DNA of 64,000 nucleotides from Catalinimonas alkaloidigena (lineage in GTDB: Bacteria; Bacteroidota; Bacteroidia; Cytophagales; Cyclobacteriaceae), in assembly GCF_029504655.1 (NCBI RefSeq), contig NZ_JAQFIL010000001.1, forward strand, positions 997,001 to 1,061,000. Direction: 5' to 3'. Below are positions 1 through 64,000 of the stretch, one piece after another; position 1 is the stretch's first letter, and each line of letters starts with the position of its first letter. The notes under the pieces were generated by a model, which worked only from the letters and a program-made list of their open reading frames with translations, did no database searches and was not told the DNA's origin. Made by a program: the position numbers and the translations under genes.

Positions 1-243
1 ACTAAGCATCTGAGTGACCAAAGTACGCTGAAAGTTCTTTCTAAAGAAGTTCAGGGGTATCTGGTAGGTGAAGCTTTTCCTGCCCTCGATAGAGCAGGCT
101 TAAGAAAATTAGCTGTATTGGTATCCGAAGATGTGTTTGCTAAAGCTACAGTAGACAATGTGAATAGCGCAACTATGATGGGAAATATTGAAGTGAAAAC
201 GTTTAACTCACGTAGAGAATGCGTTGATTGGTTAAATGAATAA
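1..243 (+). CDS. C-terminal part of an unknown small protein (STAS/SpoIIAA-like?)
   Basis: An open frame enters from the left edge and ends at a TAA at 241-243, giving 80 residues without a start. The fragment alternates short hydrophobic strands (LRKLAVLVSE) with charged helices and ends in an acidic stretch with a Trp (CVDWLNE). This is reminiscent of the small STAS/SpoIIAA-like proteins common in Cytophagales, but the match is weak and the N-terminus is missing. A hairpin terminator follows 14 bases later, so the frame is probably a genuine gene end. No function is assigned. Confidence 0.55.
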   Translation, partial: TKHLSDQSTLKVLSKEVQGYLVGEAFPALDRAGLRKLAVLVSEDVFAKATVDNVNSATMMGNIEVKTFNSRRECVDWLNE

Positions 244-256
244 TTAGTCACTTATG

Positions 257-289
257 AAAACCGGAGAGTTTCACTTTCCGGTTTTTTTT
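257..289 (+). terminator. Rho-independent terminator
   Basis: A perfect 9-bp stem (AAAACCGGA 257-265, TCCGGTTTT 277-285) with an 11-nt loop runs into a T tract at 282-289. It closes the partial gene at the left edge and separates it from the methyltransferase operon. Confidence 0.85.
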
Positions 290-333
290 AATGTTTGTCA
301 CAAAGCTATTTTTTTTAGATAATACTTTAAACT

Positions 334-1377
334 ATGTCAGTTACAATCCCTGTTCAAGTAGATCCTTTTAAAATTATTCAGGTAGGATTAAGTTTTTGGT
401 CATCCAAAACCCTACTCTCTGCTACCAAGCTGGGTTTATTCACTTTATTAGGTGAAAAACCTTTAAACGCCGAGCATATTAAATTGAAGCTAGGCTTAAA
501 CAAAGAAGGTTTGTATGTACGTGACTTTCTTGATGCTCTGTATTCCTTAGGCTTTTTGGAAAGAATAGGCAGTGGTGAATCCGCTGTGTATCAAAATACT
601 CCTGATACTGCTATGTTTCTTGATAAAAATCAGCCCAGCTACCTTGGAGGCTTTCTGGAAATGGCAAATGATCGCGAGTACAGATTTTGGGGAGATCTTG
701 AAGAGGGCTTGAAAACAGGCCAACCCCAGAATGAGGCTAAGTATACTGGTAAGGAATCCTTTGAGGCTATATATGAAAAACCAGAAGCTTTAGCCCAGTT
801 TACTGAGGCTATGTCAGGTATACAAAAGCTAAGCTTTATGGCTTTTGCAGAACGGTTTGATTTTTCTGCTTACAACACTCTGGTAGATGCCGGTGGTTCT
901 GCCGGGCTTCTCTCCGCACTGGTTGCTCAACAGCATGCTCATATGCACTGTACCACTTTTGACCTTCCACAGTTAGAGCCTTTCGCTAAAGCTACCGCTG
1001 AAAAACATGGGGTCTCAGATCGGGTAAGTGTACGTAATGGTGATTTTTTCAATGAGCCTTTTCCCAAAGCAGATATAGTTACCATGGGTAACATATTACA
1101 CAGTTTTGACCTTGAGAAAAAGAAAATGCTTATCACTAAAGCCTACGAGGCTTTACCCGAAGGAGGTTGTCTTGTAGCAATAGAAATGGTTCTGGATAAT
1201 GAGCGCAAAGAAAATACTTTTGGCTTATTGATGTCTCTCAATATGCTGATAGAATCTGACAGTGGCTTTAACTATACTCAGAAACAATATGAGGAATGGA
1301 CAAAGAATATAGGTTTTAGTGCTGTAGAATTTATTTCTTTAGGTGGCCCTGTAAGCGCTGCAATTGCTTATAAATAA
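334..1377 (+). CDS. SAM-dependent O-methyltransferase (family 2, hydroxyindole-O-methyltransferase-like)
   Basis: This 347-residue protein has the layout of plant/hydroxyindole-type O-methyltransferases. The N-terminal part (about 15-100) looks like the winged-helix dimerisation domain. The Rossmann SAM-binding loop follows at about 183-192 (VDAGGSAG), then an acidic strand end (TFDLP, 208-212) and the GDFF segment near 236. His256 in ILHSF sits where the family's catalytic base usually lies, although the residue after it is Ser instead of the usual Asp. The start ATG follows an AT-rich leader and only 16 bases separate its stop from the PrnB-like gene, so the two are almost certainly one transcript. 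The acceptor is unknown; the partner suggests a tryptophan-derived aromatic product. Confidence 0.85.
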   Translation: MSVTIPVQVDPFKIIQVGLSFWSSKTLLSATKLGLFTLLGEKPLNAEHIKLKLGLNKEGLYVRDFLDALYSLGFLERIGSGESAVYQNTPDTAMFLDKNQPSYLGGFLEMANDREYRFWGDLEEGLKTGQPQNEAKYTGKESFEAIYEKPEALAQFTEAMSGIQKLSFMAFAERFDFSAYNTLVDAGGSAGLLSALVAQQHAHMHCTTFDLPQLEPFAKATAEKHGVSDRVSVRNGDFFNEPFPKADIVTMGNILHSFDLEKKKMLITKAYEALPEGGCLVAIEMVLDNERKENTFGLLMSLNMLIESDSGFNYTQKQYEEWTKNIGFSAVEFISLGGPVSAAIAYK

Positions 1378-1393
1378 CCGATAAAATTGGACT

Positions 1394-2530
1394 ATGACTT
1401 TTAAAACAGTTGCATATGAGGCTCAGTGTATTCCTGCCTTAGAAGAGCAAAAGAAAGAAGACCAATATATTTGTTGCCTTGACCCACTTCAATCGGATGA
1501 GCGACTGAAAGCTGTACCTGCTCTGAATAAGGGAAAGGATACTATAGCGTTAGTCCTGATGCTGGTAGACATGCTACCCTCAATAAAGGAGGCAGCAGAC
1601 ATGGATTTTTATGAGGCATGTGCAGCAATGCGTGATATTGGTATTATGCTCGGCTCGTTAAAGCGACATGGGGTAGAGCCAGTTCATGTGATCCCTGAGC
1701 TGGAAGAAAAACTCAATATTTTAGCTGATATCACAGATCTTCCTCCTCGTGATACTTTGATCCACTATGTAAGATGGAATCCGGAAGGAAAGCGTCAGCG
1801 TACCTACACTGGTACTGAAGATGAAATACAATTAATTAAAAGTGTAAAAGTGGCCATACTGCCCTTGCATGAGGCTATACGTGCATTAAATGAGTTATAC
1901 AACATACCTTTAAGTTCTCCCGAATTTGTTCCAGTGTGTGAAAGAGTAATCACCCACTTTGATGGGATGGTACAAGGTATGGTGAATGCCAAGAGGAATG
2001 TAAGCCCCCGGTATTTCGCGGAAGAACTAAGGTTTTATTTTGATCCCATTGAACTAAACGAACAAGAATATTTGGGACCCGGTGCAGTGGAGATGCCGGT
2101 ATTCGTTTTTGATCACATACTGTGGAACTGTGATCTAGGTGAAGCTTTTTATAATGAATTTAAGCAAGCATATCTGCCTTACAATCAGGCAGTGATGCGA
2201 GAGTTGTATGATGCCTATAAGCATCTGCCCAGCCTGGTGAATAAGTGTATTCAGGAACTTAGGCAGGCAAATGATTATTCAGTGGTCCGACTTGACAGTG
2301 CAAAGCATCTCATTAAGCTGTTTAACTTGCTGAAAAGCTTCAGAGCCCCACACAAAAAGATGGCAGATGAGGCTTACGAGCATGCTGCTAAAGATGCTTA
2401 TCGGGAGAAAGGTAGTGGCGGTTATGAACCTGGAGTGCTGCATCTCATCCTCAAACTAAACCTGGAAGCGCTTGAAAGGCTAAAAAGCAGTATTCAAGAC
2501 TATAAAAATAAACAAGCATATCAATATTAA
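1394..2530 (+). CDS. PrnB-like haem protein (monodechloroaminopyrrolnitrin synthase family, DUF1864)
   Basis: This 378-residue protein resembles PrnB, the Pseudomonas enzyme that rearranges 7-chlorotryptophan to an arylpyrrole in pyrrolnitrin synthesis and shares the indoleamine/tryptophan 2,3-dioxygenase fold. Shared blocks recalled from PrnB are AMRDIG...LGSLKRHG (78-93), LPPRDTL (116-122), SPEF (175-178), LGPGAVEMP (227-235) and FRAPH (316-320). The last holds His320, the likely axial haem ligand. Length matches the family (about 360). No halogenase (PrnA/PrnC) or Rieske oxygenase (PrnD) is in the window, so the product is not pyrrolnitrin by this locus alone. Family membership is well supported; substrate and product are inference. 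Confidence 0.8.
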   Translation: MTFKTVAYEAQCIPALEEQKKEDQYICCLDPLQSDERLKAVPALNKGKDTIALVLMLVDMLPSIKEAADMDFYEACAAMRDIGIMLGSLKRHGVEPVHVIPELEEKLNILADITDLPPRDTLIHYVRWNPEGKRQRTYTGTEDEIQLIKSVKVAILPLHEAIRALNELYNIPLSSPEFVPVCERVITHFDGMVQGMVNAKRNVSPRYFAEELRFYFDPIELNEQEYLGPGAVEMPVFVFDHILWNCDLGEAFYNEFKQAYLPYNQAVMRELYDAYKHLPSLVNKCIQELRQANDYSVVRLDSAKHLIKLFNLLKSFRAPHKKMADEAYEHAAKDAYREKGSGGYEPGVLHLILKLNLEALERLKSSIQDYKNKQAYQY

Positions 2531-2537
2531 TTGTAGC

Positions 2538-2564
2538 AAAGCCTCTCTTTTAATGGGAGGCTTT
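2538..2564. terminator. Terminator between convergent genes
   Basis: AAAGCCTC (2538-2545) pairs with GAGGCTTT (2557-2564) 8 bases after the PrnB-like stop. The following T content is modest. It lies between convergent genes and may serve both. Confidence 0.65.
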
Positions 2565-2645
2565 CGCATTTTCTCTCAACAAAAAATAAGTTATATATAT
2601 AGCCCTTTGAAGGAGAGGAGTTACATCTTAATAACTTATTGCTTA

Positions 2646-4058
2646 CTACATAAATAGCTTGGCAAGCTTTTTCTTATGCTTGGTGTAAGGTGCGTACCGA
2701 ACAGGTAGATCAATCCAGGTTCCCCGCCTCATAATACTTTTTTTATGGGTAAAAGTATCAAAACTATGTTTTCCATGATAGGCATCATATCCGCTACTGC
2801 CAATGCCTCCGAAAGGCAAGTTAGGGTTACTTAAATGAACTATTGTATCATTTACTGCTCCCCCTCCGAATTGAACTTTCTTCCTGATCAGTTTTTCATT
2901 TTTTTTGTCTGAGGTAAAATGGTAAAGCGATAGCGGATGAGAGTTAATAGAGATCGTCTCTATTACCTCTTGATAATTTGAAAATGTCAATACGGGTAGA
3001 ATTGGCCCAAAAATTTCTTCCTGCATGATCGGGCTTTCCATATCTACATTATCTATTAGAGTAGGCCCAATAAATAATTTCTCACGATCAGTCTTTCCGC
3101 CATACATGATATTACCCTGATCCAGATAAGCAATGAGTGTATCAAATCGCTTTTGATTTAATATACGTCCATAATTCTGGTGGTCAGGATGCAGTTCACC
3201 ATAAAACTGTTCTATTGCGTTATGAAAGTGAGTAATAAACTCCTCTTTGATACTCTTTTCCAGGAGCAGATAGTCAGGGCTAACGCAGGTTTGCCCCGCA
3301 TTGAATGCTTTTCCCCAGGCTATTCTTCGTGCAGCGACTTTGAGTTTGGCCGTATGGTCAACAATGGCAGGGCTTTTACCTCCTAATTCTAATGTTACTG
3401 GTGTGAGTTTTTCAGCGGCCTGCTTAGCAATAATTTTTCCAACAGGAACACTTCCGGTAAAGAAAATATGATCAAAGCGATGGTTTTCCATAAGCTGGGG
3501 TACTATTTTAGCTCCGTCACCCTGTATTACACTGATATATTTCCTGTCAAAAGTATGGCTAATCATATCCTCGATGACTTTTGAAGTGTGCGGAGTAAGC
3601 TCTGAGGGCTTCAGTACTACTGTATTTCCTGCGGCAATGGCACCAATCAGCGGTGCTATTAATAGCTGGAACGGATAGTTCCAGGGACCAATGATGAGAC
3701 TGACACCTAAAGGCTCTTTATACACTTTACTTTTTGAGGGAAAATGTATGAGAGAGGTTGGTACACTTTCCGGCTTCATCCACTTTTTCAAATGTTTCAA
3801 TGTATGATTGACCTCAGCGTGAAGAAGTGCCACTTCGCTGGTGTATGCTTCAAAGTCAGGTTTATGCAGGTCAGCTTTTAGCGCCTGACCGATATCATAC
3901 TCATAACCTACAATGGCGGCTTTTAGCTTTTTGAGCTGCTCTTTTCTAAAAGTGTATGGTAGCGTATTTCCAGACTTAAAAAAAGTTTTTTTGTCATCAA
4001 AATAGGCATTTGCAGTCGTATCTTTTGATTCTTTAGAAAGTGTTGTTGTACTCATCAC
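2646..4058 (-). CDS. Aldehyde dehydrogenase, class 3 type
   Basis: This NAD(P)-dependent aldehyde dehydrogenase of 470 residues has the short form typical of class 3/fatty-aldehyde and coniferyl-aldehyde enzymes, without the N-terminal extension of BADH-type enzymes. Visible landmarks are the PWNYPF segment (125-130), the cofactor-site KPSE (150-153), the general base Glu224 in LELGGKSP and the nucleophile Cys258 in NAGQTC. The C-terminus is basic (KHKKKL) with no clear membrane anchor. It converges on the PrnB-like gene and has its own promoter side toward the VIT1 gene. It probably detoxifies or oxidises medium- to long-chain or aromatic aldehydes; a link to the PrnB unit is possible but unsupported. 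The start may be either of two adjacent Met codons. Confidence 0.88.
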   Translation of the reverse strand: MMSTTTLSKESKDTTANAYFDDKKTFFKSGNTLPYTFRKEQLKKLKAAIVGYEYDIGQALKADLHKPDFEAYTSEVALLHAEVNHTLKHLKKWMKPESVPTSLIHFPSKSKVYKEPLGVSLIIGPWNYPFQLLIAPLIGAIAAGNTVVLKPSELTPHTSKVIEDMISHTFDRKYISVIQGDGAKIVPQLMENHRFDHIFFTGSVPVGKIIAKQAAEKLTPVTLELGGKSPAIVDHTAKLKVAARRIAWGKAFNAGQTCVSPDYLLLEKSIKEEFITHFHNAIEQFYGELHPDHQNYGRILNQKRFDTLIAYLDQGNIMYGGKTDREKLFIGPTLIDNVDMESPIMQEEIFGPILPVLTFSNYQEVIETISINSHPLSLYHFTSDKKNEKLIRKKVQFGGGAVNDTIVHLSNPNLPFGGIGSSGYDAYHGKHSFDTFTHKKSIMRRGTWIDLPVRYAPYTKHKKKLAKLFM

Positions 4059-4217
4059 TACAGTATTTAATTTCTATAATTCAGCTCGAAAACTCTGAGG
4101 AAGTTGTATACAACTACAAGCTTGTCATTTATCACGATATTTATTTGAATCAGTTTCAAATTATAAATGCCCCCTTAGATTTAGATTGACTATGGCTATA
4201 TTCGTCAAAAAAGGAAA

Positions 4218-4964
4218 ATGATAGGTCAGAAGAAGCCAAAGTCAGAAGATAAGTTGCACGGAGCTAACTCTTCTTTAGGAAAATTGCAGGATTACCTTGG
4301 TGAGTTTGTATACGGGGGGATAGATGGAAGCGTCACCACATTTGCAGTAGTGGCCGGAGCAGCAGGAGCGGATTTAGGAGCAGCCGTAGTATTGATCCTG
4401 GGTTTTGCCAATTTGATCGCTGATGGCTTTTCCATGTCAGTAGGGGCGTATCTCTCTACCAAAACTCAAGCTGACAATTACGAAAAACATAAAAATATAG
4501 AGTACTGGGAGGTAGAACATATGCCCGACAGAGAAGTAGAAGAAGTGAGAGAGATTTACGAAGCGAAAGGATTTGAAGGTGAATTACTTGAACAGGTAGT
4601 GGCCAAGATCACCGAAGACAAAGACCGCTGGGTAGATATCATGATGAAAGAAGAACTGGAAATGACTCCCGAGACCAAATCTCCCTGGACGATAGGACTG
4701 GTGACTTTTCTGTCATTCATTGTGGTGGGTTTAGTCCCTCTGCTTGTTTATGTTTACAACTATTTGCAGGGTGTAGATATACAACACACTTTTATGATTG
4801 CCAGTATTTTGACATCCTTTGCTTTCATCGGGATTGGATGGCTAAAAAGTTATGTCAACCAGACTCCTCGTTTTCGCAGCATAGTGGAAACACTTTTACT
4901 AGGAGCTTCAGCCGCAGTTTTGGCCTACTGGGTGGGTAATGTTTTGGAAAAAATAGTGAATTGA
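4218..4964 (+). CDS. VIT1/CCC1-family membrane transporter
   Basis: This 248-residue protein belongs to the VIT1/CCC1 (DUF125) family of Fe2+/Mn2+ transporters. The first helix pair carries the hallmark YGGIDGSVTTFAVVAG, followed by the second helix FANLIADGFSMSVGAYLS. A central acidic cytoplasmic segment (about 95-150: EVEEVREIY, VDIMMKEELEM) matches the metal-binding loop of plant and protist VITs. Two to three more helices follow. The start ATG is preceded by an AAGGA-like site (about 4211). It stands alone between a divergent aldehyde dehydrogenase and a hairpin. It likely exports or sequesters iron or manganese; the metal is inferred from the family only. Confidence 0.85.
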   Translation: MIGQKKPKSEDKLHGANSSLGKLQDYLGEFVYGGIDGSVTTFAVVAGAAGADLGAAVVLILGFANLIADGFSMSVGAYLSTKTQADNYEKHKNIEYWEVEHMPDREVEEVREIYEAKGFEGELLEQVVAKITEDKDRWVDIMMKEELEMTPETKSPWTIGLVTFLSFIVVGLVPLLVYVYNYLQGVDIQHTFMIASILTSFAFIGIGWLKSYVNQTPRFRSIVETLLLGASAAVLAYWVGNVLEKIVN

Positions 4965-5043
4965 GATCAGATGGAAAGAGGTAGCAAAAATAGGCTAATT
5001 GTACTGATAGATCAAACGTAGCGCATAGAGTTGTAATCTTAGG

Positions 5044-5071
5044 AAGAGGGTTGCTACCCGCTAACCCTCTT
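5044..5071 (+). terminator. Hairpin downstream of the VIT1 gene
   Basis: A perfect 9-bp inverted repeat, AAGAGGGTT (5044-5052) and AACCCTCTT (5063-5071), has a 10-nt loop. The T tail is weak (CTTGTTAAC), so termination efficiency is uncertain. Confidence 0.55.
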
Positions 5072-5171
5072 GTTAACTGCGCTAATACGCTTATATTGCA
5101 TATAGCTAGGTGCCTGATTGTAAAGCCAAGATAGTTTGTTTTGCCAACGCCTCTACTTTATTGAACAACAA

Positions 5172-6149
5172 ATGAAAGCCATCCTGTTTGAGCAATACGG
5201 ACCTCCGGAGAAAGTTCTCTCTTTAAGGGAAGTAGAAAAACCATCTCCTAAACACAACGAAGTCCTGATAAAAATTAAGGCTACTGCGGTCAATGATTAT
5301 GACTGGAGCCTTGTGAGGGGTCAACCTTATCTGTACAGACTCATGTTTGGTTTTCTTAAACCCAAACATCCTATTTCAGGAATGGAACTTTCGGGTATTG
5401 TGGCAGAGATTGGTGCTGATGTCCATAATCATAAGGTTGGCGAGGCAGTATTTGGTGACATATCGGAATACGGTTTCGGGACTTTTGCCGAATATATATG
5501 TATCAATAAAAATGCGGTAATTAAGCAACCTGAAACAATAAGCTTTGAAGAAGCAGCGGCCCTTCCGCATGCATCCACCCTTGCTTTACAAGCCCTGAGA
5601 GATATTGGTAAAATTGAGCAAGGTCAAAAAGTCCTGATCAATGGCGGTGGGGGAGGTGTGGGAACCATAGGCCTACAATTGGCCAAGCTTTACCACTGCC
5701 ATGTGACTGGGGTTGATGCTCAGGAGAAAATAGAAATGATGAAATCCATTGGTTTTGATACCACCATAGATTATAAGCAGATAAATTTTACTAAAGCAGG
5801 GGAAAAGTATGATTTGATTCTGGATTGTAAAACCAACAAATCCGCTTTTTCTTATTTGAGCGCATTAAAGGTAAATGGCAGGTATGTTACCATAGGAGGT
5901 AAGGTAGGTAGCTTGATTAAAGTTTTGTTGTGGAGTAAGCTAATAAATCTGTTCTCAACGAAAAAACTTCAAGTTCTTAGTTTAAAACCCAATAAAGATC
6001 TGGACTACATCTGTGAGCTGTTCAGGGAAGGTAAAATTAAGTGCGAAATTGATGGCCCGTACGCCCTAGCGGAGACTCCTGGATTAATTCAGTATTTCGG
6101 TGAAGGTAAACATAAAGGTAAAGTTGTGATAAAAACAGATTCACCATGA
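5172..6149 (+). CDS. MDR-superfamily NAD(P)-dependent oxidoreductase (quinone reductase/zinc-free alcohol dehydrogenase type)
   Basis: This medium-chain dehydrogenase/reductase has about 325 residues. The N-terminus (MKAILFEQYGPPEKVL) and GroES-like domain match the quinone-oxidoreductase/reticulon-4-interacting branch. The cofactor loop INGGGGGVGTIGLQLAKL lies near residue 160. The structural-zinc Cys cluster of classical alcohol dehydrogenases is not seen. An upstream in-frame ATG at 5136 would add 12 residues of non-conserved sequence, so the start at 5172 was chosen. The downstream lipoprotein gene is 122 bases away; no operon partner is evident. The reaction is probably NADPH-dependent reduction of an enone or quinone, inferred from the family. 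Confidence 0.82.
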   Translation: MKAILFEQYGPPEKVLSLREVEKPSPKHNEVLIKIKATAVNDYDWSLVRGQPYLYRLMFGFLKPKHPISGMELSGIVAEIGADVHNHKVGEAVFGDISEYGFGTFAEYICINKNAVIKQPETISFEEAAALPHASTLALQALRDIGKIEQGQKVLINGGGGGVGTIGLQLAKLYHCHVTGVDAQEKIEMMKSIGFDTTIDYKQINFTKAGEKYDLILDCKTNKSAFSYLSALKVNGRYVTIGGKVGSLIKVLLWSKLINLFSTKKLQVLSLKPNKDLDYICELFREGKIKCEIDGPYALAETPGLIQYFGEGKHKGKVVIKTDSP

Positions 6150-6271
6150 CATCAAAAGAAGGTGTTTTACCATTTATTTCCCTGCCCTTACTAGCTAAGG
6201 TAATCAGCCTAAAACTATGATTTGCAAAGCCTGACTTTTTGGCTAGTTTTATGAACCAAAATCAAGTGAAC

Positions 6272-7831
6272 ATGCGGAAGATGTTGTGGTCGGCGTTGCT
6301 GTTGTTCGGCATCGCCTGCCATAATCAGCAGACCGAAGAAAAAAAAGAGAGCAACCTTCCCGGGAGTGCTCTTGCCTTGCAGCACTGTAGTAGTTGTCAT
6401 GCTTATGTAGCTCCTGATCAACTGCCCAAAGAGGTGTGGGAAAAGAATGTGCTTCCTGCTATGGGCTTCCGCATGGGTATTTTTGAAGGTTCCCACCCAC
6501 CTGACAGCCTGTTTGAAAATGGCAAAGCACGGCAGCTGGTAGAAGACGCAAATATTTACCCTGAGGAACCTGTACTTTCAAAAGTAGATTGGGAAAAGAT
6601 CGTAGATTACTACATTGAAAATGCTCCTGATTCTCTTTCTGCATCTCCCAAAGAAAAGCCAATGCAAATAGGCTTGCCGCATTTTGCATATAAGCCTTCT
6701 CAATTCTCAGTAAGACCGCCGCTTTGTACAATGGTCAAGATTATTCCCGAACGATCGCAGATTGCTTTTTCTGACGGTAAAGATAATGTAAGCCGCCTGG
6801 TGATGCTGAATCAACAGATGGAGAAGCAGTATGAAGTATTCATGCCCAGTACGCCGGTTGATTATCAAATCCTGAACGATACCGCATATCTTACGACTAT
6901 AGGAAAGAAAGCATTTCCCACTGACCATGCTCAGGGTACAGTAGAGAAAATCTTCAGTGTAAGTCAGGAAGAAAAGCCCGACCGGTCAACAATGCTTCTG
7001 GAAAAGCTGCAACGCCCGGTGCATGTCAGTTACAGCGACCTGAACCTGGATGGCAGAACAGATATCCTGGTTTGTGATTTTGGAAACTTAGTAGGTAAAC
7101 TAGCCTGGTATGAAAATATGGGGGGTAGTGAATATAATATTCGTTACCTGAAACACGATCCAGGGGCAACACTTACTGTCGTGAAGGATATTGATGAAGA
7201 TGGCAGACCAGATATTATCGCGCTGATGGCTCAGGCGAGGGAAGGAATCTTTTTGTTCAAAAACAGTCCGGGTGGATTTTTAAAAGCACAACCGCTGCTT
7301 ACTTTTTCTCCCCTCAATGGCTCCACTTACTTTGAGTTAGTGGATTTCAATCAGGACAGACATCTGGATATTCTCTACACCTGCGGTGACAATGCGGACA
7401 CTTCGCCTGTTCTCAAAAATTATCACGGTATTTATATCTATCTTAATGATGGGAACTTTCAATTCAAGCAAGAGTGGTTTTATCCTCTCAATGGTGCTTA
7501 TAAAGCGCTGGCCAGGGATTTTGATCAGGATGGTGACCTGGATATTGCCGCCATTTCTTTCTTCCCCGATTATGCCCATTCTCCGGAGGAGAGCTTTGTC
7601 TATTTGCAAAATGGCGGGGAAATGAATTTTACTGCCTTTTCCTTTCCCGAATCTACTGCTGGCCGCTGGATGGTAATGGATGCCAACGATATAGATCAGG
7701 ACGGAGATATTGATCTGGCATTAGGCGCCTTTGTAAGCTTTTTTCCTGAAGGAGATACTACCGGATTGTACCAGAGATGGATAGAAGAGAGTCCTTCAGT
7801 AGTTTTATTGGAGAATACAATAGGTAATTGA
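6272..7831 (+). CDS. Secreted FG-GAP/VCBS-repeat lipoprotein with an N-terminal haem c motif
   Basis: Starting at the ATG at 6272 the protein begins with a lipoprotein signal peptide ending in FGIAC, so Cys16 would be lipidated; two upstream in-frame Met codons (6239, 6251) only extend the signal. A CSSCH haem c attachment motif (39-43) follows, with PAMGFRMG as a possible distal-Met region. The remainder is a beta-propeller with at least five Ca2+-binding loops of the DxDxDGxxD kind (DLNLDGRTD, DIDEDGRPD, DFNQDRHLD, DFDQDGDLD, DIDQDGDID). It is probably anchored in the periplasm or outer membrane. Such haem-plus-propeller lipoproteins occur in Bacteroidota, but the role is unknown. It precedes the choline genes by 144 bases; co-regulation is not shown. 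Confidence 0.75.
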   Translation: MRKMLWSALLLFGIACHNQQTEEKKESNLPGSALALQHCSSCHAYVAPDQLPKEVWEKNVLPAMGFRMGIFEGSHPPDSLFENGKARQLVEDANIYPEEPVLSKVDWEKIVDYYIENAPDSLSASPKEKPMQIGLPHFAYKPSQFSVRPPLCTMVKIIPERSQIAFSDGKDNVSRLVMLNQQMEKQYEVFMPSTPVDYQILNDTAYLTTIGKKAFPTDHAQGTVEKIFSVSQEEKPDRSTMLLEKLQRPVHVSYSDLNLDGRTDILVCDFGNLVGKLAWYENMGGSEYNIRYLKHDPGATLTVVKDIDEDGRPDIIALMAQAREGIFLFKNSPGGFLKAQPLLTFSPLNGSTYFELVDFNQDRHLDILYTCGDNADTSPVLKNYHGIYIYLNDGNFQFKQEWFYPLNGAYKALARDFDQDGDLDIAAISFFPDYAHSPEESFVYLQNGGEMNFTAFSFPESTAGRWMVMDANDIDQDGDIDLALGAFVSFFPEGDTTGLYQRWIEESPSVVLLENTIGN

Positions 7832-7963
7832 TAAGTGCCGCATATAAAGTAAAGTGCCGAGGGGCCTTCACCATTTGTTTTTTTGATGATGAGGGTTGAT
7901 AGTTAATAAGATGATTCAACTCGCTAATCCGGTCATTCATGCCCCTTTCCCTTAATTTTTTCG

Positions 7964-7971
7964 TAGTTTTG
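7964..7971 (+). promoter_or_regulatory. Possible Bacteroidota -7 box (TAGTTTTG)
   Basis: The sequence fits TAnnTTTG, the -7 element of the primary sigma factor in Bacteroidota, and lies only 4 bases before the betB start codon. If used, the mRNA would be almost leaderless. No clear -33 TTTG partner was found at standard spacing, so this is tentative. Confidence 0.25.
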
Positions 7972-7975
7972 GACT

Positions 7976-9427
7976 ATGAAAAACATTCCACTATATATAG
8001 ATAACCAGCACTATCAGGGATCAGGAAAAAGCTTTAACAATTATAATCCCGCCACCGGAGAAATCATTCACGAGGTAAGTGGTACATCTCCGGATGACTT
8101 TGAAAAAGCCATAGCTTCAGCCAAACGAGGTTTCAAAGTGTGGTCTGCCATGTCGCCTACCGAAAGAGGACGTATCTTGCACAGAGCTTCTCAGATCCTG
8201 AGAGAGCGTAATGACGAGTTGGCACATTTAGAAATGCTGGATGCAGGAAAACCTATTCGCGAAGCCCTGGAAGTTGATGTGATTTCGGGAGCCGACTGCC
8301 TGGAATATTATGCCGGAATCGCTGCCAGCCTACATGGGGACCATATTCAGTTGGGAGGCGATTTTGCCTATACCCGCAGAGAGCCTTTAGGCATCTGTGC
8401 CGGCATTGGTGCCTGGAATTATCCCATTCAGATCGCTTGCTGGAAAGCGGCTCCAGCACTGGCCTGTGGTAATGTGATGATCTTCAAGCCTGCTGAGCTC
8501 ACACCACTTACCGCATTTAAGCTTGGAGAGATATTTACCGAAGCAGGTCTGCCCGATGGTGTCTTTAATGTGATACAGGGAGATGCCATTGTCGGCCAGA
8601 TGATGACCGGGCATCCTGACATTGCCAAAGTATCCATTACCGGAGAGGTAGGCACCGGAAAAGCAGTAATGGCTGCGTCCGCCACCACCTTAAAAAAAGT
8701 GACACTGGAGCTAGGAGGTAAGTCACCCATCATCGTTTTTGATGATGCTGATCTGGACGAAGCAGTTTTTGGAGCGATGCTGGGTAACTTTTATACACAA
8801 GGAGAGATCTGTAGTAATGGCACAAGAGTGTATGTACATGAATCAGTGAAAGATGCGTTTATGGATAGATTAATCCGGCAAACCCAGGCGCTCAAAGTAG
8901 GCGATCCCGCAGACCCTGAGACACGGGTAGGAGCGTTGATAAGCAAAAACCATTTTGAAAAAGTAATGCAATACATCTCCCTGGGTACGGAGCAGGGAGC
9001 CGAGCTGGCATGCGGAGGTCAGCAGGTAGAAGTGAAAGGTTGCGAAGGGGGGTACTTCGTGGAACCTACTATTTTTGTTGCGCCTGAAGACAATTTACGC
9101 ATCGTAGAAGAAGAAATCTTTGGTCCGGTAATGACGGTGCTCACATTTAGCGAAGAGGAAGAAGTACTGCAAAGGGCTAATAACACTCCCTTTGGACTAG
9201 CTGCCGGCGTATTTACGAAAGACCTAAGAAAAGCGCACCGTATGGTAGCTGGCCTGGAAGCCGGTATGTGCTGGATCAATACATTTAATATCAATCCGGT
9301 AGAAATTCCGTTCGGAGGTTACAAACAATCTGGTATCGGGCGGGAGAACGGCCTGGCAGCAATAGAACATTACACACAATTAAAAACAGTTTATGTGGCC
9401 ATGGATAAAATGGTCAACCCATTCTGA
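7976..9427 (+). CDS. betB: Betaine-aldehyde dehydrogenase
   Basis: This 483-residue NAD(P)+-dependent dehydrogenase converts betaine aldehyde to glycine betaine. It has the full BADH-type length and motifs: [15 protein letters not shown] (143-157), the KPAE cofactor segment (171-174), the general base Glu245 in LELGGKSP, the nucleophile Cys279 in the BADH-like context [10 protein letters not shown], and EEIFGPV near 380. The C-terminal [13 protein letters not shown] is typical. The choline oxidase gene starts 19 bases after its stop, so the two form a transcription unit that carries out both steps from choline to the osmoprotectant glycine betaine in the cytoplasm. A standard betA-type dehydrogenase is not present here. 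Confidence 0.93.
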
Positions 9428-9446
9428 AAATCTACACACAAAACCA

Positions 9447-10937
9447 ATGAAATACGATTACATCATCGTCGGAGGAGGAACTGCCGGTGTAGTTACGGCA
9501 TACCGTCTTGCCGAAAAAAGAGCAGGAAAAGTATTACTGATTGAAGCAGGTATCTCGGATGAAAAGCGAGAGGATGTATTGCAACTGAAACAGTGGTCCA
9601 GCCTGCTGGAAGGGGATCTGGACTATGATTTCACAATTGCTCCACAAAAATACGGCAACAGTAATATGCGTCATAGCCGTGCTAAGGTAATGGGCGGTTG
9701 CAGTTCGCATAACTCAGCCATCGCCTTTCAGGCCCCTGACTATGACTTTGAAGAGTGGACGAGGCTAGGTGTAGAAAACTGGGCACCGGAAGTGGTCCGC
9801 CCTTTCTACGATAAAGTTTTGGAAAAAGTGAATCTGGAGCAGTCAGGTTCTGACAATGCCTGTGGCATAGCCATGATTAAAGCTAGTGAACAGTATGGTA
9901 TTCCTGCACAGGATTTTGAGCAGGGAAACTATCATCACAGTGCCGGTTGGTTTTCGCTGAACAAAAAAGGAGGGTTAAGACATTCCAGTTCTGTGGCATA
10001 TCTGCATCCCTATGATCAGATTCCCGAAGACCTGACCATCATCACGGAAACCTTCGCCACTAAACTTCTCATTGATGAGCATAATAAGGTTACAGGCGTA
10101 GAAACCAACAAAGGTATATTTGAAGCAGAGAAAGAAGTCATTCTTTCCGGAGGGGCTTTTCATACTCCTCATCTACTCATGCTTTCCGGTATAGGTCCTG
10201 CGGACCATCTGAAAGAAATTGGTGTTCCTGTGGTACAAAGCCTCCCCGGGGTAGGAGAACATTTAGTAGATCATCCGGAGGGCGTAATAATGTGGGAATC
10301 TGCCCAGCCGGTGCCTGAAGCTACTGCTCAGAAATATGAAATTGGTATTTTCTGCAAAACACAAAAGGAGTTACCCATTGCTGATATGATGTTTCATTTC
10401 GGTACAGAGGCATTTGATATGCATACGGCTCCGGCAGGCTATCCCACAGCTGATCAGGCTTTTTCACTGACTCCTAATGTGATGCATGCTAAGAGCGAAG
10501 GCACAGTCAGGCTGCGTTCAGCCAACCCACAGGATGCTCCGCTGATTGACCCTAAGTACTTCACCGATCCTGAAGGCTATGATATTCAGGTGATGATGGA
10601 GGGAATCAAAATTGCCCGCAAAATCGCTGAACAGCCCGCATTGAAACCCTGGATTAAACGCGAACTCGCTCCCGGTCCTGAAGTACAGACCGATGAGGAG
10701 ATCAGGGCGTATATATACAAAACGCATAATACGGTCTATCATCCCGCAGGCACCTGTAAGATGGGCGCTGAAGAGGATGAAAAGGCGGTGACAAATTCCA
10801 GCCTGAAGGTGAAAGGCATTCAGAATCTGCGGATTGCTGATGCTTCCGTCTTTCCGGCCATCACCAGCATCAATCCCTGTATCACCTGCATGATGATAGG
10901 CGAACGTTGCGCTGATTTTATCCTTCAGGAAAAGTAA
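9447..10937 (+). CDS. codA: Choline oxidase-like GMC flavoprotein
   Basis: This GMC-family FAD enzyme of 496 residues starts at MKYDYIIVGGGTAG (Rossmann FAD site). It matches Arthrobacter choline oxidase rather than E. coli BetA. The block AKVMGGCSSHNS gives His88 and Ser90 at the places of His99 (covalent FAD attachment) and Ser101. Glu298 in YEIGIF aligns with Glu312, which holds the trimethylammonium group; His317 with His351; His432 in YHPAGT with His466; Asn476 in INPC with Asn510. All are conserved, so O2-dependent oxidation of choline, releasing H2O2, is likely. A longer reading from 9393 would overlap betB and precede the FAD motif with unrelated residues. It is co-transcribed with betB. 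Oxidase versus dehydrogenase behaviour is inferred from residues only. Confidence 0.85.
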   Translation: MKYDYIIVGGGTAGVVTAYRLAEKRAGKVLLIEAGISDEKREDVLQLKQWSSLLEGDLDYDFTIAPQKYGNSNMRHSRAKVMGGCSSHNSAIAFQAPDYDFEEWTRLGVENWAPEVVRPFYDKVLEKVNLEQSGSDNACGIAMIKASEQYGIPAQDFEQGNYHHSAGWFSLNKKGGLRHSSSVAYLHPYDQIPEDLTIITETFATKLLIDEHNKVTGVETNKGIFEAEKEVILSGGAFHTPHLLMLSGIGPADHLKEIGVPVVQSLPGVGEHLVDHPEGVIMWESAQPVPEATAQKYEIGIFCKTQKELPIADMMFHFGTEAFDMHTAPAGYPTADQAFSLTPNVMHAKSEGTVRLRSANPQDAPLIDPKYFTDPEGYDIQVMMEGIKIARKIAEQPALKPWIKRELAPGPEVQTDEEIRAYIYKTHNTVYHPAGTCKMGAEEDEKAVTNSSLKVKGIQNLRIADASVFPAITSINPCITCMMIGERCADFILQEK

Positions 10938-10950
10938 TTAAAAATAATTG

Positions 10951-10985
10951 CCTACCCCAGCTTATGGAGCACTTGGGGGAAGCAC
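10951..10985. repeat. Direct repeat copy 1: duplicate of the choline transporter gene 3' end
   Basis: About 35 bp match 11651-11685 with six mismatches, including an identical core CCCAGCTTATGGAGC. On the minus strand it still reads as the end of the transporter (CFPQVLHKLG plus stop, compared with CPPQALHKLG plus stop). With copy 2 it brackets the toxin-antitoxin pair, 700 bp apart. Confidence 0.8.
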
Positions 10986-11076
10986 AAACATCATGTTTTC
11001 ATCTTACAACTTCAGTACGAGTAATTTATGATATATCTTCTCCGTTTGAAAAACGTTATCTTTAGAAAAAAAACTT

Positions 11077-11328
11077 ATGACAACTATCGCAGAAATTAAG
11101 TCTACACTCCACCAGTATATTGTAGAAACTGATGATATTGAGGTGTTGAATCAGTTGCGGATTTATTTTGAGAATTTAACCCAACAACAAGCTAAAACAG
11201 TGGCCTATACAGCAGATGGGAAAGCGCTTTCACGAGAAGCTTATCGTAAAGATCTGGATGAGGCTATTGAGCAGGCTGATCGGGGAGAAGTTATAAGTCA
11301 AAAGGATATTGAGCAGGCAAAACCATGA
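11077..11328 (+). CDS. Antitoxin of a RelE/ParE-type toxin-antitoxin pair
   Basis: This 83-residue acidic protein has a helical N-terminus and the C-terminal pattern AYTADGKALSREAYRKDLDEAIEQ...GEVISQ. The same kind of tail is seen in Bacteroidota antitoxins paired with RelE/ParE toxins, where it wraps the toxin. Its stop overlaps the toxin start (ATGA at 11325-11328), the usual translational coupling. The pair sits between two copies of a 35-bp repeat derived from the choline transporter gene end. The antitoxin frame is intact whereas the toxin frame is broken. Confidence 0.75.
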   Translation: MTTIAEIKSTLHQYIVETDDIEVLNQLRIYFENLTQQQAKTVAYTADGKALSREAYRKDLDEAIEQADRGEVISQKDIEQAKP

Positions 11329-11621
11329 GTAAGAGAGAAGTAGTCTGGACACGTAAAGCGCAATTTGCTTTAGATTGCCACTACGCTTATTTACATGACA
11401 TATCACCACAACAGGCATGGAAAGTGCGGCAGGAAATTATACGTTCTGCCAAAAGTTTATCAACACAAGCAGAAATCTATCAGCTAGATGAATATTATCC
11501 AGAGAACCTAGGTAATATCAGGCGATTTTTCTGATGGAGTTATCGGATAGTATATCAGGTTAGAGAACACCAAGTAGTTATTTTAAATATATATCACACC
11601 AGCCAAGCCCCTGAAGAATAA
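11325..11621 (+). pseudogene. RelE/ParE-family toxin gene interrupted by an in-frame TGA
   Basis: The frame encodes 69 residues of a ParE/RelE-fold toxin (starting MSKREVVWTRKAQFALD) and stops at TGA 11532-11534. The same frame then continues without a break for 28 codons (WSYRIVYQV...HTSQAPEE) to TAA at 11619-11621. Read through, the product would be 98 residues, the normal family length. The missing tail is the conserved core strand of the toxin (GNIRRFF-x-WSYRIVYQ), so the truncated product is probably inactive. A nonsense mutation is the simplest explanation; a base-call error or TGA recoding is possible. Confidence 0.8.
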
Positions 11622-11650
11622 TATTCTTTTTTAGAATGCTAATCTTCATT

Positions 11651-11685
11651 CTTATCCCAGCTTATGGAGCGCTTGGGGTGGGCAC
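11651..11685. repeat. Direct repeat copy 2: native 3' end of the choline transporter gene
   Basis: This copy forms the last codons and stop of the transporter on the minus strand and is about 83% identical to 10951-10985. The arrangement suggests that the DNA carrying the toxin-antitoxin pair arrived in, or recombined at, the 3' end of the transporter gene. Confidence 0.8.
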
Positions 11686-13256
11686 TGCTTTTGACTGAGG
11701 CGAGAAACCAACAAAATCGTAATAAGCCCGCTGACCATCGCTAATGTTCGGAAAGGAAAAAGTACTGTGCCATCTTCCAATGCCATAGGGTAGGGGATAA
11801 TGCCCTCCAAGCCTAAAGTAGGTTCACCACCTCCAAAACGTAGGACTACTGAGACTATAAGTCCTGCTATGGCTCCGTAGCGATTGGCTTTCTTATCAAA
11901 AAGAGCGCAGACAAGCTGAGGAAACAAAATACAGTAGACAAAATCGCTGCACAGAAACCAGAGTGCATAAACACTCTTTACCTGCAAAGCAATCAGCGTA
12001 GCTGACACTCCAATGATCCAGATCACTTTTTTGATAACTCTTGATAAAGTCTGGGAGTCAACTTTAGGTCTGAGCAGGGTACGATAAAGGTTCCAGGAAG
12101 CCATAGAAGAAGCCGAAAGGATAGAAGAGTCTACCGATGACATGACGGCGGCGGCAATCGCTCCCAGCCCAATTGTAGCGACTATAGGATTGGTCAGATA
12201 CCGGACGACATAAGGTAAGGTAAGGGCTGCTTCATCCGGCGGTGCCACACCAAATGCATTCCAATCTGCCACATTACCGATCACGCCAATCATAATAGCT
12301 GGAATAGCAGCTAACAGGCAAACAAAACCTGCGATGATAGAAAGCCGCATGGCTACCTGCTCATTCTTAGAAGCAAGCACCCTTTGAAAATATACCTGCC
12401 AGGGTATTCCCCCAAAGATCAGGAGCAGCGCTGAGTCCCACCAGTTCCAGTAATAGTCTCCCCAGGCATCATTTTTCCATCCATCCAGTGGAGGGAGCAC
12501 ATTGGCTAAAATACCTTTATTTTCTTTGTATGTATTCCACGCATAATCCCAACCCCCGACTTTATCCAAGGCAAAAGGAATGACTAATGTAAGACCAACC
12601 AGCAGCAATATCATCTGTATGACATCGGTAAAGGCTACAGCCCAAAGACCACCCAGGGCCGTATAGGCAATTGCGATTGCTGCGGAAACAATGATGGAAG
12701 GGACAAAATCCATCCCTAATACGGTACCAAAGGTTGTACCCAGGGCAGTAAGAATTGCTGAAGTCCAGAAAAGCTCACCTGAGATAGCAGGTAAAGAAAG
12801 TACTGCGGCTACTTTTTTACCGAAACGCTGTTCTAATGGGTCTACCATTGTTTTGAATTCGTAGCGGCGCATTTTTCGGGCAAAAAACAGCCCCCCTATG
12901 ATGAGGCTCATGGCATATCCCCAGGGCGCCTGTACCCAGGCTATTCCTGAAGAACTTGTATATTCAGCTGTGCCGTTGATATATCCTCCGCCTACCCAGG
13001 TAGCACTCATGGTGAATACAGCCACACCCAATGGTATAGACCTTCCTGCAAGCATCACACTGTTTTCGTTTTCCTCTCCCTTCATGGAAGCAGCGTAAGT
13101 TCCTATGTAAAAAATGACAGCATAGAAAAACATCATGGCAATGAAGCCCGGCCAATATACCGCTCTACCCATCCAGTGCATGACAGCACCCACCAGGAGT
13201 AGGATAATCATGATGGCAAGGGAAGGGAGTAGTTTTTTGAATAGTGTAGATGACAT
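11652..13256 (-). CDS. Sodium/choline symporter closely resembling animal CHT1 (SLC5A7)
   Basis: This sodium:solute symporter of 534 residues has about 13 hydrophobic helices. Its sequence follows the human high-affinity choline transporter along most of its length: TMSATWVGGGYINGTAE, WAQAP-like WVQAPWGY, GGLFFA, GGIPWQVYFQRVL, AIPAIMIGVIGN, AVMSSVDSSILSASSM, FPQLVCALF and FPFRTLAMV. That is far closer than to PutP or other bacterial SSS members as recalled. It lies in the inner membrane, imports choline with Na+, and sits beside choline oxidase and betaine aldehyde dehydrogenase, which makes choline the most likely substrate. It is transcribed in the same direction as susC-susD but after a terminator-like hairpin. 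Its last codons are duplicated 700 bp away. Confidence 0.85.
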   Translation of the reverse strand: MSSTLFKKLLPSLAIMIILLLVGAVMHWMGRAVYWPGFIAMMFFYAVIFYIGTYAASMKGEENENSVMLAGRSIPLGVAVFTMSATWVGGGYINGTAEYTSSSGIAWVQAPWGYAMSLIIGGLFFARKMRRYEFKTMVDPLEQRFGKKVAAVLSLPAISGELFWTSAILTALGTTFGTVLGMDFVPSIIVSAAIAIAYTALGGLWAVAFTDVIQMILLLVGLTLVIPFALDKVGGWDYAWNTYKENKGILANVLPPLDGWKNDAWGDYYWNWWDSALLLIFGGIPWQVYFQRVLASKNEQVAMRLSIIAGFVCLLAAIPAIMIGVIGNVADWNAFGVAPPDEAALTLPYVVRYLTNPIVATIGLGAIAAAVMSSVDSSILSASSMASWNLYRTLLRPKVDSQTLSRVIKKVIWIIGVSATLIALQVKSVYALWFLCSDFVYCILFPQLVCALFDKKANRYGAIAGLIVSVVLRFGGGEPTLGLEGIIPYPMALEDGTVLFPFRTLAMVSGLITILLVSRLSQKQCPPQALHKLG

Positions 13257-13335
13257 CTTATATAATGGACGATGGTTTGATTTGATGAAAGCCCTAAGTG
13301 GTTTGGGCTTGTAAGCTAATATGAATCTGGCAGTG

Positions 13336-13365
13336 CAAAAAAGTAAAGGCCCAAAATTAGGCCTT
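13336..13365 (-). terminator. Terminator after susD
   Basis: On the minus strand GGCCT...GGCC forms a short stem (arms 13346-13351 and 13360-13365) followed by TTTACTTTTTT. It follows the SusD stop and may partly separate the SusCD unit from the choline transporter. Confidence 0.6.
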
Positions 13366-13391
13366 CACAATTTTCCAGACTTAAAAAAATC

Positions 13392-15203
13392 TTATTCCCA
13401 GCCAAAAATCTGTTCCAGATTCGGGTTGAGTACCACATCAGACTGTGGAATAGGACGATAGTAATACTTAGGCGCAACAAAGGTTCCCCGGTCAGCCATG
13501 GTCTGAATAGTGCCGGAAGTACCATTTTCCAGAAAGACACCTACATCCTCACCGAATGCTCCGGCGCGGTAGTAGACGAGTTGCTCACCCAGTTCATTCA
13601 CCTCTTTGTTTTCAGGAATAGATTCAGAAGCATCTATCAGGAAGATATCTTCAACATCGTCGCCGGTGAGATCATATTTACCCAGAGAAGGAAAGTAAAT
13701 GCCTTCGGGCTCATTATCTAATAACTCACCCGCGCCCCAGCGCATCAGGTCATCAAAACGAAAGCCTTCCAGCGCCAGCTCAATTCTACGCTCTCTACGG
13801 ATTTCCAGTAAAACGTCTTTTTGCGTAGAGGTGATGTTGGGATAACGGGCTGCCTGCATATCATCAATCATAGGATTGATGCTGAGGTCTGGCATCCCTG
13901 CTCTTGCCCTCAGTTGGTTCACTGTCATATCCAGGTCAGCCTGGGTAAGCTCTCCCAGCTCAGCTTTGGCTTCGGCATAAATCAACATAGGCTCAGCCAG
14001 ACGAAGCACCGGATAATCGGCACTGTTCTGTACAGTAATATCTGTATCATTGATAAAGCCTTTGATCTGATGGTAGCCGGTAAAGCTTTTTGCCAACTCC
14101 TGCACATACACTCCGGCACCCTGTGCATAAGTTGAGGTGTTTACCAATTCCCAACCCGGATAAGCATAGGTCTGAGAAAGACGAGGGTCACGATCCTGAA
14201 ATTCCTCTACGAATAAATTAGTCTCATATCCCGGCTGATCGGTATAGTATGAGCCATCAGTCATCAGGTAGGCCTGTAATAAATCTTTGGTTGGGCACAC
14301 TTCGTAGTTACCAAATATATAGGCCCACCAACCACTATTTAGTGTTTCATTTTCAAATGCACGTACCAGAATTACCTCAGGGTTTCCTCCCAGGCTAGTG
14401 TTGTTGAAGAGGCGACTGTAATCAGTCGTTGGGTCGCCGGTATTGTATAGTGCAAAACCTCCATTTTCAATGATGTCTTGAGCAACATCTCTGGCGACTG
14501 TGATAAACTCATCTGCCGTAGTTTGCAAGTTGAGTTCCGGATGATACTTTCGGTAGGTGCCTTCATACAGGGCAAAGCGTGCCAGGTAAGTTTTTATGAC
14601 CCAACTGTTGACTTCACCTTCTACAGATTCGGTATCTACGTTTTCGGCAGCAAAGCTAAAGTCATCCATAATGTTCTGGACTACCTCTTCACGTGAATCC
14701 CTACCTTTGAGCAGCAACTCTTCATCATTGGAAGCAATCACCTGATCGTACCAGGGCACATCTGAGTAGCGCTTTATTTTTTCAACATAAAAGCGAGCAC
14801 GAAAAAATCTGCCAAGGCCTTCGTAGTGATTCAGCCTGCTTTCCGGTAAATCAGCATTTCTGAAGTTTTCCAGAAAAAAATTGATATCCCTTAAGCCTGC
14901 CCAATTCCAACCACCAGTGATCGTTGTTGACGATGGATCGCCAATCATCATGTTCTTAATTTCGGTAACACCGGTTGTTACCGCGTTATCCGTAGAACGA
15001 TCTTCAATCAGTTGACCATGGGCAGGAAAATTATACAGTCCGTAAACGTACAGGTCCAGGTCTTCTTCCGTATTGAAAAAGTTTTCTTTACCGATAGATG
15101 TTTCTGGCACCCTGTCCAGAAAATCATCATTACAGGCTACTATCAGTAGTGATAAACTGATTGTGAGTAGTGATTTATATATTAAATTCATCTTTGTTCT
15201 CAT
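13392..15203 (-). CDS. SusD/RagB-family surface lipoprotein
   Basis: This 603-residue surface-exposed nutrient-binding lipoprotein pairs with the SusC-like barrel. The signal peptide ends in LLIVAC, giving a lipidated Cys within the first 25 residues. The N-terminal FLDRVPE and the TPR-like segment with RDINFFLENFRNADLPES and ARFYVEKIKRYSDVPWY are typical of SusD. The C-terminus has the family's IRRERRIELALEGFRFDDLMRWGAGE block. The start codon lies 6 bases after the susC stop; an internal Met four codons later is also possible. Substrate is unknown; the position between SusC and the CHT1-like transporter suggests capture of a choline-containing or other small ligand, which is inference. Confidence 0.92.
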   Translation of the reverse strand: MRTKMNLIYKSLLTISLSLLIVACNDDFLDRVPETSIGKENFFNTEEDLDLYVYGLYNFPAHGQLIEDRSTDNAVTTGVTEIKNMMIGDPSSTTITGGWNWAGLRDINFFLENFRNADLPESRLNHYEGLGRFFRARFYVEKIKRYSDVPWYDQVIASNDEELLLKGRDSREEVVQNIMDDFSFAAENVDTESVEGEVNSWVIKTYLARFALYEGTYRKYHPELNLQTTADEFITVARDVAQDIIENGGFALYNTGDPTTDYSRLFNNTSLGGNPEVILVRAFENETLNSGWWAYIFGNYEVCPTKDLLQAYLMTDGSYYTDQPGYETNLFVEEFQDRDPRLSQTYAYPGWELVNTSTYAQGAGVYVQELAKSFTGYHQIKGFINDTDITVQNSADYPVLRLAEPMLIYAEAKAELGELTQADLDMTVNQLRARAGMPDLSINPMIDDMQAARYPNITSTQKDVLLEIRRERRIELALEGFRFDDLMRWGAGELLDNEPEGIYFPSLGKYDLTGDDVEDIFLIDASESIPENKEVNELGEQLVYYRAGAFGEDVGVFLENGTSGTIQTMADRGTFVAPKYYYRPIPQSDVVLNPNLEQIFGWE

Positions 15204-15209
15204 GATTAT

Positions 15210-18200
15210 TTAAAAGTTAACATTCACACCGACAGCAAACCTTCTCTGTACAGGATATGCATATCCACTTCCTACTTGTCTTGAATTTCCGGTTGCCGGA
15301 TTGTAGTTATTATTATCATTGATGGCTTCCGGGTCATAATAATCCTTAAGCTCTGACCACTCAAACACATTTTCGCCACTTACAAAGACTCTCAGACGCT
15401 CAATTCCCACACGATCCAGCATTGCCTGCGGCAGGGTATATCCAACTGTCAGGTTTTTGAGCCTCAGGTATGATCCATTGAGTAAGTAGCGTGTTTGAGG
15501 TATGGCCAGTCCCTGGGCCTGGTCAATACGCTCTCCCAGATTACGGTCTGCCAGCCAGGCCTGTAATACGGGGTAGTAAGCATCAAGATTCTGATCGGCA
15601 AGTCCTGCCTCAATGTAAGACTGAGAATGTCTGGAACGATCCACGTCACTGTCAGCAGTGGCACGATAGAAATCGTTAAGGTGGGCGTACCCTCCGGCAT
15701 AAGGCTGCTGGTAGAATCCCCAGTACAGGTAATCTCTTGGGTAGTAGTCACGTTTTGCAACGCCCTGAAAGAAGGTGCGCAGGTCAAAACCTTTCCATGA
15801 CATATTCAGGTCCAGACCGAAACGGTAGCGAGGTGAAATATTTCCAATAACACTTAGGTCTTTAGGATCATCTACGGTAGTTCCTTTTTCAATGACACCA
15901 TTACCGTCCTGATCAATGTACCTGGGCCATCCTGGAACAATTGAAAGTGCTCCCCAGGGAACAACAGCCGTTTGATCTAACTGCTGTATTTCATCTTCTG
16001 ACGCAAACAAACCATCGCTTTCCAAACCCCAGATTTCTCCCAGGTCCATACCCTCATAGTATTGGGTCAGGTTGCGGTTGGGATTGTCAAAGCTGGTAAT
16101 GGTAGCGCGGCTGTCAGACAAAACAAATTTGGTATTGAAGCTCAGCGGGCTGCCTCCTACGTTGAAGTCATTTCGGTAATTCAATGCCAACTCCCATCCA
16201 TTGTTACGTAAATCGGCAGCATTTTCTGCCGGCTCACTTGCTCCTAACACATCGGGCAGGTCTCTTCCCAGCGTCAGCATACCGAGCGTATTTCTTTCGT
16301 AGATATCAAAGTTAGCGGTAAGCCTGTCACCGAAGAATCCAAGGTCAACACCAAAGTTAACTGTGTTTACCTGCTCCCAGGTGTAGTTAGGCGATACCAG
16401 GCCGGGGGAAGAAATTTCCTGGGGGCGATTGCCGCCGATCAGATAATCAGACTGGTAAGCAGCCATCGTAGGGATATAACCATAATAATTGTAGTCAGAA
16501 ACCGCCTGATTACCTAATGAACCATAAGAGGCCCTGAGTTTAAAGGTACTTACCACATTGGTCAGCGGATCAAAGAACTGTTCCTGGTCTACCCGCCATG
16601 CGGCAGATGCGGAAGGGAAGAAGCCGAATCGCTTATCTTCCGGGAAACGAGAACTTCCGTCATAACGGCCGTTGAATTCTACAATGTAGCGATCAAGCAA
16701 GATATAGTTCAAGCGGTAGAAGGCTCCACGGATGGCCCAGTCACCGATGACCTCATTTACATTGGCATCCCCGGTAGCCAGTGCTACGGTGGGCAGAGAG
16801 GAGGAAATCACATTGTTACGTTCAGCACTGAAAAACTCAGAACGGTAATATTCCTGATTATATCCGACAATAGCGGTAAAGTCATGGACACCAAATTCTT
16901 TATTGAGTGTACCATAGACGTTAAAAACATTATAGTCTTCAAATCCCGCACTGCGATGAGCAAAATTCTGACCTTCTTCACGGACGTCATCGGGCCCAAA
17001 TCCAATATTATACTTGTTTGTGTGGTAATTGAAGTTGGTGCTCCCTCGGCGATAGGTATAGTCTGCATTTACTTTCAACAGGTCATCCCAAAAAGAAAGT
17101 TGGGCGGTAAAACGAGACTGTAGACTGTTGTACCTTTCGCTGGTTGATCCTCCGTCAGACATGCGGGCCGCTAGTCTACCGGTAGCATTATTTCCCCAGC
17201 TTCCGTCCGGGTTTACATGCCAGTCAGTAGGCCATAGGTTATAAATCTCCCAGAAAGAAGAACCTCCTGCACCCTGTTGCAGGGTATTGGAAAGCAGGCT
17301 TGAATTGACAATTGCTGAAGGCTGTTTACGCGTGGTATTGGTAAGGAAAGTATTGTTTCCTAAGGTGAACCAATCTGTAACATCATAGTCTACCTTACTT
17401 CTGAAGCTATAGCGGTCAAAATAATCGTCGGCAACTTTGATGATACCATTCTGACGGTTGTAATTACCCGAAATAAAATAGCGGGCTTTCTCAGACATTC
17501 CGTCAACGGATACCGAGTGGTTTTGAGAAAAGCTGCTTTCCGACATAAAGTAGTTGCTCCAGTCACGGTTACCCATATATTCCCACTGCTCGCTGTTGGT
17601 TAAGTCTTGTCTTACCGGAGCTATGGATGGGTCTTCTGAACGCTGCTTGGCGTAAAGGTAAGTTTGGTCAGTATAGTTGTTATAATCCCAGGGAGTATTA
17701 TCAGTAGCCGTTTCTGCCAATCTGAGGTAGATATAGGGGTCTGTAATTTTATCAGGCACTATCGTAGGCCTGTCCCAGGAGAAATTGTTGGAATAGCTTA
17801 CGCTTACCCCTTCCTGATCTCCCATTTTGGTAGTAATCAGAATTACCCCGAAAGCGGCTCTTGCACCATAGATGGCGGCTGCGGAAGCATCCTTGATTAC
17901 TGATATATTCTGAATATCCTGAGGAGAAATTCGGTTAAGTTCTACTGCATCTGAAGGTACACCATCAATCAGGATGAGGGGGTTCCCTCCGTTGATAGAG
18001 GTTAATCCACGAATGTTAATATTTGCTGCGGCACCGGGCTCCCCTGAAAGGAAGTCTACGTTCAGGTTAGGGATGATACCCTGTAGCCCCTGTGATATAT
18101 TAGAGATAGGACGGTTCTCAATCACCTCTGCATCTATCTGATCTACCGCTCCGGAAAGGTTTACTTTCTTTTGAGTTCCGTAACCTACCACTACAACTTC

Positions 18201-18539
18201 ATCCAGTTGAGCAGCGTCTTCTGACAATTGTACATTAATCTCAGACTGGTTATTTACCGCTACTTCTTTAGTTTCATAACCTACAAAGCTGAAGATGAGC
18301 ACATCGTCTCCATTAGCCTGCAAATTGAAGTTTCCTTCTACATTGGTGATTGTACCTTGACCGGATCCTTTGATTAAGACATTCACCCCTGGCAGGGGAT
18401 TATCTTGCTCATCCAGCACCTTACCGCTAACGGTTTGAGACTGGCTGTAAGCGAAAGCCGGAAGCAGGCACAGCAAGGCAGAATAAACCACAGTGTACGT
18501 AAGCCTCTTAAGCTTTTGTGATGGGTCGAATTGTTTCAT
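15210..18539 (-). CDS. SusC/RagA-family TonB-linked outer membrane transporter
   Basis: This TonB-dependent barrel has about 1,109 residues from the Met at 18539; a Met at 18575 would add 12 residues before the signal peptide and is less likely. After the signal peptide (CLLPAFAYSQ) comes a carboxypeptidase-D-like domain (TVSGKVLDEQDNPLPGVNV...). Then come the TonB-box region LDEVVVVGYGTQKKVNLSG and the plug (RGLTSINGGNPLILIDGVP). The SusC barrel follows, ending in an aromatic Phe (VGVNVNF). It is the first gene of the susC-susD unit and is divergent from the hybrid regulator, the classical arrangement for a nutrient-responsive uptake locus. The substrate cannot be read from the sequence. Confidence 0.93.
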   Translation of the reverse strand: MKQFDPSQKLKRLTYTVVYSALLCLLPAFAYSQSQTVSGKVLDEQDNPLPGVNVLIKGSGQGTITNVEGNFNLQANGDDVLIFSFVGYETKEVAVNNQSEINVQLSEDAAQLDEVVVVGYGTQKKVNLSGAVDQIDAEVIENRPISNISQGLQGIIPNLNVDFLSGEPGAAANINIRGLTSINGGNPLILIDGVPSDAVELNRISPQDIQNISVIKDASAAAIYGARAAFGVILITTKMGDQEGVSVSYSNNFSWDRPTIVPDKITDPYIYLRLAETATDNTPWDYNNYTDQTYLYAKQRSEDPSIAPVRQDLTNSEQWEYMGNRDWSNYFMSESSFSQNHSVSVDGMSEKARYFISGNYNRQNGIIKVADDYFDRYSFRSKVDYDVTDWFTLGNNTFLTNTTRKQPSAIVNSSLLSNTLQQGAGGSSFWEIYNLWPTDWHVNPDGSWGNNATGRLAARMSDGGSTSERYNSLQSRFTAQLSFWDDLLKVNADYTYRRGSTNFNYHTNKYNIGFGPDDVREEGQNFAHRSAGFEDYNVFNVYGTLNKEFGVHDFTAIVGYNQEYYRSEFFSAERNNVISSSLPTVALATGDANVNEVIGDWAIRGAFYRLNYILLDRYIVEFNGRYDGSSRFPEDKRFGFFPSASAAWRVDQEQFFDPLTNVVSTFKLRASYGSLGNQAVSDYNYYGYIPTMAAYQSDYLIGGNRPQEISSPGLVSPNYTWEQVNTVNFGVDLGFFGDRLTANFDIYERNTLGMLTLGRDLPDVLGASEPAENAADLRNNGWELALNYRNDFNVGGSPLSFNTKFVLSDSRATITSFDNPNRNLTQYYEGMDLGEIWGLESDGLFASEDEIQQLDQTAVVPWGALSIVPGWPRYIDQDGNGVIEKGTTVDDPKDLSVIGNISPRYRFGLDLNMSWKGFDLRTFFQGVAKRDYYPRDYLYWGFYQQPYAGGYAHLNDFYRATADSDVDRSRHSQSYIEAGLADQNLDAYYPVLQAWLADRNLGERIDQAQGLAIPQTRYLLNGSYLRLKNLTVGYTLPQAMLDRVGIERLRVFVSGENVFEWSELKDYYDPEAINDNNNYNPATGNSRQVGSGYAYPVQRRFAVGVNVNF

Positions 18540-18820
18540 TGCGATTTTTTTTGGTTGAATTGAAATCAATTCCAAAAGTAAGGGACATTTTTTCTACCCT
18601 GCATAAGGGATATTCAGAAAGCCTGTAGATATCGTTAACTCAAGGCTACAAATCATCATGAATCAGTAACAAATCTTCACATGCTATATGTAACTAATTG
18701 TTTTACAGTAATTTAAGTAGTATTTTATTTCCTGGTTAAGTCCCTACAGATACGCTTAACCTTTGCGTAATACGGTCAACATGTATTAATCCATATTTAA
18801 TAGTATCTTTGTCCCTGCAT

Positions 18821-21800
18821 ATGATCAGGTTATCGTCAGCATTATTCGTTATATTTTTTTTTAACTGCCTATTTAATACTACACTAACTGCCCAGAAATT
18901 ATCTTTTGAAGCATTTACTGCTGAAGATGGGCTTTCTAAAAACTACATAGGCAGCATCACACAGGACAACTATGGCTTTGTGTGGATTGCCAGCAGCCAC
19001 GGGCTCAACCGTTACGATGGCTATAGCTTCCGAAGCTATTACCATTATCCCTTGGACAGTAGCAGTCTGTCTCACAGTTCAATTAATACAGTATTTACCG
19101 ACAGCAATGGACAGCTCTGGGTAGGTACCGCCCTTGGACTAAACCTTTACGATCCCACATTGGATAAGTTTGAAAGAATACAAGAGCTGGCAGATAGGCA
19201 GATATTTACCATCTATGAAGATACACAGGGCGTACTTTGGGTGGGCACAGACCAAGGTGTTTTTGTGTATCAAAAAAAATCATTTCAGTTTTTAGCATCC
19301 ACTCAAGATTTTCATATCAGGAAGATGATTAAGCTAAAAGGAGAAAAGCTTCTTCTGGCTACTGATGCAGGACTGTTTACCGCCTCGGCGAATGAGTCTG
19401 ATATTCATCAGGTGGCCGCGTTGGAAGGAGTACATTATATTTCTGATTTGCTGATTTTTCAGGAAAAGCTCTGGGTTTCCACCCGTGAAGAAGGGATCTA
19501 TACGCTTGATACTGAAAATTTATCAATCTATACACATCTTGCCCATGCACCCGAAGATCCGCGAAGTCTAAATGCCAATGATGTGCTTTGTATGCTCAGT
19601 ACTTCTGATGAGAATCTTTGGGTAGGCACCGACTTGGGAGGACTGCATCTTTTGGATTCTACCGGCACTGGCTTTATCCATTATACGAGTGATAGCAGAG
19701 CGGAAAACAGCCTGAGTAGTAACAATATTCTCACCCTCTTTGAAGACAAAGACGAGAATCTATGGATAGGAACTAACTATGGAGGGCTGAACTTCTCGGC
19801 TAAAGATGAATTTTTCCATTATTACAAAAGTAACCCCTATCATTATCGCAGCAGTTCTGTGCATGCCATTCTTCAGGATAGTAAAGAGCGGTTATGGGTG
19901 GGCAGTGGGGGTAACGGACTGACTGTGATGTCTCAGGATGGTAAACTTCTGGCCACCTACAGCAGAGAGGCTGAAAAGAAGAAGTATCGACTGGAAGGAA
20001 ACACCATTCAAACTCTGGCTGAAGATCATCAGGGCCGTATCTGGGTGGGGATGTATGAACGCGGAATAAACGTCATTGAGCCGGGTAGAGGTGTGATCAA
20101 AACTTTCAGAGCAAGAGCGGATGGAGGTTTACAGCATGATGATGTTCGTAACATTTTGATAGATGAGCAAGCTCGCATCTGGATTGCTACCAAGGGAGGA
20201 GGCTTGCATACCTATAGTCCTGATCATAAGGATATTGTACCTGTCAACTTGCTGGGGAGCGATACGCAACAAACCGAAATGCTTATCTGGTTATATGAAG
20301 GTGATGATGGCAATTTGTGGCTTGGTAATTATGAAGGAAAGGCTTATTTCATCACTCCTGATCGTACTTCTAAGGAGTATCAACTCCAACCAGCACCCTG
20401 GAGTGCTTTACCTTCTTTCGTTACTGCCCTGCAGGAAGATCAGCACGGTAATTACTGGATTGGTACCTGGAATGACGGAGTTTATTATTGGGATACACAG
20501 CAAAGTCACCTCAAGCACTACGAACAGCACAAAGGCTTAAAAGATACTAAAATACGTGCTGTTTTAGGTAGTGAGGCCGCTGACCTTTGGATAAGTACCA
20601 GCAGTGGTTTAGCAAAATACCATGCTGAGAGCGATACTTTCAAATGGTTTGATAACAGTTCCTCACTTCGGTATACAGACTTCCTGTTTGGCGCATCTTT
20701 TCAGTCTGCGGATGGTACTTTTTTCTTTGGCGGTGGACAGGGGCTCTATGCGTTTCAATCTGAAAAAAAATATGAAAAAACTCAAACCCACGCTGTCTTC
20801 CTGAATGGCTTAAAAATAATGGGCAAACAGGTGGAAGCGGGTACTACTTTGCTGCCTCAGCATATTGCATTTGCAGATTCTATAAACCTTTCACATGAGC
20901 ATTCAGTGTTCACCATTGACTTTGTCGCCTCACAGTATCCAAGAGCAGGGCAGCAGCAATATGTGGTAAAACTTGAAGGTTTTGAGGATGAATGGCGTAA
21001 TATAGGTAGCGAAACTTCGGCGACTTTTACCAATATTAAACCAGGAAAATATCTCTTTCGGGTAAGAATACTGGGTGAAAATACCGCTACTGAAAAGCAG
21101 GAAGCTTCTATAAAAATCATCGTTCATCCCCCTTTCTGGCAGACACCCGCAGCTTTTTTTCTTTATTGCCTGGCGCTGCTTTTTATCATTTATCTGGCCA
21201 GAAGGTTCACCATCGCCCGCATTCAGCTTAAAAACGATCTGATACAGGAGAGAAAAGAAAGAGAAAGAGAGGAAGAAACCCACCAGATGAAACTCAACTT
21301 TTTTACCGGTCTATCTCACGAATTTCGTACACCGCTGATGCTGATCATTAACCCTTTGGAAAAATTGTTGAAAGATAAAAAAAGTGATGCTTTGAGAGTG
21401 GGTAGAAAAGAAGCGGTGATGATGGAAAGAAACGCCAAGCGCTTACTTAGGTTGATCAATCAGTTACTTACTTTCCGTAAACTGGAAACTTCGCATGATG
21501 AACTTCACCTGGCAGCATATGAGGTAGAACCTTTTATCAAGCATGTATTCCAATATTTTGATGATCTGGCAGATAGGGAGCACATTGCCTTTCGTTATGT
21601 TATCAAAGCTGGGCTTCCTCAAATCTACTTTGATCTTGAGAAGATGGAAACTGTGCTTTATAACTTATTATCCAATGCTTTTAAATTTACCCCTGCTGAT
21701 GGTAGTATTAGTGTTTCTGTAGATACAGGCTATGCCGGCGCTGCTGAAGAAGAAGCGCTGTTTATTAAAGTTGAAGATAATGGAATCGGTATTCCTCAAC

Positions 21801-22879
21801 ACCTGCAGCAGTATATATTTGACCGGTACTATCAGGTGGATGAGCACCATATGAATGGAAATAGCGGTACGGGTATTGGCCTGGCGCTAGTGAAAAAAAT
21901 CGTTGAAATGCATGGTGGAGCTGTGAGCGTACAAAGCCAGGAAGGTCGTGGAAGCTGTTTCACGGTTAGCTTACCACTTAAAAAGCAGCCGGAGAACACC
22001 ATTGATCCTCAGCCTGAGGTGATGGTGGACAATAATATGCCATTGCTGCCTGTAGAGGCTATTTTTCACGCAGATGGAGAGCTGGACTCTTTAGAAGATA
22101 ATCATAAACAATCCTCCCTGTTATTGGTAGATGATAACGATGAAATAAGGTCCTATTTAAAATCTGCTTTCTATCCTGTTTTTTCCATATTAGAAGCACG
22201 CAACGGCCAGGAGGCGCTACATTTATTATCTGAGCACAAGCCTTCACTAATAATCTCTGATGTGATGATGCCCGAAATGGACGGAATTTCATTCTGTAAA
22301 AAAGTAAAATCCAATCCTGATACTCATCATATTCCTCTGATCCTGCTCACTGCCCGCAGTGGTGAGGAGAGTATGCTGCAGGCGCTTCGCGCCGGAGCAG
22401 ATGATTATCTGGAGAAACCGATTCAACTGGAAGCGCTTCAGTTAAAAGTAAAAAATACGCTCGCATACAGAGAAGAGGTAAAAAAAGAATTAAGTAGAGA
22501 CCTGATACCTGATCCTCAGACAGAAACACATCAGTCGTCTGATCAGGAGTTTCTAGAAGCCGCTATGCAGGTAGTTGAGCAGAATATAGAAAATGCTGAA
22601 TTTAGTGTGGAGGGTTTTGCTGCTACTATGGGGGTGAGCAAAACTCACCTCTATAAAAAGCTCAAAGGTCTTACCGGCTTATCTGCCAATGAGTTTACCC
22701 GTAGTGTACGCTTAAAGAAAGCTACTTCACTACTGAAACAGGAACGCTGGAGTGTGTCAGAAGTAGCTTATATGGTAGGCTTTAATAACCCTAACTACTT
22801 CTCTAAATGTTTTATCCGTGAATATGGCATCGCACCATCAAAGTTTGAGTCCCCCCAGCATAAGTTGGAAGATGAGTAA
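18821..22879 (+). CDS. Hybrid two-component system regulator (sensor, kinase, receiver and AraC output in one protein)
   Basis: This one-protein regulator has about 1,352 residues. A signal peptide is followed by a long periplasmic beta-propeller of Reg_prop repeats (recurring LWVGT, WIGT, GLN motifs, about 30-690) and a Y_Y_Y domain. A transmembrane helix lies near 795-815. The HisKA domain has LSHEFRTP (831-838, phospho-acceptor His833). A HATPase domain (NLLSNAFKFTP, GTGIGLALVKK) follows, then a receiver with DVMMPEMDG (Asp1147) and a C-terminal AraC helix-turn-helix (about 1255-1345). The ATG at 18821 was preferred to a TTG at 18809. It is divergent from susC and should control it, and probably the downstream phosphodiesterase, in response to a periplasmic ligand. 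Confidence 0.93.
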   Translation: MIRLSSALFVIFFFNCLFNTTLTAQKLSFEAFTAEDGLSKNYIGSITQDNYGFVWIASSHGLNRYDGYSFRSYYHYPLDSSSLSHSSINTVFTDSNGQLWVGTALGLNLYDPTLDKFERIQELADRQIFTIYEDTQGVLWVGTDQGVFVYQKKSFQFLASTQDFHIRKMIKLKGEKLLLATDAGLFTASANESDIHQVAALEGVHYISDLLIFQEKLWVSTREEGIYTLDTENLSIYTHLAHAPEDPRSLNANDVLCMLSTSDENLWVGTDLGGLHLLDSTGTGFIHYTSDSRAENSLSSNNILTLFEDKDENLWIGTNYGGLNFSAKDEFFHYYKSNPYHYRSSSVHAILQDSKERLWVGSGGNGLTVMSQDGKLLATYSREAEKKKYRLEGNTIQTLAEDHQGRIWVGMYERGINVIEPGRGVIKTFRARADGGLQHDDVRNILIDEQARIWIATKGGGLHTYSPDHKDIVPVNLLGSDTQQTEMLIWLYEGDDGNLWLGNYEGKAYFITPDRTSKEYQLQPAPWSALPSFVTALQEDQHGNYWIGTWNDGVYYWDTQQSHLKHYEQHKGLKDTKIRAVLGSEAADLWISTSSGLAKYHAESDTFKWFDNSSSLRYTDFLFGASFQSADGTFFFGGGQGLYAFQSEKKYEKTQTHAVFLNGLKIMGKQVEAGTTLLPQHIAFADSINLSHEHSVFTIDFVASQYPRAGQQQYVVKLEGFEDEWRNIGSETSATFTNIKPGKYLFRVRILGENTATEKQEASIKIIVHPPFWQTPAAFFLYCLALLFIIYLARRFTIARIQLKNDLIQERKEREREEETHQMKLNFFTGLSHEFRTPLMLIINPLEKLLKDKKSDALRVGRKEAVMMERNAKRLLRLINQLLTFRKLETSHDELHLAAYEVEPFIKHVFQYFDDLADREHIAFRYVIKAGLPQIYFDLEKMETVLYNLLSNAFKFTPADGSISVSVDTGYAGAAEEEALFIKVEDNGIGIPQHLQQYIFDRYYQVDEHHMNGNSGTGIGLALVKKIVEMHGGAVSVQSQEGRGSCFTVSLPLKKQPENTIDPQPEVMVDNNMPLLPVEAIFHADGELDSLEDNHKQSSLLLVDDNDEIRSYLKSAFYPVFSILEARNGQEALHLLSEHKPSLIISDVMMPEMDGISFCKKVKSNPDTHHIPLILLTARSGEESMLQALRAGADDYLEKPIQLEALQLKVKNTLAYREEVKKELSRDLIPDPQTETHQSSDQEFLEAAMQVVEQNIENAEFSVEGFAATMGVSKTHLYKKLKGLTGLSANEFTRSVRLKKATSLLKQERWSVSEVAYMVGFNNPNYFSKCFIREYGIAPSKFESPQHKLEDE

Positions 22880-22886
22880 TTGTATG

Positions 22887-22925
22887 ATTTTAGCTTTGAT
22901 TCATATGAATAATTAAAGCTAAAAT
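22887..22925 (+). terminator. Hairpin after the hybrid regulator gene
   Basis: ATTTTAGCTTT (22887-22897) and AAAGCTAAAAT (22915-22925) form a perfect 11-bp stem, with a nested ATTCATATGAAT palindrome in the loop. A T7 tract follows about 15 bases later, so it is a plausible but atypical terminator. Confidence 0.6.
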
Positions 22926-23010
22926 GATTTATACTATTTTTTTGAAGATTCATTTCCTTTCTCCTTTCATTAATCTCATAATATGCCGAGGATTGAAATG
23001 GACAAATGTT

Positions 23011-23139
23011 ATGATCAGGGAAAAGGAAAGAAAAAAAAAATCAGAAAAGAAAACACTGCGTAAAGCGTTTATTCTTGAAGTCTTTTTTTATCTGATGATT
23101 GTCATATTTTTTGTGCTTTCCTTTTACTTCCTTCTGTGA
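23011..23139 (+). CDS. Possible 42-residue membrane miniprotein
   Basis: A short frame encodes a very basic N-terminus (REKERKKKSEKKTLRK) followed by one hydrophobic segment (VFFYLMIVIFFVLSFYFLL) and a stop. It is shaped like a tail-anchored miniprotein. A longer reading from 22924 overlaps the hairpin and is less likely. No ribosome-binding site is convincing. It is the only candidate feature in the 323-base gap 22880-23202 besides the hairpin. It could be chance. Confidence 0.3.
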   Translation: MIREKERKKKSEKKTLRKAFILEVFFYLMIVIFFVLSFYFLL

Positions 23140-23202
23140 AGTAAAGGTTAGTCAATCACACCTGTAAATTTATTTTCAAACTTAATTAGCTAAGTAAAAC
23201 CA

Positions 23203-24450
23203 ATGTGGACTAAAATCATATGCTTGTTTTTATGTGTCTTTGCAGTCAATAGCCTGAATGCACAATCTCCCGAAAAGAAAGCACTCTTTATCATTGTGGA
23301 TGGCATTTCTGCCGATGTCATAGAAAAGATCAACACCCCTCATCTGGATGATATTGCAAGTGCAGGTGGTTATACTCACGCCTATGTGGGAGGTGAAAAG
23401 GATGCTTATTCCGAAACACCTACTATCTCTGCAGTAGGTTATAACAGCCTGCTGACTGGCACCTGGGTCAATAAACATAATGTATGGGGCAATAGCATTA
23501 AAAAACCTAATTATCAGTATTGGACGTTATTTCGCTTTCTGAAAGAACAATACCCTGAAAAAGAAACGGCTATCTTCTCCACTTGGCTGGATAACCGGAC
23601 TAAACTGGTGGGCGAAGGATTGGAGGCAACAGGAAACCTACAGTTAGATTATGCCTTTGATGGTTTTGAACATGATACCGTACAGTTTCCTCACGGAAAT
23701 GACAGAAAATATATACACCTGATTGATGAACATGTTACTGATGAGGCGGCCAGCTATGTCAAAGTAGAAGGGCCTGATCTGTCATGGGTATACCTGGAAT
23801 ACACTGATGATATGGGCCATCAGTTTGGCGACAGTCCGCAAATGTACGATGCGGTGGAAGTAGCCGATGATCAGATCGGAAGAATCTGGAATGCTATTCA
23901 GTACAGGGAAGAGAACTACGATGAAGACTGGCTGATTGTCATCACTACTGACCATGGTCGGGATGCGGAAAGTGGTAAGCATCATGGTGGGCAGTCAGAC
24001 AGGGAGCGCTCTACCTGGATCACTACAAACGCTAAAAATCTGAATGCCTATTTTAAAAATGGTGTGCCGGGTGTAGTATCTATTTTCCCCACCATTGCCC
24101 GCCATATGAATCTGGAAATTCCAAGAGCGCAGGCGATGGAAATTGATGGCGTACCTTTGACAGGAGAAGTTTCATTGGCTAATCCAACTGCAAAATTGGA
24201 GAATGAGCAAATTGAGCTGGGATGGGAGGCTATGGAGAAAAAAGGGAATGTGAAAGTCTGGCTCAGCACAACCAACCATTTTAAGGAGGGGCGTGAAGAT
24301 GAATATACATTGATAGGAGAAGTGCCCCTGAGTAAGGAAAAATATAGCTTTGATGCAGGCAACAAGCCTTCTTCTTTTTATAAGATAGTACTAGAAGGCC
24401 CCCATAACTTTGTGAATAAGTGGGTAGTTCTGGAAGAAGAAGAGTTGTAA
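23203..24450 (+). CDS. Secreted type I phosphodiesterase/nucleotide pyrophosphatase (alkaline phosphatase superfamily)
   Basis: This 415-residue protein has a cleavable signal peptide ending in LNA. Alkaline-phosphatase-superfamily metal sites are visible: Asp33 in IIVDG, a probable nucleophile Ser76 in PTISAVGYNSLLTG, Asp202/Asp203 and His206 in TDDMGH, Asp250-His251 in TTDHG, and His260/His261 in KHHGG. By hand alignment the nucleophile falls on Ser, not the Thr usual in nucleotide-specific members; the choline-specific enzyme ENPP6 also uses Ser. The C-terminal 90 residues form a separate beta-rich domain. It lies downstream of the hybrid regulator in a choline-themed region, so release of phosphocholine from a glycerophosphodiester in the periplasm is attractive but unproven. 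Confidence 0.82.
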   Translation: MWTKIICLFLCVFAVNSLNAQSPEKKALFIIVDGISADVIEKINTPHLDDIASAGGYTHAYVGGEKDAYSETPTISAVGYNSLLTGTWVNKHNVWGNSIKKPNYQYWTLFRFLKEQYPEKETAIFSTWLDNRTKLVGEGLEATGNLQLDYAFDGFEHDTVQFPHGNDRKYIHLIDEHVTDEAASYVKVEGPDLSWVYLEYTDDMGHQFGDSPQMYDAVEVADDQIGRIWNAIQYREENYDEDWLIVITTDHGRDAESGKHHGGQSDRERSTWITTNAKNLNAYFKNGVPGVVSIFPTIARHMNLEIPRAQAMEIDGVPLTGEVSLANPTAKLENEQIELGWEAMEKKGNVKVWLSTTNHFKEGREDEYTLIGEVPLSKEKYSFDAGNKPSSFYKIVLEGPHNFVNKWVVLEEEEL

Positions 24451-24470
24451 AAGAATATTTTGCTTGATGA

Positions 24471-24498
24471 GTAGAACGACTCAACAGAGTCGTTCTAC
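24471..24498. terminator. Perfect 12-bp hairpin between convergent genes
   Basis: GTAGAACGACTC (24471-24482) and GAGTCGTTCTAC (24487-24498) pair perfectly around an AACA loop. It separates the phosphodiesterase and GH3 genes, which converge. Neither side has a T tract. The outer ten bases recur as the stem of the hairpin at 59500-59536. Confidence 0.7.
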
Positions 24499-24506
24499 AT
24501 AAAAGC

Positions 24507-26051
24507 TTACTGTTTAGAGGCAACAAACGACTCCCACGACGCTAGCTGATGTCCTTTGAGTACGCGGGGAAACTTATGCTGGCCTCCTACTTTGCCCTCC
24601 ATTTTCATCCAGTTGAGAAATACATCGTGGTGTAGAATGGTGGTTTTGACTTCTTTAAGTGCTGCACTACGTTCCGTGCGGTAATCATCATTGAGATATT
24701 TCAAATACTCATCTAGTTTTTGCCTCACATATTCTTCACTCACTTCTTTGTCGATGGCCAGGTACCAATGATGGGCAAAAAGATTATTATGCTTGACACC
24801 TGCTACCGTGTATTCATTAATTTCTGCATTCAATTCTTCAGAAAGCATCTGGATAGCATGGTTCATATTATCTACCGATAAATGCTCCCCGCATAAGCTC
24901 AGAAAGTGCTTGGTACGTCCGGTAATTACAATTTGGGTGTTCTGTACATCGGTAAACTTAATGACGTCGCCAATAAGGTAGCGCCAGGCTCCCGCACAGC
25001 TGCTGAGCAATAGGGCATATTCTTTACCTTCTTCCACCTGATGGATCATCAGCGTTTCCGGATGAGCTACCAGTTCGCCATCAGCCCTAAAATTACGCTC
25101 GTTGAAAGGGATAAACTCAAAGAAAATTCCGCTGTTGAGCATCATTTCCATAGAGCTGACATTAGGCTTGCTTTGAAAAGCGATAAACCCCTCGGAAGCC
25201 AGGTAAGTCTCAATGTAAGTGAGAGGTCGAGCAGTCAGGCGTTCAAAGCTTTTCAGATAAGGTGTCAGCGATACGCCGCCGTGGATGAAGATGCTCAGGT
25301 TGGGCCAGATGTCATGGATGGTATTCAGGCCGTAATGATCTATGATTTTTTCCAGCAGCATCTGCAGCCAGGCCGGTACACCTACAATGACTCCGATATC
25401 CCATTTGTAAGCATTCAGCATAATCTCATCCAGCTTCTTGGCCCAGTCTTTCTCCTTAGAAATTTTATGGCCAGGCTTATAAAAGCTGTAAAACCAGTAA
25501 GGCATCCGCTTACAGGTAATGCCGCTCAGGTCACCTTCATAACTATATTTATTTCTGTTCAGAGCAGTACTCCCTCCCAGCATGAGTATCCCTTTTTGAA
25601 ACAAGCTTTCCGGCAAATCATACTGATTGAGCGAAAGAATCTGCCGAACACTCACCTTATTGATGGCCTTAAGCATATCTTTTGTAATAGGAATGTATTT
25701 GGAAGCAGCTTCCGAGGTCCCTGAACTGAGCGCAAAGTATTTGACACGTTCCGGCCAGCTGATGTCCTTTTGTCCCTCACGGCTCAGGTGCCACCAGTCA
25801 GCGTGCATTTTGTTATAGTCATGGATGGGCACGGCTTGCTTATAGGCAGAATAAAAAGCGTCAGGGGCTAAGGAGTGAAACTGGTCAAGCAATTGTTCAA
25901 AATGATAACATTGACCGAATTGGGTATGACGAGCGGTAAACAAAAGATATCGGAGCTGCTCTTTTTGCAGGCTAAAGGGGTGCTTGTAATGATGCTCAAC
26001 AGCTTGTCTCAATTGAAGCCCTTTCTTCACCAGTTTTCCTAAAATGGGCAT
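24507..26051 (-). CDS. GH3-family acyl-adenylating protein
   Basis: This 514-residue member of the GH3 (auxin-responsive promoter) family is in the adenylate-forming acyl-acid amido synthetase fold known from plants and from scattered bacteria. The ATP-binding signature LSSGTSE (near residue 100-110) is followed by KYIPIT, then YLASEGFIAF (around 285) and LLLSSCAGAWRYLIGDVIKFTD in the middle. The TGRTKHFLSLCGEHLS block precedes the C-terminal domain. In plants GH3 proteins couple amino acids to carboxylate hormones; the bacterial substrate is unknown. It stands alone, convergent with the phosphodiesterase gene. Confidence 0.85.
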   Translation of the reverse strand: MPILGKLVKKGLQLRQAVEHHYKHPFSLQKEQLRYLLFTARHTQFGQCYHFEQLLDQFHSLAPDAFYSAYKQAVPIHDYNKMHADWWHLSREGQKDISWPERVKYFALSSGTSEAASKYIPITKDMLKAINKVSVRQILSLNQYDLPESLFQKGILMLGGSTALNRNKYSYEGDLSGITCKRMPYWFYSFYKPGHKISKEKDWAKKLDEIMLNAYKWDIGVIVGVPAWLQMLLEKIIDHYGLNTIHDIWPNLSIFIHGGVSLTPYLKSFERLTARPLTYIETYLASEGFIAFQSKPNVSSMEMMLNSGIFFEFIPFNERNFRADGELVAHPETLMIHQVEEGKEYALLLSSCAGAWRYLIGDVIKFTDVQNTQIVITGRTKHFLSLCGEHLSVDNMNHAIQMLSEELNAEINEYTVAGVKHNNLFAHHWYLAIDKEVSEEYVRQKLDEYLKYLNDDYRTERSAALKEVKTTILHHDVFLNWMKMEGKVGGQHKFPRVLKGHQLASWESFVASKQ

Positions 26052-26312
26052 GGGTCTTAAGTTGTATGTAGTATCTATTTACACAATTTTAAGGCCGATT
26101 TAAATAGTTATTTGTTATTAATTCATTAACAATTTTATATTTAAGTGAGGTTTAGTCTGAAGATTAGCCTAATATACATTTAATAGAGACATGATTTTTG
26201 ATAATCTCAAATAATAAGATAAATTCACTGTGATCTCTTTTTCTTTTTTATAAAGCTAAAATTTTGAAACCTAAAAAGTCACGATAGCGTTAGCGAAGTA
26301 CCAAAACAGTCC

Positions 26313-26696
26313 ATGATCAGGAAACTTATCCATATCATCTTAAGTATGATTTTGCTTCTCTCCACTACCGGGGTAGCCATCAGCAAGCATTACTGCGGGG
26401 GCGAGCTATCGGCTGTGGAAGTGGGGCATGAGAAAATGAGTTGCTGTGATGAGCCAGATGATATGCCGGAAGACTGCTGTCATGATGAGCAACTCACCTT
26501 TTTAGTTGAGCAAGACTTTCAGCTTTCCGCTTTTCAGTTTGACTGTTTTGCGCTGGCCGTGACTGCCCTCTTACCTTACCTGGATTTGTCTGCCCTCTTT
26601 GATGAGCAAAAGGCAAATGTAACTGAATTCAAACTTTATCTTTCTCCTCTCATTGCGCAGGATATTCCAGTGTTGCTGCAATCCTTTCTGATTTAG
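26313..26696 (+). CDS. HYC_CC_PP-type small metal-associated secreted protein
   Basis: This 127-residue protein has an N-terminal hydrophobic signal. The motif series that names the family follows: HYCGG (26-30), CCDE (44-47) and CCHDE (55-59), with a C-terminal DIPVLLQSFLI. These proteins are typically encoded next to CusA/CzcA-type efflux genes in Bacteroidota and are thought to bind thiophilic metals. Here it directly precedes the CusA-like gene (89 bases) and is probably the first gene of the efflux operon. Confidence 0.85.
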   Translation: MIRKLIHIILSMILLLSTTGVAISKHYCGGELSAVEVGHEKMSCCDEPDDMPEDCCHDEQLTFLVEQDFQLSAFQFDCFALAVTALLPYLDLSALFDEQKANVTEFKLYLSPLIAQDIPVLLQSFLI

Positions 26697-26784
26697 GCCA
26701 TGTCCGAATCCATTTTACTACAGTATGAGCCTGCATAGGTGTCATCCCTTTGTCGTTTTTGGAATTATTGATCGGAAATGAAAG

Positions 26785-29700
26785 ATGTTAAATCAACTGA
26801 TTAAGTTTTTTCTGTACAACCGTCTGGTGACGGTACTCATATTGCTTTTTCTGCTGGGCTGGGGAATCGTAACTTCTCCCTTTGATCTGGGATTTGGTTT
26901 TCTGCCTCAGGACCCCGTAGCGGTAGATGCTATTCCGGATATTGGCGAAAATCAGCAGATTGTCTTTACCGAATGGAAAGGGCGTTCTCCGCAGGATGTG
27001 GAAGATCAGATCACCTATCCACTTACTACTGCCATGCTGGGTATGCCCGGTGTAAAGACCATTCGCAGTTCCTCAGCCTTTGGCTTTTCAAGCATCTACA
27101 TCATTTTTGATGAAGATATTGAGTTTTACTGGAGTCGCTCCCGCATACTGGAGAAGCTCAATGCTTTACCTACGGGTACGCTGCCTGATGGTGTACAACC
27201 TTCATTGGGGCCGGATGCTACTGCGCTGGGACAGATTTACTGGTATACGCTGGAAGGAAGAGATGAGCAGGGAAATGTGACTGGCGGCTGGGATCTGCAG
27301 GAGCTTCGTTCAGCGCAGGATTATCTGGTACGATATGCACTGGCTTCAGCCGAAGGTGTATCTGAAGTGGCTTCTGTTGGTGGATTTATAAAAGAGTATC
27401 AGGTAGAAATTGATCCTGATGCGCTTAAAGTGCACGGAGCAACGCTGGCGCAGGTGGCTGAAAGTGTGCGTAATAGCAACCTGGATGTAGGCGCAAGAAC
27501 TTTGGAGATCAATAATGCGGAGTATTTTGTAAGAGGCTTAGGCTATATTGAAAAGCTGGAAGACCTGGAGAATGCGGTGGTAAAGGTAGAAAACAATACC
27601 CCGATACGGATCAAAGATGTGGCCCGGGTACAGTACGGACCGGCAAGCCGCCGTGGAGTGCTGGACAAAGCGGGGGCAGAAGCAGTGGGAGGCGTAGTAG
27701 TGGCTCGCTATGGTTCTAATCCTCTGGAAGTGATCAACAACATAAAAGAAAAGATTAAGGAAATAGAAGGCGGTTTGCCCACCAAAACTTTGGATGATGG
27801 CACAGTCTCTCATATAGAAATCGTTCCTTTCTACGATCGTACCCAACTCATACAGGAGACTTTAGGGACCCTGGAAGAAGCACTGTCGCTGGAAATCTTA
27901 ATTACTGTCATTGTCATCATTGTGATGGTGGTCAACCTGCGGGCTTCACTGCTGATTTCCGCTTTGCTGCCGCTGGCGGTACTCATGTGTTTTATTGCCA
28001 TGCGTTACACCGGGGTAGTGGCTAACATCGTTTCCCTTTCCGGTATTGCCATTGCCATTGGTACAGTGGTAGATGTGGGAATTATCCTGTCTGAAAATAT
28101 CCTCAAGCATATTGAGGCCAATCGCAATACTGGTAAGTCCTATCTGGATATTGTCTATGAAGGTACAATAGAAGTAGCCTCCGCCATCGTGACGGCAGTA
28201 GCTACCACCATCATCAGCTTTATTCCGGTATTCAGCCTGCAGGCAGCCGAAGGTAAGTTGTTCACCCCCCTGGCTTTTACCAAAACGTATGTGCTGGCGG
28301 CATCGGTATTTATCACGCTCATCATCATGCCTACCTTCGCGTACTGGTTCTTTTCTATCAGAATTCAAAAGAAAAAGCTCAGTATGAGCATCAACCTGCT
28401 GATTACAGTAATAGGTTTGGTGGCCTTAGTTTTCGGCTTAGTGTGGGCAGGCGTATTTCTAATATTGATAGGGGCAGTAAATTTCCTTGCCGCCTGGGAT
28501 CATCCTAAATTCCTGTGGGCCTCTACCTATCGGCTGTGGATCAATATTGGCATCACGCTGGCGCTGATTACCTTCTGGCTTACTGTGGAATGGTTACCTT
28601 TGGGAGCTGGTGTTAGTCTGTTACTCAATTTTATCTTCGTTATTTTAGGGATTGCGCTTATTCTGGGAAGCTTCCTTTTGTTTTATCATTACTATACCCC
28701 TATTCTGCGCTGGTGTCTCAGGCACAAAGCAGTATTTCTTGTTATTCCAGCGACACTGGTGCTGTGGGGAGCAGTGATATGGCAGGGGGTAGATGGCGTG
28801 TTTGGTGCCATTACCCGCGGACTGGAAAAGGTAAATGTAAACATGCGTGGGACTGAATTTTACAGTGATCTACAGCATGCTTTCCCTGGAATAGGAGAGG
28901 AATTTATGCCCGCCCTGGACGAAGGTGCTTTTCTGCTAATGCCTACCTCCATGCCCCATGCCGGAATTGAAGAAAATAAAGCCACCCTGCAGAAACTGGA
29001 TATGCTGGCCACCGCTATTCCCGAAGTGCAGTCGGTGGTGGGAAAACTAGGAAGGATAGAGTCACCTTTAGATCCTGCGCCTATCTCCATGTATGAGAAT
29101 ATCATCAATTATAAAAGCGAATATCTGACTAACGAAAACGGTCGGCGTATACGCTTCCGTACCGATGAGGATGGAAATTACCTGATGCAAAAGGAAGACA
29201 CATTAGTCGCCATTTCCGCAGAAGAAGCCCCTTATATAGATACTGAACTGTTGATTCCCGATGAAGATGGGAAGTATTTCAGGCAGTGGCGAGATGCGAT
29301 ACAGTCTCCTGACGATATCTGGGGTGAGATTGTCAAAGCTACCCGCTTACCCGGCGTGACTTCAGCACCCAAACTACAGCCGATAGAGACCAGACTGGTA
29401 ATGCTACAAACCGGTATGCGTGCGCCTATGGGTATCAAAGTGAAAGGGCCTGACTTAAAAACCATTGAAGCTTTTGGTTTGGAACTGGAAGGCTATCTCA
29501 GAGAAATACCGGCAGTTAAAGAAGAAGCGGTCTTTGCCGAAAGAATTGTAGGTAAGCCCTACATGGAAATCCGGATTGAGCGGGAAAAGATTGCTCGCTA
29601 CGGACTGAGTATTCAGGATGTGCAGAATTACATAGAAGTGGCGATAGGGGGGATTCGCTTGAGTACCAGCGTAGAGGGCAGGGAACGCTATCCTATACGG

Positions 29701-30609
29701 GTGCGCTACCCCCGAGAGTTGCGGGATGATCCTGAGAAGATCATGCAAATCCTGATACCTACCCCTTCCGGCAGCCAGATACCTTTGGGTGAATTGAGCA
29801 GCATTGATTATGTGCAAGGGCCACAAATGATCAAAAGTGAAGATACTTTTCTGGTGTCTTATGTGCTTTTTGACAAACGTACTGGCTATTCTGAAGTGGA
29901 GACAGTAGAAGCGGCTCAAGCCTATTTACAGCAGAAAATAGACAGCGGTGAACTGGAAGTACCCGCCGGAGTCAGCTACCGCTTTTCTGGTAGCTACGAA
30001 AACCAGATCAGGGCAGCGCAAAGGTTAAGCATCGTCATACCTGTTTGTCTTCTGGTAATTTTCCTGATTCTTTACTTTCAGTTTCGTTCGGTAACTACTA
30101 CGCTGATGGTATTCAGTGGGATCGCGGTGGCATTCGCCGGAGGATTTATCCTGATCTGGCTATATGGCAATGAGTGGTTTTTCAACTTTTCTCTCCTGGG
30201 AACCGACATGCGCGATCTGTTTCAGGTCAAGACAATCTACCTCAGCGTGGCCGTCTGGGTAGGTTTCATTGCGCTCTTTGGCATCGCTACTGACGATGGT
30301 GTACTGATCGCTACTTATCTGGATCAATCCTTTGACAGAAACCGAACTAAAACAATTCCTGAAATCAGAGCTGCGGTAGTGGAAGCCGGTCAAAAGAGAG
30401 TACGTCCTGCGCTGATGACCTCTGCTACGACATTGCTGGCCTTGCTACCGGTACTTACCTCCTCAGGCCGTGGTTCTGATATCATGATTCCTATGGCCAT
30501 TCCCATCTTCGGAGGGATGTGTGTTGCGCTGATCACGCTTTTTGTTGTACCTACCTTGTATTGTTGGAGGGAAGAGAAGAAAATTCAAGGATCAAAGTTG
30601 AAAGTTTAA
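26785..30609 (+). CDS. CusA/CzcA-family heavy-metal efflux RND pump
   Basis: This inner-membrane proton-driven RND pump has 1,274 residues, about 200 longer than the usual 1,040. Recognisable segments are DPVAVDAIPDIGENQQIV, the PGVKTIRS porter region, GTVVDVGIILSENI in TM4 and METRLVMLQTG-like ETRLVMLQTG, where the Met may be part of the methionine relay of CusA. GIATDDGVLIATYLD lies in the second half. The extra length comes from added hydrophobic helices at about 530-650 and an acidic insertion near 780-830. It works with the adaptor and TolC-like proteins encoded downstream. Cu(I)/Ag(I) is favoured by the accessory domains, but Co/Zn/Cd cannot be excluded. Confidence 0.92.
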   Translation: MLNQLIKFFLYNRLVTVLILLFLLGWGIVTSPFDLGFGFLPQDPVAVDAIPDIGENQQIVFTEWKGRSPQDVEDQITYPLTTAMLGMPGVKTIRSSSAFGFSSIYIIFDEDIEFYWSRSRILEKLNALPTGTLPDGVQPSLGPDATALGQIYWYTLEGRDEQGNVTGGWDLQELRSAQDYLVRYALASAEGVSEVASVGGFIKEYQVEIDPDALKVHGATLAQVAESVRNSNLDVGARTLEINNAEYFVRGLGYIEKLEDLENAVVKVENNTPIRIKDVARVQYGPASRRGVLDKAGAEAVGGVVVARYGSNPLEVINNIKEKIKEIEGGLPTKTLDDGTVSHIEIVPFYDRTQLIQETLGTLEEALSLEILITVIVIIVMVVNLRASLLISALLPLAVLMCFIAMRYTGVVANIVSLSGIAIAIGTVVDVGIILSENILKHIEANRNTGKSYLDIVYEGTIEVASAIVTAVATTIISFIPVFSLQAAEGKLFTPLAFTKTYVLAASVFITLIIMPTFAYWFFSIRIQKKKLSMSINLLITVIGLVALVFGLVWAGVFLILIGAVNFLAAWDHPKFLWASTYRLWINIGITLALITFWLTVEWLPLGAGVSLLLNFIFVILGIALILGSFLLFYHYYTPILRWCLRHKAVFLVIPATLVLWGAVIWQGVDGVFGAITRGLEKVNVNMRGTEFYSDLQHAFPGIGEEFMPALDEGAFLLMPTSMPHAGIEENKATLQKLDMLATAIPEVQSVVGKLGRIESPLDPAPISMYENIINYKSEYLTNENGRRIRFRTDEDGNYLMQKEDTLVAISAEEAPYIDTELLIPDEDGKYFRQWRDAIQSPDDIWGEIVKATRLPGVTSAPKLQPIETRLVMLQTGMRAPMGIKVKGPDLKTIEAFGLELEGYLREIPAVKEEAVFAERIVGKPYMEIRIEREKIARYGLSIQDVQNYIEVAIGGIRLSTSVEGRERYPIRVRYPRELRDDPEKIMQILIPTPSGSQIPLGELSSIDYVQGPQMIKSEDTFLVSYVLFDKRTGYSEVETVEAAQAYLQQKIDSGELEVPAGVSYRFSGSYENQIRAAQRLSIVIPVCLLVIFLILYFQFRSVTTTLMVFSGIAVAFAGGFILIWLYGNEWFFNFSLLGTDMRDLFQVKTIYLSVAVWVGFIALFGIATDDGVLIATYLDQSFDRNRTKTIPEIRAAVVEAGQKRVRPALMTSATTLLALLPVLTSSGRGSDIMIPMAIPIFGGMCVALITLFVVPTLYCWREEKKIQGSKLKV

Positions 30610-30625
30610 AAATTGAAATAAGAAA

Positions 30626-30724
30626 ATGAATAAGGATTATACAAAGATGCTGGCGTTACACCAGAGACTTCAGGCCAAACTTAATAACTTCATTACAGCT
30701 ATCTCTAAAAGCGCAAAGAAATGA
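30626..30724 (+). CDS. 32-residue small ORF coupled to the TolC-like gene
   Basis: ATG at 30626 opens a 32-codon frame (MNKDYTKMLALHQRLQAKLN..., ending KSAKK) whose TGA overlaps the next start as ATGA at 30721-30724. The predicted peptide is basic and amphipathic-helical. The same ATGA overlap is used by two real gene pairs in this operon, which argues for translation. It may act as a coupling leader or encode a microprotein. Nothing is recognised in the sequence. Confidence 0.45.
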   Translation: MNKDYTKMLALHQRLQAKLNNFITAISKSAKK

Positions 30725-31995
30725 ACGCTCTCAACACATTATTTTTCCCTTTACTTCTACTTATTTCACTTACAATGACGATAGAAGTTAAAGCGCAGTC
30801 CTTATCAGAGTATATGAAAGTTGGTGCTGAAAACAACCCCAGCTTAAAAGCAAAATATCAGGAGTATCTGTCCGCATTAGAGAAAATTCCGCAGGTAGGC
30901 GCATTACCTGATCCCAGACTGAGTTTTGGCTATTTTATCAATCCTGTGCAAACCCGGGCAGGAGATCAGGTAGCACGTATCTCTTTGGAGCAAATGCTGC
31001 CTTGGTTTGGAACATTGAAGGCGCGCAAAGATGCAAGCTCGCAAGAAGCCAAAGTGCGCTTTGAAGAATTCATGAGGCTGCGTAATGAGCTCTATTTTGA
31101 TGTGAAGAAGTCCTACTTCCAGCTTCACAATATCCAACAGGATATCAGGCTTAGTAAGGAGAATATTGAAATTCTTAAATCATACGAACAGATAGCTACC
31201 CAGAAATATGAAAATGATCTCAGTACGATGGTAGATATCTTAACAATACAAATGCAAATCAGAAATGAACAGAATAAACTGTTTACACTGGAAGAAAATC
31301 TTACTGCTCAGTATGCTCAGCTAAACGCACTGCTCAACAGAGCTCCTGATGCGGTTGTGGAAACCCCTGAAGGTTTGCCTTTATCTTTTGATTTGATGAA
31401 CATAGATAGCTTAAGGGCTCAGGTGCTGGAAAACCATCCTTCTTTGAGTATCCTTAGAGAAGAAAGTGAGTTGCTGGCCCTGGAAGCACGCCTTGCGGAT
31501 CTAAGCAGCAAGCCGGAAATTGGCATAGGCCTGGACTACGGGTTCATGAGAGCGCGAACAGACATGGAAGTACCTGATAACGGAATGGATATGATCATGC
31601 CTATGGTAAGCCTGTCAATCCCTGTGTTTAATAAAGGAAAGTATACTGCCTCCCTTCAGGAGGTGAAGTTCAGGCAGGAAAATAATGTGTTGGCTACTGA
31701 ATCTCAGCGGAATGAGCTGATCGCTACTTTGGAAGCAACGCTCAGCGATTATCAGATTGCTCAAAATAAAGTTAAGCTTTATGAAGCGCAGATTGAAAGC
31801 ACTCAGCAGGCAATCAGCATACTGAATAGTGCGTATGAAACTAACAGTGAGAACTTTGAAGATGTACTGGAATTCCAGATTCAACTACTGGAGTACAGAA
31901 TCATGCTGAATGAGGCGTTGACAGCAGCAAGGATTGCACTTGCCAGGCTGGAGGCACTCACCGCAGTAGAACTAATAATGAATAATGATCAATGA
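30721..31995 (+). CDS. TolC-family outer membrane efflux protein
   Basis: This outer membrane factor has 424 residues, including a signal peptide ending in KAQS. It has the two-fold repeated pattern of long amphipathic helices (NPSLKAKYQEYLSALEKIP, then LRAQVLENHPSLSILREES) and the GALPDPRLSFG motif characteristic of metal-efflux OMFs (CusC/CzcC type). It forms the channel through the outer membrane for the CusA-like pump. Its start overlaps a 32-codon frame, and it precedes the TlpA-like gene by 24 bases. Confidence 0.9.
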   Translation: MNALNTLFFPLLLLISLTMTIEVKAQSLSEYMKVGAENNPSLKAKYQEYLSALEKIPQVGALPDPRLSFGYFINPVQTRAGDQVARISLEQMLPWFGTLKARKDASSQEAKVRFEEFMRLRNELYFDVKKSYFQLHNIQQDIRLSKENIEILKSYEQIATQKYENDLSTMVDILTIQMQIRNEQNKLFTLEENLTAQYAQLNALLNRAPDAVVETPEGLPLSFDLMNIDSLRAQVLENHPSLSILREESELLALEARLADLSSKPEIGIGLDYGFMRARTDMEVPDNGMDMIMPMVSLSIPVFNKGKYTASLQEVKFRQENNVLATESQRNELIATLEATLSDYQIAQNKVKLYEAQIESTQQAISILNSAYETNSENFEDVLEFQIQLLEYRIMLNEALTAARIALARLEALTAVELIMNNDQ

Positions 31996-32019
31996 AAAAA
32001 AAATAAAAATATATACAAG

Positions 32020-32538
32020 ATGAGAAATACATTATATCCAGGCTTCGTAGCCTTAATGCTGCTCATGGTGGCATGCAACTCTTCCCGCCAGGAGGAAGGT
32101 GGTGAGACTTCCGAGCAGGGCAATGCACCGCAAGAGGAGCAGAGTGGCCCCCTGAGTAAAGTAGTACTGAAAGACCTGGAAGGCAATGCCATCAACCTAA
32201 ATGATTATGCTGAGAAAACCATCGTGCTCAATTTCTGGGCAACCTGGTGCAAGCCATGCATCATAGAGATGCCTTCTATGGAAGAGGCCAGAGCTACTTT
32301 AGGAGATGAATTTGTGTTTTTACTAGCCTCCGACGAAAGCATAGAAAAGATCAGCAAGTTCGCTGAGCGTCAAAATCTTGAGCTGCCTTTTGTACAGTTA
32401 CAAACCGGGGTACAGAACCTTCAGATTACTGCGCTGCCGACTACCTGGATCATTAAAGACGGAGAAGTGGTGAGTGAAATTATTGGGGCAAGAGAATGGA
32501 ATACCGAAGCGCATATTGAAGAACTCAAAAATTTATGA
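32020..32538 (+). CDS. TlpA/ResA-like periplasmic thioredoxin lipoprotein
   Basis: This 172-residue protein carries a lipobox (LLMVAC, Cys19), a Glu-rich linker and a thioredoxin fold. The active site WCKPC (Cys77, Cys80) sits in NFWATWCKPC, and the cis-Pro region is ALPTTW. It is a membrane-tethered thiol-disulfide exchanger facing the periplasm. Its TGA overlaps the next gene's ATG (32535-32538). In a metal-efflux operon it may keep Cys-containing partners reduced, for example the downstream propeller protein with its CDCC motif; that is inference. Confidence 0.88.
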   Translation: MRNTLYPGFVALMLLMVACNSSRQEEGGETSEQGNAPQEEQSGPLSKVVLKDLEGNAINLNDYAEKTIVLNFWATWCKPCIIEMPSMEEARATLGDEFVFLLASDESIEKISKFAERQNLELPFVQLQTGVQNLQITALPTTWIIKDGEVVSEIIGAREWNTEAHIEELKNL

Positions 32539-33776
32539 AAATATATGTGTTCATATTGCTGAATCTGAGTTTTCTGGCCTGTCAGCCACCATTAAGTTCT
32601 GAAACAGAAGAGACACAATGGAAGTTGAAGTCAGTAGAGACAACAGCTTCTTCACAGAGTGGTGAACCAAATTTGTTTGTCGCCGAAAACGGAGAAGTAT
32701 ATCTCTCCTGGATTGAAGCACTCCCCAATGAAGAGCATGCCTTAAAATTTTCCAGTTGGGAAGACACACAGTGGTCTGTACCCCAGACCATCGCTCAGGA
32801 TAGTGGGTGGTTCGTCAATTGGGCAGACTTTCCTTCCATGGCGGTGCATCAAGACTTTATGGCTGCTCATTGGCTGACAAAAAGTGATGAAGGAACTTTT
32901 GATTATGATGTGCACGTAGCCCTTTCTAAAGATCAGGGACAAAGCTGGTCTGAGCCCTTTGTGCTCCATCAGGATGGTATTTTCGCCGAACATGGTTTTG
33001 TGAGCATGTTACCGTATGGTGACGAAATATTTGCCGTTTGGCTGGACGGACGTTTCACCAAAAGCCATGCGCATGAAACTCATGAAGAGGGGGGAGTAGG
33101 AGCAATGACTTTGTATTCCACTACCTTTGATCAGTATGCTAATGTAGGCGAAGAGGTGGAACTGGATCACCGCATTTGCGACTGCTGTCAGACCGATGCA
33201 GTGATCACTGATCAGGGAGCAGTAGTTGTATATCGCGATCGTACGGAAGATGAGATTCGGGATATTTATATTACCCGTGAGCAGAATGGAATATGGAGCG
33301 AACCGCAAGCTGTTCACGCTGACAAATGGCAGATCAATGCCTGTCCTGTAAATGGCCCTGCTATCGAGGCACAAGGGCAAACAATAGCGGTGGTCTGGTT
33401 TACAGGTGCTGATAACACCCCCAAAGTTCAACTGGCTTTTTCTGATGACCATGGCGCTACTTTTGGGAAGCCGGTACGGCTGGATCACGGAAATCCTTTA
33501 GGGCGTGTAGATGTTATTATGTTGAATGATACCAGTGCGATGGTTAGCTGGCTGGAGGCTCATGAAGAAGGAGCAGAGATACGTTCGGCAATTATTGACA
33601 AAAAGTTAAATGTGATAGCTGATAAAAGCATTGCTAACACCGCCTCCTCCCGTTCCAGCGGTTTTCCGATTATGGAAAAAGCAGGAGAACAGGTATTCTT
33701 TGCCTGGACGCGTATTAAAGGACAAAGCTCAAAGATTATGACCGCAATGTTAGATATGAATAAAATATTGCCATGA
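32535..33776 (+). CDS. BNR/sialidase-like beta-propeller lipoprotein in the metal operon
   Basis: This 413-residue protein has a lipobox (SFLAC, Cys16) and a propeller-like series of Asp-box-related motifs (LSKDQGQSWSEPF, FSDDHGATFGKPV). It would be labelled exo-alpha-sialidase by homology, but the sialidase arginine triad is not evident. The CDCCQTDA segment near residue 215 and a further Cys in NACPVNG could bind metal. It overlaps both neighbours by ATGA, so it is tightly embedded in the efflux operon. This makes a role in periplasmic metal handling more likely than sugar hydrolysis. Function unproven. Confidence 0.7.
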   Translation: MKIYVFILLNLSFLACQPPLSSETEETQWKLKSVETTASSQSGEPNLFVAENGEVYLSWIEALPNEEHALKFSSWEDTQWSVPQTIAQDSGWFVNWADFPSMAVHQDFMAAHWLTKSDEGTFDYDVHVALSKDQGQSWSEPFVLHQDGIFAEHGFVSMLPYGDEIFAVWLDGRFTKSHAHETHEEGGVGAMTLYSTTFDQYANVGEEVELDHRICDCCQTDAVITDQGAVVVYRDRTEDEIRDIYITREQNGIWSEPQAVHADKWQINACPVNGPAIEAQGQTIAVVWFTGADNTPKVQLAFSDDHGATFGKPVRLDHGNPLGRVDVIMLNDTSAMVSWLEAHEEGAEIRSAIIDKKLNVIADKSIANTASSRSSGFPIMEKAGEQVFFAWTRIKGQSSKIMTAMLDMNKILP

Positions 33777-35572
33777 CACTCAAATCCAAAACCATACTTA
33801 GATATTTGCTGATGCTTGGCTTGGGCATGCTTCTTGGCTGGATGTTTTTTGTCCCGCCTCATGTGGAGACTGCCGAACATGAGCATGAATTTGTGCCGAC
33901 TGAGACGGCGGAAGGTACCATATGGACCTGTTCCATGCATCCTCAGGTGCGTCAGAATGAAGCCGGTCAATGTCCTATTTGCGGGATGGATCTGATCCGG
34001 CTGGAATCATCTTCTGATGAGGAGGAGAGCTCTAATCCTTATCAGCTTACCATGAGCGCTGATGCCGTAAAACTGGCCAATGTGCAGACTACCAAAATCG
34101 GTACTACCGGCACATATGCAGAAGATTCCAAAGAATTATTGCTTAATGGAAAAATAGAGCTGGACGAGACACGTATCAAAGCTCAGACCGCCCATTTTTC
34201 CGGCAGGGTTGAGAAAATGTATATCACTTATGAAGGAGAAAAAGTGTCGCATGGGCAGATCATTGCCCTGATTTATTCCCCTCAGCTAGTTAGTGCCCAA
34301 CAGGAATTACTGGAAGCTAAAAAGTTTCAGGAAAGTAACCCTAGCTTATTTGCAGCAGCCAAACGCAAGCTAAAAAACTGGAAGTTGTCAGACGCGCAGG
34401 TTGAGCAGGTGATAGAAAATGAAAAAATCATCTCTTACTGGCCTTTGCGGGCCCATGCATCCGGAGTTGTCACTAGCATTGATGTAGAAACGGGTGAGCA
34501 CGTGATGGAAGGTTCAGTAATCTATGAAGCGGCTGACCTGACACAACTTTGGGCCGTTTTTGATGCCTATGAAAGCAATCTCAACTGGATCAAAGCTGGC
34601 GGGAGCATCAGCTTTAGTGTGGCTGCCTATCCTGACAGAGAGTTTACCAGCGAAATTACCTTTGTTGACCCGTTTATTGACCCGCAAAGCCGAGTGGCTA
34701 AAGTGAGAACGGAGGTGCGGAACGCTGATGGGTTGCTGAAGCCTGCTATGTTCGTAAGAGGTCGCCTGAGTAATCATCAGCAAAACAGCTTGGTGTCCGA
34801 TCAAAAAGATGAACTTCTGGTGCCCAAATCAGCGGTGATGTGGACCGGTAAACGTTCGGTAGTGTATGTGAAGGTACCTCAAACCAATGTGCCAACCTAT
34901 GAGATGCGGGAAGTCACTTTGGGCGCAAGTCTGGGAGATACTTATCTGGTAGAAGAGGGACTTTCTTCGGGAGAAGAAGTGGTGACCAATGGAACATTTA
35001 CGGTAGATGCTGCCGCCCAACTCAATAACAAATCCAGCATGATGAACCGCAATATTCAGGTAAAGTCAAAAGAAACATCCCCCAGGGAGATGAATATGAA
35101 AACTCCTGATTTTGTGATGGTTACACCCAAAGCTTTTCGTGAGCAACTACAGAATGTGTTAGCAGACTATCTGGCCTTAAAAGATGCGCTGGTGATCTCT
35201 GAAAAAGAGCAGGCACAGCAAAAAGCTGAAGCTTTGCAGGCCTCTCTCCAAAAAGTAGATATGCAGCTTTTACCCCACGAACCTCATATGTACTGGATGG
35301 AAAGGCTGGAAGAGATTAAAGCCTCGGCTGAGGAGATCATTGGTACAGGAAATATTGATACCCAGCGAAAAAACTTTAAAAGTCTTTCTTCAGCTGTTAT
35401 CCAAGCGGCTAGGGCATTCGGAACGGCAGAAAAATTGTATGTGCAATATTGCCCCATGGCCGATGATGACGAAGGGGCCAACTGGCTGAGCCAGTCAGAA
35501 GAAATCCGCAATCCGTATTATGGTGACATGATGCTGAACTGCGGAAATGTAGAAAATATTTTAAATCCATAA
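33773..35572 (+). CDS. CusB-like periplasmic adaptor with metal-binding and DUF3347 domains
   Basis: This membrane-fusion adaptor of the RND pump has 599 residues. An N-terminal anchor (11-27) and a His-rich stretch lead to a heavy-metal-binding domain at about 50-78, with Cys53, Met55, His56, Cys67, Cys70 and Met72 (TCSMHP, CPICGM). The core lipoyl/hairpin/barrel region (about 110-400: FSGRVEKMYITYEGEKVSHGQ) follows. A C-terminal DUF3347 domain (453-599) ends with QYCPMA and GDMMLNCG. The added Cys/Met-rich end domains favour Cu(I)/Ag(I). The start overlaps the previous stop. Confidence 0.9.
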   Translation: MTLKSKTILRYLLMLGLGMLLGWMFFVPPHVETAEHEHEFVPTETAEGTIWTCSMHPQVRQNEAGQCPICGMDLIRLESSSDEEESSNPYQLTMSADAVKLANVQTTKIGTTGTYAEDSKELLLNGKIELDETRIKAQTAHFSGRVEKMYITYEGEKVSHGQIIALIYSPQLVSAQQELLEAKKFQESNPSLFAAAKRKLKNWKLSDAQVEQVIENEKIISYWPLRAHASGVVTSIDVETGEHVMEGSVIYEAADLTQLWAVFDAYESNLNWIKAGGSISFSVAAYPDREFTSEITFVDPFIDPQSRVAKVRTEVRNADGLLKPAMFVRGRLSNHQQNSLVSDQKDELLVPKSAVMWTGKRSVVYVKVPQTNVPTYEMREVTLGASLGDTYLVEEGLSSGEEVVTNGTFTVDAAAQLNNKSSMMNRNIQVKSKETSPREMNMKTPDFVMVTPKAFREQLQNVLADYLALKDALVISEKEQAQQKAEALQASLQKVDMQLLPHEPHMYWMERLEEIKASAEEIIGTGNIDTQRKNFKSLSSAVIQAARAFGTAEKLYVQYCPMADDDEGANWLSQSEEIRNPYYGDMMLNCGNVENILNP

Positions 35573-35590
35573 ATCAACCATATTCAAATC

Positions 35591-36121
35591 ATGAAGTCAA
35601 TCATCCTAAATTTTAAATTTTTTGCTTTCGGACTGATTATTTTTAGCATAAGTGCCTGCTCTGGTCCTCAGGAAAGCGGAACTGATACGACAGCAGAGCA
35701 AGCTACTGATGAAGTAGGAGGAGTAAAAAAAGTAGGGAGTGTGGTAGATGGTTATCTCAAACTCAAAGATGCATTGGTTGCATCCGACGCAGAAGAAGCA
35801 AAAGAATATGCTGTAGCGACGCTGGGAGTGGTAGATGCCATAGCCATGCCAGAAGTGCAGCAGTCTGTTAAAGAGATAGCCGCCACTACAGATATTGAGG
35901 AACAGCGGAAGGTATTTGAGCATTTCACTATCCATCTATATAGAGACCTGAAAGCATCAGATGCTAATAAGCAAATACTATATAAACAATACTGTCCCAT
36001 GGCTTTTGACAACCAGGGAGCTTATTGGTTAAGTGCCCAGGAAGAAATCCGTAATCCTTACTTTGGAGATCGTATGCTGAAATGCGGAAGGGTAGAAGAA
36101 GAGTTACCGGTTAATAACTGA
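35591..36121 (+). CDS. Stand-alone DUF3347 lipoprotein
   Basis: This 176-residue lipoprotein (lipobox ISAC) consists almost only of a DUF3347 domain. It repeats the C-terminal domain of the adjacent adaptor: YLKLKDALV, QYCPMAFDN, EEIRNPYFGDRMLKCG correspond to YLALKDALV, QYCPMADDD and EEIRNPYYGDMMLNCG. The conserved Cys, two Met and paired aromatic residues suggest a copper- or silver-binding chaperone that delivers metal to the pump. It lies 18 bases after the adaptor gene, is the last gene of the operon, and is followed by a strong terminator. Origin by domain duplication is an inference from the similarity. Confidence 0.85.
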   Translation: MKSIILNFKFFAFGLIIFSISACSGPQESGTDTTAEQATDEVGGVKKVGSVVDGYLKLKDALVASDAEEAKEYAVATLGVVDAIAMPEVQQSVKEIAATTDIEEQRKVFEHFTIHLYRDLKASDANKQILYKQYCPMAFDNQGAYWLSAQEEIRNPYFGDRMLKCGRVEEELPVNN

Positions 36122-36144
36122 TCAGTTTGTGAACGTTATCAATT

Positions 36145-36174
36145 AACCTCTCACTGGTACTGAGAGGTTTTTTT
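36145..36174 (+). terminator. Rho-independent terminator of the metal efflux operon
   Basis: AACCTCTCA (36145-36153) and TGAGAGGTT (36161-36169) form a 9-bp stem with a 7-nt loop, running into seven T. It ends the eight-gene efflux operon. Confidence 0.9.
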
Positions 36175-36189
36175 ATATTTTTAAGATAC

Positions 36190-37311
36190 CTAAAGCTTGA
36201 ACATGAGGCCCCACTCCACATGTTCTGCCTTGCCCAGGTAGACTTTTAATCCGCCGCTTACAGCAAGCCTGGGATTGACATAGATGCGCAAGCTATACCT
36301 TTGAAAGAACTCTCTGTACAAATCTTTATAAGGACGATAGATATAGTACCCCACTTGAGTCACAAATGATATTTTATTGATCATCAGTTCATGTCCACCA
36401 GTGATCGCAAGACTTTTATGATCAATATGCTCCTCAGGTTTTTTCCGGGAAATCCTTTTTTTTATTGCAATATCGTGATAAGCATCCACTCCAAAGTTTA
36501 AAGTGCTGATATGAGAAACGGGTTTGTTGATATGGACTCCCAGGTTGTATGAAGGGAAAATGGAACTCCCTATGCCCAACTCTTTAAGGCTGAAGCTAGG
36601 CAAAATGGTGAAGTAAATCTCTTTCTCCTGAAGGGGTACTTTTTCCCACTGCCGGTGTGTTGCCTTTACATAAGGCTTTAACTTATGGTTGATAAAGAAG
36701 CCTCCCTGAAGCAGATTCGCACCGGAATTAGGTTTTTTATAACCACCGTTGGAGTAGTGCTCAAAATGAACTAGCAGACCCGTTGAAAAAACATTGCTGA
36801 TGCTTAGCTGGTATTTCAGGCTTGCATTGAGAGAGAAAGAAAAGTGAGAACCTAAAGCTACATTTCGGTCATTATTTTTACTGTGGTATGGATTGGTATG
36901 ATAAGCTACTCCTATCCCAAAGTCAGCCAAAAGATTGGAAACTCTGCCCCTGTGCATATACAATTGCATAAATGGCATCAGGCAAAGCGACTTGCCAAGC
37001 GTGGGGTTGAGGTAATCCTGATAACTAAAACTAATTCCTATATCAGGATAAGCATACAGTTGCTGCCAGTATTTATTTCCATTTGTGTGTATTAAATAAC
37101 TGGCCCTGAAACCCTGAGGGTGGCTTTTTACAAGATGCCCCATTTGCTCCTTATGTTTTATAAGCATCCCCTGATAAAGTGAGAGTTCTAGAGAAGTAGC
37201 AGAGGGTAAAGGTGAGTGATATTCATTTGCAGAAAACTGGGACTTGGCAGGAGGGATCAAACTAAGTAGTAAAACCAATATATTAAGAATGTGAAACTGA
37301 TGTAACCTCAT
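36190..37311 (-). CDS. PagL-like acyloxyacyl hydrolase (lipid A deacylase family)
   Basis: This 373-residue outer-membrane protein has a signal peptide ending in AKS. The motif HFEHYSNGGYKKPNSGANLLQGG holds the His-Ser pair that forms the PagL active site (HxSNG...PN pattern). The remaining sequence alternates polar and aromatic strands, as in a beta-barrel. It is longer than the minimal PagL barrel, like other Bacteroidota members. The likely action is removal of a lipid A acyl chain at the outer membrane. A good ribosome-binding site (AGGAGTT) lies just upstream of the start. Confidence 0.8.
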   Translation of the reverse strand: MRLHQFHILNILVLLLSLIPPAKSQFSANEYHSPLPSATSLELSLYQGMLIKHKEQMGHLVKSHPQGFRASYLIHTNGNKYWQQLYAYPDIGISFSYQDYLNPTLGKSLCLMPFMQLYMHRGRVSNLLADFGIGVAYHTNPYHSKNNDRNVALGSHFSFSLNASLKYQLSISNVFSTGLLVHFEHYSNGGYKKPNSGANLLQGGFFINHKLKPYVKATHRQWEKVPLQEKEIYFTILPSFSLKELGIGSSIFPSYNLGVHINKPVSHISTLNFGVDAYHDIAIKKRISRKKPEEHIDHKSLAITGGHELMINKISFVTQVGYYIYRPYKDLYREFFQRYSLRIYVNPRLAVSGGLKVYLGKAEHVEWGLMFKL

Positions 37312-37438
37312 AACTCCTGAAAGCCTAGATTATTGATTCAACTGCTATCGCCATTTACTTGTATGTTTAAGATAAAATTTTTGGGCATAATTACAATCTT
37401 TATCAATCACGTTTAGCCTGTATGTTTTGTAGCACGTA

Positions 37439-37996
37439 TCATATTTCTTTTCCAACTTTGAATAGTATACTCAGATTGATATCTCCATTAAGATAAGGCT
37501 GCATCATGGTTTTTAAGCCTAATAGCATACCATTTCGAAGCCTGAATTCATTTTCTATAATGGCATTAATCCCTAAACTCAACCTTTCTTTCTCACTCTC
37601 CAGGCTAGTGTCGTCATATAAATATAGTAATGAAGCCCCTGTGCCGAATTTCAGATTGTAGATTTTATCATTACCTAAAGGAGATATAAATAGGTTAGCA
37701 TCCAGGTGCGTGAGGAAGACCGGTTCAAATTCCTTTTTCCTGTAAACTACACTGTTAGGATCACTTGTAGGTTGAGGAATTTTTCTGGAATAAAAATCAC
37801 CGTATCCTAAGCCTAGGAGAAAAGAATGGCTAAGCAGCCTGTTCCACTTGTGGGTAATCTCTCCTTCTATTATAACGATCAGTTTATCCCCAGTGCCTAA
37901 ATTAGATGCTCCTAAGCCTAGTAAAAGATCAGTATTGGATTGAGCAACACTAACCATCGGTAAAAAACTGATGAGTATTAATATTATTTTGCGCAT
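37439..37996 (-). CDS. Outer-membrane beta-barrel protein of unknown function
   Basis: This 185-residue protein has a clear signal peptide (ending in VSVAQ). Its alternating aromatic/glycine strands (LLLGLGASNLG, FLLGLGYGDFYSRK, KFGTGASLLYLY) suggest an eight-stranded barrel. No recognised family motif was found. It lies behind the PagL-like gene on the same strand with 127 bases between. It is probably a monocistronic housekeeping surface protein. Confidence 0.65.
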   Translation of the reverse strand: MRKIILILISFLPMVSVAQSNTDLLLGLGASNLGTGDKLIVIIEGEITHKWNRLLSHSFLLGLGYGDFYSRKIPQPTSDPNSVVYRKKEFEPVFLTHLDANLFISPLGNDKIYNLKFGTGASLLYLYDDTSLESEKERLSLGINAIIENEFRLRNGMLLGLKTMMQPYLNGDINLSILFKVGKEI

Positions 37997-38222
37997 ATAC
38001 TTTTACAAAAGCTGTATCAAGAATTCTGCCACGTGAAATACACACAAGTGTTTATTTAAAAATTAAAGTATATACACTCAATAATTGTTCTGCCAAAACA
38101 TTTAGTAAGCATCCTAATGTCAAATTGCTGACAATTTTATTAAGAATAGTGCTTCATATTCATGCAGTAAAACTACTTCTCTCAGGAAGTCGTACATTGT
38201 AAAGAGCAAAACCTCATTTGTG

Positions 38223-38885
38223 ATGATCAAAACTATTTTATACGGAATATCAGTTTTAATTGGCCTGAGCGCCTGTATGCAGTCAGAAAGCAGTGCCTCG
38301 GCTAACAATGCCTCAATTTCAGTGTTAGAAACAAAAAACAATGATATGGATATAGCAACTTTTGGGAATGGATGCTTTTGGTGCACAGAAGCGATCTTTC
38401 AAAACTTGAATGGTGTAGAAAAAGTAGTATCCGGATACTCCGGCGGGCATGTGGATAACCCGACTTATAAACAGGTATGTTCAGGAACGACCGGTCATGC
38501 CGAGGTAATTCAGATCACCTATGACCCTGCTATCATCAGCTACGATGAACTCCTAGAAGTATTCTGGAAAACGCATGATCCTACAACACCTAATCGTCAG
38601 GGCAATGACATTGGACCGCAGTATCGCTCGGCGGTTTTTTATCATAACGAAGAACAAAGAGAAAAAGCAGAAAAATATAAGCAAGAACTAAATGAAGCCG
38701 GTGCTTATGACAATCCTATTGTCACTGAAATTACCGCTTTTGAAAAGTTTTATCCGGCTGAGGATTATCACCAAAACTATTTTAACCAGAATGGTAGTCA
38801 GCCATACTGCTCTTTTGTGATTCGTCCCAAGGTAGAGAAGTTTGAAAAAGTATTTAAAGACAAACTTAAGAAAGTAAATAATTAA
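38223..38885 (+). CDS. msrA: Peptide methionine-S-sulfoxide reductase A, lipoprotein form
   Basis: MsrA reduces the S-epimer of methionine sulfoxide. The catalytic signature GCFWCTE places Cys51 as nucleophile; GYSGGHVDNPTYKQVCSGTTGHAE and the QYRSAVFYHNEEQ block follow. An N-terminal lipobox (GLSAC, Cys18) indicates export to the envelope, so it repairs periplasmic proteins. The ATG at 38223 was used; a GTG directly before it is an alternative. An IS982 element is inserted exactly at the stop codon: the last A of TAA is the first base of the element, so the protein is unchanged, but the gene is now separated from its terminator at 39831-39863. Confidence 0.92.
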   Translation: MIKTILYGISVLIGLSACMQSESSASANNASISVLETKNNDMDIATFGNGCFWCTEAIFQNLNGVEKVVSGYSGGHVDNPTYKQVCSGTTGHAEVIQITYDPAIISYDELLEVFWKTHDPTTPNRQGNDIGPQYRSAVFYHNEEQREKAEKYKQELNEAGAYDNPIVTEITAFEKFYPAEDYHQNYFNQNGSQPYCSFVIRPKVEKFEKVFKDKLKKVNN

Positions 38886-39802
38886 CTCAAGTTGCGAATT
38901 AAAAGGTTAAATGAAGCATAGTCTGCCAAAAGATTGTTAAAGTGAAGTTACCACACTTTACCTAACAATTACATGACAGACTATACTATTGCAATATATT
39001 GTTTTATGGACGATTATTTAAAAATCAGCCAACCCCACATAGACATTCGTCGCAAAGTAAGTGATGCGGAGATATTAACTACTGCCCTGCTCTCAGCCCA
39101 GTACTTTTATGGCAACCAGCACACTACTTGTCAATACATGCAGCAACATCATGGGATGGCCAAAATAGACAAGTCTAACTTTAATCGCCATCTGCATCGC
39201 CTATCAAATACTTTAATCAGGATCTTTTTAGCATTGGGGGAGAGTCTCAAGCAACTCAACACTGCAAGTCGCTACTTAATAGATTCGTTCCCAGTAGCTG
39301 TTTGTAAAAACATTCGTATTGGGAGGTGCAAGCTACTAAAACATGAATCTTATCGGGGATACAATGCCTCCAAACGACAGTATTTCTATGGTTTTAAGGT
39401 ACAGGTAGTTACCACCGCCGATGGTATACCAGTGGATTATTTGATCACGGCTGGTTCTATTCACGACAATACAGCTTTACAAGCTATGTCCCTATACTTA
39501 CCTCAAGGTAGTGAACTTTATGCTGACAGTGCTTATACGCATTATGAGTTGGAAGACCTTTATGAAGAATGCGATCAGGTGCGCCTATTGGTAGAGCGAA
39601 AATCTAACTCAAAAAGGCAGGATAACGCAGCTATGCGTTTTTTAAAAAAGCATTACAGAAAGCGTATTGAAACCTGCTTCAGCCAAGTTACTGCTCGCTT
39701 TCCCGGAAAAATCCATGCAGTTACCCCACAGGGGTTCTTGCTCAAGGTCGTTCTGTTCCTATTTGCTTTTACTTTTAACAAAACATTATCCACAACTTAA
39801 AT
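38885..39802 (+). mobile_element. IS982-family insertion sequence, complete
   Basis: The element is about 918 bp and carries one transposase gene. The left end (38885: ACTCAAGTTGCGAATTA) is an imperfect inverted repeat of the right end (12 of 17 matching). It is flanked by a 6-bp target duplication, TAATTA (38879-38884 and 39803-39808). The intact frame, ends and duplication indicate a recent, possibly active insertion. The exact boundaries could shift by a base or two because the target is AT-rich. Confidence 0.78.
38973..39800 (+). CDS. IS982-family transposase
   Basis: This 275-residue DDE transposase has the catalytic Asp104 in LIDSFP, Asp185 in YADSAY and Glu233 in RIETCFSQV. The KQYFYGFK-like segment (RQYFYGFKVQVV) before the second Asp is a hallmark of IS982. 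Length is close to the family norm (about 290) and the frame is intact, so it may be functional. The ATG at 38973 lies 88 bases inside the left end, and the stop is two bases before the right end. Confidence 0.92.
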   Translation: MTDYTIAIYCFMDDYLKISQPHIDIRRKVSDAEILTTALLSAQYFYGNQHTTCQYMQQHHGMAKIDKSNFNRHLHRLSNTLIRIFLALGESLKQLNTASRYLIDSFPVAVCKNIRIGRCKLLKHESYRGYNASKRQYFYGFKVQVVTTADGIPVDYLITAGSIHDNTALQAMSLYLPQGSELYADSAYTHYELEDLYEECDQVRLLVERKSNSKRQDNAAMRFLKKHYRKRIETCFSQVTARFPGKIHAVTPQGFLLKVVLFLFAFTFNKTLSTT

Positions 39803-39830
39803 TAATTAATTATTGTTGAGCAAAAAAACG

Positions 39831-39863
39831 AAAGCCACTGTCTGTATAGGCAGTGGCTTTTTT
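39831..39863. terminator. Bidirectional terminator (original msrA terminator)
   Basis: AAAGCCACTG (39831-39840) and CAGTGGCTTT (39851-39860) form a perfect 10-bp stem. T tracts follow on both strands: TTT on plus, and seven T on minus from the A run at 39822-39828. It probably ended both msrA and the convergent ferredoxin gene before the IS insertion. Confidence 0.88.
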
Positions 39864-39897
39864 ATTGATGTTACATAATATGAAAATATCATTGTGT

Positions 39898-40224
39898 TTA
39901 TCCGGTTACTTCTTCAGCCATCAGACGGATGCGTATTCCGTCCATTTCTTCAGTGATAGGCATCTGACAGGCCAGACGGCTGCTGTTGCTGACTACAGGC
40001 AGTGTATCCAGCATATCCATTTCCGCATCATTGGCTTCCTCATTGTAAGTATTGTCCAACACCTCAACATGGCATGAGGCACAGAGTGCCATACCTCCGC
40101 AGGTAGCGGCTACCGGATAGTCTGAGGCTTTCAGAATTTCCATCAGGCTAAGAGACATGTCAGTAGGGGCTTCAATGGTATTGATATTTCCATCAGCTTC
40201 TTCAATGTGAATTTTGATATCCAT
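39898..40224 (-). CDS. [2Fe-2S] ferredoxin
   Basis: This adrenodoxin-type 2Fe-2S ferredoxin has 108 residues from the Met at 40224; an upstream reading to 40275 only adds non-conserved residues that overlap the reductase gene end. Cluster ligands are in TCGGMALCASCHV (C-x5-C-x2-C) with the fourth Cys 35 residues later in RLACQM. It carries electrons in the cytoplasm and is encoded 31 bases after a ferredoxin-NADP reductase, its obvious redox partner. Confidence 0.88.
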   Translation of the reverse strand: MDIKIHIEEADGNINTIEAPTDMSLSLMEILKASDYPVAATCGGMALCASCHVEVLDNTYNEEANDAEMDMLDTLPVVSNSSRLACQMPITEEMDGIRIRLMAEEVTG

Positions 40225-40255
40225 ATTGTAATTATTAGTTAAGCTTTTTAAGTGT

Positions 40256-41260
40256 TTAAAAGCTTTGAATTCCATTAACAGTTGTATACTTCAGACTGGC
40301 TTTTTTGCCTCCACTTACCACACGATAGGCACTCTGTGCCATCAGCGCAGCCTCATGGAAACCGCTCAAAATCAGCTTCAGCTTACCGGGATATTGGTTG
40401 ATGTCACCAATTGCATAAACACCGGGCACATTAGTAGAATAATCTTCTACATTAACATTAATGGCATTACGGTCCAGGTTAAGGTTCCAGCTGGCAATAG
40501 GGCCAAGTTTAGGACTCAGTCCAAAAAGGGGAACAAAGTAGTCACTGGCTACCAATTCTGCTTTTCCTGCTTTATCAGTAATCAGACACTCTTTTAACAC
40601 GCCATTACCATGTAGTGCTGTAACCTGGCTGTTGAGCTTCAGGTTTAACTTACCTTCTTCTGCCAGCTTGAATATTTTTTCTGCAGAATCAGGCGCACCT
40701 CTAAAACTGCTGCCCCGGTGTACCAGCGTAAGCTCTTCCACCATATCAGCTAGATAGATGGTCCAGTCTAGCGCGGAGTCGCCTCCACCGGCAACCACCA
40801 CTTTTTTGTTAGTATATTTTTCGGGGTGGCGTACCATATAATCTATGCCTTTACCCTCATAATTTTCCAGCTTTTCTAAGGCAGGCTTTCGCGGCTCAAA
40901 GCAACCTAAGCCACCTGCTATTACTACAGCTTTAGCGTGGCATTGTGTACCTTCATTGGTTTCCAGGATAAAAGATTCATCTTCCTGTCTTTCAATTTTT
41001 TCTACTCTTTCACCTAGTGTATATGTCGGATTAAAGGGTTCTATCTGTTTTGACAGATTATCTACCAGTTCCTGTGCCAACACCACCGGGTAACCAGGAA
41101 TATCATAGATCGGTTTTTTGGGATAGATTTCAGATAACTGCCCCCCAATCTGAGGTAACACATCCATCACATGACATCGCATTTTGAGCAATCCAGCTTC
41201 AAAAACGGCAAATAAACCAACAGGTCCGGCTCCAATAATGCAAAGGTCTGTGTGTATCAT
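40256..41260 (-). CDS. Ferredoxin-NADP+ reductase, thioredoxin-reductase-like (YumC type)
   Basis: This 334-residue flavoprotein has an N-terminal FAD site (IIGAGPVGLFAVFEAG) and an NADPH site (VVVAGGGDSALDWTIYLAD). The C-terminal FAD segment is VYAIGDINQYPGKLKLILSGFHEAA. The CxxC disulfide of thioredoxin reductase is absent, placing it with type 2 ferredoxin-NADP reductases. It precedes the ferredoxin gene in one operon and presumably reduces that ferredoxin. The first codon gives MIHTDLCIIGAGPVG, directly at the FAD motif. Confidence 0.9.
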   Translation of the reverse strand: MIHTDLCIIGAGPVGLFAVFEAGLLKMRCHVMDVLPQIGGQLSEIYPKKPIYDIPGYPVVLAQELVDNLSKQIEPFNPTYTLGERVEKIERQEDESFILETNEGTQCHAKAVVIAGGLGCFEPRKPALEKLENYEGKGIDYMVRHPEKYTNKKVVVAGGGDSALDWTIYLADMVEELTLVHRGSSFRGAPDSAEKIFKLAEEGKLNLKLNSQVTALHGNGVLKECLITDKAGKAELVASDYFVPLFGLSPKLGPIASWNLNLDRNAINVNVEDYSTNVPGVYAIGDINQYPGKLKLILSGFHEAALMAQSAYRVVSGGKKASLKYTTVNGIQSF

Positions 41261-41348
41261 ATTTTTCTATTTTTTTGAATAAACGAAGTAAACAATAAAA
41301 TAGTTGTTATACTAATTATTTGTGTACGACTTAATTGCACAAAAATTT

Positions 41349-41792
41349 TTAGGGCTTCAGGTTATCGTAGATGGTGTTCAGAATTCTGACAAACTGCTTG
41401 AAGTCATCTTCGCTGAGGTGTTGCCAGGCGTGCATACGGATCTTTCTTACCTCAGGAAGCATATTATTGACCGTCTCCATACCTGATGATGTCAGACATA
41501 CATTGATTTTTCTTCTGTCAGTTTCGTCATACTGTCTCAAAATGAGATCCTTCTGACTCAATAAATCAAGGATTCTGGTCACAGTAGGAGTGTCCTTATG
41601 AATCAGCTGCGCAAGCGTTACCTGGTTAAGGGTTGTATGTTCAGCCAGAATTTTCAGAACGGCCCATTGGTCAACAGTAACTTCAAAGCCTAATGCTCTG
41701 AATTGCTGCTTGGCATATTGCTTAATTTTTTTATTCGTTTTTTCTAATAGAAACGAGTAGTTACTGTATATATCTTCTTCAGGTATAGCCAT
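41349..41792 (-). CDS. MarR-family transcriptional regulator
   Basis: This 147-residue winged-helix protein has the MarR layout: helix WAVLKILAEHTTLNQVTLAQLIHKDTPTVTRILDLLSQKDLILRQ (recognition helix and wing) and the conserved wing DETDRRKINVCLTSSG. No Cys pair for redox sensing is seen. It lies upstream of the ferredoxin reductase genes on the same strand (88 bases) and may control them. A set of GGGGAAT half-sites upstream (41833-41873) could be its operator. Effector unknown. Confidence 0.9.
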   Translation of the reverse strand: MAIPEEDIYSNYSFLLEKTNKKIKQYAKQQFRALGFEVTVDQWAVLKILAEHTTLNQVTLAQLIHKDTPTVTRILDLLSQKDLILRQYDETDRRKINVCLTSSGMETVNNMLPEVRKIRMHAWQHLSEDDFKQFVRILNTIYDNLKP

Positions 41793-41832
41793 AACGGCTA
41801 AAATAGACTTTTGTGCTGATTAATTAAAATAT

Positions 41833-41873
41833 GGGGAATTGTTGAGGAAATTATTCCCCATCATACGGGGAAT
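41833..41873. promoter_or_regulatory. Candidate operator upstream of marR
   Basis: Three copies of one heptamer lie 41-81 bases before the MarR start: GGGGAAT (41833-41839), ATTCCCC (41853-41859) and GGGGAAT (41867-41873). The last two form an inverted repeat with a 7-bp spacer. MarR proteins commonly bind such palindromes near their own promoter. No experimental or comparative support is available here. Confidence 0.4.
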
Positions 41874-42021
41874 ATGTTAGACATTAATAGGATACATATG
41901 TTGAACTTGTTCCAATGTCGTACTTGGCATGGTATTGTTATAAGTATAAGTGTATTCGATTACTTTTTAAGCTAAGATTGATATAGATTTTTTAAACTTT
42001 ACGTGGGGTTACATAAGCGTG

Positions 42022-42050
42022 AGGGCTGTACTACAGCCCTTTTGCTTTTT
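42022..42050 (+). terminator. Hairpin with T-rich tail, no gene in front on the plus strand
   Basis: AGGGCTGT (42022-42029) and ACAGCCCT (42033-42040) form an 8-bp stem with a 3-nt loop, followed by TTTGCTTTTT on the plus strand. It could terminate the minus-strand gene from 43151 less well, since that side lacks T. See findings for the possibility of a small plus-strand RNA. Confidence 0.5.
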
Positions 42051-42080
42051 GTACCTGTTATAAAGAACTGCGTTCCCTCA

Positions 42081-43151
42081 TTATTGTTTTTCCAATCCCT
42101 TTTTAATTTTCTTTTCTACCGTGTCTTCTTCTTTTGCGTTAGTGGGTTCAAGCGGTTCCTGCTCTTCGGTTTCAGTGGGTTGATAGCTCAGTGAAAAATA
42201 CACCGGAAAGTGATCCGAACCTATATGGGGAAGTACTTCCAGCGCATTAAGCTGAAAAGTTTCGGTATGAAAAACATGATCCAGAGACCAGCGCATCATA
42301 GGCATCTCCGCACTAAAAGTATTGTAAAAACCCCTTCCGATCCGCGGGTCTAGCATCTGGCTTGACTTGAGAAACAAACGGGTAGTGTAGGACCATGCTA
42401 CGTCGTTTAGGTCACCCATCAAGATCGCAGGTTCTTGACTCTTTTTGACCAGCTGACCGGCGAGTAAGAGCTCAGCATCTCTTTTGGTACTGCTTTCGCT
42501 CTCCGGAGGAACCGGAGGTTTAGGATGTAAACAATAAAGTTTCACATTTTGACCGGAACGTAACTTAACATAGGCATGAATAGAAGGAATGCTGTCTTCC
42601 ATCATATACTTAACTTCTGCATCTTCAAGCTGCAGTTGAGAATATAAAATCATTCCATAGGTATTGTCTAGAGGTTTACTGACAATGTGAGGATATTTGT
42701 ATTTTAAAGTATCCATTTTTTCTGCCCACCATTCATCGGTTTCTAATAACAGAACCAGGTCAGGGTTTTTCTGCTCAATGAGTAGCAAGAGTTTTTCATA
42801 CTCATGGTTTTTCATATACACATTAGAAGTGATGGCGCTAATATTCGTAAGTGTATCCTGACCCTGTGCATAATCAGTTTGTGTTCTGGAAAAGATAGTG
42901 TAGGGATAAATACGAAAGCTCTGGTAGAAAAATGAAGCTCCCAGGAGTATGACCATGACCACATTAAGACCTTTGCGGAAACGAAAGAAAATAAGCCAGA
43001 GTGCAATCAGTAAAATGATGATCACACTGATCTGGATTCTGGGAAACACAAATATCTGAACCCACCAGATATCCATGGGAAGCAATGGTAAGAGCGTCCC
43101 TATGATAAAAAATATACTAAAGAAAACCAGAATCGCTTTGAAGGTTCTCAT
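42081..43151 (-). CDS. Membrane-anchored endonuclease/exonuclease/phosphatase-family protein
   Basis: This 356-residue protein starts with three hydrophobic helices (about 5-85). The EEP fold follows: LLLETDEWW (catalytic Glu), YCLHPKPP, AILMGDLNDVAWS (Asp-Leu-Asn), SLDHVFHT and GSDHFPV (catalytic Asp-His). The domain would face the periplasm. Such proteins are common in Bacteroidota with unknown substrate; phosphodiester cleavage in lipids or nucleic acids is possible. The C-terminal 30 residues are charged and low-complexity (TETEEQEPLEPTN, then Lys-rich). No operon partner. Confidence 0.85.
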   Translation of the reverse strand: MRTFKAILVFFSIFFIIGTLLPLLPMDIWWVQIFVFPRIQISVIIILLIALWLIFFRFRKGLNVVMVILLGASFFYQSFRIYPYTIFSRTQTDYAQGQDTLTNISAITSNVYMKNHEYEKLLLLIEQKNPDLVLLLETDEWWAEKMDTLKYKYPHIVSKPLDNTYGMILYSQLQLEDAEVKYMMEDSIPSIHAYVKLRSGQNVKLYCLHPKPPVPPESESSTKRDAELLLAGQLVKKSQEPAILMGDLNDVAWSYTTRLFLKSSQMLDPRIGRGFYNTFSAEMPMMRWSLDHVFHTETFQLNALEVLPHIGSDHFPVYFSLSYQPTETEEQEPLEPTNAKEEDTVEKKIKKGLEKQ

Positions 43152-43336
43152 AGATAAAAAATACTACTGTGCAGTTAAAAAAGTAATGGTATATCTGAGT
43201 AATAAATGCCAAAAGGCTGTAATTGTTTATTTTTTCTCTGTTAGTCGTAAAAAATAAGTAGTAAAACTTTGCCTGTAAATAAAAAATGGGTGAACTCCCT
43301 GCATAGGAAATTCACCCTGGACATCATTGGTTTTCA

Positions 43337-44698
43337 TCAGGGCCGAACAGGGGTGCCGTCAGGTTTTCTAAGCTGCGTCCAGTTATAGTCATTCTTCTCA
43401 GGAAGCGGGTATTTCAGTGCCAGTTCCTCGTTTATCTCTACGCCCAGACCGGGGGCTTCGTTGACATGCATATAGCCATTTTTCATTTCCGGACTACCGG
43501 GAAAAATTTCCCTGAGCAAATCTGAAAAATTTACTGACTCCTGTATGCCGAAGTTCCATACGGCCAGGTCAATATGGGCATTGGCAGCGTGGCCTACCGG
43601 GGATACATCTCCCGGCCCATGCCAGGCGGTTTTGACGTTAAACCATTCTCCTAATCTGGCGACTTTCATGGCAGGAGAGATACCGCCGATCTGGGAAATA
43701 TGAATGCGTATGTAGTCAATCAGGCGGTCTTTGATGAGGTCTACCCATTCATGCTGGTTATTGAAAAGTTCACCCATGGCTATGGGTACGGTGGTATGAT
43801 TGCGCAATACTTCAAAGTAGCCATTATTTTCTGGTGAGAAAGGATCTTCAATAAAGAAAGGTCGGTATTCTTCCAGCTTTTCTATCATGCTGATTGCCTC
43901 CATGGGCTGTACCCTTTCATGGATATCGTGGAGTAACTCAACCGCTTCACCACAACTTTTACGTACCTCGGCAAACATGTCTACCACACTCTTGGTATAG
44001 GCCAGGGTATTCATCACATTGTCATCGGGAGTTCCGAAACCTGCCGCTTTGAAGTCCGGTTGCTGGCTCCTGGCAGCACCTTCGCCATAGCCCCCCAGTA
44101 GCTGGGCAGCCCCATAGCCACCCATCTGTATCCTCACGTGGCGAAAGCCCTGGTCAATGTAAGATTGAACACTTTCGGCTACCTCCTGCGGGCTGCTGCC
44201 GCTGGCATGGGCATAGCAGTCTACCGCAAAGCGTAATTTACCACCTAATAACTGATAGACCGGCATACCGGCTCTTTTGCCCTTGATATCCCAGAGGGCC
44301 TGATCCAGACCGCTGAGGGCATTGTTCAGTACCGGCCCGTTGCGCCAGTAAGAGCTCACATAGGCAGTCTGCCAGATATCTTCAATATTGTCTACGTCTT
44401 TGCCTACGCAAAAATCGTTCAGGTAATCGTCAATGGCGGAGACCACCGCATGGGCACGCTGGCGAAAGGTAGCGCAGCCTATACCGTAGAGTCCCGGTTC
44501 GGAGGTTTCTACCTTGACCACAATCAGTTCAATGTTATGAGGACAGGTGGGTATGGCTTTGACTTTGGTGATCTTTACCGGAGGCATGCCATTTTTATAG
44601 TTTGAGTTTGATTGTGCCTGGGCAGAAGGCATACCGGCTCCCATCAGGCCTGCAGATAGTCCCATGCCCATATTCTTGAGCAGATTTCTTCGGTTCAT
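43337..44698 (-). CDS. ManD-like enolase-superfamily dehydratase with a Tat-like signal
   Basis: This 453-residue member of the mandelate racemase/enolase superfamily is in the D-mannonate dehydratase (ManD/RspA) group. Conserved landmarks are YAHASGS with HVRIQ, LLHDIHER (metal Asp and active-site His), FFIEDPFSPE (metal Glu), IAMGELFNN (metal Glu), TAWHGPGD (catalytic His) and GIQES. A signal with paired Arg (MNRRNLLKNMG...AQA) suggests export by Tat, which is unusual for mannonate dehydratase but frequent in Bacteroidota sugar-acid enzymes. Sugar-acid dehydration in the periplasm is likely; mannonate specificity is not certain. Confidence 0.82.
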   Translation of the reverse strand: MNRRNLLKNMGMGLSAGLMGAGMPSAQAQSNSNYKNGMPPVKITKVKAIPTCPHNIELIVVKVETSEPGLYGIGCATFRQRAHAVVSAIDDYLNDFCVGKDVDNIEDIWQTAYVSSYWRNGPVLNNALSGLDQALWDIKGKRAGMPVYQLLGGKLRFAVDCYAHASGSSPQEVAESVQSYIDQGFRHVRIQMGGYGAAQLLGGYGEGAARSQQPDFKAAGFGTPDDNVMNTLAYTKSVVDMFAEVRKSCGEAVELLHDIHERVQPMEAISMIEKLEEYRPFFIEDPFSPENNGYFEVLRNHTTVPIAMGELFNNQHEWVDLIKDRLIDYIRIHISQIGGISPAMKVARLGEWFNVKTAWHGPGDVSPVGHAANAHIDLAVWNFGIQESVNFSDLLREIFPGSPEMKNGYMHVNEAPGLGVEINEELALKYPLPEKNDYNWTQLRKPDGTPVRP

Positions 44699-45169
44699 GT
44701 AATGTTAGGTTATTGTTAGAAAACGTTTCCCTGTAAGTTAAAGAAAAATGGGGAAATGTTGGGGGGAGGTAAGACATCACTTCTATTCCATGAAAAGAGT
44801 AAATGCATTAATCAGCCGCTATTAAAGGACTTGTTGAAAGCAAGGCTTACCTATTTTCCATCAATATCACTCATAGCCAGCCCCTGGCAAATCAGCGTAA
44901 ACAGGCTTGATAAAAAGAAAATAAATATTACTCTAACGCTGTGCGTATACCAGGAGTTGGCTGAAAGCTTTTGTAGTCAGTGGTCCATCAACTTACCCAT
45001 AGGTTGCTGTAGTATGTTTTTAGAAAAGCTTGTTTTCTTAATATATATTTATTTGAAAAGCTTAACAAAACACCCAGCAGGATCAGATAGGTAAGCGCAT
45101 AGCTTTTGCCCGATAGACTCTAATGCATAAATGTTATGCTGGCGATGCTGCGCAGAAAAGCAAGGAATT
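44699..45169. other. Intergenic region without a supported gene
   Basis: These 471 bases lie between the PIG-L deacetylase stop and the ManD-like start. A plus-strand frame at 44756-45094 has no family motif, no ribosome-binding site and unusual composition (many Cys, Leu and Lys). The sequence is AT-rich with no clear hairpin. Part of it must hold the upstream region of the ManD-like gene. Confidence 0.6.
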
Positions 45170-46048
45170 TTACTTCCCCAGCATAGGAAAAAGCTGCCTG
45201 ATCATAGCTTCGTTGGGTTGGGTGCCGTATTCACAGACCTCAAAAGCTTCAGCATGTTTTACCTTCTCTGCTCTTTCCTGCCCATACCAACGTACCAATG
45301 CTTTCCGCATGCTGGGCGTAATTCTGGTAGTACGAGATGCCTTTAGCCACGCCTTACGCTGTGCCGGATCATCAGGCACTTCCTGACGGCCATAAATCCA
45401 GGGCAGCCACTCATAAAATTGTGACTTATGGGCATCCAATGCGTTGATCTTCTGGTCAAACACATCATCTATCGCCACAACGATGTCCGGCTGAAAGGGG
45501 TAAGGTTTGTCAAAGCCATCCTGTAAGTACATAAAGACCGGGTTTTTCTCCAAAGGAGGTGTATCGGGGCAGATATTAGGTACTGTGACCATAAAGGCAG
45601 CGTCTTGCACTAGTACGCCAGTATAGCGGTGGTCAGGGTGATAGTCATTGGTCCGATGAGAGATCACCAGGTCGGCATCCCATTTTCTGATTTCGCGAAT
45701 GATCTGCTTACGTACATCCAGGCTGGGCACCAGTTCTCCATCATGGTTATCCAGTACCACATAAGCATCAATATCCATACGTTTGGCCGATTCGCGGGCT
45801 TCCTGCATCCGACGGATAGCCAAAGCTCCCCCCCCCTCGTTCTGGTGGCCGGCGTCCCCATTGGTAACGGCAACAAACTTCACTTCATGGCCCATTTTGG
45901 CCCATAATATGGCAGTGCCTCCCGCTTTGATATCCGCATCGTCGGGATGGCCTCCGATCACTACCACTCTTAGGATTTCGGATTGGGCTTGTACGAATAA
46001 GGTTGTCGAGATAAGAAGTAATAAGGCTATTGAAATATTTTTGAGCAT
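45170..46048 (-). CDS. Secreted PIG-L/LmbE-family deacetylase
   Basis: This 292-residue zinc-dependent N-acetylglucosaminyl-deacetylase-type protein has a signal peptide (ending in FVQAQ). The hallmark VVVIGGHPDDADIKAGGTA (zinc His, Asp, Asp) and the later zinc His in HRTNDYHPDHRYTG are both present. Substrates in this family range from GlcNAc-inositols to lincosamide intermediates; none can be assigned. It faces the periplasm. Its neighbours on the same strand are ribokinase and the ManD-like protein, suggesting sugar-derivative metabolism in loose grouping. Confidence 0.86.
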   Translation of the reverse strand: MLKNISIALLLLISTTLFVQAQSEILRVVVIGGHPDDADIKAGGTAILWAKMGHEVKFVAVTNGDAGHQNEGGGALAIRRMQEARESAKRMDIDAYVVLDNHDGELVPSLDVRKQIIREIRKWDADLVISHRTNDYHPDHRYTGVLVQDAAFMVTVPNICPDTPPLEKNPVFMYLQDGFDKPYPFQPDIVVAIDDVFDQKINALDAHKSQFYEWLPWIYGRQEVPDDPAQRKAWLKASRTTRITPSMRKALVRWYGQERAEKVKHAEAFEVCEYGTQPNEAMIRQLFPMLGK

Positions 46049-46143
46049 AGGTAATTTATATTAATGTGATAAAGATAATATTTAATGGTGAATGATTAAT
46101 GAGGTTTACCATTTGTCATCAATCTTTCCTTATCCATCATTGG

Positions 46144-47070
46144 TTAAAACTCATATTGGTCAAGAAAGGCTTTGATTTCCAGCTGAGTGGGTGCCGAAGG
46201 TTGTGCCCCCAGCTTGGTCGTAGACAGGGCTGCAGCGGCATTGGCATACTTGATCGCTTCGGCTAACTTCTTGTTTTCTACGAGTTGAGAGGCCAGCACC
46301 CCACAAAATACATCTCCGGCAGCAGTAGTATCTACCGGCTTCACCGGATAGGCTTCTATCATCTTTTGCTCTCTTTTGGTCATGTAAAAGACCCCACGGG
46401 AGCCCAGGGTGATGACGATCATTTCTGGCCCCATCTCCAGCAGTTTTTTAGCGGCTGCTGTTACCTGCTCTGGTGTTTCTACGGCTAATCCGCTGATCAT
46501 AGCGGCTTCAGTCTCATTGACTGTCAGGTTGTAGAGCGGCTTCAGATGCTTTCTTTCCAAAGGCAGCGCAGGCGCAGGGTTAAGCATTACCTTTTTTCCC
46601 AGGCTGGCCGCCAGATCAATGATATATTCTACTGTTTCAAATGGTATTTCCAGTTGCAGCAGTATAAGCTCAGCAGCTGACAATAGTATTCTGCATTCGT
46701 CAATATAAGCAGGGCTCAGCTTATAATTAGCGCCGGGGGCTACGGCTATGCTGTTTTCTCCCTGCTGGTCTACCCAGATCAGTGCGGTGCCGGTAGGCGT
46801 GTTTTTGTTCTCCAGTATATAGTCGGTATTGATGCCACTATGCTTAAAATCCTGTATCATACTTTTCCCGAAGGCATCGTCACCGAGGGAAGAAATAAAG
46901 CTGACTTCCGCACCTGCCCGTGCTGCTGCCACTGCCTGATTGGCTCCCTTACCTCCATGTGCCTGGCTAAACTCGGCATCGCCTACAGTTTCTCCCGGCT
47001 TAGGCAGGTGACTGACTTTGGCAATTAAATCAATGTTAGAACTGCCGACTACGACAACTTGCTTGCCCAT
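46144..47070 (-). CDS. rbsK: Ribokinase
   Basis: This 308-residue PfkB-family sugar kinase has the ribokinase signatures [16 protein letters not shown] (residues about 39-54) and [14 protein letters not shown] (anion hole and catalytic Asp, about 248-261). [14 protein letters not shown] and VNETEA are also family-typical. It phosphorylates ribose to ribose 5-phosphate in the cytoplasm, though related sugars (deoxyribose) are possible. No ribose transporter or RbsD is adjacent. It is divergent from the MATE gene. Confidence 0.9.
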
Positions 47071-47164
47071 GCTATTTCATTTTTAGGTTGTGAGATGGTA
47101 GCAAATTAAGAAAATCACTTCAATCATTTAGTCCATTCGTGAGTTTATTGCTTAATTGCATGCC

Positions 47165-48511
47165 ATGTCAGAAGTATTGCAGGGAAATATTGCCACTTAT
47201 ATCCTCAAGCAGTCGGGAGTTTTACTCTTGGGAGTACTGATGATGGCTTCGTTTATGCTGGTAGATGTATATTTTATCAGTCAGTTAGGAAGTGATGCGC
47301 TTACTGCCATTAGTTATGCAACACCTGTCATGACTTTACTGGTGAGTATGCTGCTGGGGGTAGGCGCAGGAATGGTGGTAGTGGTTTCTAATGCAGTGGG
47401 AAGAAATAAAGCCAATGCCCTGCATTCATTAATCATCAGCTGTTTGACCTTTGCGCTCAGCTTTGGCTTGTTGCTGTGGGGTGTGCTTGTCTTGGGAGAT
47501 CGCTTACTTTTTGTACAATTAGGTGCCAGAAAAGAAGTGCTCAGACTGCTATTAGCGTATTTTGAGGTACTGATCCCCGGCATGTTTTTCCTTTGCCTGT
47601 TGGTCGCTGTAACCAGCCTTGCCCGCGCCTTGGGTAACCATAAGCTGCTAACCTATACCATGCTGGTATTGGTAGCCATCAATGCCCTGCTGGACCCCTT
47701 GTTAATTTTTGGTTTTCTGGGTTTTCCCAGGCTGGGAATAGCCGGTGCCGCATGGGCTACCAGTATTGCGGTCTTTATCAGTATGTGGCTGCCAGTACCT
47801 TATTTGTGGAAATCACTAAGAGAAGGCAATAACATAGCCTGGAACAAGATACGTAGTTTTCGCTGGAGGCCTATTGTAGTCATGGCTTTTCCTATTGCCC
47901 TTACCAATATTATGGTGCCGCTGGGTAATACACTCTTTGTCAAGCTGCTGAGTCATTTTGGTAATGCGGCAGTATCTGCTTATGGTGCAGGCTCAAGGAT
48001 AGATATGCTGGTGGTACTCTCATTTACCTCATTAACGGCAGTGCTGGCTCCTTTTATTGGGCAGAACCTGGGCGCTGAAAAGACGCAGAGAGCCCATAAG
48101 GGTTTGCAGTATGGTATCACTTACGCTTTTATGCTTGGCATAATTGCCGCAGGGCTTATTGGTCTTTTTAAAGAGGACATCAGTGGGGTTTTTGCTACTA
48201 ATCCTGCTACTTTCAGCGCATTAAATAACTATCTGGCTATTGTTCCCTGGGGGTATGCCGTCAATGGATTTGTCATGATTAGTCTGACAGTGCTCAATGT
48301 TTATCAGCGTCCCTGGTGGGCTACAGCTTTAGGCTTGAGCCATTTGTTTTTATTTTATTTACCCATAGCTTATGCGGCAGTACTGATGGATAGCTTTGAT
48401 CTTGTGCTTGCTGCCTATCCCGTATCCCATGTGTTGGCTACAATAGTATTATATGTTCTTGTCAATAAAGTGAGCGCAGTCAAAATGTTAGAGGTAGAAG
48501 TTTCCGGGTAA
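47165..48511 (+). CDS. MATE-family efflux transporter
   Basis: This inner-membrane antiporter has about 448 residues and 12 predicted helices. The two halves repeat (FMLVDVYFISQLGSDALTAISYATPV; ALTNIMVPLGNTLFVKLLSHFGNAAVSAYGAGSRID). The ATG at 47165 is preferred over an upstream TTG. It exports cationic or small organic compounds with Na+ or H+. It is followed after 104 bases, on the same strand, by the GTP cyclohydrolase II gene and its cluster, so it could export that pathway's product; the link is only positional. Confidence 0.88.
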   Translation: MSEVLQGNIATYILKQSGVLLLGVLMMASFMLVDVYFISQLGSDALTAISYATPVMTLLVSMLLGVGAGMVVVVSNAVGRNKANALHSLIISCLTFALSFGLLLWGVLVLGDRLLFVQLGARKEVLRLLLAYFEVLIPGMFFLCLLVAVTSLARALGNHKLLTYTMLVLVAINALLDPLLIFGFLGFPRLGIAGAAWATSIAVFISMWLPVPYLWKSLREGNNIAWNKIRSFRWRPIVVMAFPIALTNIMVPLGNTLFVKLLSHFGNAAVSAYGAGSRIDMLVVLSFTSLTAVLAPFIGQNLGAEKTQRAHKGLQYGITYAFMLGIIAAGLIGLFKEDISGVFATNPATFSALNNYLAIVPWGYAVNGFVMISLTVLNVYQRPWWATALGLSHLFLFYLPIAYAAVLMDSFDLVLAAYPVSHVLATIVLYVLVNKVSAVKMLEVEVSG

Positions 48512-48615
48512 AGGTATTTAATGTATTTTGGTGAACTTTATGTTCAATATTTGTTAAAATTAAATCATTTGTACTTCTACAGATGTAGTAAGCCCTTGAT
48601 GAGCTGAGAATCCTT

Positions 48616-49218
48616 ATGACACATAAATTAATAAGACAAGCTGAGACAAATCTACCGACGCGTTTTGGTACTTTCAAAATGATTGGATATGCTGAAGAAT
48701 CAGATAACCCCATGCCTCACCTGGCAATGGTGAGCACGCAAACAGATCTGACAAAGCCTGTCTTGGTACGCATCCATTCTGAGTGTATGACAGGAGACGT
48801 ATTTGGTTCTTTACGTTGTGATTGCGGTGAACAGCTGGATCAGTCCATGATGATGACCGGTAAAGACGGTGGGGTAGTGATCTACCTCAGGCAGGAAGGG
48901 CGTGGTATTGGGCTGATCAATAAAATGAAAGCCTACAATCTACAGGATCAGGGGCTTAATACTGCTGAAGCCAATGTGCATCTGGGTTTTGAGATAGATG
49001 AAAGAGACTACAGCATCGCTATTGAAATTTTAAGGGATCTGGGAGTAACTTCAGTGCTGCTCATGACCAACAATCCTGATAAGCTGGAAAGCCTCAAAAA
49101 GTCCGGAGTAGAAGTGTTAGGAAGAGTACCTATTGAGATAAAGCCTCATCAGGAAAATCTGGATTATTTACAGACCAAACAAAATCTTATGGGGCATCTT
49201 TTAGATATTAGCAAGTAA
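48616..49218 (+). CDS. ribA: GTP cyclohydrolase II
   Basis: This stand-alone 200-residue enzyme opens GTP to 2,5-diamino-6-(5-phosphoribosylamino)pyrimidin-4-one, formate and pyrophosphate. The zinc cysteines are Cys57 (HSECMTGD), Cys68 and Cys70 (LRCDCG). YLRQEGRGIGL keeps the active-site Tyr90, so the canonical reaction rather than the formamide-only variant is expected. The LLMTNNP block is present. It is not fused to RibB as in many Bacteroidota riboflavin operons. Genes for RibB, RibE and RibH are absent here. It heads a collinear set with a reductase, MDR dehydrogenase, PTPS homologue, glycosyltransferase and methyltransferase. Confidence 0.93.
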   Translation: MTHKLIRQAETNLPTRFGTFKMIGYAEESDNPMPHLAMVSTQTDLTKPVLVRIHSECMTGDVFGSLRCDCGEQLDQSMMMTGKDGGVVIYLRQEGRGIGLINKMKAYNLQDQGLNTAEANVHLGFEIDERDYSIAIEILRDLGVTSVLLMTNNPDKLESLKKSGVEVLGRVPIEIKPHQENLDYLQTKQNLMGHLLDISK

Positions 49219-49230
49219 GTTTAAAGTTGA

Positions 49231-49271
49231 AGGTTAAAGGTTGAAAGTTTATAAATCTTCAACCTTTAACT
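49231..49271. repeat. Intergenic hairpin between ribA and the reductase gene
   Basis: AGGTTAAAGGTTGAA (49231-49245) pairs with TTCAACCTTTAACT (49258-49271) around a 12-nt loop, with related AAGGTTGAA/CAACCTTTTA words on both sides. It lacks a T tract. It may be a mobile intergenic repeat or an mRNA stability element within the operon. Confidence 0.55.
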
Positions 49272-49296
49272 TTTAGCCTCCAACCTTTTACTTAAT

Positions 49297-50262
49297 ATGG
49301 AAATTGAAGACTATTGGTCAGGTTTACTTTTACTTTCTGAAGCCATCAAAAATTCAGAAGAAACGATTGACTATTGCTTTCTACAGCTGGGTGCTGAACC
49401 TGAGGTGCGTATCAATCATCTGCCGGTACCGGTTAAAGGGAGCTTGCTCCTGATGATAATCACTAACCCTGAATTGGAAATCATGCACGAACAAGCCAGT
49501 ATATTTAAGCTTGATGCCTTCTCTGTACAATTGGTTCAGAATATGGGCCTGCCAGATGATGTCCTTAATTTTATCAATGCCTATTTGCCTTACTGTTTTT
49601 TGTCATTACGAGCGAGGCAAATGCAAAGGGCCGTAGCTATTTCACATTTTGCTCAGACACTGGATGGAAAAATCGCTACACTGAGCGGGGACTCCAAGTG
49701 GATAGGTAATCAGGAGAACCTGACACATGCCCACCGGATGAGAGCGTTAACTGACAGTATTCTTATAGGAGCCAATACACTGAATTATGATCAGCCGGCG
49801 CTCACGGTAAGACTGGTAGAAGGTAAGAATCCTCAGCGAATTGTTATCTGCTCTTCAGATGCTGACTTCAGCAGCTTACAAAAACAATGTAAAGATGATG
49901 TCATCATTGTAGGTACCTGCGAAGATCCTCAGATTCCGCAAACTGAATTTTTTGCTTTCAAGGCTAATGCTAATGGCAGAGTAGATTGTCATGAACTGCT
50001 TCGTTTCCTTTTCAAACGTGGTATTTACTCTGTCTATATAGAAGGCGGAGCCACAACTACCTCCGGATTCGTAGAAGAGCGGGCTACAGATATCGTTCAG
50101 CTTCATATTTCACCCCTGATCTTCGGCTCGGGCATCAACAGCTTCAGCTTGCCGCAGATCGCTCAGGTAGAGGAAGCCATACATTTTGATAGCTTCTTTT
50201 TCCGTCCTATGGGTGATACTTTCATGTTCGTAGGAGCAATGAATATCCCAAAACATGGATAA
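49297..50262 (+). CDS. RibD C-terminal-type pyrimidine reductase without a deaminase domain
   Basis: This 321-residue protein has no recognisable domain in residues 1-108; the HAE and PCxxxG zinc motifs of the RibD deaminase are absent. A dihydrofolate-reductase-like RibD_C domain follows: ISHFAQTLDGKIAT, SKWIGNQEN, DSILIGANTLNYDQPALTVR, and YIEGGATTTSGFVEE. It should reduce the ribosylamino side chain of the GTP cyclohydrolase II product or a derivative with NADPH. It lies 78 bases after ribA and overlaps the next gene by 8 bases. The lone reductase, as in archaeal/fungal routes, suggests a pathway other than bacterial riboflavin synthesis. Confidence 0.85.
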   Translation: MEIEDYWSGLLLLSEAIKNSEETIDYCFLQLGAEPEVRINHLPVPVKGSLLLMIITNPELEIMHEQASIFKLDAFSVQLVQNMGLPDDVLNFINAYLPYCFLSLRARQMQRAVAISHFAQTLDGKIATLSGDSKWIGNQENLTHAHRMRALTDSILIGANTLNYDQPALTVRLVEGKNPQRIVICSSDADFSSLQKQCKDDVIIVGTCEDPQIPQTEFFAFKANANGRVDCHELLRFLFKRGIYSVYIEGGATTTSGFVEERATDIVQLHISPLIFGSGINSFSLPQIAQVEEAIHFDSFFFRPMGDTFMFVGAMNIPKHG

Positions 50263-51274
50263 GCCCAGCTTGGATAAGCCCAGCTTGGATAAGCCCAGCT
50301 TGGATAAGCCCAGCTTGGATAAGCCCAGCTCGCTATGGCACATCGCTGCTGACCAATCTGTTATTAAGAAGTCAGAATCAATTCCCGATAAGTCTGAATG
50401 TGTGATCAAAAGTCTTTACAGCCTTATAAGTACCGGAACGGAACGCCTGGTGGCCAGTGGGAAAGTACCAGTGGGTTTGCAGGAACATATGCAGGTGCCC
50501 TATATGGAAGGTAACTTTGGTTTACCGCTTAAATATGGATATTCACTGGTGGGCGAAGTTGTGGAAGGAACAGCTGAATTACAGGGCAAGACTGTGCATC
50601 TCATGCATCCTCACCAGGACGTATGTTACGTAAAGGCTGCTGATCTGTGTATTGTTCCTTCTGACATTCCGCCTGTACGTGCTACCCTGGCCAGTAATAT
50701 GGAAACGGCACTTAATGCAGTCTGGGACTCTGAAGTAAGCATAGGGGATAAGGTGCTACTGGTGGGCTTTGGCATCATCGGTTCACTCACGGCAAGTCTG
50801 TTAAAGGACATCCCGGGTGTTGAGCTATCTGTTTTTGATAAAAATCAGCAGAGATGTGAAATGGCAGAGACGATGGGGTTTCGTGTGGCAGATGCTTTCC
50901 AGCCTTATGATATCGCTTTTCATTGCAGTGGTAGTGGAGAAGGTCTGCAGCTTTGTATTGATCAGGTGGGCAAAGAAGGAAAAGTCATAGAACTGAGCTG
51001 GTATGGTGAGCAGGAGGTCAGGCTTCAACTGGGGAAAAGCTTTCATTATCAACGTAAACAGATTATCAGCTCGCAGGTTTCTCAGATTCCTGTGAAGAAA
51101 CAACATCGCTGGGATTATCAGAGGCGTAAAGCGGTAGTCATGGAATTACTAAAGAATTCCGAATATGATCAATATATTGGGGCTGTCATAGCTTTTGAAA
51201 AAGCTCCTGAGCTATTTGACAAATTAAAAAAAGGTGAACTCAGCGAACTAAGCTGGGCCATTGATTATACATAG
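50255..51274 (+). CDS. MDR-family dehydrogenase with an N-terminal repeat
   Basis: This 339-residue zinc-type alcohol dehydrogenase-like protein overlaps the reductase gene by 8 bases. Residues 2-26 are five copies of DKPSL (the last followed directly by SLW), encoded by a perfect 15-bp tandem repeat. The conserved part starts near 45 (YSLISTGTERLVASG) with LPLKYGYSLVGEV, NMETALNAVWDS and the nucleotide loop VGFGIIGSLTASLLKD. The arrangement resembles the BchC/sorbitol-dehydrogenase-like branch. Without the repeat the protein is normal in length. An oxidation or reduction of a side-chain hydroxyl in the pterin-like pathway is inferred from context. Confidence 0.78.
   Translation: MDKPSLDKPSLDKPSLDKPSLDKPSSLWHIAADQSVIKKSESIPDKSECVIKSLYSLISTGTERLVASGKVPVGLQEHMQVPYMEGNFGLPLKYGYSLVGEVVEGTAELQGKTVHLMHPHQDVCYVKAADLCIVPSDIPPVRATLASNMETALNAVWDSEVSIGDKVLLVGFGIIGSLTASLLKDIPGVELSVFDKNQQRCEMAETMGFRVADAFQPYDIAFHCSGSGEGLQLCIDQVGKEGKVIELSWYGEQEVRLQLGKSFHYQRKQIISSQVSQIPVKKQHRWDYQRRKAVVMELLKNSEYDQYIGAVIAFEKAPELFDKLKKGELSELSWAIDYT
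50256..50330 (+). repeat. 15-bp tandem repeat, five perfect copies, at a gene start
   Basis: TGGATAAGCCCAGCT is repeated five times (50256-50270, 50271-50285, 50286-50300, 50301-50315, 50316-50330). It begins inside the overlap of two genes: the first copy supplies the TAA stop of the reductase gene, and all copies code for DKPSL units of the dehydrogenase. Copy changes keep the reading frame. Confidence 0.97.
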
Positions 51275-51342
51275 CTTATCATCAGCTGAACTCTTTTTTA
51301 CGAATATAGAACAACTTTTAACTCATAACTTTTAATTTACTC

Positions 51343-51723
51343 ATGTACACTGTCACGATTCGCGACCATATGATGATTGCCCATTCTCTACCTTCCAAAG
51401 CCTTTGGGCCTGCCCAGAATCTGCATGGAGCTACCTATGTGGTTGATGCTGAGTTTAAATCTGCGAAACTTGATGAAAACAATATTGTGATAGATATAGA
51501 TATAGCCACTAAAAAGTTACAAAAAGCTTTGGAGCCTCTGAAATATCAAAATCTTGATGAGTTGCCTCAGTTTCAGGGGAAGCTGACCACTACTGAGTTT
51601 CTGGCAAAGTACGTACATGAAGTAATTAGTAGTGAGATCAGAGATAGTTTCAAGGGTAGCCTTAAAATTACACTGGGAGAATCTCATGTAGCATGGGCAG
51701 CTTATGAGGGAGAAGTTGTTTAA
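51343..51723 (+). CDS. Divergent 6-pyruvoyl-tetrahydropterin synthase/QueD homologue lacking cysteine
   Basis: This 126-residue protein has the T-fold of PTPS. RDHMMIAHSL gives zinc ligand His14, and NLHGATY gives His28, but the third zinc histidine of the usual HGH is Ala30. The protein contains no Cys, so the catalytic Cys of PTPS and QueD is missing. The C-terminal ESHVAWAAYE (Glu113, His115) keeps the substrate-anchoring Glu. It therefore probably binds a pterin or pyrimidine but performs different chemistry. I recall actinobacterial homologues with the same HGAT pattern; this was not checked. It lies 68 bases after the dehydrogenase and 12 before the glycosyltransferase. Confidence 0.82.
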   Translation: MYTVTIRDHMMIAHSLPSKAFGPAQNLHGATYVVDAEFKSAKLDENNIVIDIDIATKKLQKALEPLKYQNLDELPQFQGKLTTTEFLAKYVHEVISSEIRDSFKGSLKITLGESHVAWAAYEGEVV

Positions 51724-51735
51724 GCCAATCTCGCT

Positions 51736-52770
51736 ATGGGTGAGCCTCAGCCTTTAAACCAAAGCCTCTATTTTGTGCTCCCTCATGACCGGCATTTGCC
51801 GTCCGGGGGTAATGTTTATAATGAACAGCTGATGGCGGCACTTCGAAGGTATGGTCAGGACGTGGAGATTATGGAATTTTCTCATTATCGTAAAGCGATA
51901 CTTCGTGACCAGGCAGGTTTTTACGCTGTTGACAGTCTTTTTGTAGAAGATATGAAGCCCTTACTGAATCATAATCCTCAGAGGGCTTTTTCTTTTTTTA
52001 TACTACATCACCTTCAAAGTCTCTTTCCTCCTGCTGACTTAGATGCAGAACAGTATTTTGAAACCTATGAAAAGGAAGTGCTCAACTTCTTCCAGGGCTT
52101 TCTGTTGACAAGCGAATACTCCAAAAAATATCTGTTGGACAGAGGAATAAAAGCTCCCCTAATGGTAGTGGAGCCCGCATTAAGTTCATCAGTACAGCCT
52201 GCTATTGCGCTGAATTACCCACTCAAAACCCTGATGGTCGCTAATGTAATAGAACGTAAAGGCATACTGGCTTTTCTACAAGCTTTATCTACGCAAGTGA
52301 AGGAAGAAGATGAGTTCAAATTACACATCATTGGTCGTACTGATATGGAGCCTGCTTATTATGAAGCTTGTCTGAAGTTAGTAGAGACATCTGAGCTAAG
52401 CAATAAGGTTTACTTTTTGGGAGAGATGAGCCATGAAAACACGCTGAAGCAGTATGCGCAACATCATCTGTTCATTTCCGCAGCCCGGATGGAGACTTTT
52501 GGAATGGCTATACAGGAAGCCAAAGCTTACGGTCTGCCACTTTTACTGTGTAAAGGAGGAAATACTGAGCAGCATTTGACAAAAAGGGGAGGGATGCTTT
52601 GTCCAAATATTTTCAAATTAGCCGGAAATTTCATAGAATTATGTAGGAATGATGCGCTGATGCGTGAATTATGGCAGTCAGCAAAAGCTGAAAAAAATAC
52701 TACTAATAGGTATACCTGGGATCAGGCAGCTGCTCATTTTTTAAAGTTATTTTCAGATTTTTACATCTAA
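51736..52770 (+). CDS. GT4-family glycosyltransferase
   Basis: This 344-residue GT-B glycosyltransferase has the GT4 C-terminal donor domain (VANVIERKGILAFLQAL, KLHIIGR, VYFLGEMSHENTLKQY). The ARMETFGMAIQEAKAYGLPLL motif holds the donor-binding Glu residues. The N-terminal domain starts with LPHDRHLPSGGNVYNEQL, the typical acceptor-side Gly-rich loop. It has no signal or membrane helix. Within the cluster it would add a sugar to the pterin-like product; donor and acceptor are unknown. It starts 12 bases after the PTPS-like gene and is 4 bases before the methyltransferase gene. Confidence 0.88.
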   Translation: MGEPQPLNQSLYFVLPHDRHLPSGGNVYNEQLMAALRRYGQDVEIMEFSHYRKAILRDQAGFYAVDSLFVEDMKPLLNHNPQRAFSFFILHHLQSLFPPADLDAEQYFETYEKEVLNFFQGFLLTSEYSKKYLLDRGIKAPLMVVEPALSSSVQPAIALNYPLKTLMVANVIERKGILAFLQALSTQVKEEDEFKLHIIGRTDMEPAYYEACLKLVETSELSNKVYFLGEMSHENTLKQYAQHHLFISAARMETFGMAIQEAKAYGLPLLLCKGGNTEQHLTKRGGMLCPNIFKLAGNFIELCRNDALMRELWQSAKAEKNTTNRYTWDQAAAHFLKLFSDFYI

Positions 52771-52774
52771 TACT

Positions 52775-53650
52775 ATGCATATCAACTACGACGATCCTAT
52801 TATGTGGCTGGACCATCGCTATGCATGTGATGCCGAAGCGCGAAACGCCAGTATTGAAAAGAAGTTTCTGGAGTTTTTTACCGAAAAAGAGGCCCTTACT
52901 ATTCTGGATGCAGGATGTGGTACGGGATCAAACTTTCAATATTATTTTGATAAACTCCCCAGTCAACAGGAGTGGATATTTCTGGACTGTGAAAAAAACC
53001 TGCTGGAAGCCTGCCGTTCCAAACTTCATGAATTTGCTAAAAAAAATAAATACCAATACAAAGAACAGAACGGCACTATTCGTATAAAAGCAGGTAAGAA
53101 GCAGGCCAACATCCGTACCGTTGATGGGGAGCTTGCAGAGGTTGAGCAACATACAGACCTTAAAGAAACAGATGTCATCACTGCCAACGCACTTTTTGAC
53201 CTTTTGAGTTATGATCAGTTTGATCATTTTGCCTGTAAGCTCTCTGCTTACAATGTTTGTCTGATGGCAACGCTCAATTATTACGAGACCTCTTTTCTCC
53301 CTTACTCCGAAGATGATGGCCGCTTTGTCCGGTATTTTCATACCCATATGACCCGTCCTCAAAAATTTGGTGCGGCTATGGGACCCAATTGTACCGAGGA
53401 GATGCTGGATCTGCTGGCTGAACATCAGATGATGATAGAGCAGGAGGGAAGTCAGTGGCATCTGAAGAGGTACGATACTACCATGCACCATTATCTGCTA
53501 CACTTTTTTGAGCATGCCGTTCGCGATCTTAGCCTAAGCGATACTGAAATTTCAGAACTGGAAGCCTGGCTGGAAAATAAAAAAAGAATGTCACAGGATC
53601 ATAAACTGGAGATCATTGTAGATCATAGTGATATTTTTGCTTTTCCCTGA
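52775..53650 (+). CDS. Class I SAM-dependent methyltransferase
   Basis: This 291-residue methyltransferase has motif I LDAGCGTGSN (45-54), an acidic strand end (FLDCEKNLL) and a VITANALFDLLSYDQF segment in the place of motif IV/post-I. The C-terminal half is rich in His and aromatic residues and not typical of small-molecule methyltransferases I can name. It starts 4 bases after the glycosyltransferase stop and ends the plus-strand operon. It converges with the CDP-alcohol phosphotransferase gene 3 bases on. The substrate is probably the product of the cluster. Confidence 0.85.
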   Translation: MHINYDDPIMWLDHRYACDAEARNASIEKKFLEFFTEKEALTILDAGCGTGSNFQYYFDKLPSQQEWIFLDCEKNLLEACRSKLHEFAKKNKYQYKEQNGTIRIKAGKKQANIRTVDGELAEVEQHTDLKETDVITANALFDLLSYDQFDHFACKLSAYNVCLMATLNYYETSFLPYSEDDGRFVRYFHTHMTRPQKFGAAMGPNCTEEMLDLLAEHQMMIEQEGSQWHLKRYDTTMHHYLLHFFEHAVRDLSLSDTEISELEAWLENKKRMSQDHKLEIIVDHSDIFAFP

Positions 53651-53653
53651 TGG

Positions 53654-54364
53654 CTAAGCCTGATAGCGGTTCTTCTTCAGCATTAGGTAAATATCTTTCA
53701 TGAAAGAATAAGCGAGCATCGTAGTGGCGAAGAGCATCCCGGCGGTATAGACAGGGCGGGGGAGCACAAAACAGCCCATGATGGTGCCCATAAACCACAT
53801 ACCGATAAACCTTCGCCGGTAAGATTTGCTGAGACTGATATTTTCAATGTTAAAAAGATAAAGGATAAGTACAAAAGCATATCGCATGAGCCCGGGTATG
53901 ATTACCCAGGCACCGGCAAGCGATTGTTCCATCAGAATGATACAAAAGGCCAATACAAAAAAAGCATCAGTCTCTTTGTCAAAAAAATCGCCGAATTCAG
54001 AAACTGTATTATGCTTTCGGGCAAAATAACCATCTAACCCATCTGCGATCAGAATCAAGATGCCCAGTACGAAAAAAGCAAGGGCAGGTAAATCATGCTG
54101 AAAGAATAGTAACAAAAGTATTCCAATTACTCGTGCAGCGGTGATTTGATTGGCTAGTCCTCCTGCTATTCCTAAGCTTTTCCAGAAAGGTCTGCCACCG
54201 TAGATAAAACTAGTGAAAAGCAGCATGCAAAGTACAGTAAATAAAACTACTGATTCCCAATAGAGAAAAAGAGCTACAAAAAGGCAGGCCGCAACAGCAA
54301 AGTATCGCGGCCATCGGCTGAAAAAACGATTGGTTAGAAAGTTTAAGCTAGAGTCTGCCTGCAT
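53654..54364 (-). CDS. CDP-alcohol phosphatidyltransferase-family membrane enzyme
   Basis: This 236-residue protein has six or so helices. It contains the complete family signature D111-G112-x2-A115-R116-x8-G125-x3-D129-x3-D133, which binds Mg2+ and the CDP-alcohol. It transfers a phospho-alcohol group to a second alcohol in the inner membrane, as in phospholipid synthesis. The N-terminal 60 residues add two helices. It faces the methyltransferase gene end to end with only 3 bases between. That suggests it belongs to the same functional set even though it is on the other strand. The actual alcohol substrates are unknown. Confidence 0.88.
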   Translation of the reverse strand: MQADSSLNFLTNRFFSRWPRYFAVAACLFVALFLYWESVVLFTVLCMLLFTSFIYGGRPFWKSLGIAGGLANQITAARVIGILLLLFFQHDLPALAFFVLGILILIADGLDGYFARKHNTVSEFGDFFDKETDAFFVLAFCIILMEQSLAGAWVIIPGLMRYAFVLILYLFNIENISLSKSYRRRFIGMWFMGTIMGCFVLPRPVYTAGMLFATTMLAYSFMKDIYLMLKKNRYQA

Positions 54365-54478
54365 ATGTGTTAAGTGTAAACAAACTTAACCAATCAGGCA
54401 AATAATTGTGTTGAATGGTTTCTTACTTTATATTTTTGCTCATACAGGTAGGTAAATACTATCTCTCTGTAAAAGTAC

Positions 54479-54534
54479 GGAACTAAGTTCCTCACTAGAG
54501 TACTGGGCCTGTTCCTGTGGCGGAACTTAGTTCC
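54479..54534. repeat. Paired palindromes downstream of the giant ATPase gene
   Basis: GGAACTAAGTTCC (54479-54491) and GGAACTTAGTTCC (54522-54534) are exact reverse complements 30 bases apart, and each arm is itself an almost perfect palindrome. On the minus strand the hairpin is followed by GTACTTTTAC, so it could end the ATPase transcript, but a protein-binding or repeat-element role is also possible. Confidence 0.65.
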
Positions 54535-54577
54535 ATAAATTTCCATACAAGATTTGCGAACTATTCACCGAGTTGTA

Positions 54578-57500
54578 CTACTGCTTTGACAAATACTCGG
54601 CAATTGCTTTTAGGCTTTGTGAAATGTCATCCATTTTGGCTACGGCATGACCCATGCCATTATCACCATAGCCTTTACTTTGCTGGTTTTTGAGGAAAAT
54701 CTTTTTGATCTCCTGCCAGCGTTGTACTTCTTCTTCAGAAATGCGCTTCGTCATTTCTTTGAATTTCAGCAAATTGGCTTCTGCACCAGTGGTGAGTGTC
54801 TGTGCTTCATTTTCGTAGTGTGACATGATCAGGGTGTGCAATTCTGAGTCGTTCATGATCGGCTGCACCTTCTCGGCAATTTTGTTCATATCACGATAAG
54901 AGCCCTGGAGCTTGAAGGGCGGTTCAGTACGATACGCATCCGCCTGAGCAGCAGAATGTATGTACTCCATATTGACTCGCAGTACCGTATCTCTGACTAG
55001 CAAAAGCTTTTTGAGTACAGCTACATACGCATTGACCTCTTCCGCAGCATGATTGGCTTCAAAGCTGATGTCTTCCCGACTGTCGCTTTCAGCAATTTTG
55101 ATCATGGCATGGATATCTTTCTGGCTTTTACTGGACAGTTTGTGCAAAACGGGATTGGCAGTCAGGCAGTTTTCCACATAACTCAGCTTAAAGTCTTCGG
55201 CTGCATCTCCGGTAATATCCCCCAGGTTGTAAATATCAGCCCGGTTGGAAAGCATATCCGGTATCTGAAATTTTTCACCACTTTCAGTATAAGGATTCCC
55301 TGCCATCACAACACAGACTTTCTTAGCCCGGAAATCATAGGTTTTGCTTCTGCCTTTATAGACACCTTCTATTTTGCGTTGCGCATCACAGAGAGAAATG
55401 AACTTCTGCAGAAACTCTGGATGACAATGCTGTATGTCGTCCAGGTAAATCATCACATTATCTCCCATTTCAAAAGCCAGATTAAGCTTGTGTAACTCTT
55501 CTCTGGCAGCCGCATTAGGCGCAGCCTCAGGGTCAACCGATGTCACAGCATGTCCGATGGCCGGTCCGTTGATTTTCATCAAAATGATACCCAAACGATT
55601 GGCGATGTATTCCATCAGCGTGGTCTTGCCATAACCTGGAGGAGAGATTAAAAGCAGCATGCCCATACGGTCAGTACGTTTGTTCTCTCCTGCGGCACCG
55701 ATCTGCTTGGCAAGGTTGGTCCCAATCAATGGAAAGTACACTTTATCAATCAGGCGGTTGCGTACAAAAGAACTCATCACCTTGGGTTTGAAAGATTCCA
55801 GTTTCAGCGCTTCTTCAAACTGATGGCTAAGTTGTTTCTTGAGCGTTTGATAATGAGTAAAGGCAGGAACATCTAGGGTGCTAAAGTTTTGCAGCTTTTT
55901 CATGAACCGGATGTAGTGCAGATGGTAATTTCCTTGCTCAATCAGGGGATGACTACCTTGCATTTCGCTCAATTCAGTTTCCAGGCTGGCACTTTGAGTT
56001 GCATAAGGATGCTTTCCTTCCGCAAACAGCAGATAGGCTGCCTCCTCCGCATAGATTTCAGCGTGCTTGCTGTTCTGGTTCCAGGAAAGTACCCATTTTC
56101 GGATCAACTCAAACTGGGTGTAGGGATGATCTTTCAGGCTTTTTACAGAATTACGATAGGCCTCCTGACTTTTGCTTCTTTCAAGGTGTTTGAGAAATGC
56201 TTCTTTCTGTGTAGCTGCTTCTTCTACGAAGGTAAACTCATCGTCACTCGCCAGTTCTTCAAACAAATAATGAGCAGCTTCCTCTGACAGACTTATGTCA
56301 AACAAGCGGATTTCTTGTATAAACTGGCTGAGTTCGTTAGCGATCAGGGCGATCAGCTCAGCGAAAGCGGAACTGTTGGGAAACACTTTCAAAATGGCAC
56401 CCGCCCCTTTTAGCTGATGGTTGATAAAATTCTTTTGCTCAGCTTTAAGATAGTAGTTCCAGCACAAGGCAGCACAGATGCGGGCAGGTGAGGCGTAGCG
56501 CAACAGTCCCGCCTGTTGGTGGATATTGAGCAAATTTTTGAGCATCAGGCTGGCATCCTGATCATGTATGCCTTTGACATAAGCTTCTTCATAGCGGGAA
56601 GTCATGAACTGTTGCACATGGACTTTCAGCTCATCATCAGAAAAAGCAGTGAGTTCGGGGAGAGAAAGCGTCTTCCTTTCCTGGGCTGCTTTGAAAATCT
56701 GATATGCCAGATATTCTCCCCGGTACACGCTTTCATTCTCCGATACTAGCGATTGTTCCCAGTAGGGACGGTAACTCAGTAGCTCTTTATTCTCAACTGG
56801 CTCATAAAAATTGGTGCCGGTAAGATGGTAAAATAACTTTTCATTTTTGATCAAAGTGGTCAGTGCCAGGCTGGAAGTGGTGACCAGAAAAGTATGGTTG
56901 CCAAAACGAATGGTATTACCACCTTCGGCAAAAATCTCCGAACGATCACGAATCTGCCGGATGGTATCTTCTTTCAAGCCTTTGAGTTTACTCTGAATAT
57001 CCTCTGCCTTGGTGGTATCTTCCAGGGCTTTAAGTTCTTCAATGAGACTGTTCACTTTACCCACCATCAGGTCAGAAGCAAAGTAACCGTTCAATTCATT
57101 GACTGAGCCGATATTTTGTGCCCGATTGGCAATGGCTTTCAAAATGCGCTCAGCGGATTGGGCCAGGGCATTGGCTCTTTTGTTTCTGGCTTCTACCAAC
57201 TGTACTTTACGGGCTTCAAAGGCATTATAAAGTTCTTCTCTAAGGTCATTGATCTGCGCAATGAACTCTTCAAACTCAGCAAACTTCCCCTCCAACTCTT
57301 CCAACTGTACCATGAGTTTGTTGAGGTATTCATCACAGCGTGAAGGCGTGTCTGCGACATCCAGATAGCTAAGCATGGCCTGGCTGACCAATTTCTTTTG
57401 TGCCTCAAACTCTGCTTTACCTTCTACACTCAGCAGTGCTTTCTTTTTGCGTTTCTGGAAAGCTTTAACCTTGTTAAACTCAGCAAAGAGTACCGAAATA

Positions 57501-59458
57501 CGGTCAATGATCCGGGTGGTGAGTGTGGCATCTTCAATTTTCAGGTTGCTGACAATTTCCACCAGCATCTCCAGGTCGGTAGAGCTTTGCTGAATATCCT
57601 GCTCAATCTTGTCGGCATCTACTACTTTGTTGAGATTATCTATCGCCTGCTGTATTTGCTCAATTTTCTTCTGATAGGGAAGCAGGGCGTTTTCTTTGGA
57701 TAAAAAGCGGATGCAATCATGGGCTACTTTCTCAGTGATTTCCTGAAGTTGAATTTCATATGCTTTGACAACCTTGAGGTCAATAAAGCGCAAATCTGCC
57801 AGGGAAACCATTTCACCTCGTACTTGCCGTAGCGCATTCAGATGACTGACAAAATCATTGATATGCTCATAACGGGTGAGCTTTACTTTTTTAAGCAACT
57901 GCTCGGTAGCCCGGGCGGTTATTGTAAGCTGCTCATTCGTTTGTCTGCGGATGCTGATGACTTTTTCATATTCCTCAATAGCCGCCGCCGCCGTATCCCT
58001 GATCTGACTGATGGGCTCACCCACTTGAAAGGCATCGGCTTTGTCCAGCCAGTAATAGGCTTCCAGAATGGTAGAAGCCTGCTTCTTCAGGTCTACGTAG
58101 AGGTTTTCATAGTTTTCTCCTTTGTCTATCAGCTTGATCAGCAACTGGCTTTCGGCCATCAGGCGGACAATATCTTTGTTACCTACTTTGTAGAGGTAGG
58201 AATCGTTTTGCTGAGCAATGGCGAAATCCGGTGCTACAAAAGGAGTCTGCCAGATACGGATAGCATGGTGTTTTTTGGGGTCCTGATCCGCATTAAAATA
58301 GCACAGCTCACCATTGTCAAAGATGGCGTAGCCGTGGCAGATGATAGGCGTACTGATCTGTTGGGTAATTACGTTGTAAAACAACAGCTGGTAAATGCCC
58401 TGTGCCCGATTATAAAAAACGTACAGAAAATCTTCTCCATTGGGCGAAAGAATCTTTTTCTCAAAGCGCAGATTAGTTAGGTCATTTTCAAAGATCCTGA
58501 TGGCTCCGGTTTGGAGGTAGTAGCCATTAGGAAATAAAATTCCCTGATCATCTGGTAATAACAGGCAGGCATCTTCCAGCGCATCTATTCTTTTGACTTC
58601 TTGTAACTTGGCATTGAAGACCAGATAGCGGTACTCTTTTTCCTGATACGGTCTGATTTTGAGCAATACCAGATTCTCGAGTACAGCATAATAAATTTCT
58701 ACATCATCTAAAGTCTGGTCAGGGTCTTCCACTTCTTCGTGGTAGATACCCTGTCCACTATCGGTATTGTCTTCTACTTTGATGGTAAGATCGCCATGCA
58801 GGGTTTCCACAAACACTTTATCCTCAATGGAAATATGGGGGAATTTCCCTTTGCGGTGGGCATCCCGGGAAACGCGTCGCCAGCGAAATTCATGCTGCTC
58901 CGCCGGTTTGATCTCCAACTCACTGCGATCATCCAGATACACCAGCTGCCTGCCTTGTATCTGCCACTTGAAAGCTTTAATATCATCCAGCCCCTTGCTG
59001 ATGCGGAATACCATGTAGAGGTAGGGACCTGATAATACAAAGCGAGTGAAAATGGTATCTTTGTAATACTTATACAGCTTCTGAAAGTCATCTGCAAAGC
59101 CTGAGTGATTAATCAAGTCATACCCCTGCTCCTGGAAGCTATGCTCATGATAACTGTAAATACTGAATACATCCGACAGTTCCACATGCGTTTTTAAACC
59201 CAGGTGGACATTATATCCGAAAATAAAGTTATCGCCCAAAGCTACCATATCGTGGGGAACACAATTATTAGCAGTATGTATTCGCTCGGTGGTGAGTAGG
59301 GTGGTTTCCAATGAGCCGAAAACTTCTTTTCGGGCTTCATTGAGCTGCTCCAGCCTTTTCTGAAGCTCGTTTTTGCTTTGGTTGAGCCGATTTTGCAGTA
59401 CTTCGTAAGCACCGTTTTCTATCTGGGCTTCTGCTGTAGTAGTTGTAGGGTTTTGCAT
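54578..59458 (-). CDS. Giant DUF3686-type AAA ATPase (annotated in relatives as DNA repair ATPase)
   Basis: This protein has about 1,626 residues, starting at the Met at 59458 (MQNPTTTTAEAQ). A longer reading to 59518 would begin inside a terminator hairpin. The N-terminal coiled coil (LQNRLNQSKNELQKRLEQL) leads to a long WD-like/beta region (about 80-450), further coiled coils (450-850) and a helical region. A C-terminal AAA+ module follows, with Walker A SPPGYGKTT near 1273, Walker B VMIYLDD near 1337, and sensor-like CVVMAGNPYT. It sits at the end of the YbjN-PspA-YqiJ-flotillin operon. A membrane-remodelling motor is as plausible as DNA repair; no nuclease or DNA-binding motif is seen. 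Confidence 0.82.
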   Translation of the reverse strand: MQNPTTTTAEAQIENGAYEVLQNRLNQSKNELQKRLEQLNEARKEVFGSLETTLLTTERIHTANNCVPHDMVALGDNFIFGYNVHLGLKTHVELSDVFSIYSYHEHSFQEQGYDLINHSGFADDFQKLYKYYKDTIFTRFVLSGPYLYMVFRISKGLDDIKAFKWQIQGRQLVYLDDRSELEIKPAEQHEFRWRRVSRDAHRKGKFPHISIEDKVFVETLHGDLTIKVEDNTDSGQGIYHEEVEDPDQTLDDVEIYYAVLENLVLLKIRPYQEKEYRYLVFNAKLQEVKRIDALEDACLLLPDDQGILFPNGYYLQTGAIRIFENDLTNLRFEKKILSPNGEDFLYVFYNRAQGIYQLLFYNVITQQISTPIICHGYAIFDNGELCYFNADQDPKKHHAIRIWQTPFVAPDFAIAQQNDSYLYKVGNKDIVRLMAESQLLIKLIDKGENYENLYVDLKKQASTILEAYYWLDKADAFQVGEPISQIRDTAAAAIEEYEKVISIRRQTNEQLTITARATEQLLKKVKLTRYEHINDFVSHLNALRQVRGEMVSLADLRFIDLKVVKAYEIQLQEITEKVAHDCIRFLSKENALLPYQKKIEQIQQAIDNLNKVVDADKIEQDIQQSSTDLEMLVEIVSNLKIEDATLTTRIIDRISVLFAEFNKVKAFQKRKKKALLSVEGKAEFEAQKKLVSQAMLSYLDVADTPSRCDEYLNKLMVQLEELEGKFAEFEEFIAQINDLREELYNAFEARKVQLVEARNKRANALAQSAERILKAIANRAQNIGSVNELNGYFASDLMVGKVNSLIEELKALEDTTKAEDIQSKLKGLKEDTIRQIRDRSEIFAEGGNTIRFGNHTFLVTTSSLALTTLIKNEKLFYHLTGTNFYEPVENKELLSYRPYWEQSLVSENESVYRGEYLAYQIFKAAQERKTLSLPELTAFSDDELKVHVQQFMTSRYEEAYVKGIHDQDASLMLKNLLNIHQQAGLLRYASPARICAALCWNYYLKAEQKNFINHQLKGAGAILKVFPNSSAFAELIALIANELSQFIQEIRLFDISLSEEAAHYLFEELASDDEFTFVEEAATQKEAFLKHLERSKSQEAYRNSVKSLKDHPYTQFELIRKWVLSWNQNSKHAEIYAEEAAYLLFAEGKHPYATQSASLETELSEMQGSHPLIEQGNYHLHYIRFMKKLQNFSTLDVPAFTHYQTLKKQLSHQFEEALKLESFKPKVMSSFVRNRLIDKVYFPLIGTNLAKQIGAAGENKRTDRMGMLLLISPPGYGKTTLMEYIANRLGIILMKINGPAIGHAVTSVDPEAAPNAAAREELHKLNLAFEMGDNVMIYLDDIQHCHPEFLQKFISLCDAQRKIEGVYKGRSKTYDFRAKKVCVVMAGNPYTESGEKFQIPDMLSNRADIYNLGDITGDAAEDFKLSYVENCLTANPVLHKLSSKSQKDIHAMIKIAESDSREDISFEANHAAEEVNAYVAVLKKLLLVRDTVLRVNMEYIHSAAQADAYRTEPPFKLQGSYRDMNKIAEKVQPIMNDSELHTLIMSHYENEAQTLTTGAEANLLKFKEMTKRISEEEVQRWQEIKKIFLKNQQSKGYGDNGMGHAVAKMDDISQSLKAIAEYLSKQ

Positions 59459-59492
59459 AACTGGAGCAGTGTTGGTGTACAGGTTAAAGGCT

Positions 59493-59536
59493 AAAAAAAG
59501 TAGAACGACTGATCTCATTTGAGCCTGTCGTTCTAC
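59493..59536 (-). terminator. Terminator/attenuator between flotillin and ATPase genes
   Basis: On the minus strand GTAGAACGAC (59536-59527) and GTCGTTCTAC (59509-59500) form a perfect 10-bp stem. It is followed by seven T (59499-59493). It sits in the 96-base gap after the flotillin gene and should reduce or regulate read-through into the ATPase gene. Confidence 0.82.
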
Positions 59537-59554
59537 TCACACTTCATTTATGGG

Positions 59555-61723
59555 TCAGAGCTTAATGCTTTGCACCGGCTGATCGGCCATACCGGCTGAT
59601 TGAGCTACTGCAAGTAGCTTGCTCAGCTCATCCTTGACACCTGGCTGATCAGCTTTGTTCATCATTTTGTAGAGCAGTGCCGACACCGTCAGGTTTTTCA
59701 GGTCTTCTGAGTTCATGCCGAATTGCCCGATGAACTTTCTGAGGTTTTCACCAAAAGAGGTACTTCCGTTACCATTTCCCAGCAGATTATTTTTGAGTCC
59801 GGTAAGGGCCTGGCTGTTGCCGATCATGCCGTCAATGGCTTTGCCTTTGGCAATGGAGCCCATGATCTGGTCAAAGAGCATAGTTTCTCCACCGATGATG
59901 TCAATCTTAGCGGTTTTTAAAGCATCACCGATGACTTGAGCCTGGGCATCGGCAATGTCTTTCTGTATATTGATCTTCGCCATTTCCAGTATCTTTTCGG
60001 TTTCCAGTCTGAGCCTGAATTCCTCATGATCTTTACCGGCACCATCCAGTGCCTGCATGGCTTGTGCTTTTTCTTTGATACCACTCGCTTCGGCTTTCAT
60101 TTTTTCCTGTAGTACACGTGCTTCCGCCATGCCGTGCTTTTCTTCGGCAGCGGCTTTCTCCTGAATCACATCAGCATCGGACTTGCCTTTTTCACGATTT
60201 ATTTTGGCGGCAACAAGTCCGAGTTTTTCGTCGGCTTCTGCCTGTGCCTGAGCACGCATGCGTATTCCTTTAGCATCAGCTTCTGCCTGCGCCTCAATGA
60301 CGCCGGCTTCTGCTTCTCCCTCTTTCTCACGGGCGGCGGCTTTGGCTTCCATGACCTGTGCCTCAGACAAACCAATGGCTGCTTTCTGAGCGGCTTCAGC
60401 TTCGGCCATGGTTTTGATGGCCTTCGCTTTATGCGCAGCAGAATCTTCTTCAGCCTGAGCATCAATCATGAGTTGCCTGGCGCGGTGTTCAGATGCCTCC
60501 TTGGCCGCTTCAGCAGATTTGATTTCTTTCACCAGCGCTTCCTGAGCGTCACGCTCGGCATTCTTGATGGCTACCAGTTTGTTTCTTTCCGCTTCTGCCA
60601 TCGCACGGGTGTCTTTGATCTTTTCTTCTTCTTCAACTGTTGCTTTTTCTACGATCACCCGTTCACGAATCACATCCTGAATATTTTTGCGCTCTTCTTC
60701 CAGTGCTTTTTCTTTCTCTATTCTGGCCAGTTCTACTACCCGCTCACGCTCAGTAGCCTCCAGCATACGGGCCTGCTCTACCCTTTCCTGTTCTATGGCA
60801 TCAGCACGTTCTTTGTTGCGCTGGGCAACTAGTATCTGACGTTCTTTATTTTGCTCGGCTACACCGACTTCTTCTTCGGTCAGGATGCGAGCACCTTCAG
60901 ATTTTTTGTGTTCCTCCTGTCTTACTTTTTCTCTTTCTGCTGCTTCTCTCGCTCTGATATTAGACACCTCACGCTGCTGTCTTTCCTGCTTTTCTATTAA
61001 CTGCCTTTCTAACTCCAGTATGGTTTCTTCTGCTTCTACATCCTGCTTCTTCAGGGTCTTTCTTTTCTCATTCTCAATCAGGTTGGATTGAACCTTCTGC
61101 TGGGCAGTCAAGTCTATGATCTTTTTGATACCTTCAGAGTCCAGGATATTTTCAGCATTCAGATGCTCTATGGGCGTTTGCTCCAGATAGTCTATGGCGC
61201 AGTCGTCCAGAATGTAGCCATTTAAGTCGGTGCCAATTTCTTCCAGAATTTTTTCCTTGAATTTGGCACGAGAATTATACAGTTCTACAAATTCAAAGTG
61301 CTTTCCTACTGTTTTGAGCGCTTCAGAGAATTTGGCGTCAAACAGCATTTGCAATTGTTCCTGGTCAGAAGCGCGGGCACACCCGATAGACTGTGCCACA
61401 TGGATTACGTCTTCGGTGGTCTTGTTAACCCGGATGAAAAAGGATACCTTGATGTCGGCACGCAAATTATCTCTGCAAATCAGGCCATCTCTTCCCAAGC
61501 GTGATATTTCCATGGCCTTCAGGGTGATGTCCATGAATTCCAGCTTGTGCAGAACTGGCACCACAAAAATACCAGAGAAAGAGACTTTTACGTCACCCAG
61601 TCCTGTCCGCACCAGGGCTTCCCCCTGTACGGCTTTGTTGTACATTTTGATGACAAAGGCGATGAGGCCGATGATGAAGACTGCGCCAATAATAAGTAGC
61701 GCATAGAGCATTTGTTGTTCCAT
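59555..61723 (-). CDS. Flotillin-family protein (YqiK type)
   Basis: This 722-residue SPFH/flotillin protein has an N-terminal membrane helix (LIIGAVFIIGLIAFVI, about 8-25) and an SPFH domain (about 30-200) with LVRTGLGDVKVSFSGIFVVPVLHKLEFMDI. A very long Ala/Glu/Lys-rich coiled coil follows (about 215-590). The C-terminal region (VIGDALKTAKIDIIGGETMLFDQIMGSIAKGKA) is typical of flotillins. It scaffolds ordered membrane domains and oligomerises at the inner face. It is longer than E. coli YqiK (about 550). The gene lies 32 bases after the YqiJ-like gene, the same pairing as yqiJ-yqiK in E. coli. Confidence 0.92.
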   Translation of the reverse strand: MEQQMLYALLIIGAVFIIGLIAFVIKMYNKAVQGEALVRTGLGDVKVSFSGIFVVPVLHKLEFMDITLKAMEISRLGRDGLICRDNLRADIKVSFFIRVNKTTEDVIHVAQSIGCARASDQEQLQMLFDAKFSEALKTVGKHFEFVELYNSRAKFKEKILEEIGTDLNGYILDDCAIDYLEQTPIEHLNAENILDSEGIKKIIDLTAQQKVQSNLIENEKRKTLKKQDVEAEETILELERQLIEKQERQQREVSNIRAREAAEREKVRQEEHKKSEGARILTEEEVGVAEQNKERQILVAQRNKERADAIEQERVEQARMLEATERERVVELARIEKEKALEEERKNIQDVIRERVIVEKATVEEEEKIKDTRAMAEAERNKLVAIKNAERDAQEALVKEIKSAEAAKEASEHRARQLMIDAQAEEDSAAHKAKAIKTMAEAEAAQKAAIGLSEAQVMEAKAAAREKEGEAEAGVIEAQAEADAKGIRMRAQAQAEADEKLGLVAAKINREKGKSDADVIQEKAAAEEKHGMAEARVLQEKMKAEASGIKEKAQAMQALDGAGKDHEEFRLRLETEKILEMAKINIQKDIADAQAQVIGDALKTAKIDIIGGETMLFDQIMGSIAKGKAIDGMIGNSQALTGLKNNLLGNGNGSTSFGENLRKFIGQFGMNSEDLKNLTVSALLYKMMNKADQPGVKDELSKLLAVAQSAGMADQPVQSIKL

Positions 61724-61755
61724 GATGGTTCGTTTTTAGGGTGTTATGAATAGCG

Positions 61756-62379
61756 CTAAGCTATATATGGTTCTATGAGGTAGACATTACTATCTGGTAT
61801 GTATTCTAGTACGATGGCAGTATCTCCGCTAAACAAATTGACACCATCATCGGTAACGACATTCAATAATAGAGGGGCTCCGCTGGTGTTGATTCTGGCT
61901 TGTCCGGCTTTGATATTCGTTGCATTGGTCATCAGAGTACAGATTTTACCAATTTGCCTTTCCCCCTGGTCATAATTACTATCCAGATGACTGAAAAGCT
62001 TAACAAAAGGCTGGGTAGCAAATTTCGCGATAAACGCACTGACAATCAGTATGGGAACTAAGAGCACAAGTGACAACATGAAAGACTGATTTTCCAGATA
62101 GTAGTTAGTCATCACTGAGATAGCCCACATCGGGACGATCAGAAAGGTCATAAAAACCATGAAAGGTAGCTGGCCCAGGTTGAAAAAAGCCAACACATGG
62201 TTGAGCCAGGATACCGAAATTTCTCCATCAACGTCCGTCTCCATATCCACATCTATGTCAATGGAATCTACATCTATCGCTCCTAAAATCACTACGATCC
62301 AATAGACCAGCACAAAAATGAGCAGGGCAGTCGGGATAATGTTGGGTGCGGCGACAGCGGCGTTGAAAAGATCATTCAT
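61756..62379 (-). CDS. YqiJ/NfeD-like membrane protein with a C-terminal OB fold
   Basis: This 207-residue protein has three to four helices in the first 130 residues (LLIFVLVYWIVVILGAI, LPFMVFMTFLIVPMWAI, LSLVLLVPILIVSAFIA). A C-terminal OB-fold of the NfeD kind begins at GERQIGKICTLMTN and ends with IEPYIA. An acidic loop follows the first helix (DVDSIDIDVDMETDVDGEIS). NfeD-like proteins act together with flotillins. It lies 2 bases after the PspA stop and 32 before the flotillin gene. Confidence 0.85.
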   Translation of the reverse strand: MNDLFNAAVAAPNIIPTALLIFVLVYWIVVILGAIDVDSIDIDVDMETDVDGEISVSWLNHVLAFFNLGQLPFMVFMTFLIVPMWAISVMTNYYLENQSFMLSLVLLVPILIVSAFIAKFATQPFVKLFSHLDSNYDQGERQIGKICTLMTNATNIKAGQARINTSGAPLLLNVVTDDGVNLFSGDTAIVLEYIPDSNVYLIEPYIA

Positions 62380-62381
62380 GA

Positions 62382-63095
62382 CTAAGGGGTGTTAGGGTTA
62401 ATACCTAATTTTTGTTTGAGTTCCTGTAATTTCTGCGAAGAACCTGCCTGATCATCACCTATGGCTTTGTCTATTTCATCATCAATAGTCTTAGGTTCGG
62501 CAGCGATTTCCCCATAAGACTGTGCCAGAGCTTCTTCCTGTTCGACTTTGTTCTTCATACGCTCCAGCATAGATACAGTACCTGAAGTGTCAATTTTGGC
62601 CAGTTGCTTGTTCATCGTCTTGGTGGCAGTACTTACTTTCATGCGTGCTTTAAGTGTGCGCAGTTCATTTTCCCACTGACTGATATTAGATTTGAGCGAA
62701 TTGATATTATGTTCCAATTTTAGCACGGATTCATCATATTTTTTCTTTTCAGTAGTCAGATTTCTTACCTGCTGCTCAGCCTGTTCTTTTTTATTCAAAG
62801 CTTCAGAAGCCAGGCGGTCAGCTTCCTGCTGGTTCAGTTCTCCGCGCTGTGCTTTCTGCAGTAAAAGAATGGCCTTCTTTTCGTACTGGCTGTTGACCTC
62901 CTGCTGCTGTGTCAACTCTCTCTGGGTACGAATGGATAAGGCTTTTACTTCAGCTAAAGCGTGCAAAGCTTTATCCAAATCTACTCGCATGTCGCGTATT
63001 CCCTGCTCAGTGAGCTTGATTGGGTCTTCCAGTCGATCTATGGCTGAATGAGTTTCAGCTTCTCCTACTTTTAAAATTCTTCTAAAGATGTTCAT
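62382..63095 (-). CDS. pspA: PspA/IM30-family membrane-protecting protein
   Basis: This 237-residue protein is almost wholly alpha-helical coiled coil. The N-terminus MNIFRRILKVGEAETHSAIDRLEDPIKLTEQGIRDMR is typical of PspA/Vipp1 (amphipathic helix and DPxKLxxQ). It oligomerises on the inner membrane in envelope stress. A less conserved, acidic tail (EPKTIDDEIDKAIGDD) ends the protein. It is the second gene of the operon with a YbjN-like protein before it and NfeD-like and flotillin genes after it. No PspF/PspB/PspC is seen. Confidence 0.9.
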   Translation of the reverse strand: MNIFRRILKVGEAETHSAIDRLEDPIKLTEQGIRDMRVDLDKALHALAEVKALSIRTQRELTQQQEVNSQYEKKAILLLQKAQRGELNQQEADRLASEALNKKEQAEQQVRNLTTEKKKYDESVLKLEHNINSLKSNISQWENELRTLKARMKVSTATKTMNKQLAKIDTSGTVSMLERMKNKVEQEEALAQSYGEIAAEPKTIDDEIDKAIGDDQAGSSQKLQELKQKLGINPNTP

Positions 63096-63126
63096 GTCTA
63101 TAATGATTAGTGTTAATAATTTTGAG

Positions 63127-63537
63127 TTACTTTTTTGTTGAAATTTCTATGATTTGCTGCGTAAACTCACTGAGTAAAAGGCCCAGGGAGTTGAAGGTAG
63201 ATTCCAGTTCATCCAGATCCAGGGTTTCCAGTACCAGCGTGTCACGGAAAATCAGTTTGGTGCCCGAAATATCCAGGGCAAAAGCGCCATGGATAATGTC
63301 ACGATTCTTCTGCAATAACATGCGGTATGTTTCCAGACTCAGCTGTTTGATTTCGCAGAGATACTGCTCCATAATCAGGATAGGATCTGCGCAGCATAAT
63401 ACCATATGGCTGACTCCTGTATCTTCATTGTCAATGATCAGGATGCCTTCTTTCTCACTTTCCTCAACTATCTCATAGTTAAGTTCGGTCAGGTAGTTTT
63501 TAACTTTGGTAAATGAAGGGTTCATTGTATTTGTCAT
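63127..63537 (-). CDS. YbjN/CesT-like small protein, first gene of the PspA-flotillin operon
   Basis: This 136-residue cytoplasmic protein has the alpha/beta layout of the YbjN/type III chaperone-like fold: VKNYLTELNYEIVEESEKEGILIID, MVLCCADPILIMEQYL, then GAFALDISGTKLIFRDTLVLETLDLDELESTFNSLGLLL. It could alternatively be a DUF2170 (YjfI)-type protein, which also neighbours PspA genes in Proteobacteria. The start is MTNTMNPSF, with the fifth residue as alternative. It lies 31 bases before the pspA start codon, as first gene of the operon. Confidence 0.65.
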   Translation of the reverse strand: MTNTMNPSFTKVKNYLTELNYEIVEESEKEGILIIDNEDTGVSHMVLCCADPILIMEQYLCEIKQLSLETYRMLLQKNRDIIHGAFALDISGTKLIFRDTLVLETLDLDELESTFNSLGLLLSEFTQQIIEISTKK

Positions 63538-63559
63538 TTACATAGTGTTTACGTATAAT

Positions 63560-63576
63560 TGCTAATAAAGTTAGCA
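63560..63576. promoter_or_regulatory. Candidate operator in the divergent ybjN-xre gap
   Basis: TGCTAA (63560-63565) and TTAGCA (63571-63576) form an inverted repeat with a 5-bp spacer in the middle of a 64-bp gap between the PspA operon and the XRE gene. The position suits autoregulation by the XRE protein and control of the operon. Confidence 0.4.
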
Positions 63577-63601
63577 TAACTAATATAATTTGCAAAAAAA
63601 A

Positions 63602-64000
63602 ATGTCAACGATTGGAAAAAATATTAAAAAGATAAGAGCTGTTAAAAAGATCAGCCAGGCTGCATTCGCGGAAATGTTCAATTTATCTAGAGGGACAGTA
63701 GGTTCTTATGAGGAGGAGAGGGCAGAACCTAAAATAGAAACGATTATACAAATTGCTCAAAAATTTGGCTTGTCTATTGATATATTGCTTACCAAAGAAT
63801 TGACAGTTAATGAGCTCTTTAAATTTGATTTGTTCAAACACGAAAAAAACAATCAAAAAATTCAACTGGAAGTAGATAAAGATGAACAGGAAGAAGCTAC
63901 ACCTTTAGTGAAAAGTGCTCAACGCATTGAATACATAGTTAATTATCAGAATAAGGATTTTATCAATCGTCTCCCTTTTATAAGACTGCCTAACACCAGG
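63602..64000 (+). CDS. XRE-family regulator, probably LexA/S24-like, cut by the window edge
   Basis: The visible 133 residues start with a helix-turn-helix (IGKNIKKIRAVKKISQAAFAEMFNLSRGTVGSYEEERAEPKIETIIQIA split over two helices). A charged linker follows, and then the beginning of a second domain (YIVNYQNKDFINRLPFIRLPN). This matches the start of the S24 peptidase-like domain of Bacteroidota XRE proteins as recalled. The stop lies outside. It is divergent from the PspA-flotillin operon by 64 bases and is a likely regulator of it. The ATG is preceded by an A-rich leader. Confidence 0.8.
   Translation, partial: MSTIGKNIKKIRAVKKISQAAFAEMFNLSRGTVGSYEEERAEPKIETIIQIAQKFGLSIDILLTKELTVNELFKFDLFKHEKNNQKIQLEVDKDEQEEATPLVKSAQRIEYIVNYQNKDFINRLPFIRLPNTR

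Follow-up and report, generated by a model that had tools for sequence, protein, structure and literature searches.

A conserved cluster of RibA, RibD-type reductase, dehydrogenase and PTPS-like genes in Catalinimonas alkaloidigena predicted to make a decorated 2-amino pyrimidine or pterin

Introduction

Among solved structures, the nearest to the PTPS-like protein considered here is SCO6650 of Streptomyces coelicolor (3D7J), which belongs to an orphan cluster that has been partly noted; SCO6655, in the SCO6650–SCO6655 region, is a GTP cyclohydrolase II paralogue reported to yield FAPy. On a plasmid of Streptomyces fungicidicus, dehydrogenase, PTPS, GT4 and methyltransferase genes follow one another in this sequence, and CDP-alcohol, creatininase and RibA genes lie close by. 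Enzymes of related type are the archaeal and fungal 2,5-diamino-6-ribosylaminopyrimidinone reductases (MjaRED, MthRED, Rib7) and subfamilies I–III of PTPS (COG0720; QueD, BH4 and folate bypass). The pterin glycoside pathways of cyanobacteria and Chlorobium start from FolE and PTPS and are not known to use RibA, RED or MDR.

The locus described here lies in Catalinimonas alkaloidigena, within a window of 64,000 nucleotides (contig NZ_JAQFIL010000001.1, positions 997,001 to 1,061,000), to which all coordinates below refer. Its PTPS-like protein matched SCO6650 with E=1.3e-34 and 122 bits, the LHGAT motif being common to both, and like the SCO6650-type protein it lacks the catalytic Cys and the third zinc His and keeps the pterin anchor Glu. 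As no solved sequence is closer, the cluster is, as judged from sequence, kin to the SCO6650-type orphan cluster. Further actinobacterial relatives, mentioned in an earlier sequence-only reading of this DNA, were indeed encountered on Streptomyces and Microbacterium plasmids. The S. fungicidicus plasmid differs from the window in its RibA, which has Met instead of Tyr at the switch position, and in the RED gene, which was not found in that plasmid stretch. Unlike the archaeal and fungal reductases, the window RED keeps, at its N-terminus, a remnant alignable with the deaminase domain of RibD. The PTPS-like proteins of the cluster share the Pfam family and the pterin-anchoring Glu with subfamilies I–III, but they carry Ala or Glu for Cys and most have lost the third zinc His; among their neighbours, no gene of QueC, FolE or sepiapterin reductase type was noticed. 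To the pteridine glycosyltransferase pathway the likeness is by analogy (a GTP-derived pterin and a glycosyltransferase), with RibA, RED and MDR in place of the FolE start. A literature search by title and abstract opening retrieved no paper assigning this cluster or naming its product.

Organization of the Locus

The genes of the locus are the following:

47156..48511, + strand: MATE-family exporter, candidate exporter of the product (TIGR00797 above cut-off; 104 bases upstream of RibA)
48616..49218, + strand: RibA, GTP cyclohydrolase II (PF00925, GTP_cyclohydro2, 215 bits)
49297..50262, + strand: RED, RibD-type reductase, deaminase domain probably decayed (RibD_C, 120 bits)
50255..51274, + strand: MDR, zinc-free medium-chain dehydrogenase (ADH_zinc_N, 25 bits, below the Pfam cut-off)
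51343..51723, + strand: PTPS-like T-fold protein (Pfam PTPS, 81 bits)
51736..52770, + strand: GT4 glycosyltransferase (PF00534, Glycos_transf_1 / PF13692)
52775..53650, + strand: class I SAM-dependent methyltransferase (PF13649, Methyltransf_25)
53654..54364, − strand: CDP-alcohol phosphatidyltransferase, convergent, 3 bases from the methyltransferase gene (PF01066, CDP-OH_P_transf)

All seven reading frames from RibA to the CDP-alcohol gene are intact, and the layout of six collinear genes plus a convergent seventh agrees with the sequence-only reading; the intergenic gaps, in gene order, are 78, −8, 68, 12, 4 and 3 bases. The family names given there to all seven products were concordant with Pfam, the match of MDR being the one under the cut-off.

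Conservation of the Gene Neighborhood

Relatives of the dehydrogenase were used to collect the loci, and gene families were counted as present per locus, up to 10 kb on each side and not by strict adjacency. The collection comprised 92 loci; 80 loci were the best of 226, so the counts lean toward the nearer kin of the window. Among the 39 dehydrogenase relatives flanked by 6 kb or more on both sides, the PTPS-like gene was present in 37, GT4 in 35, RED in 34, RibA in 24 and the CDP-alcohol gene in 19. In the whole set, where many contigs are cut, RED was found in 70/92 loci and RibA in 48/92. The dehydrogenase, PTPS and GT4 genes followed in this order on the same strand in 62 of the 92 loci, a gene of this methyltransferase family coming next in 37; the window carries this four-gene core on one strand. 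The loci come from numerous bacterial phyla and lie on chromosomes as well as plasmids. Haloarchaeal loci have a partial set, three of them lacking both RED and RibA, and one relative (L007) has RibA and MDR as the only core genes on 19 kb.

The genomes are unrelated and were picked by the dehydrogenase alone, yet the genes recur together, which is more than chance. Distances within each family also followed those of the dehydrogenase, with Mantel r of 0.89 for the methyltransferase, 0.88 for RED, 0.82 for the CDP-alcohol enzyme, 0.74 for PTPS, 0.67 for GT4 and 0.66 for RibA, none of 300 permutations reaching as high for any family; RibA and PTPS distances correlated at r=0.41 only. The genes are thus not scattered among relatives, and the proposal of a conserved, unassigned, GTP-derived gene set is borne out across phyla. 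A set kept so widely, on chromosomes and plasmids alike, must make something useful.

RibA and the Reductase

The window RibA retains three zinc Cys, the catalytic Arg and a Tyr corresponding to E. coli Tyr105, and scored above the TIGR00505 cut-off. These residues and its homology strongly indicate a GTP cyclohydrolase II, with 2,5-diamino-6-ribosylamino-4(3H)-pyrimidinone 5'-phosphate as the predicted product. In the RibA tree it grouped with other cluster RibAs and away from the other RibA of the host genome; the cluster/other label changed 4 times along the tree versus a mean of 16.2 after shuffling, and the cluster RibA of one locus (L045) fell outside the main cluster clade. Among the 48 RibAs scored, Met occurred at the switch position only in locus L094; L052 has Leu there. 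Met at this position of GTP cyclohydrolase II was reportedly described in 2006 by Spoonamore as having a role in a FAPy former. In our set this Met separates branches and is dispensable for the core cluster.

The Pfam scan of the window RED found RibD_C only (residues 115–290) and, with E values up to 10 allowed, no deaminase family. The deaminase signature occurred in none of the 70 cluster REDs. Aligned with a whole RibD target, the structural model of RED covered about 65 extra residues starting at residue 6, so a decayed deaminase domain probably makes up the N-terminal part. The sequence-only description of the enzyme as deaminase-less thus stands for the signature and the family and falls short for the fold, of which a remnant is probably present. 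The nearest structures to the model were reductases acting before deamination. Reduction of the ribosyl to the ribityl chain by RED is strongly indicated, and the lack of the deaminase signature indicates that the 2-amino group stays on.

The Dehydrogenase and the PTPS-like Protein

In the MDR family (94 rows, the window counted twice), the zinc His of the GHE motif is replaced by Tyr in 93 rows, one being gapped, and the zinc Cys is kept in 1. The window MDR has neither the catalytic zinc Cys nor the His of zinc-dependent alcohol dehydrogenases. The profile search, which covered the coenzyme domain only, was headed by butanediol, iditol 2-, RspB, threonine, idonate 5-, sorbitol and xylitol dehydrogenases. 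In the model comparison, iditol 2-dehydrogenase (Z 30.8) and arabinitol 4-dehydrogenase (Z 30.0) were at the top and TarJ was at Foldseek rank 13, the polyol-dehydrogenase matches standing only 1–2 Z units over ordinary alcohol dehydrogenases. From sequence and model, MDR is a candidate for oxidizing the ribityl chain at C2'; its lack of the catalytic zinc ligands found in sorbitol-type dehydrogenases counts against a polyol oxidation step.

As the sequence-only reading had noted, the window PTPS-like protein lacks the catalytic Cys, which is replaced by Ala; the third zinc His is Ala as well. It therefore differs from QueD and PTPS I, II and III, which are recognized by Cys (Glu in III) plus three zinc His. 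In the residue survey (82 rows, the window counted twice), both pterin-anchoring Glu were present in 82/82 and the catalytic Cys in none, and most members lacked one zinc ligand too. Glu in place of the Cys, a PTPS-III feature, was combined with the third His in 15/82 rows, 14 of which had the second His as well. With the 2-amino-4-oxo-pterin anchor kept and the catalytic triad lost, the protein appears to be a putative binder. A queuosine or BH4 role was rejected, as the host carries two further PTPS genes, one of which lies some 120 bases from a FolE match, and the cluster protein is devoid of the catalytic residues.

Decorating and Membrane Proteins

The methyltransferase family was present in 49/92 loci. 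The CDP-alcohol family occurred in 40/92, in either orientation, and its motif DxxDGxxAR(8)GxxxDxxxD was intact in 37 of the 40 members, including the window protein (residues 108–133). An LtaS-like sulfatase gene was found in 25/92 loci and LPG_synthase_TM in 10/92. The membrane link suggested earlier for the product is therefore plausible. The MATE gene, put forward earlier as encoding a possible exporter, does lie just upstream of RibA, but such an arrangement was confined to 3/92 loci; in L019 and L025 MATE relatives stand upstream of the cluster with an FkbM gene in between.

Proposed Pathway and Its Alternatives

The re-use of riboflavin front-end enzymes without the deaminase makes the core of the product predictable, and a 2-amino pyrimidine or pterin core is probable. 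The best mechanism, to which we give a probability of about 0.38, is a RibA/RED/MDR route to a glycosylated, methylated and probably envelope-attached pterin. RibA would open GTP and RED would convert the ribosyl into the ribityl chain, leaving the 2-amino group on. The zinc-free MDR may then oxidize the C2' hydroxyl of the chain, and the ketone could condense with the 5-amino group to give 7,8-dihydroneopterin 3'-phosphate; reduction and oxidation would in this way stand in for the Amadori rearrangement of GTP cyclohydrolase I. This third step, as written, is tentative. Points against the pathway include the loci in which RED or RibA was not found, the low RibA–PTPS correlation, the outlying RibA of L045 and, in the host, a RibD-type protein outside the cluster that is also without the deaminase signature. 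The PTPS-like protein would bind the dihydroneopterin compound and aid ring closure or side-chain chemistry, and GT4 and the methyltransferase, judging by their families, would decorate it. Lastly, the CDP-alcohol transferase, accompanied elsewhere by the LtaS-like sulfatase-fold protein, might add a phospho group or a lipid, and MATE or LPG_synthase_TM proteins might transfer the product across the membrane. If the dehydrogenase closes the pterin ring, the cluster adds one more route from GTP to pterin; otherwise, a pyrimidine or ribityl-pterin metabolite of a new class is to be expected.

The ribityl chain could instead remain on nitrogen. With the aid of the PTPS-like protein, 2,5-diamino-6-ribitylaminopyrimidinone would then react with an external carbonyl compound to give an N8-ribityl pterin, the 2-amino analogue of ribityl-lumazine, whose hydroxyls would be the targets of the dehydrogenase and GT4. 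This is rather unlikely: the precursor follows from RibA and a RED devoid of the deaminase signature, the 2-amino-4-oxo anchor is retained in the T-fold pocket and the free chain would be usable by the CDP-alcohol enzyme and GT4, but a gene for the carbonyl partner was not noticed in the list of families recurring at the loci.

A pyrimidine glycoside resembling vicine of faba bean is less likely again. Vicine is not known to need either an MDR-type dehydrogenase or a PTPS-like protein. In such a product, the opened and reduced pyrimidine would be glycosylated and methylated but stay monocyclic, and the PTPS-like protein would only bind it, in line with the loss of the Cys and one zinc ligand in most members; the constancy of the dehydrogenase and PTPS-like pair and the invariant pterin-anchoring Glu speak against it. 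A precedent is VC1, a riboflavin-type protein with which vicine synthesis starts according to PMC12202586.

Equally doubtful is a FolE-independent dihydroneopterin route feeding folate in lineages such as Acuticoccus and an envelope-attached pterin glycoside elsewhere. A. kalidii has the cluster, FolK and FolP, with neither FolE nor FolE2 found, and seven other relatives of this species also lack FolE (FolE2 was searched for in 3 FolE-less genomes). As FolE was present in 17 of the 20 cluster genomes and twice in the host, a second dihydroneopterin route looks redundant there, which also counts against the best mechanism; the A. kalidii case speaks for it.

The RibA enzymes of the Streptomyces and Acuticoccus branches might stop at FAPy, a creatininase-family formamidase or another enzyme might continue, and more than one product would be made overall. 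The Met of L094 and Leu of L052, the creatininase genes in 7/92 loci and the creatininase-family protein of S. meliloti, a proven FAPy formamidase according to PMC9478397, are in favor. However, of the six creatininase loci whose RibA was scored, five carry Tyr and one Met, the seventh locus being without RibA; hence the switch residue and the formamidase do not go together, a tie between them is unsupported, and we consider this reading quite improbable.

Elsewhere in the host genome lie a further RibA, a further RibD-type reductase and lumazine synthase (RibH), so the RibA and RED of the cluster are not its only riboflavin genes, and the seven genes do not look like its riboflavin supply. 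This further RibD-type protein, of 335 aa and encoded next to a PrmC-like gene, is likewise without the deaminase signature, which was absent from all four host stretches scanned. In this host, loss of the motif is thus shared by both reductases, and the deaminase may be encoded separately. The ten proteins scanned at 45170–54364 included no deaminase, RibB, RibE or RibH beside RibA, in agreement with the partners reported missing before, and an Rfam scan of 46000–55000 gave no match and hence no FMN riboswitch. In Thermanaerothrix daxensis the sole RibA found was that of the cluster, and RibH, present in the other 20 of the 21 genomes, was not found. An extra, perhaps regulated, riboflavin supply is therefore hardly credible: RibA and RED are riboflavin enzymes by family and the two host reductases could be interchangeable, but the missing partners and riboswitch, the T. 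daxensis case, the host genes elsewhere and the separation in the RibA tree disfavor a spare pathway, and the product is almost certainly not riboflavin.

Against phage records the PTPS-like protein gave three weak matches, and no PTPS or dehydrogenase relative was confirmed among viral contigs. The start of MDR lies inside a 15-bp repeat present in five copies.

Gene Organization of the Cluster

The arrangement of six collinear genes and a convergent seventh, proposed in the sequence-only reading, was borne out in the host genome (7.92 Mb, three contigs), with gaps of -8 to 78 bases between the cluster genes:

104 bases upstream of the cluster: MATE gene
48616-53650, one direction: RibA, RibD-type reductase (RED), medium-chain dehydrogenase (MDR), PTPS-like protein, GT4 glycosyltransferase, methyltransferase
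53654-54364, opposite direction to the other six: CDP-alcohol phosphatidyltransferase
within 54578-62379, downstream: 1646-aa protein with DUF3686, DUF7902 and AAA_5 domains
within 54578-62379, after the 1646-aa protein: 722-aa coiled-coil-like protein, then a 207-aa membrane-like protein with no Pfam match

A perfect tandem repeat of five 15-bp units (50256-50330) covers the MDR gene start and the RED stop. Being in-frame, it is possibly a length-variable MDR N-terminus or a coupling element; the MDR start of the nearest relative, locus L011, is without it. A ribokinase-family gene (46144-47070) is oriented away from the cluster. In L011 a homologue immediately precedes RibA; RED of L097 has a PfkB gene as its neighbour.

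Conservation of the Neighbourhood

Within the host's phylum, 4 of the 198 genomes searched carried the dehydrogenase, host included (E up to 1e-20). A wider scan, run with the dehydrogenase alone on one genome per species, gave 226 loci, the best 80 of which were kept; their partners are listed below.

Partner families in the best 80 of 226 loci, and in the 39 of these with both flanks 6 kb or longer
PTPS: 71; 37
GT4: 64; 35
RED: 62; 34
RibA: 41; 24
Methyltransferase: 38; 26
CDP-alcohol enzyme: 34; 19

Scattering of the genes among relatives, which would have spoken against the cluster, was not seen; PTPS, GT4 and RED recur in 37, 35 and 34 of the 39 fully flanked loci. By arithmetic, a 20-kb stretch of the host would include any of its three PTPS genes by chance in about 0.8% of cases. 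All seven families were present at 16 of the 92 loci compared (window included). The dehydrogenase, PTPS and GT4 genes followed in order on one strand at 62/92 loci, and with the cluster's methyltransferase family at 37/92; in the Bacteroidota branch this family is often swapped for other methyltransferases. Distances of the dehydrogenase correlated with those of each partner (r 0.66 to 0.89; none of 300 permutations as high), r being only 0.41 for RibA against PTPS. At L007, from a genome of the same class, RibA and MDR were the only core genes within 19 kb, adjoined by a sulfotransferase and an FkbM methyltransferase.

Relation to Riboflavin Synthesis

The cluster is most likely not the riboflavin supply of the host. 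The sequence-only reading had considered that its RibA and reductase might be the only riboflavin genes of the genome, but they are not: a second RibA (in a 366-aa frame), lumazine synthase and six further RibD_C matches were found outside it. One of these matches is a RibD-type protein of 335 aa, whose neighbour is a PrmC-like gene (PrmC named by eye). Two further PTPS genes, two FolE genes and HPPK are also present. No deaminase signature was found in the window, in three further stretches of the host genome (15-20 kb each) or in the 335-aa protein (L100, 1393-2400), which weakens the deaminase-loss argument for this one genome.

Among 20 genomes carrying the dehydrogenase, RibA was found in all and RibH in 19 (20 of 21 with the host); in the exception, Thermanaerothrix daxensis, RibH was not found and the one RibA is the cluster's own. 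A quick RibA tree with SH-aLRT support only was built from 48 cluster RibAs and 18 others, leaving out 13 fetched copies identified by script as the cluster's own and 11 further matches without a locus. Cluster/other labels changed 4 times on it, versus 16.2 for shuffled labels. One branch (support 83) held 47 cluster RibAs together with three non-cluster RibAs (L118, L119, L122). The carriers of these three, G213, G209 and G205, had at the dehydrogenase locus either no RibA (L073, L062) or a divergent one (L052). The cluster RibA of L045 fell outside the branch.

Conserved and Replaced Residues

All three RibA zinc Cys were kept in 48/48 sequences scored. At the switch position (E. coli Tyr105, placed by alignment), 46/48 had Tyr, whereas the Streptomyces sequence L094 had Met and L052 had Leu. 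Three genomes of one family (L144, L146, L147) carry a RibA type in which Leu replaces this Tyr and is followed by an insert; this type may form another product than the usual enzyme.

The PTPS residues were surveyed in 82 rows, the window counted twice, by alignment to SCO6650 of Streptomyces coelicolor (3D7J). The first, second and third zinc His were present in 82, 81 and 15 rows (the third replaced by Ala in 64 and otherwise in 3), the catalytic Cys in none (Ala 67, Glu 15) and both pterin-anchoring Glu in all 82. The 15 rows with Glu for Cys, which resemble the PTPS-III type, are those with the third His; this subtype (L008, L009, L076-L090) was met only in the Chloroflexota-haloarchaea branch. 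Among 94 MDR rows (window counted twice, one gapped), the zinc Cys was kept in one and the GHE His was replaced by Tyr in 93.

Proposed Pathway and Product

We infer that MDR would oxidise C2' of the reduced chain, giving a ketone positioned for condensation with the 5-amino group; ring closure would then yield a 7,8-dihydropterin that bears neopterin's erythro trihydroxypropyl chain. Such a scheme would account for the RED and MDR pairing, the missing deaminase and the pterin-binding T-fold protein coming next.

The CDP-alcohol enzyme was present at 40/92 loci. Extra families at the 92 loci, each named by Pfam from one representative, were LtaS-like sulfatase (25), FkbM methyltransferase (21), LPG_synthase_TM (10), MdoH-like GT2 (8), sulfotransferase (8), cytochrome b561 (7), PEMT/ICMT-like (7) and creatininase (7). 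Of 51 flanked loci, 15 had the CDP-alcohol enzyme and sulfatase, 10 the former alone, 4 the latter alone and 22 neither. Together with GT4, the methyltransferase and the CDP-alcohol enzyme, these families point to a putative envelope product, its finish differing by branch.

In Acuticoccus kalidii (G205), FolK adjoins FolP (HPPK and Pterin_bind; L143, 6337-7676), and the genome gave neither a FolE nor a FolE2 match. FolE was found in 2 of 10 genomes of its family and the dehydrogenase in all 10, G205 included; the four neighbourhoods of this family that were compared (G205, G218, G219 and G226) all hold the dehydrogenase, PTPS, GT4, methyltransferase, RED and RibA. A link of the cluster to folate in this family, with FolE2 searched in G205 alone, is suggestive only.

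Known Relatives and Taxonomic Spread

The closest solved protein to the PTPS-like protein of the window is SCO6650, deposited as uncharacterised. SCO6655, a GTP cyclohydrolase II paralogue of the same region, makes the formylated pyrimidine FAPy. This kind of cluster is therefore already partly noted in Streptomyces; no assignment of it was found in the mostly open-access literature searched. New here are its breadth, the probable decay of the deaminase domain, the co-divergence of the families and the logic of the proposed pathway.

Loci with the dehydrogenase and PTPS carried the labels Bacteroidota, Pseudomonadota, Chloroflexota, Planctomycetota, Fidelibacterota, Myxococcota, Zixiibacteriota, Thermodesulfobacteriota, Actinomycetota and haloarchaea, some being metagenome bins that may be mis-assigned. 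Neither RibA nor RED was seen at the three haloarchaeal loci. In the tree, dehydrogenases fell into three large groups (Bacteroidota, Chloroflexota-haloarchaea and Proteobacteria-Actinobacteria types), each including a minority of other labels. Two genomes of the host's phylum, G147 and G195, nest in the Chloroflexota-haloarchaea group in both the RibA and dehydrogenase trees, a placement that suggests transfer. Eight loci of the Chloroflexota-haloarchaea branch carry a RibA-RED fusion.
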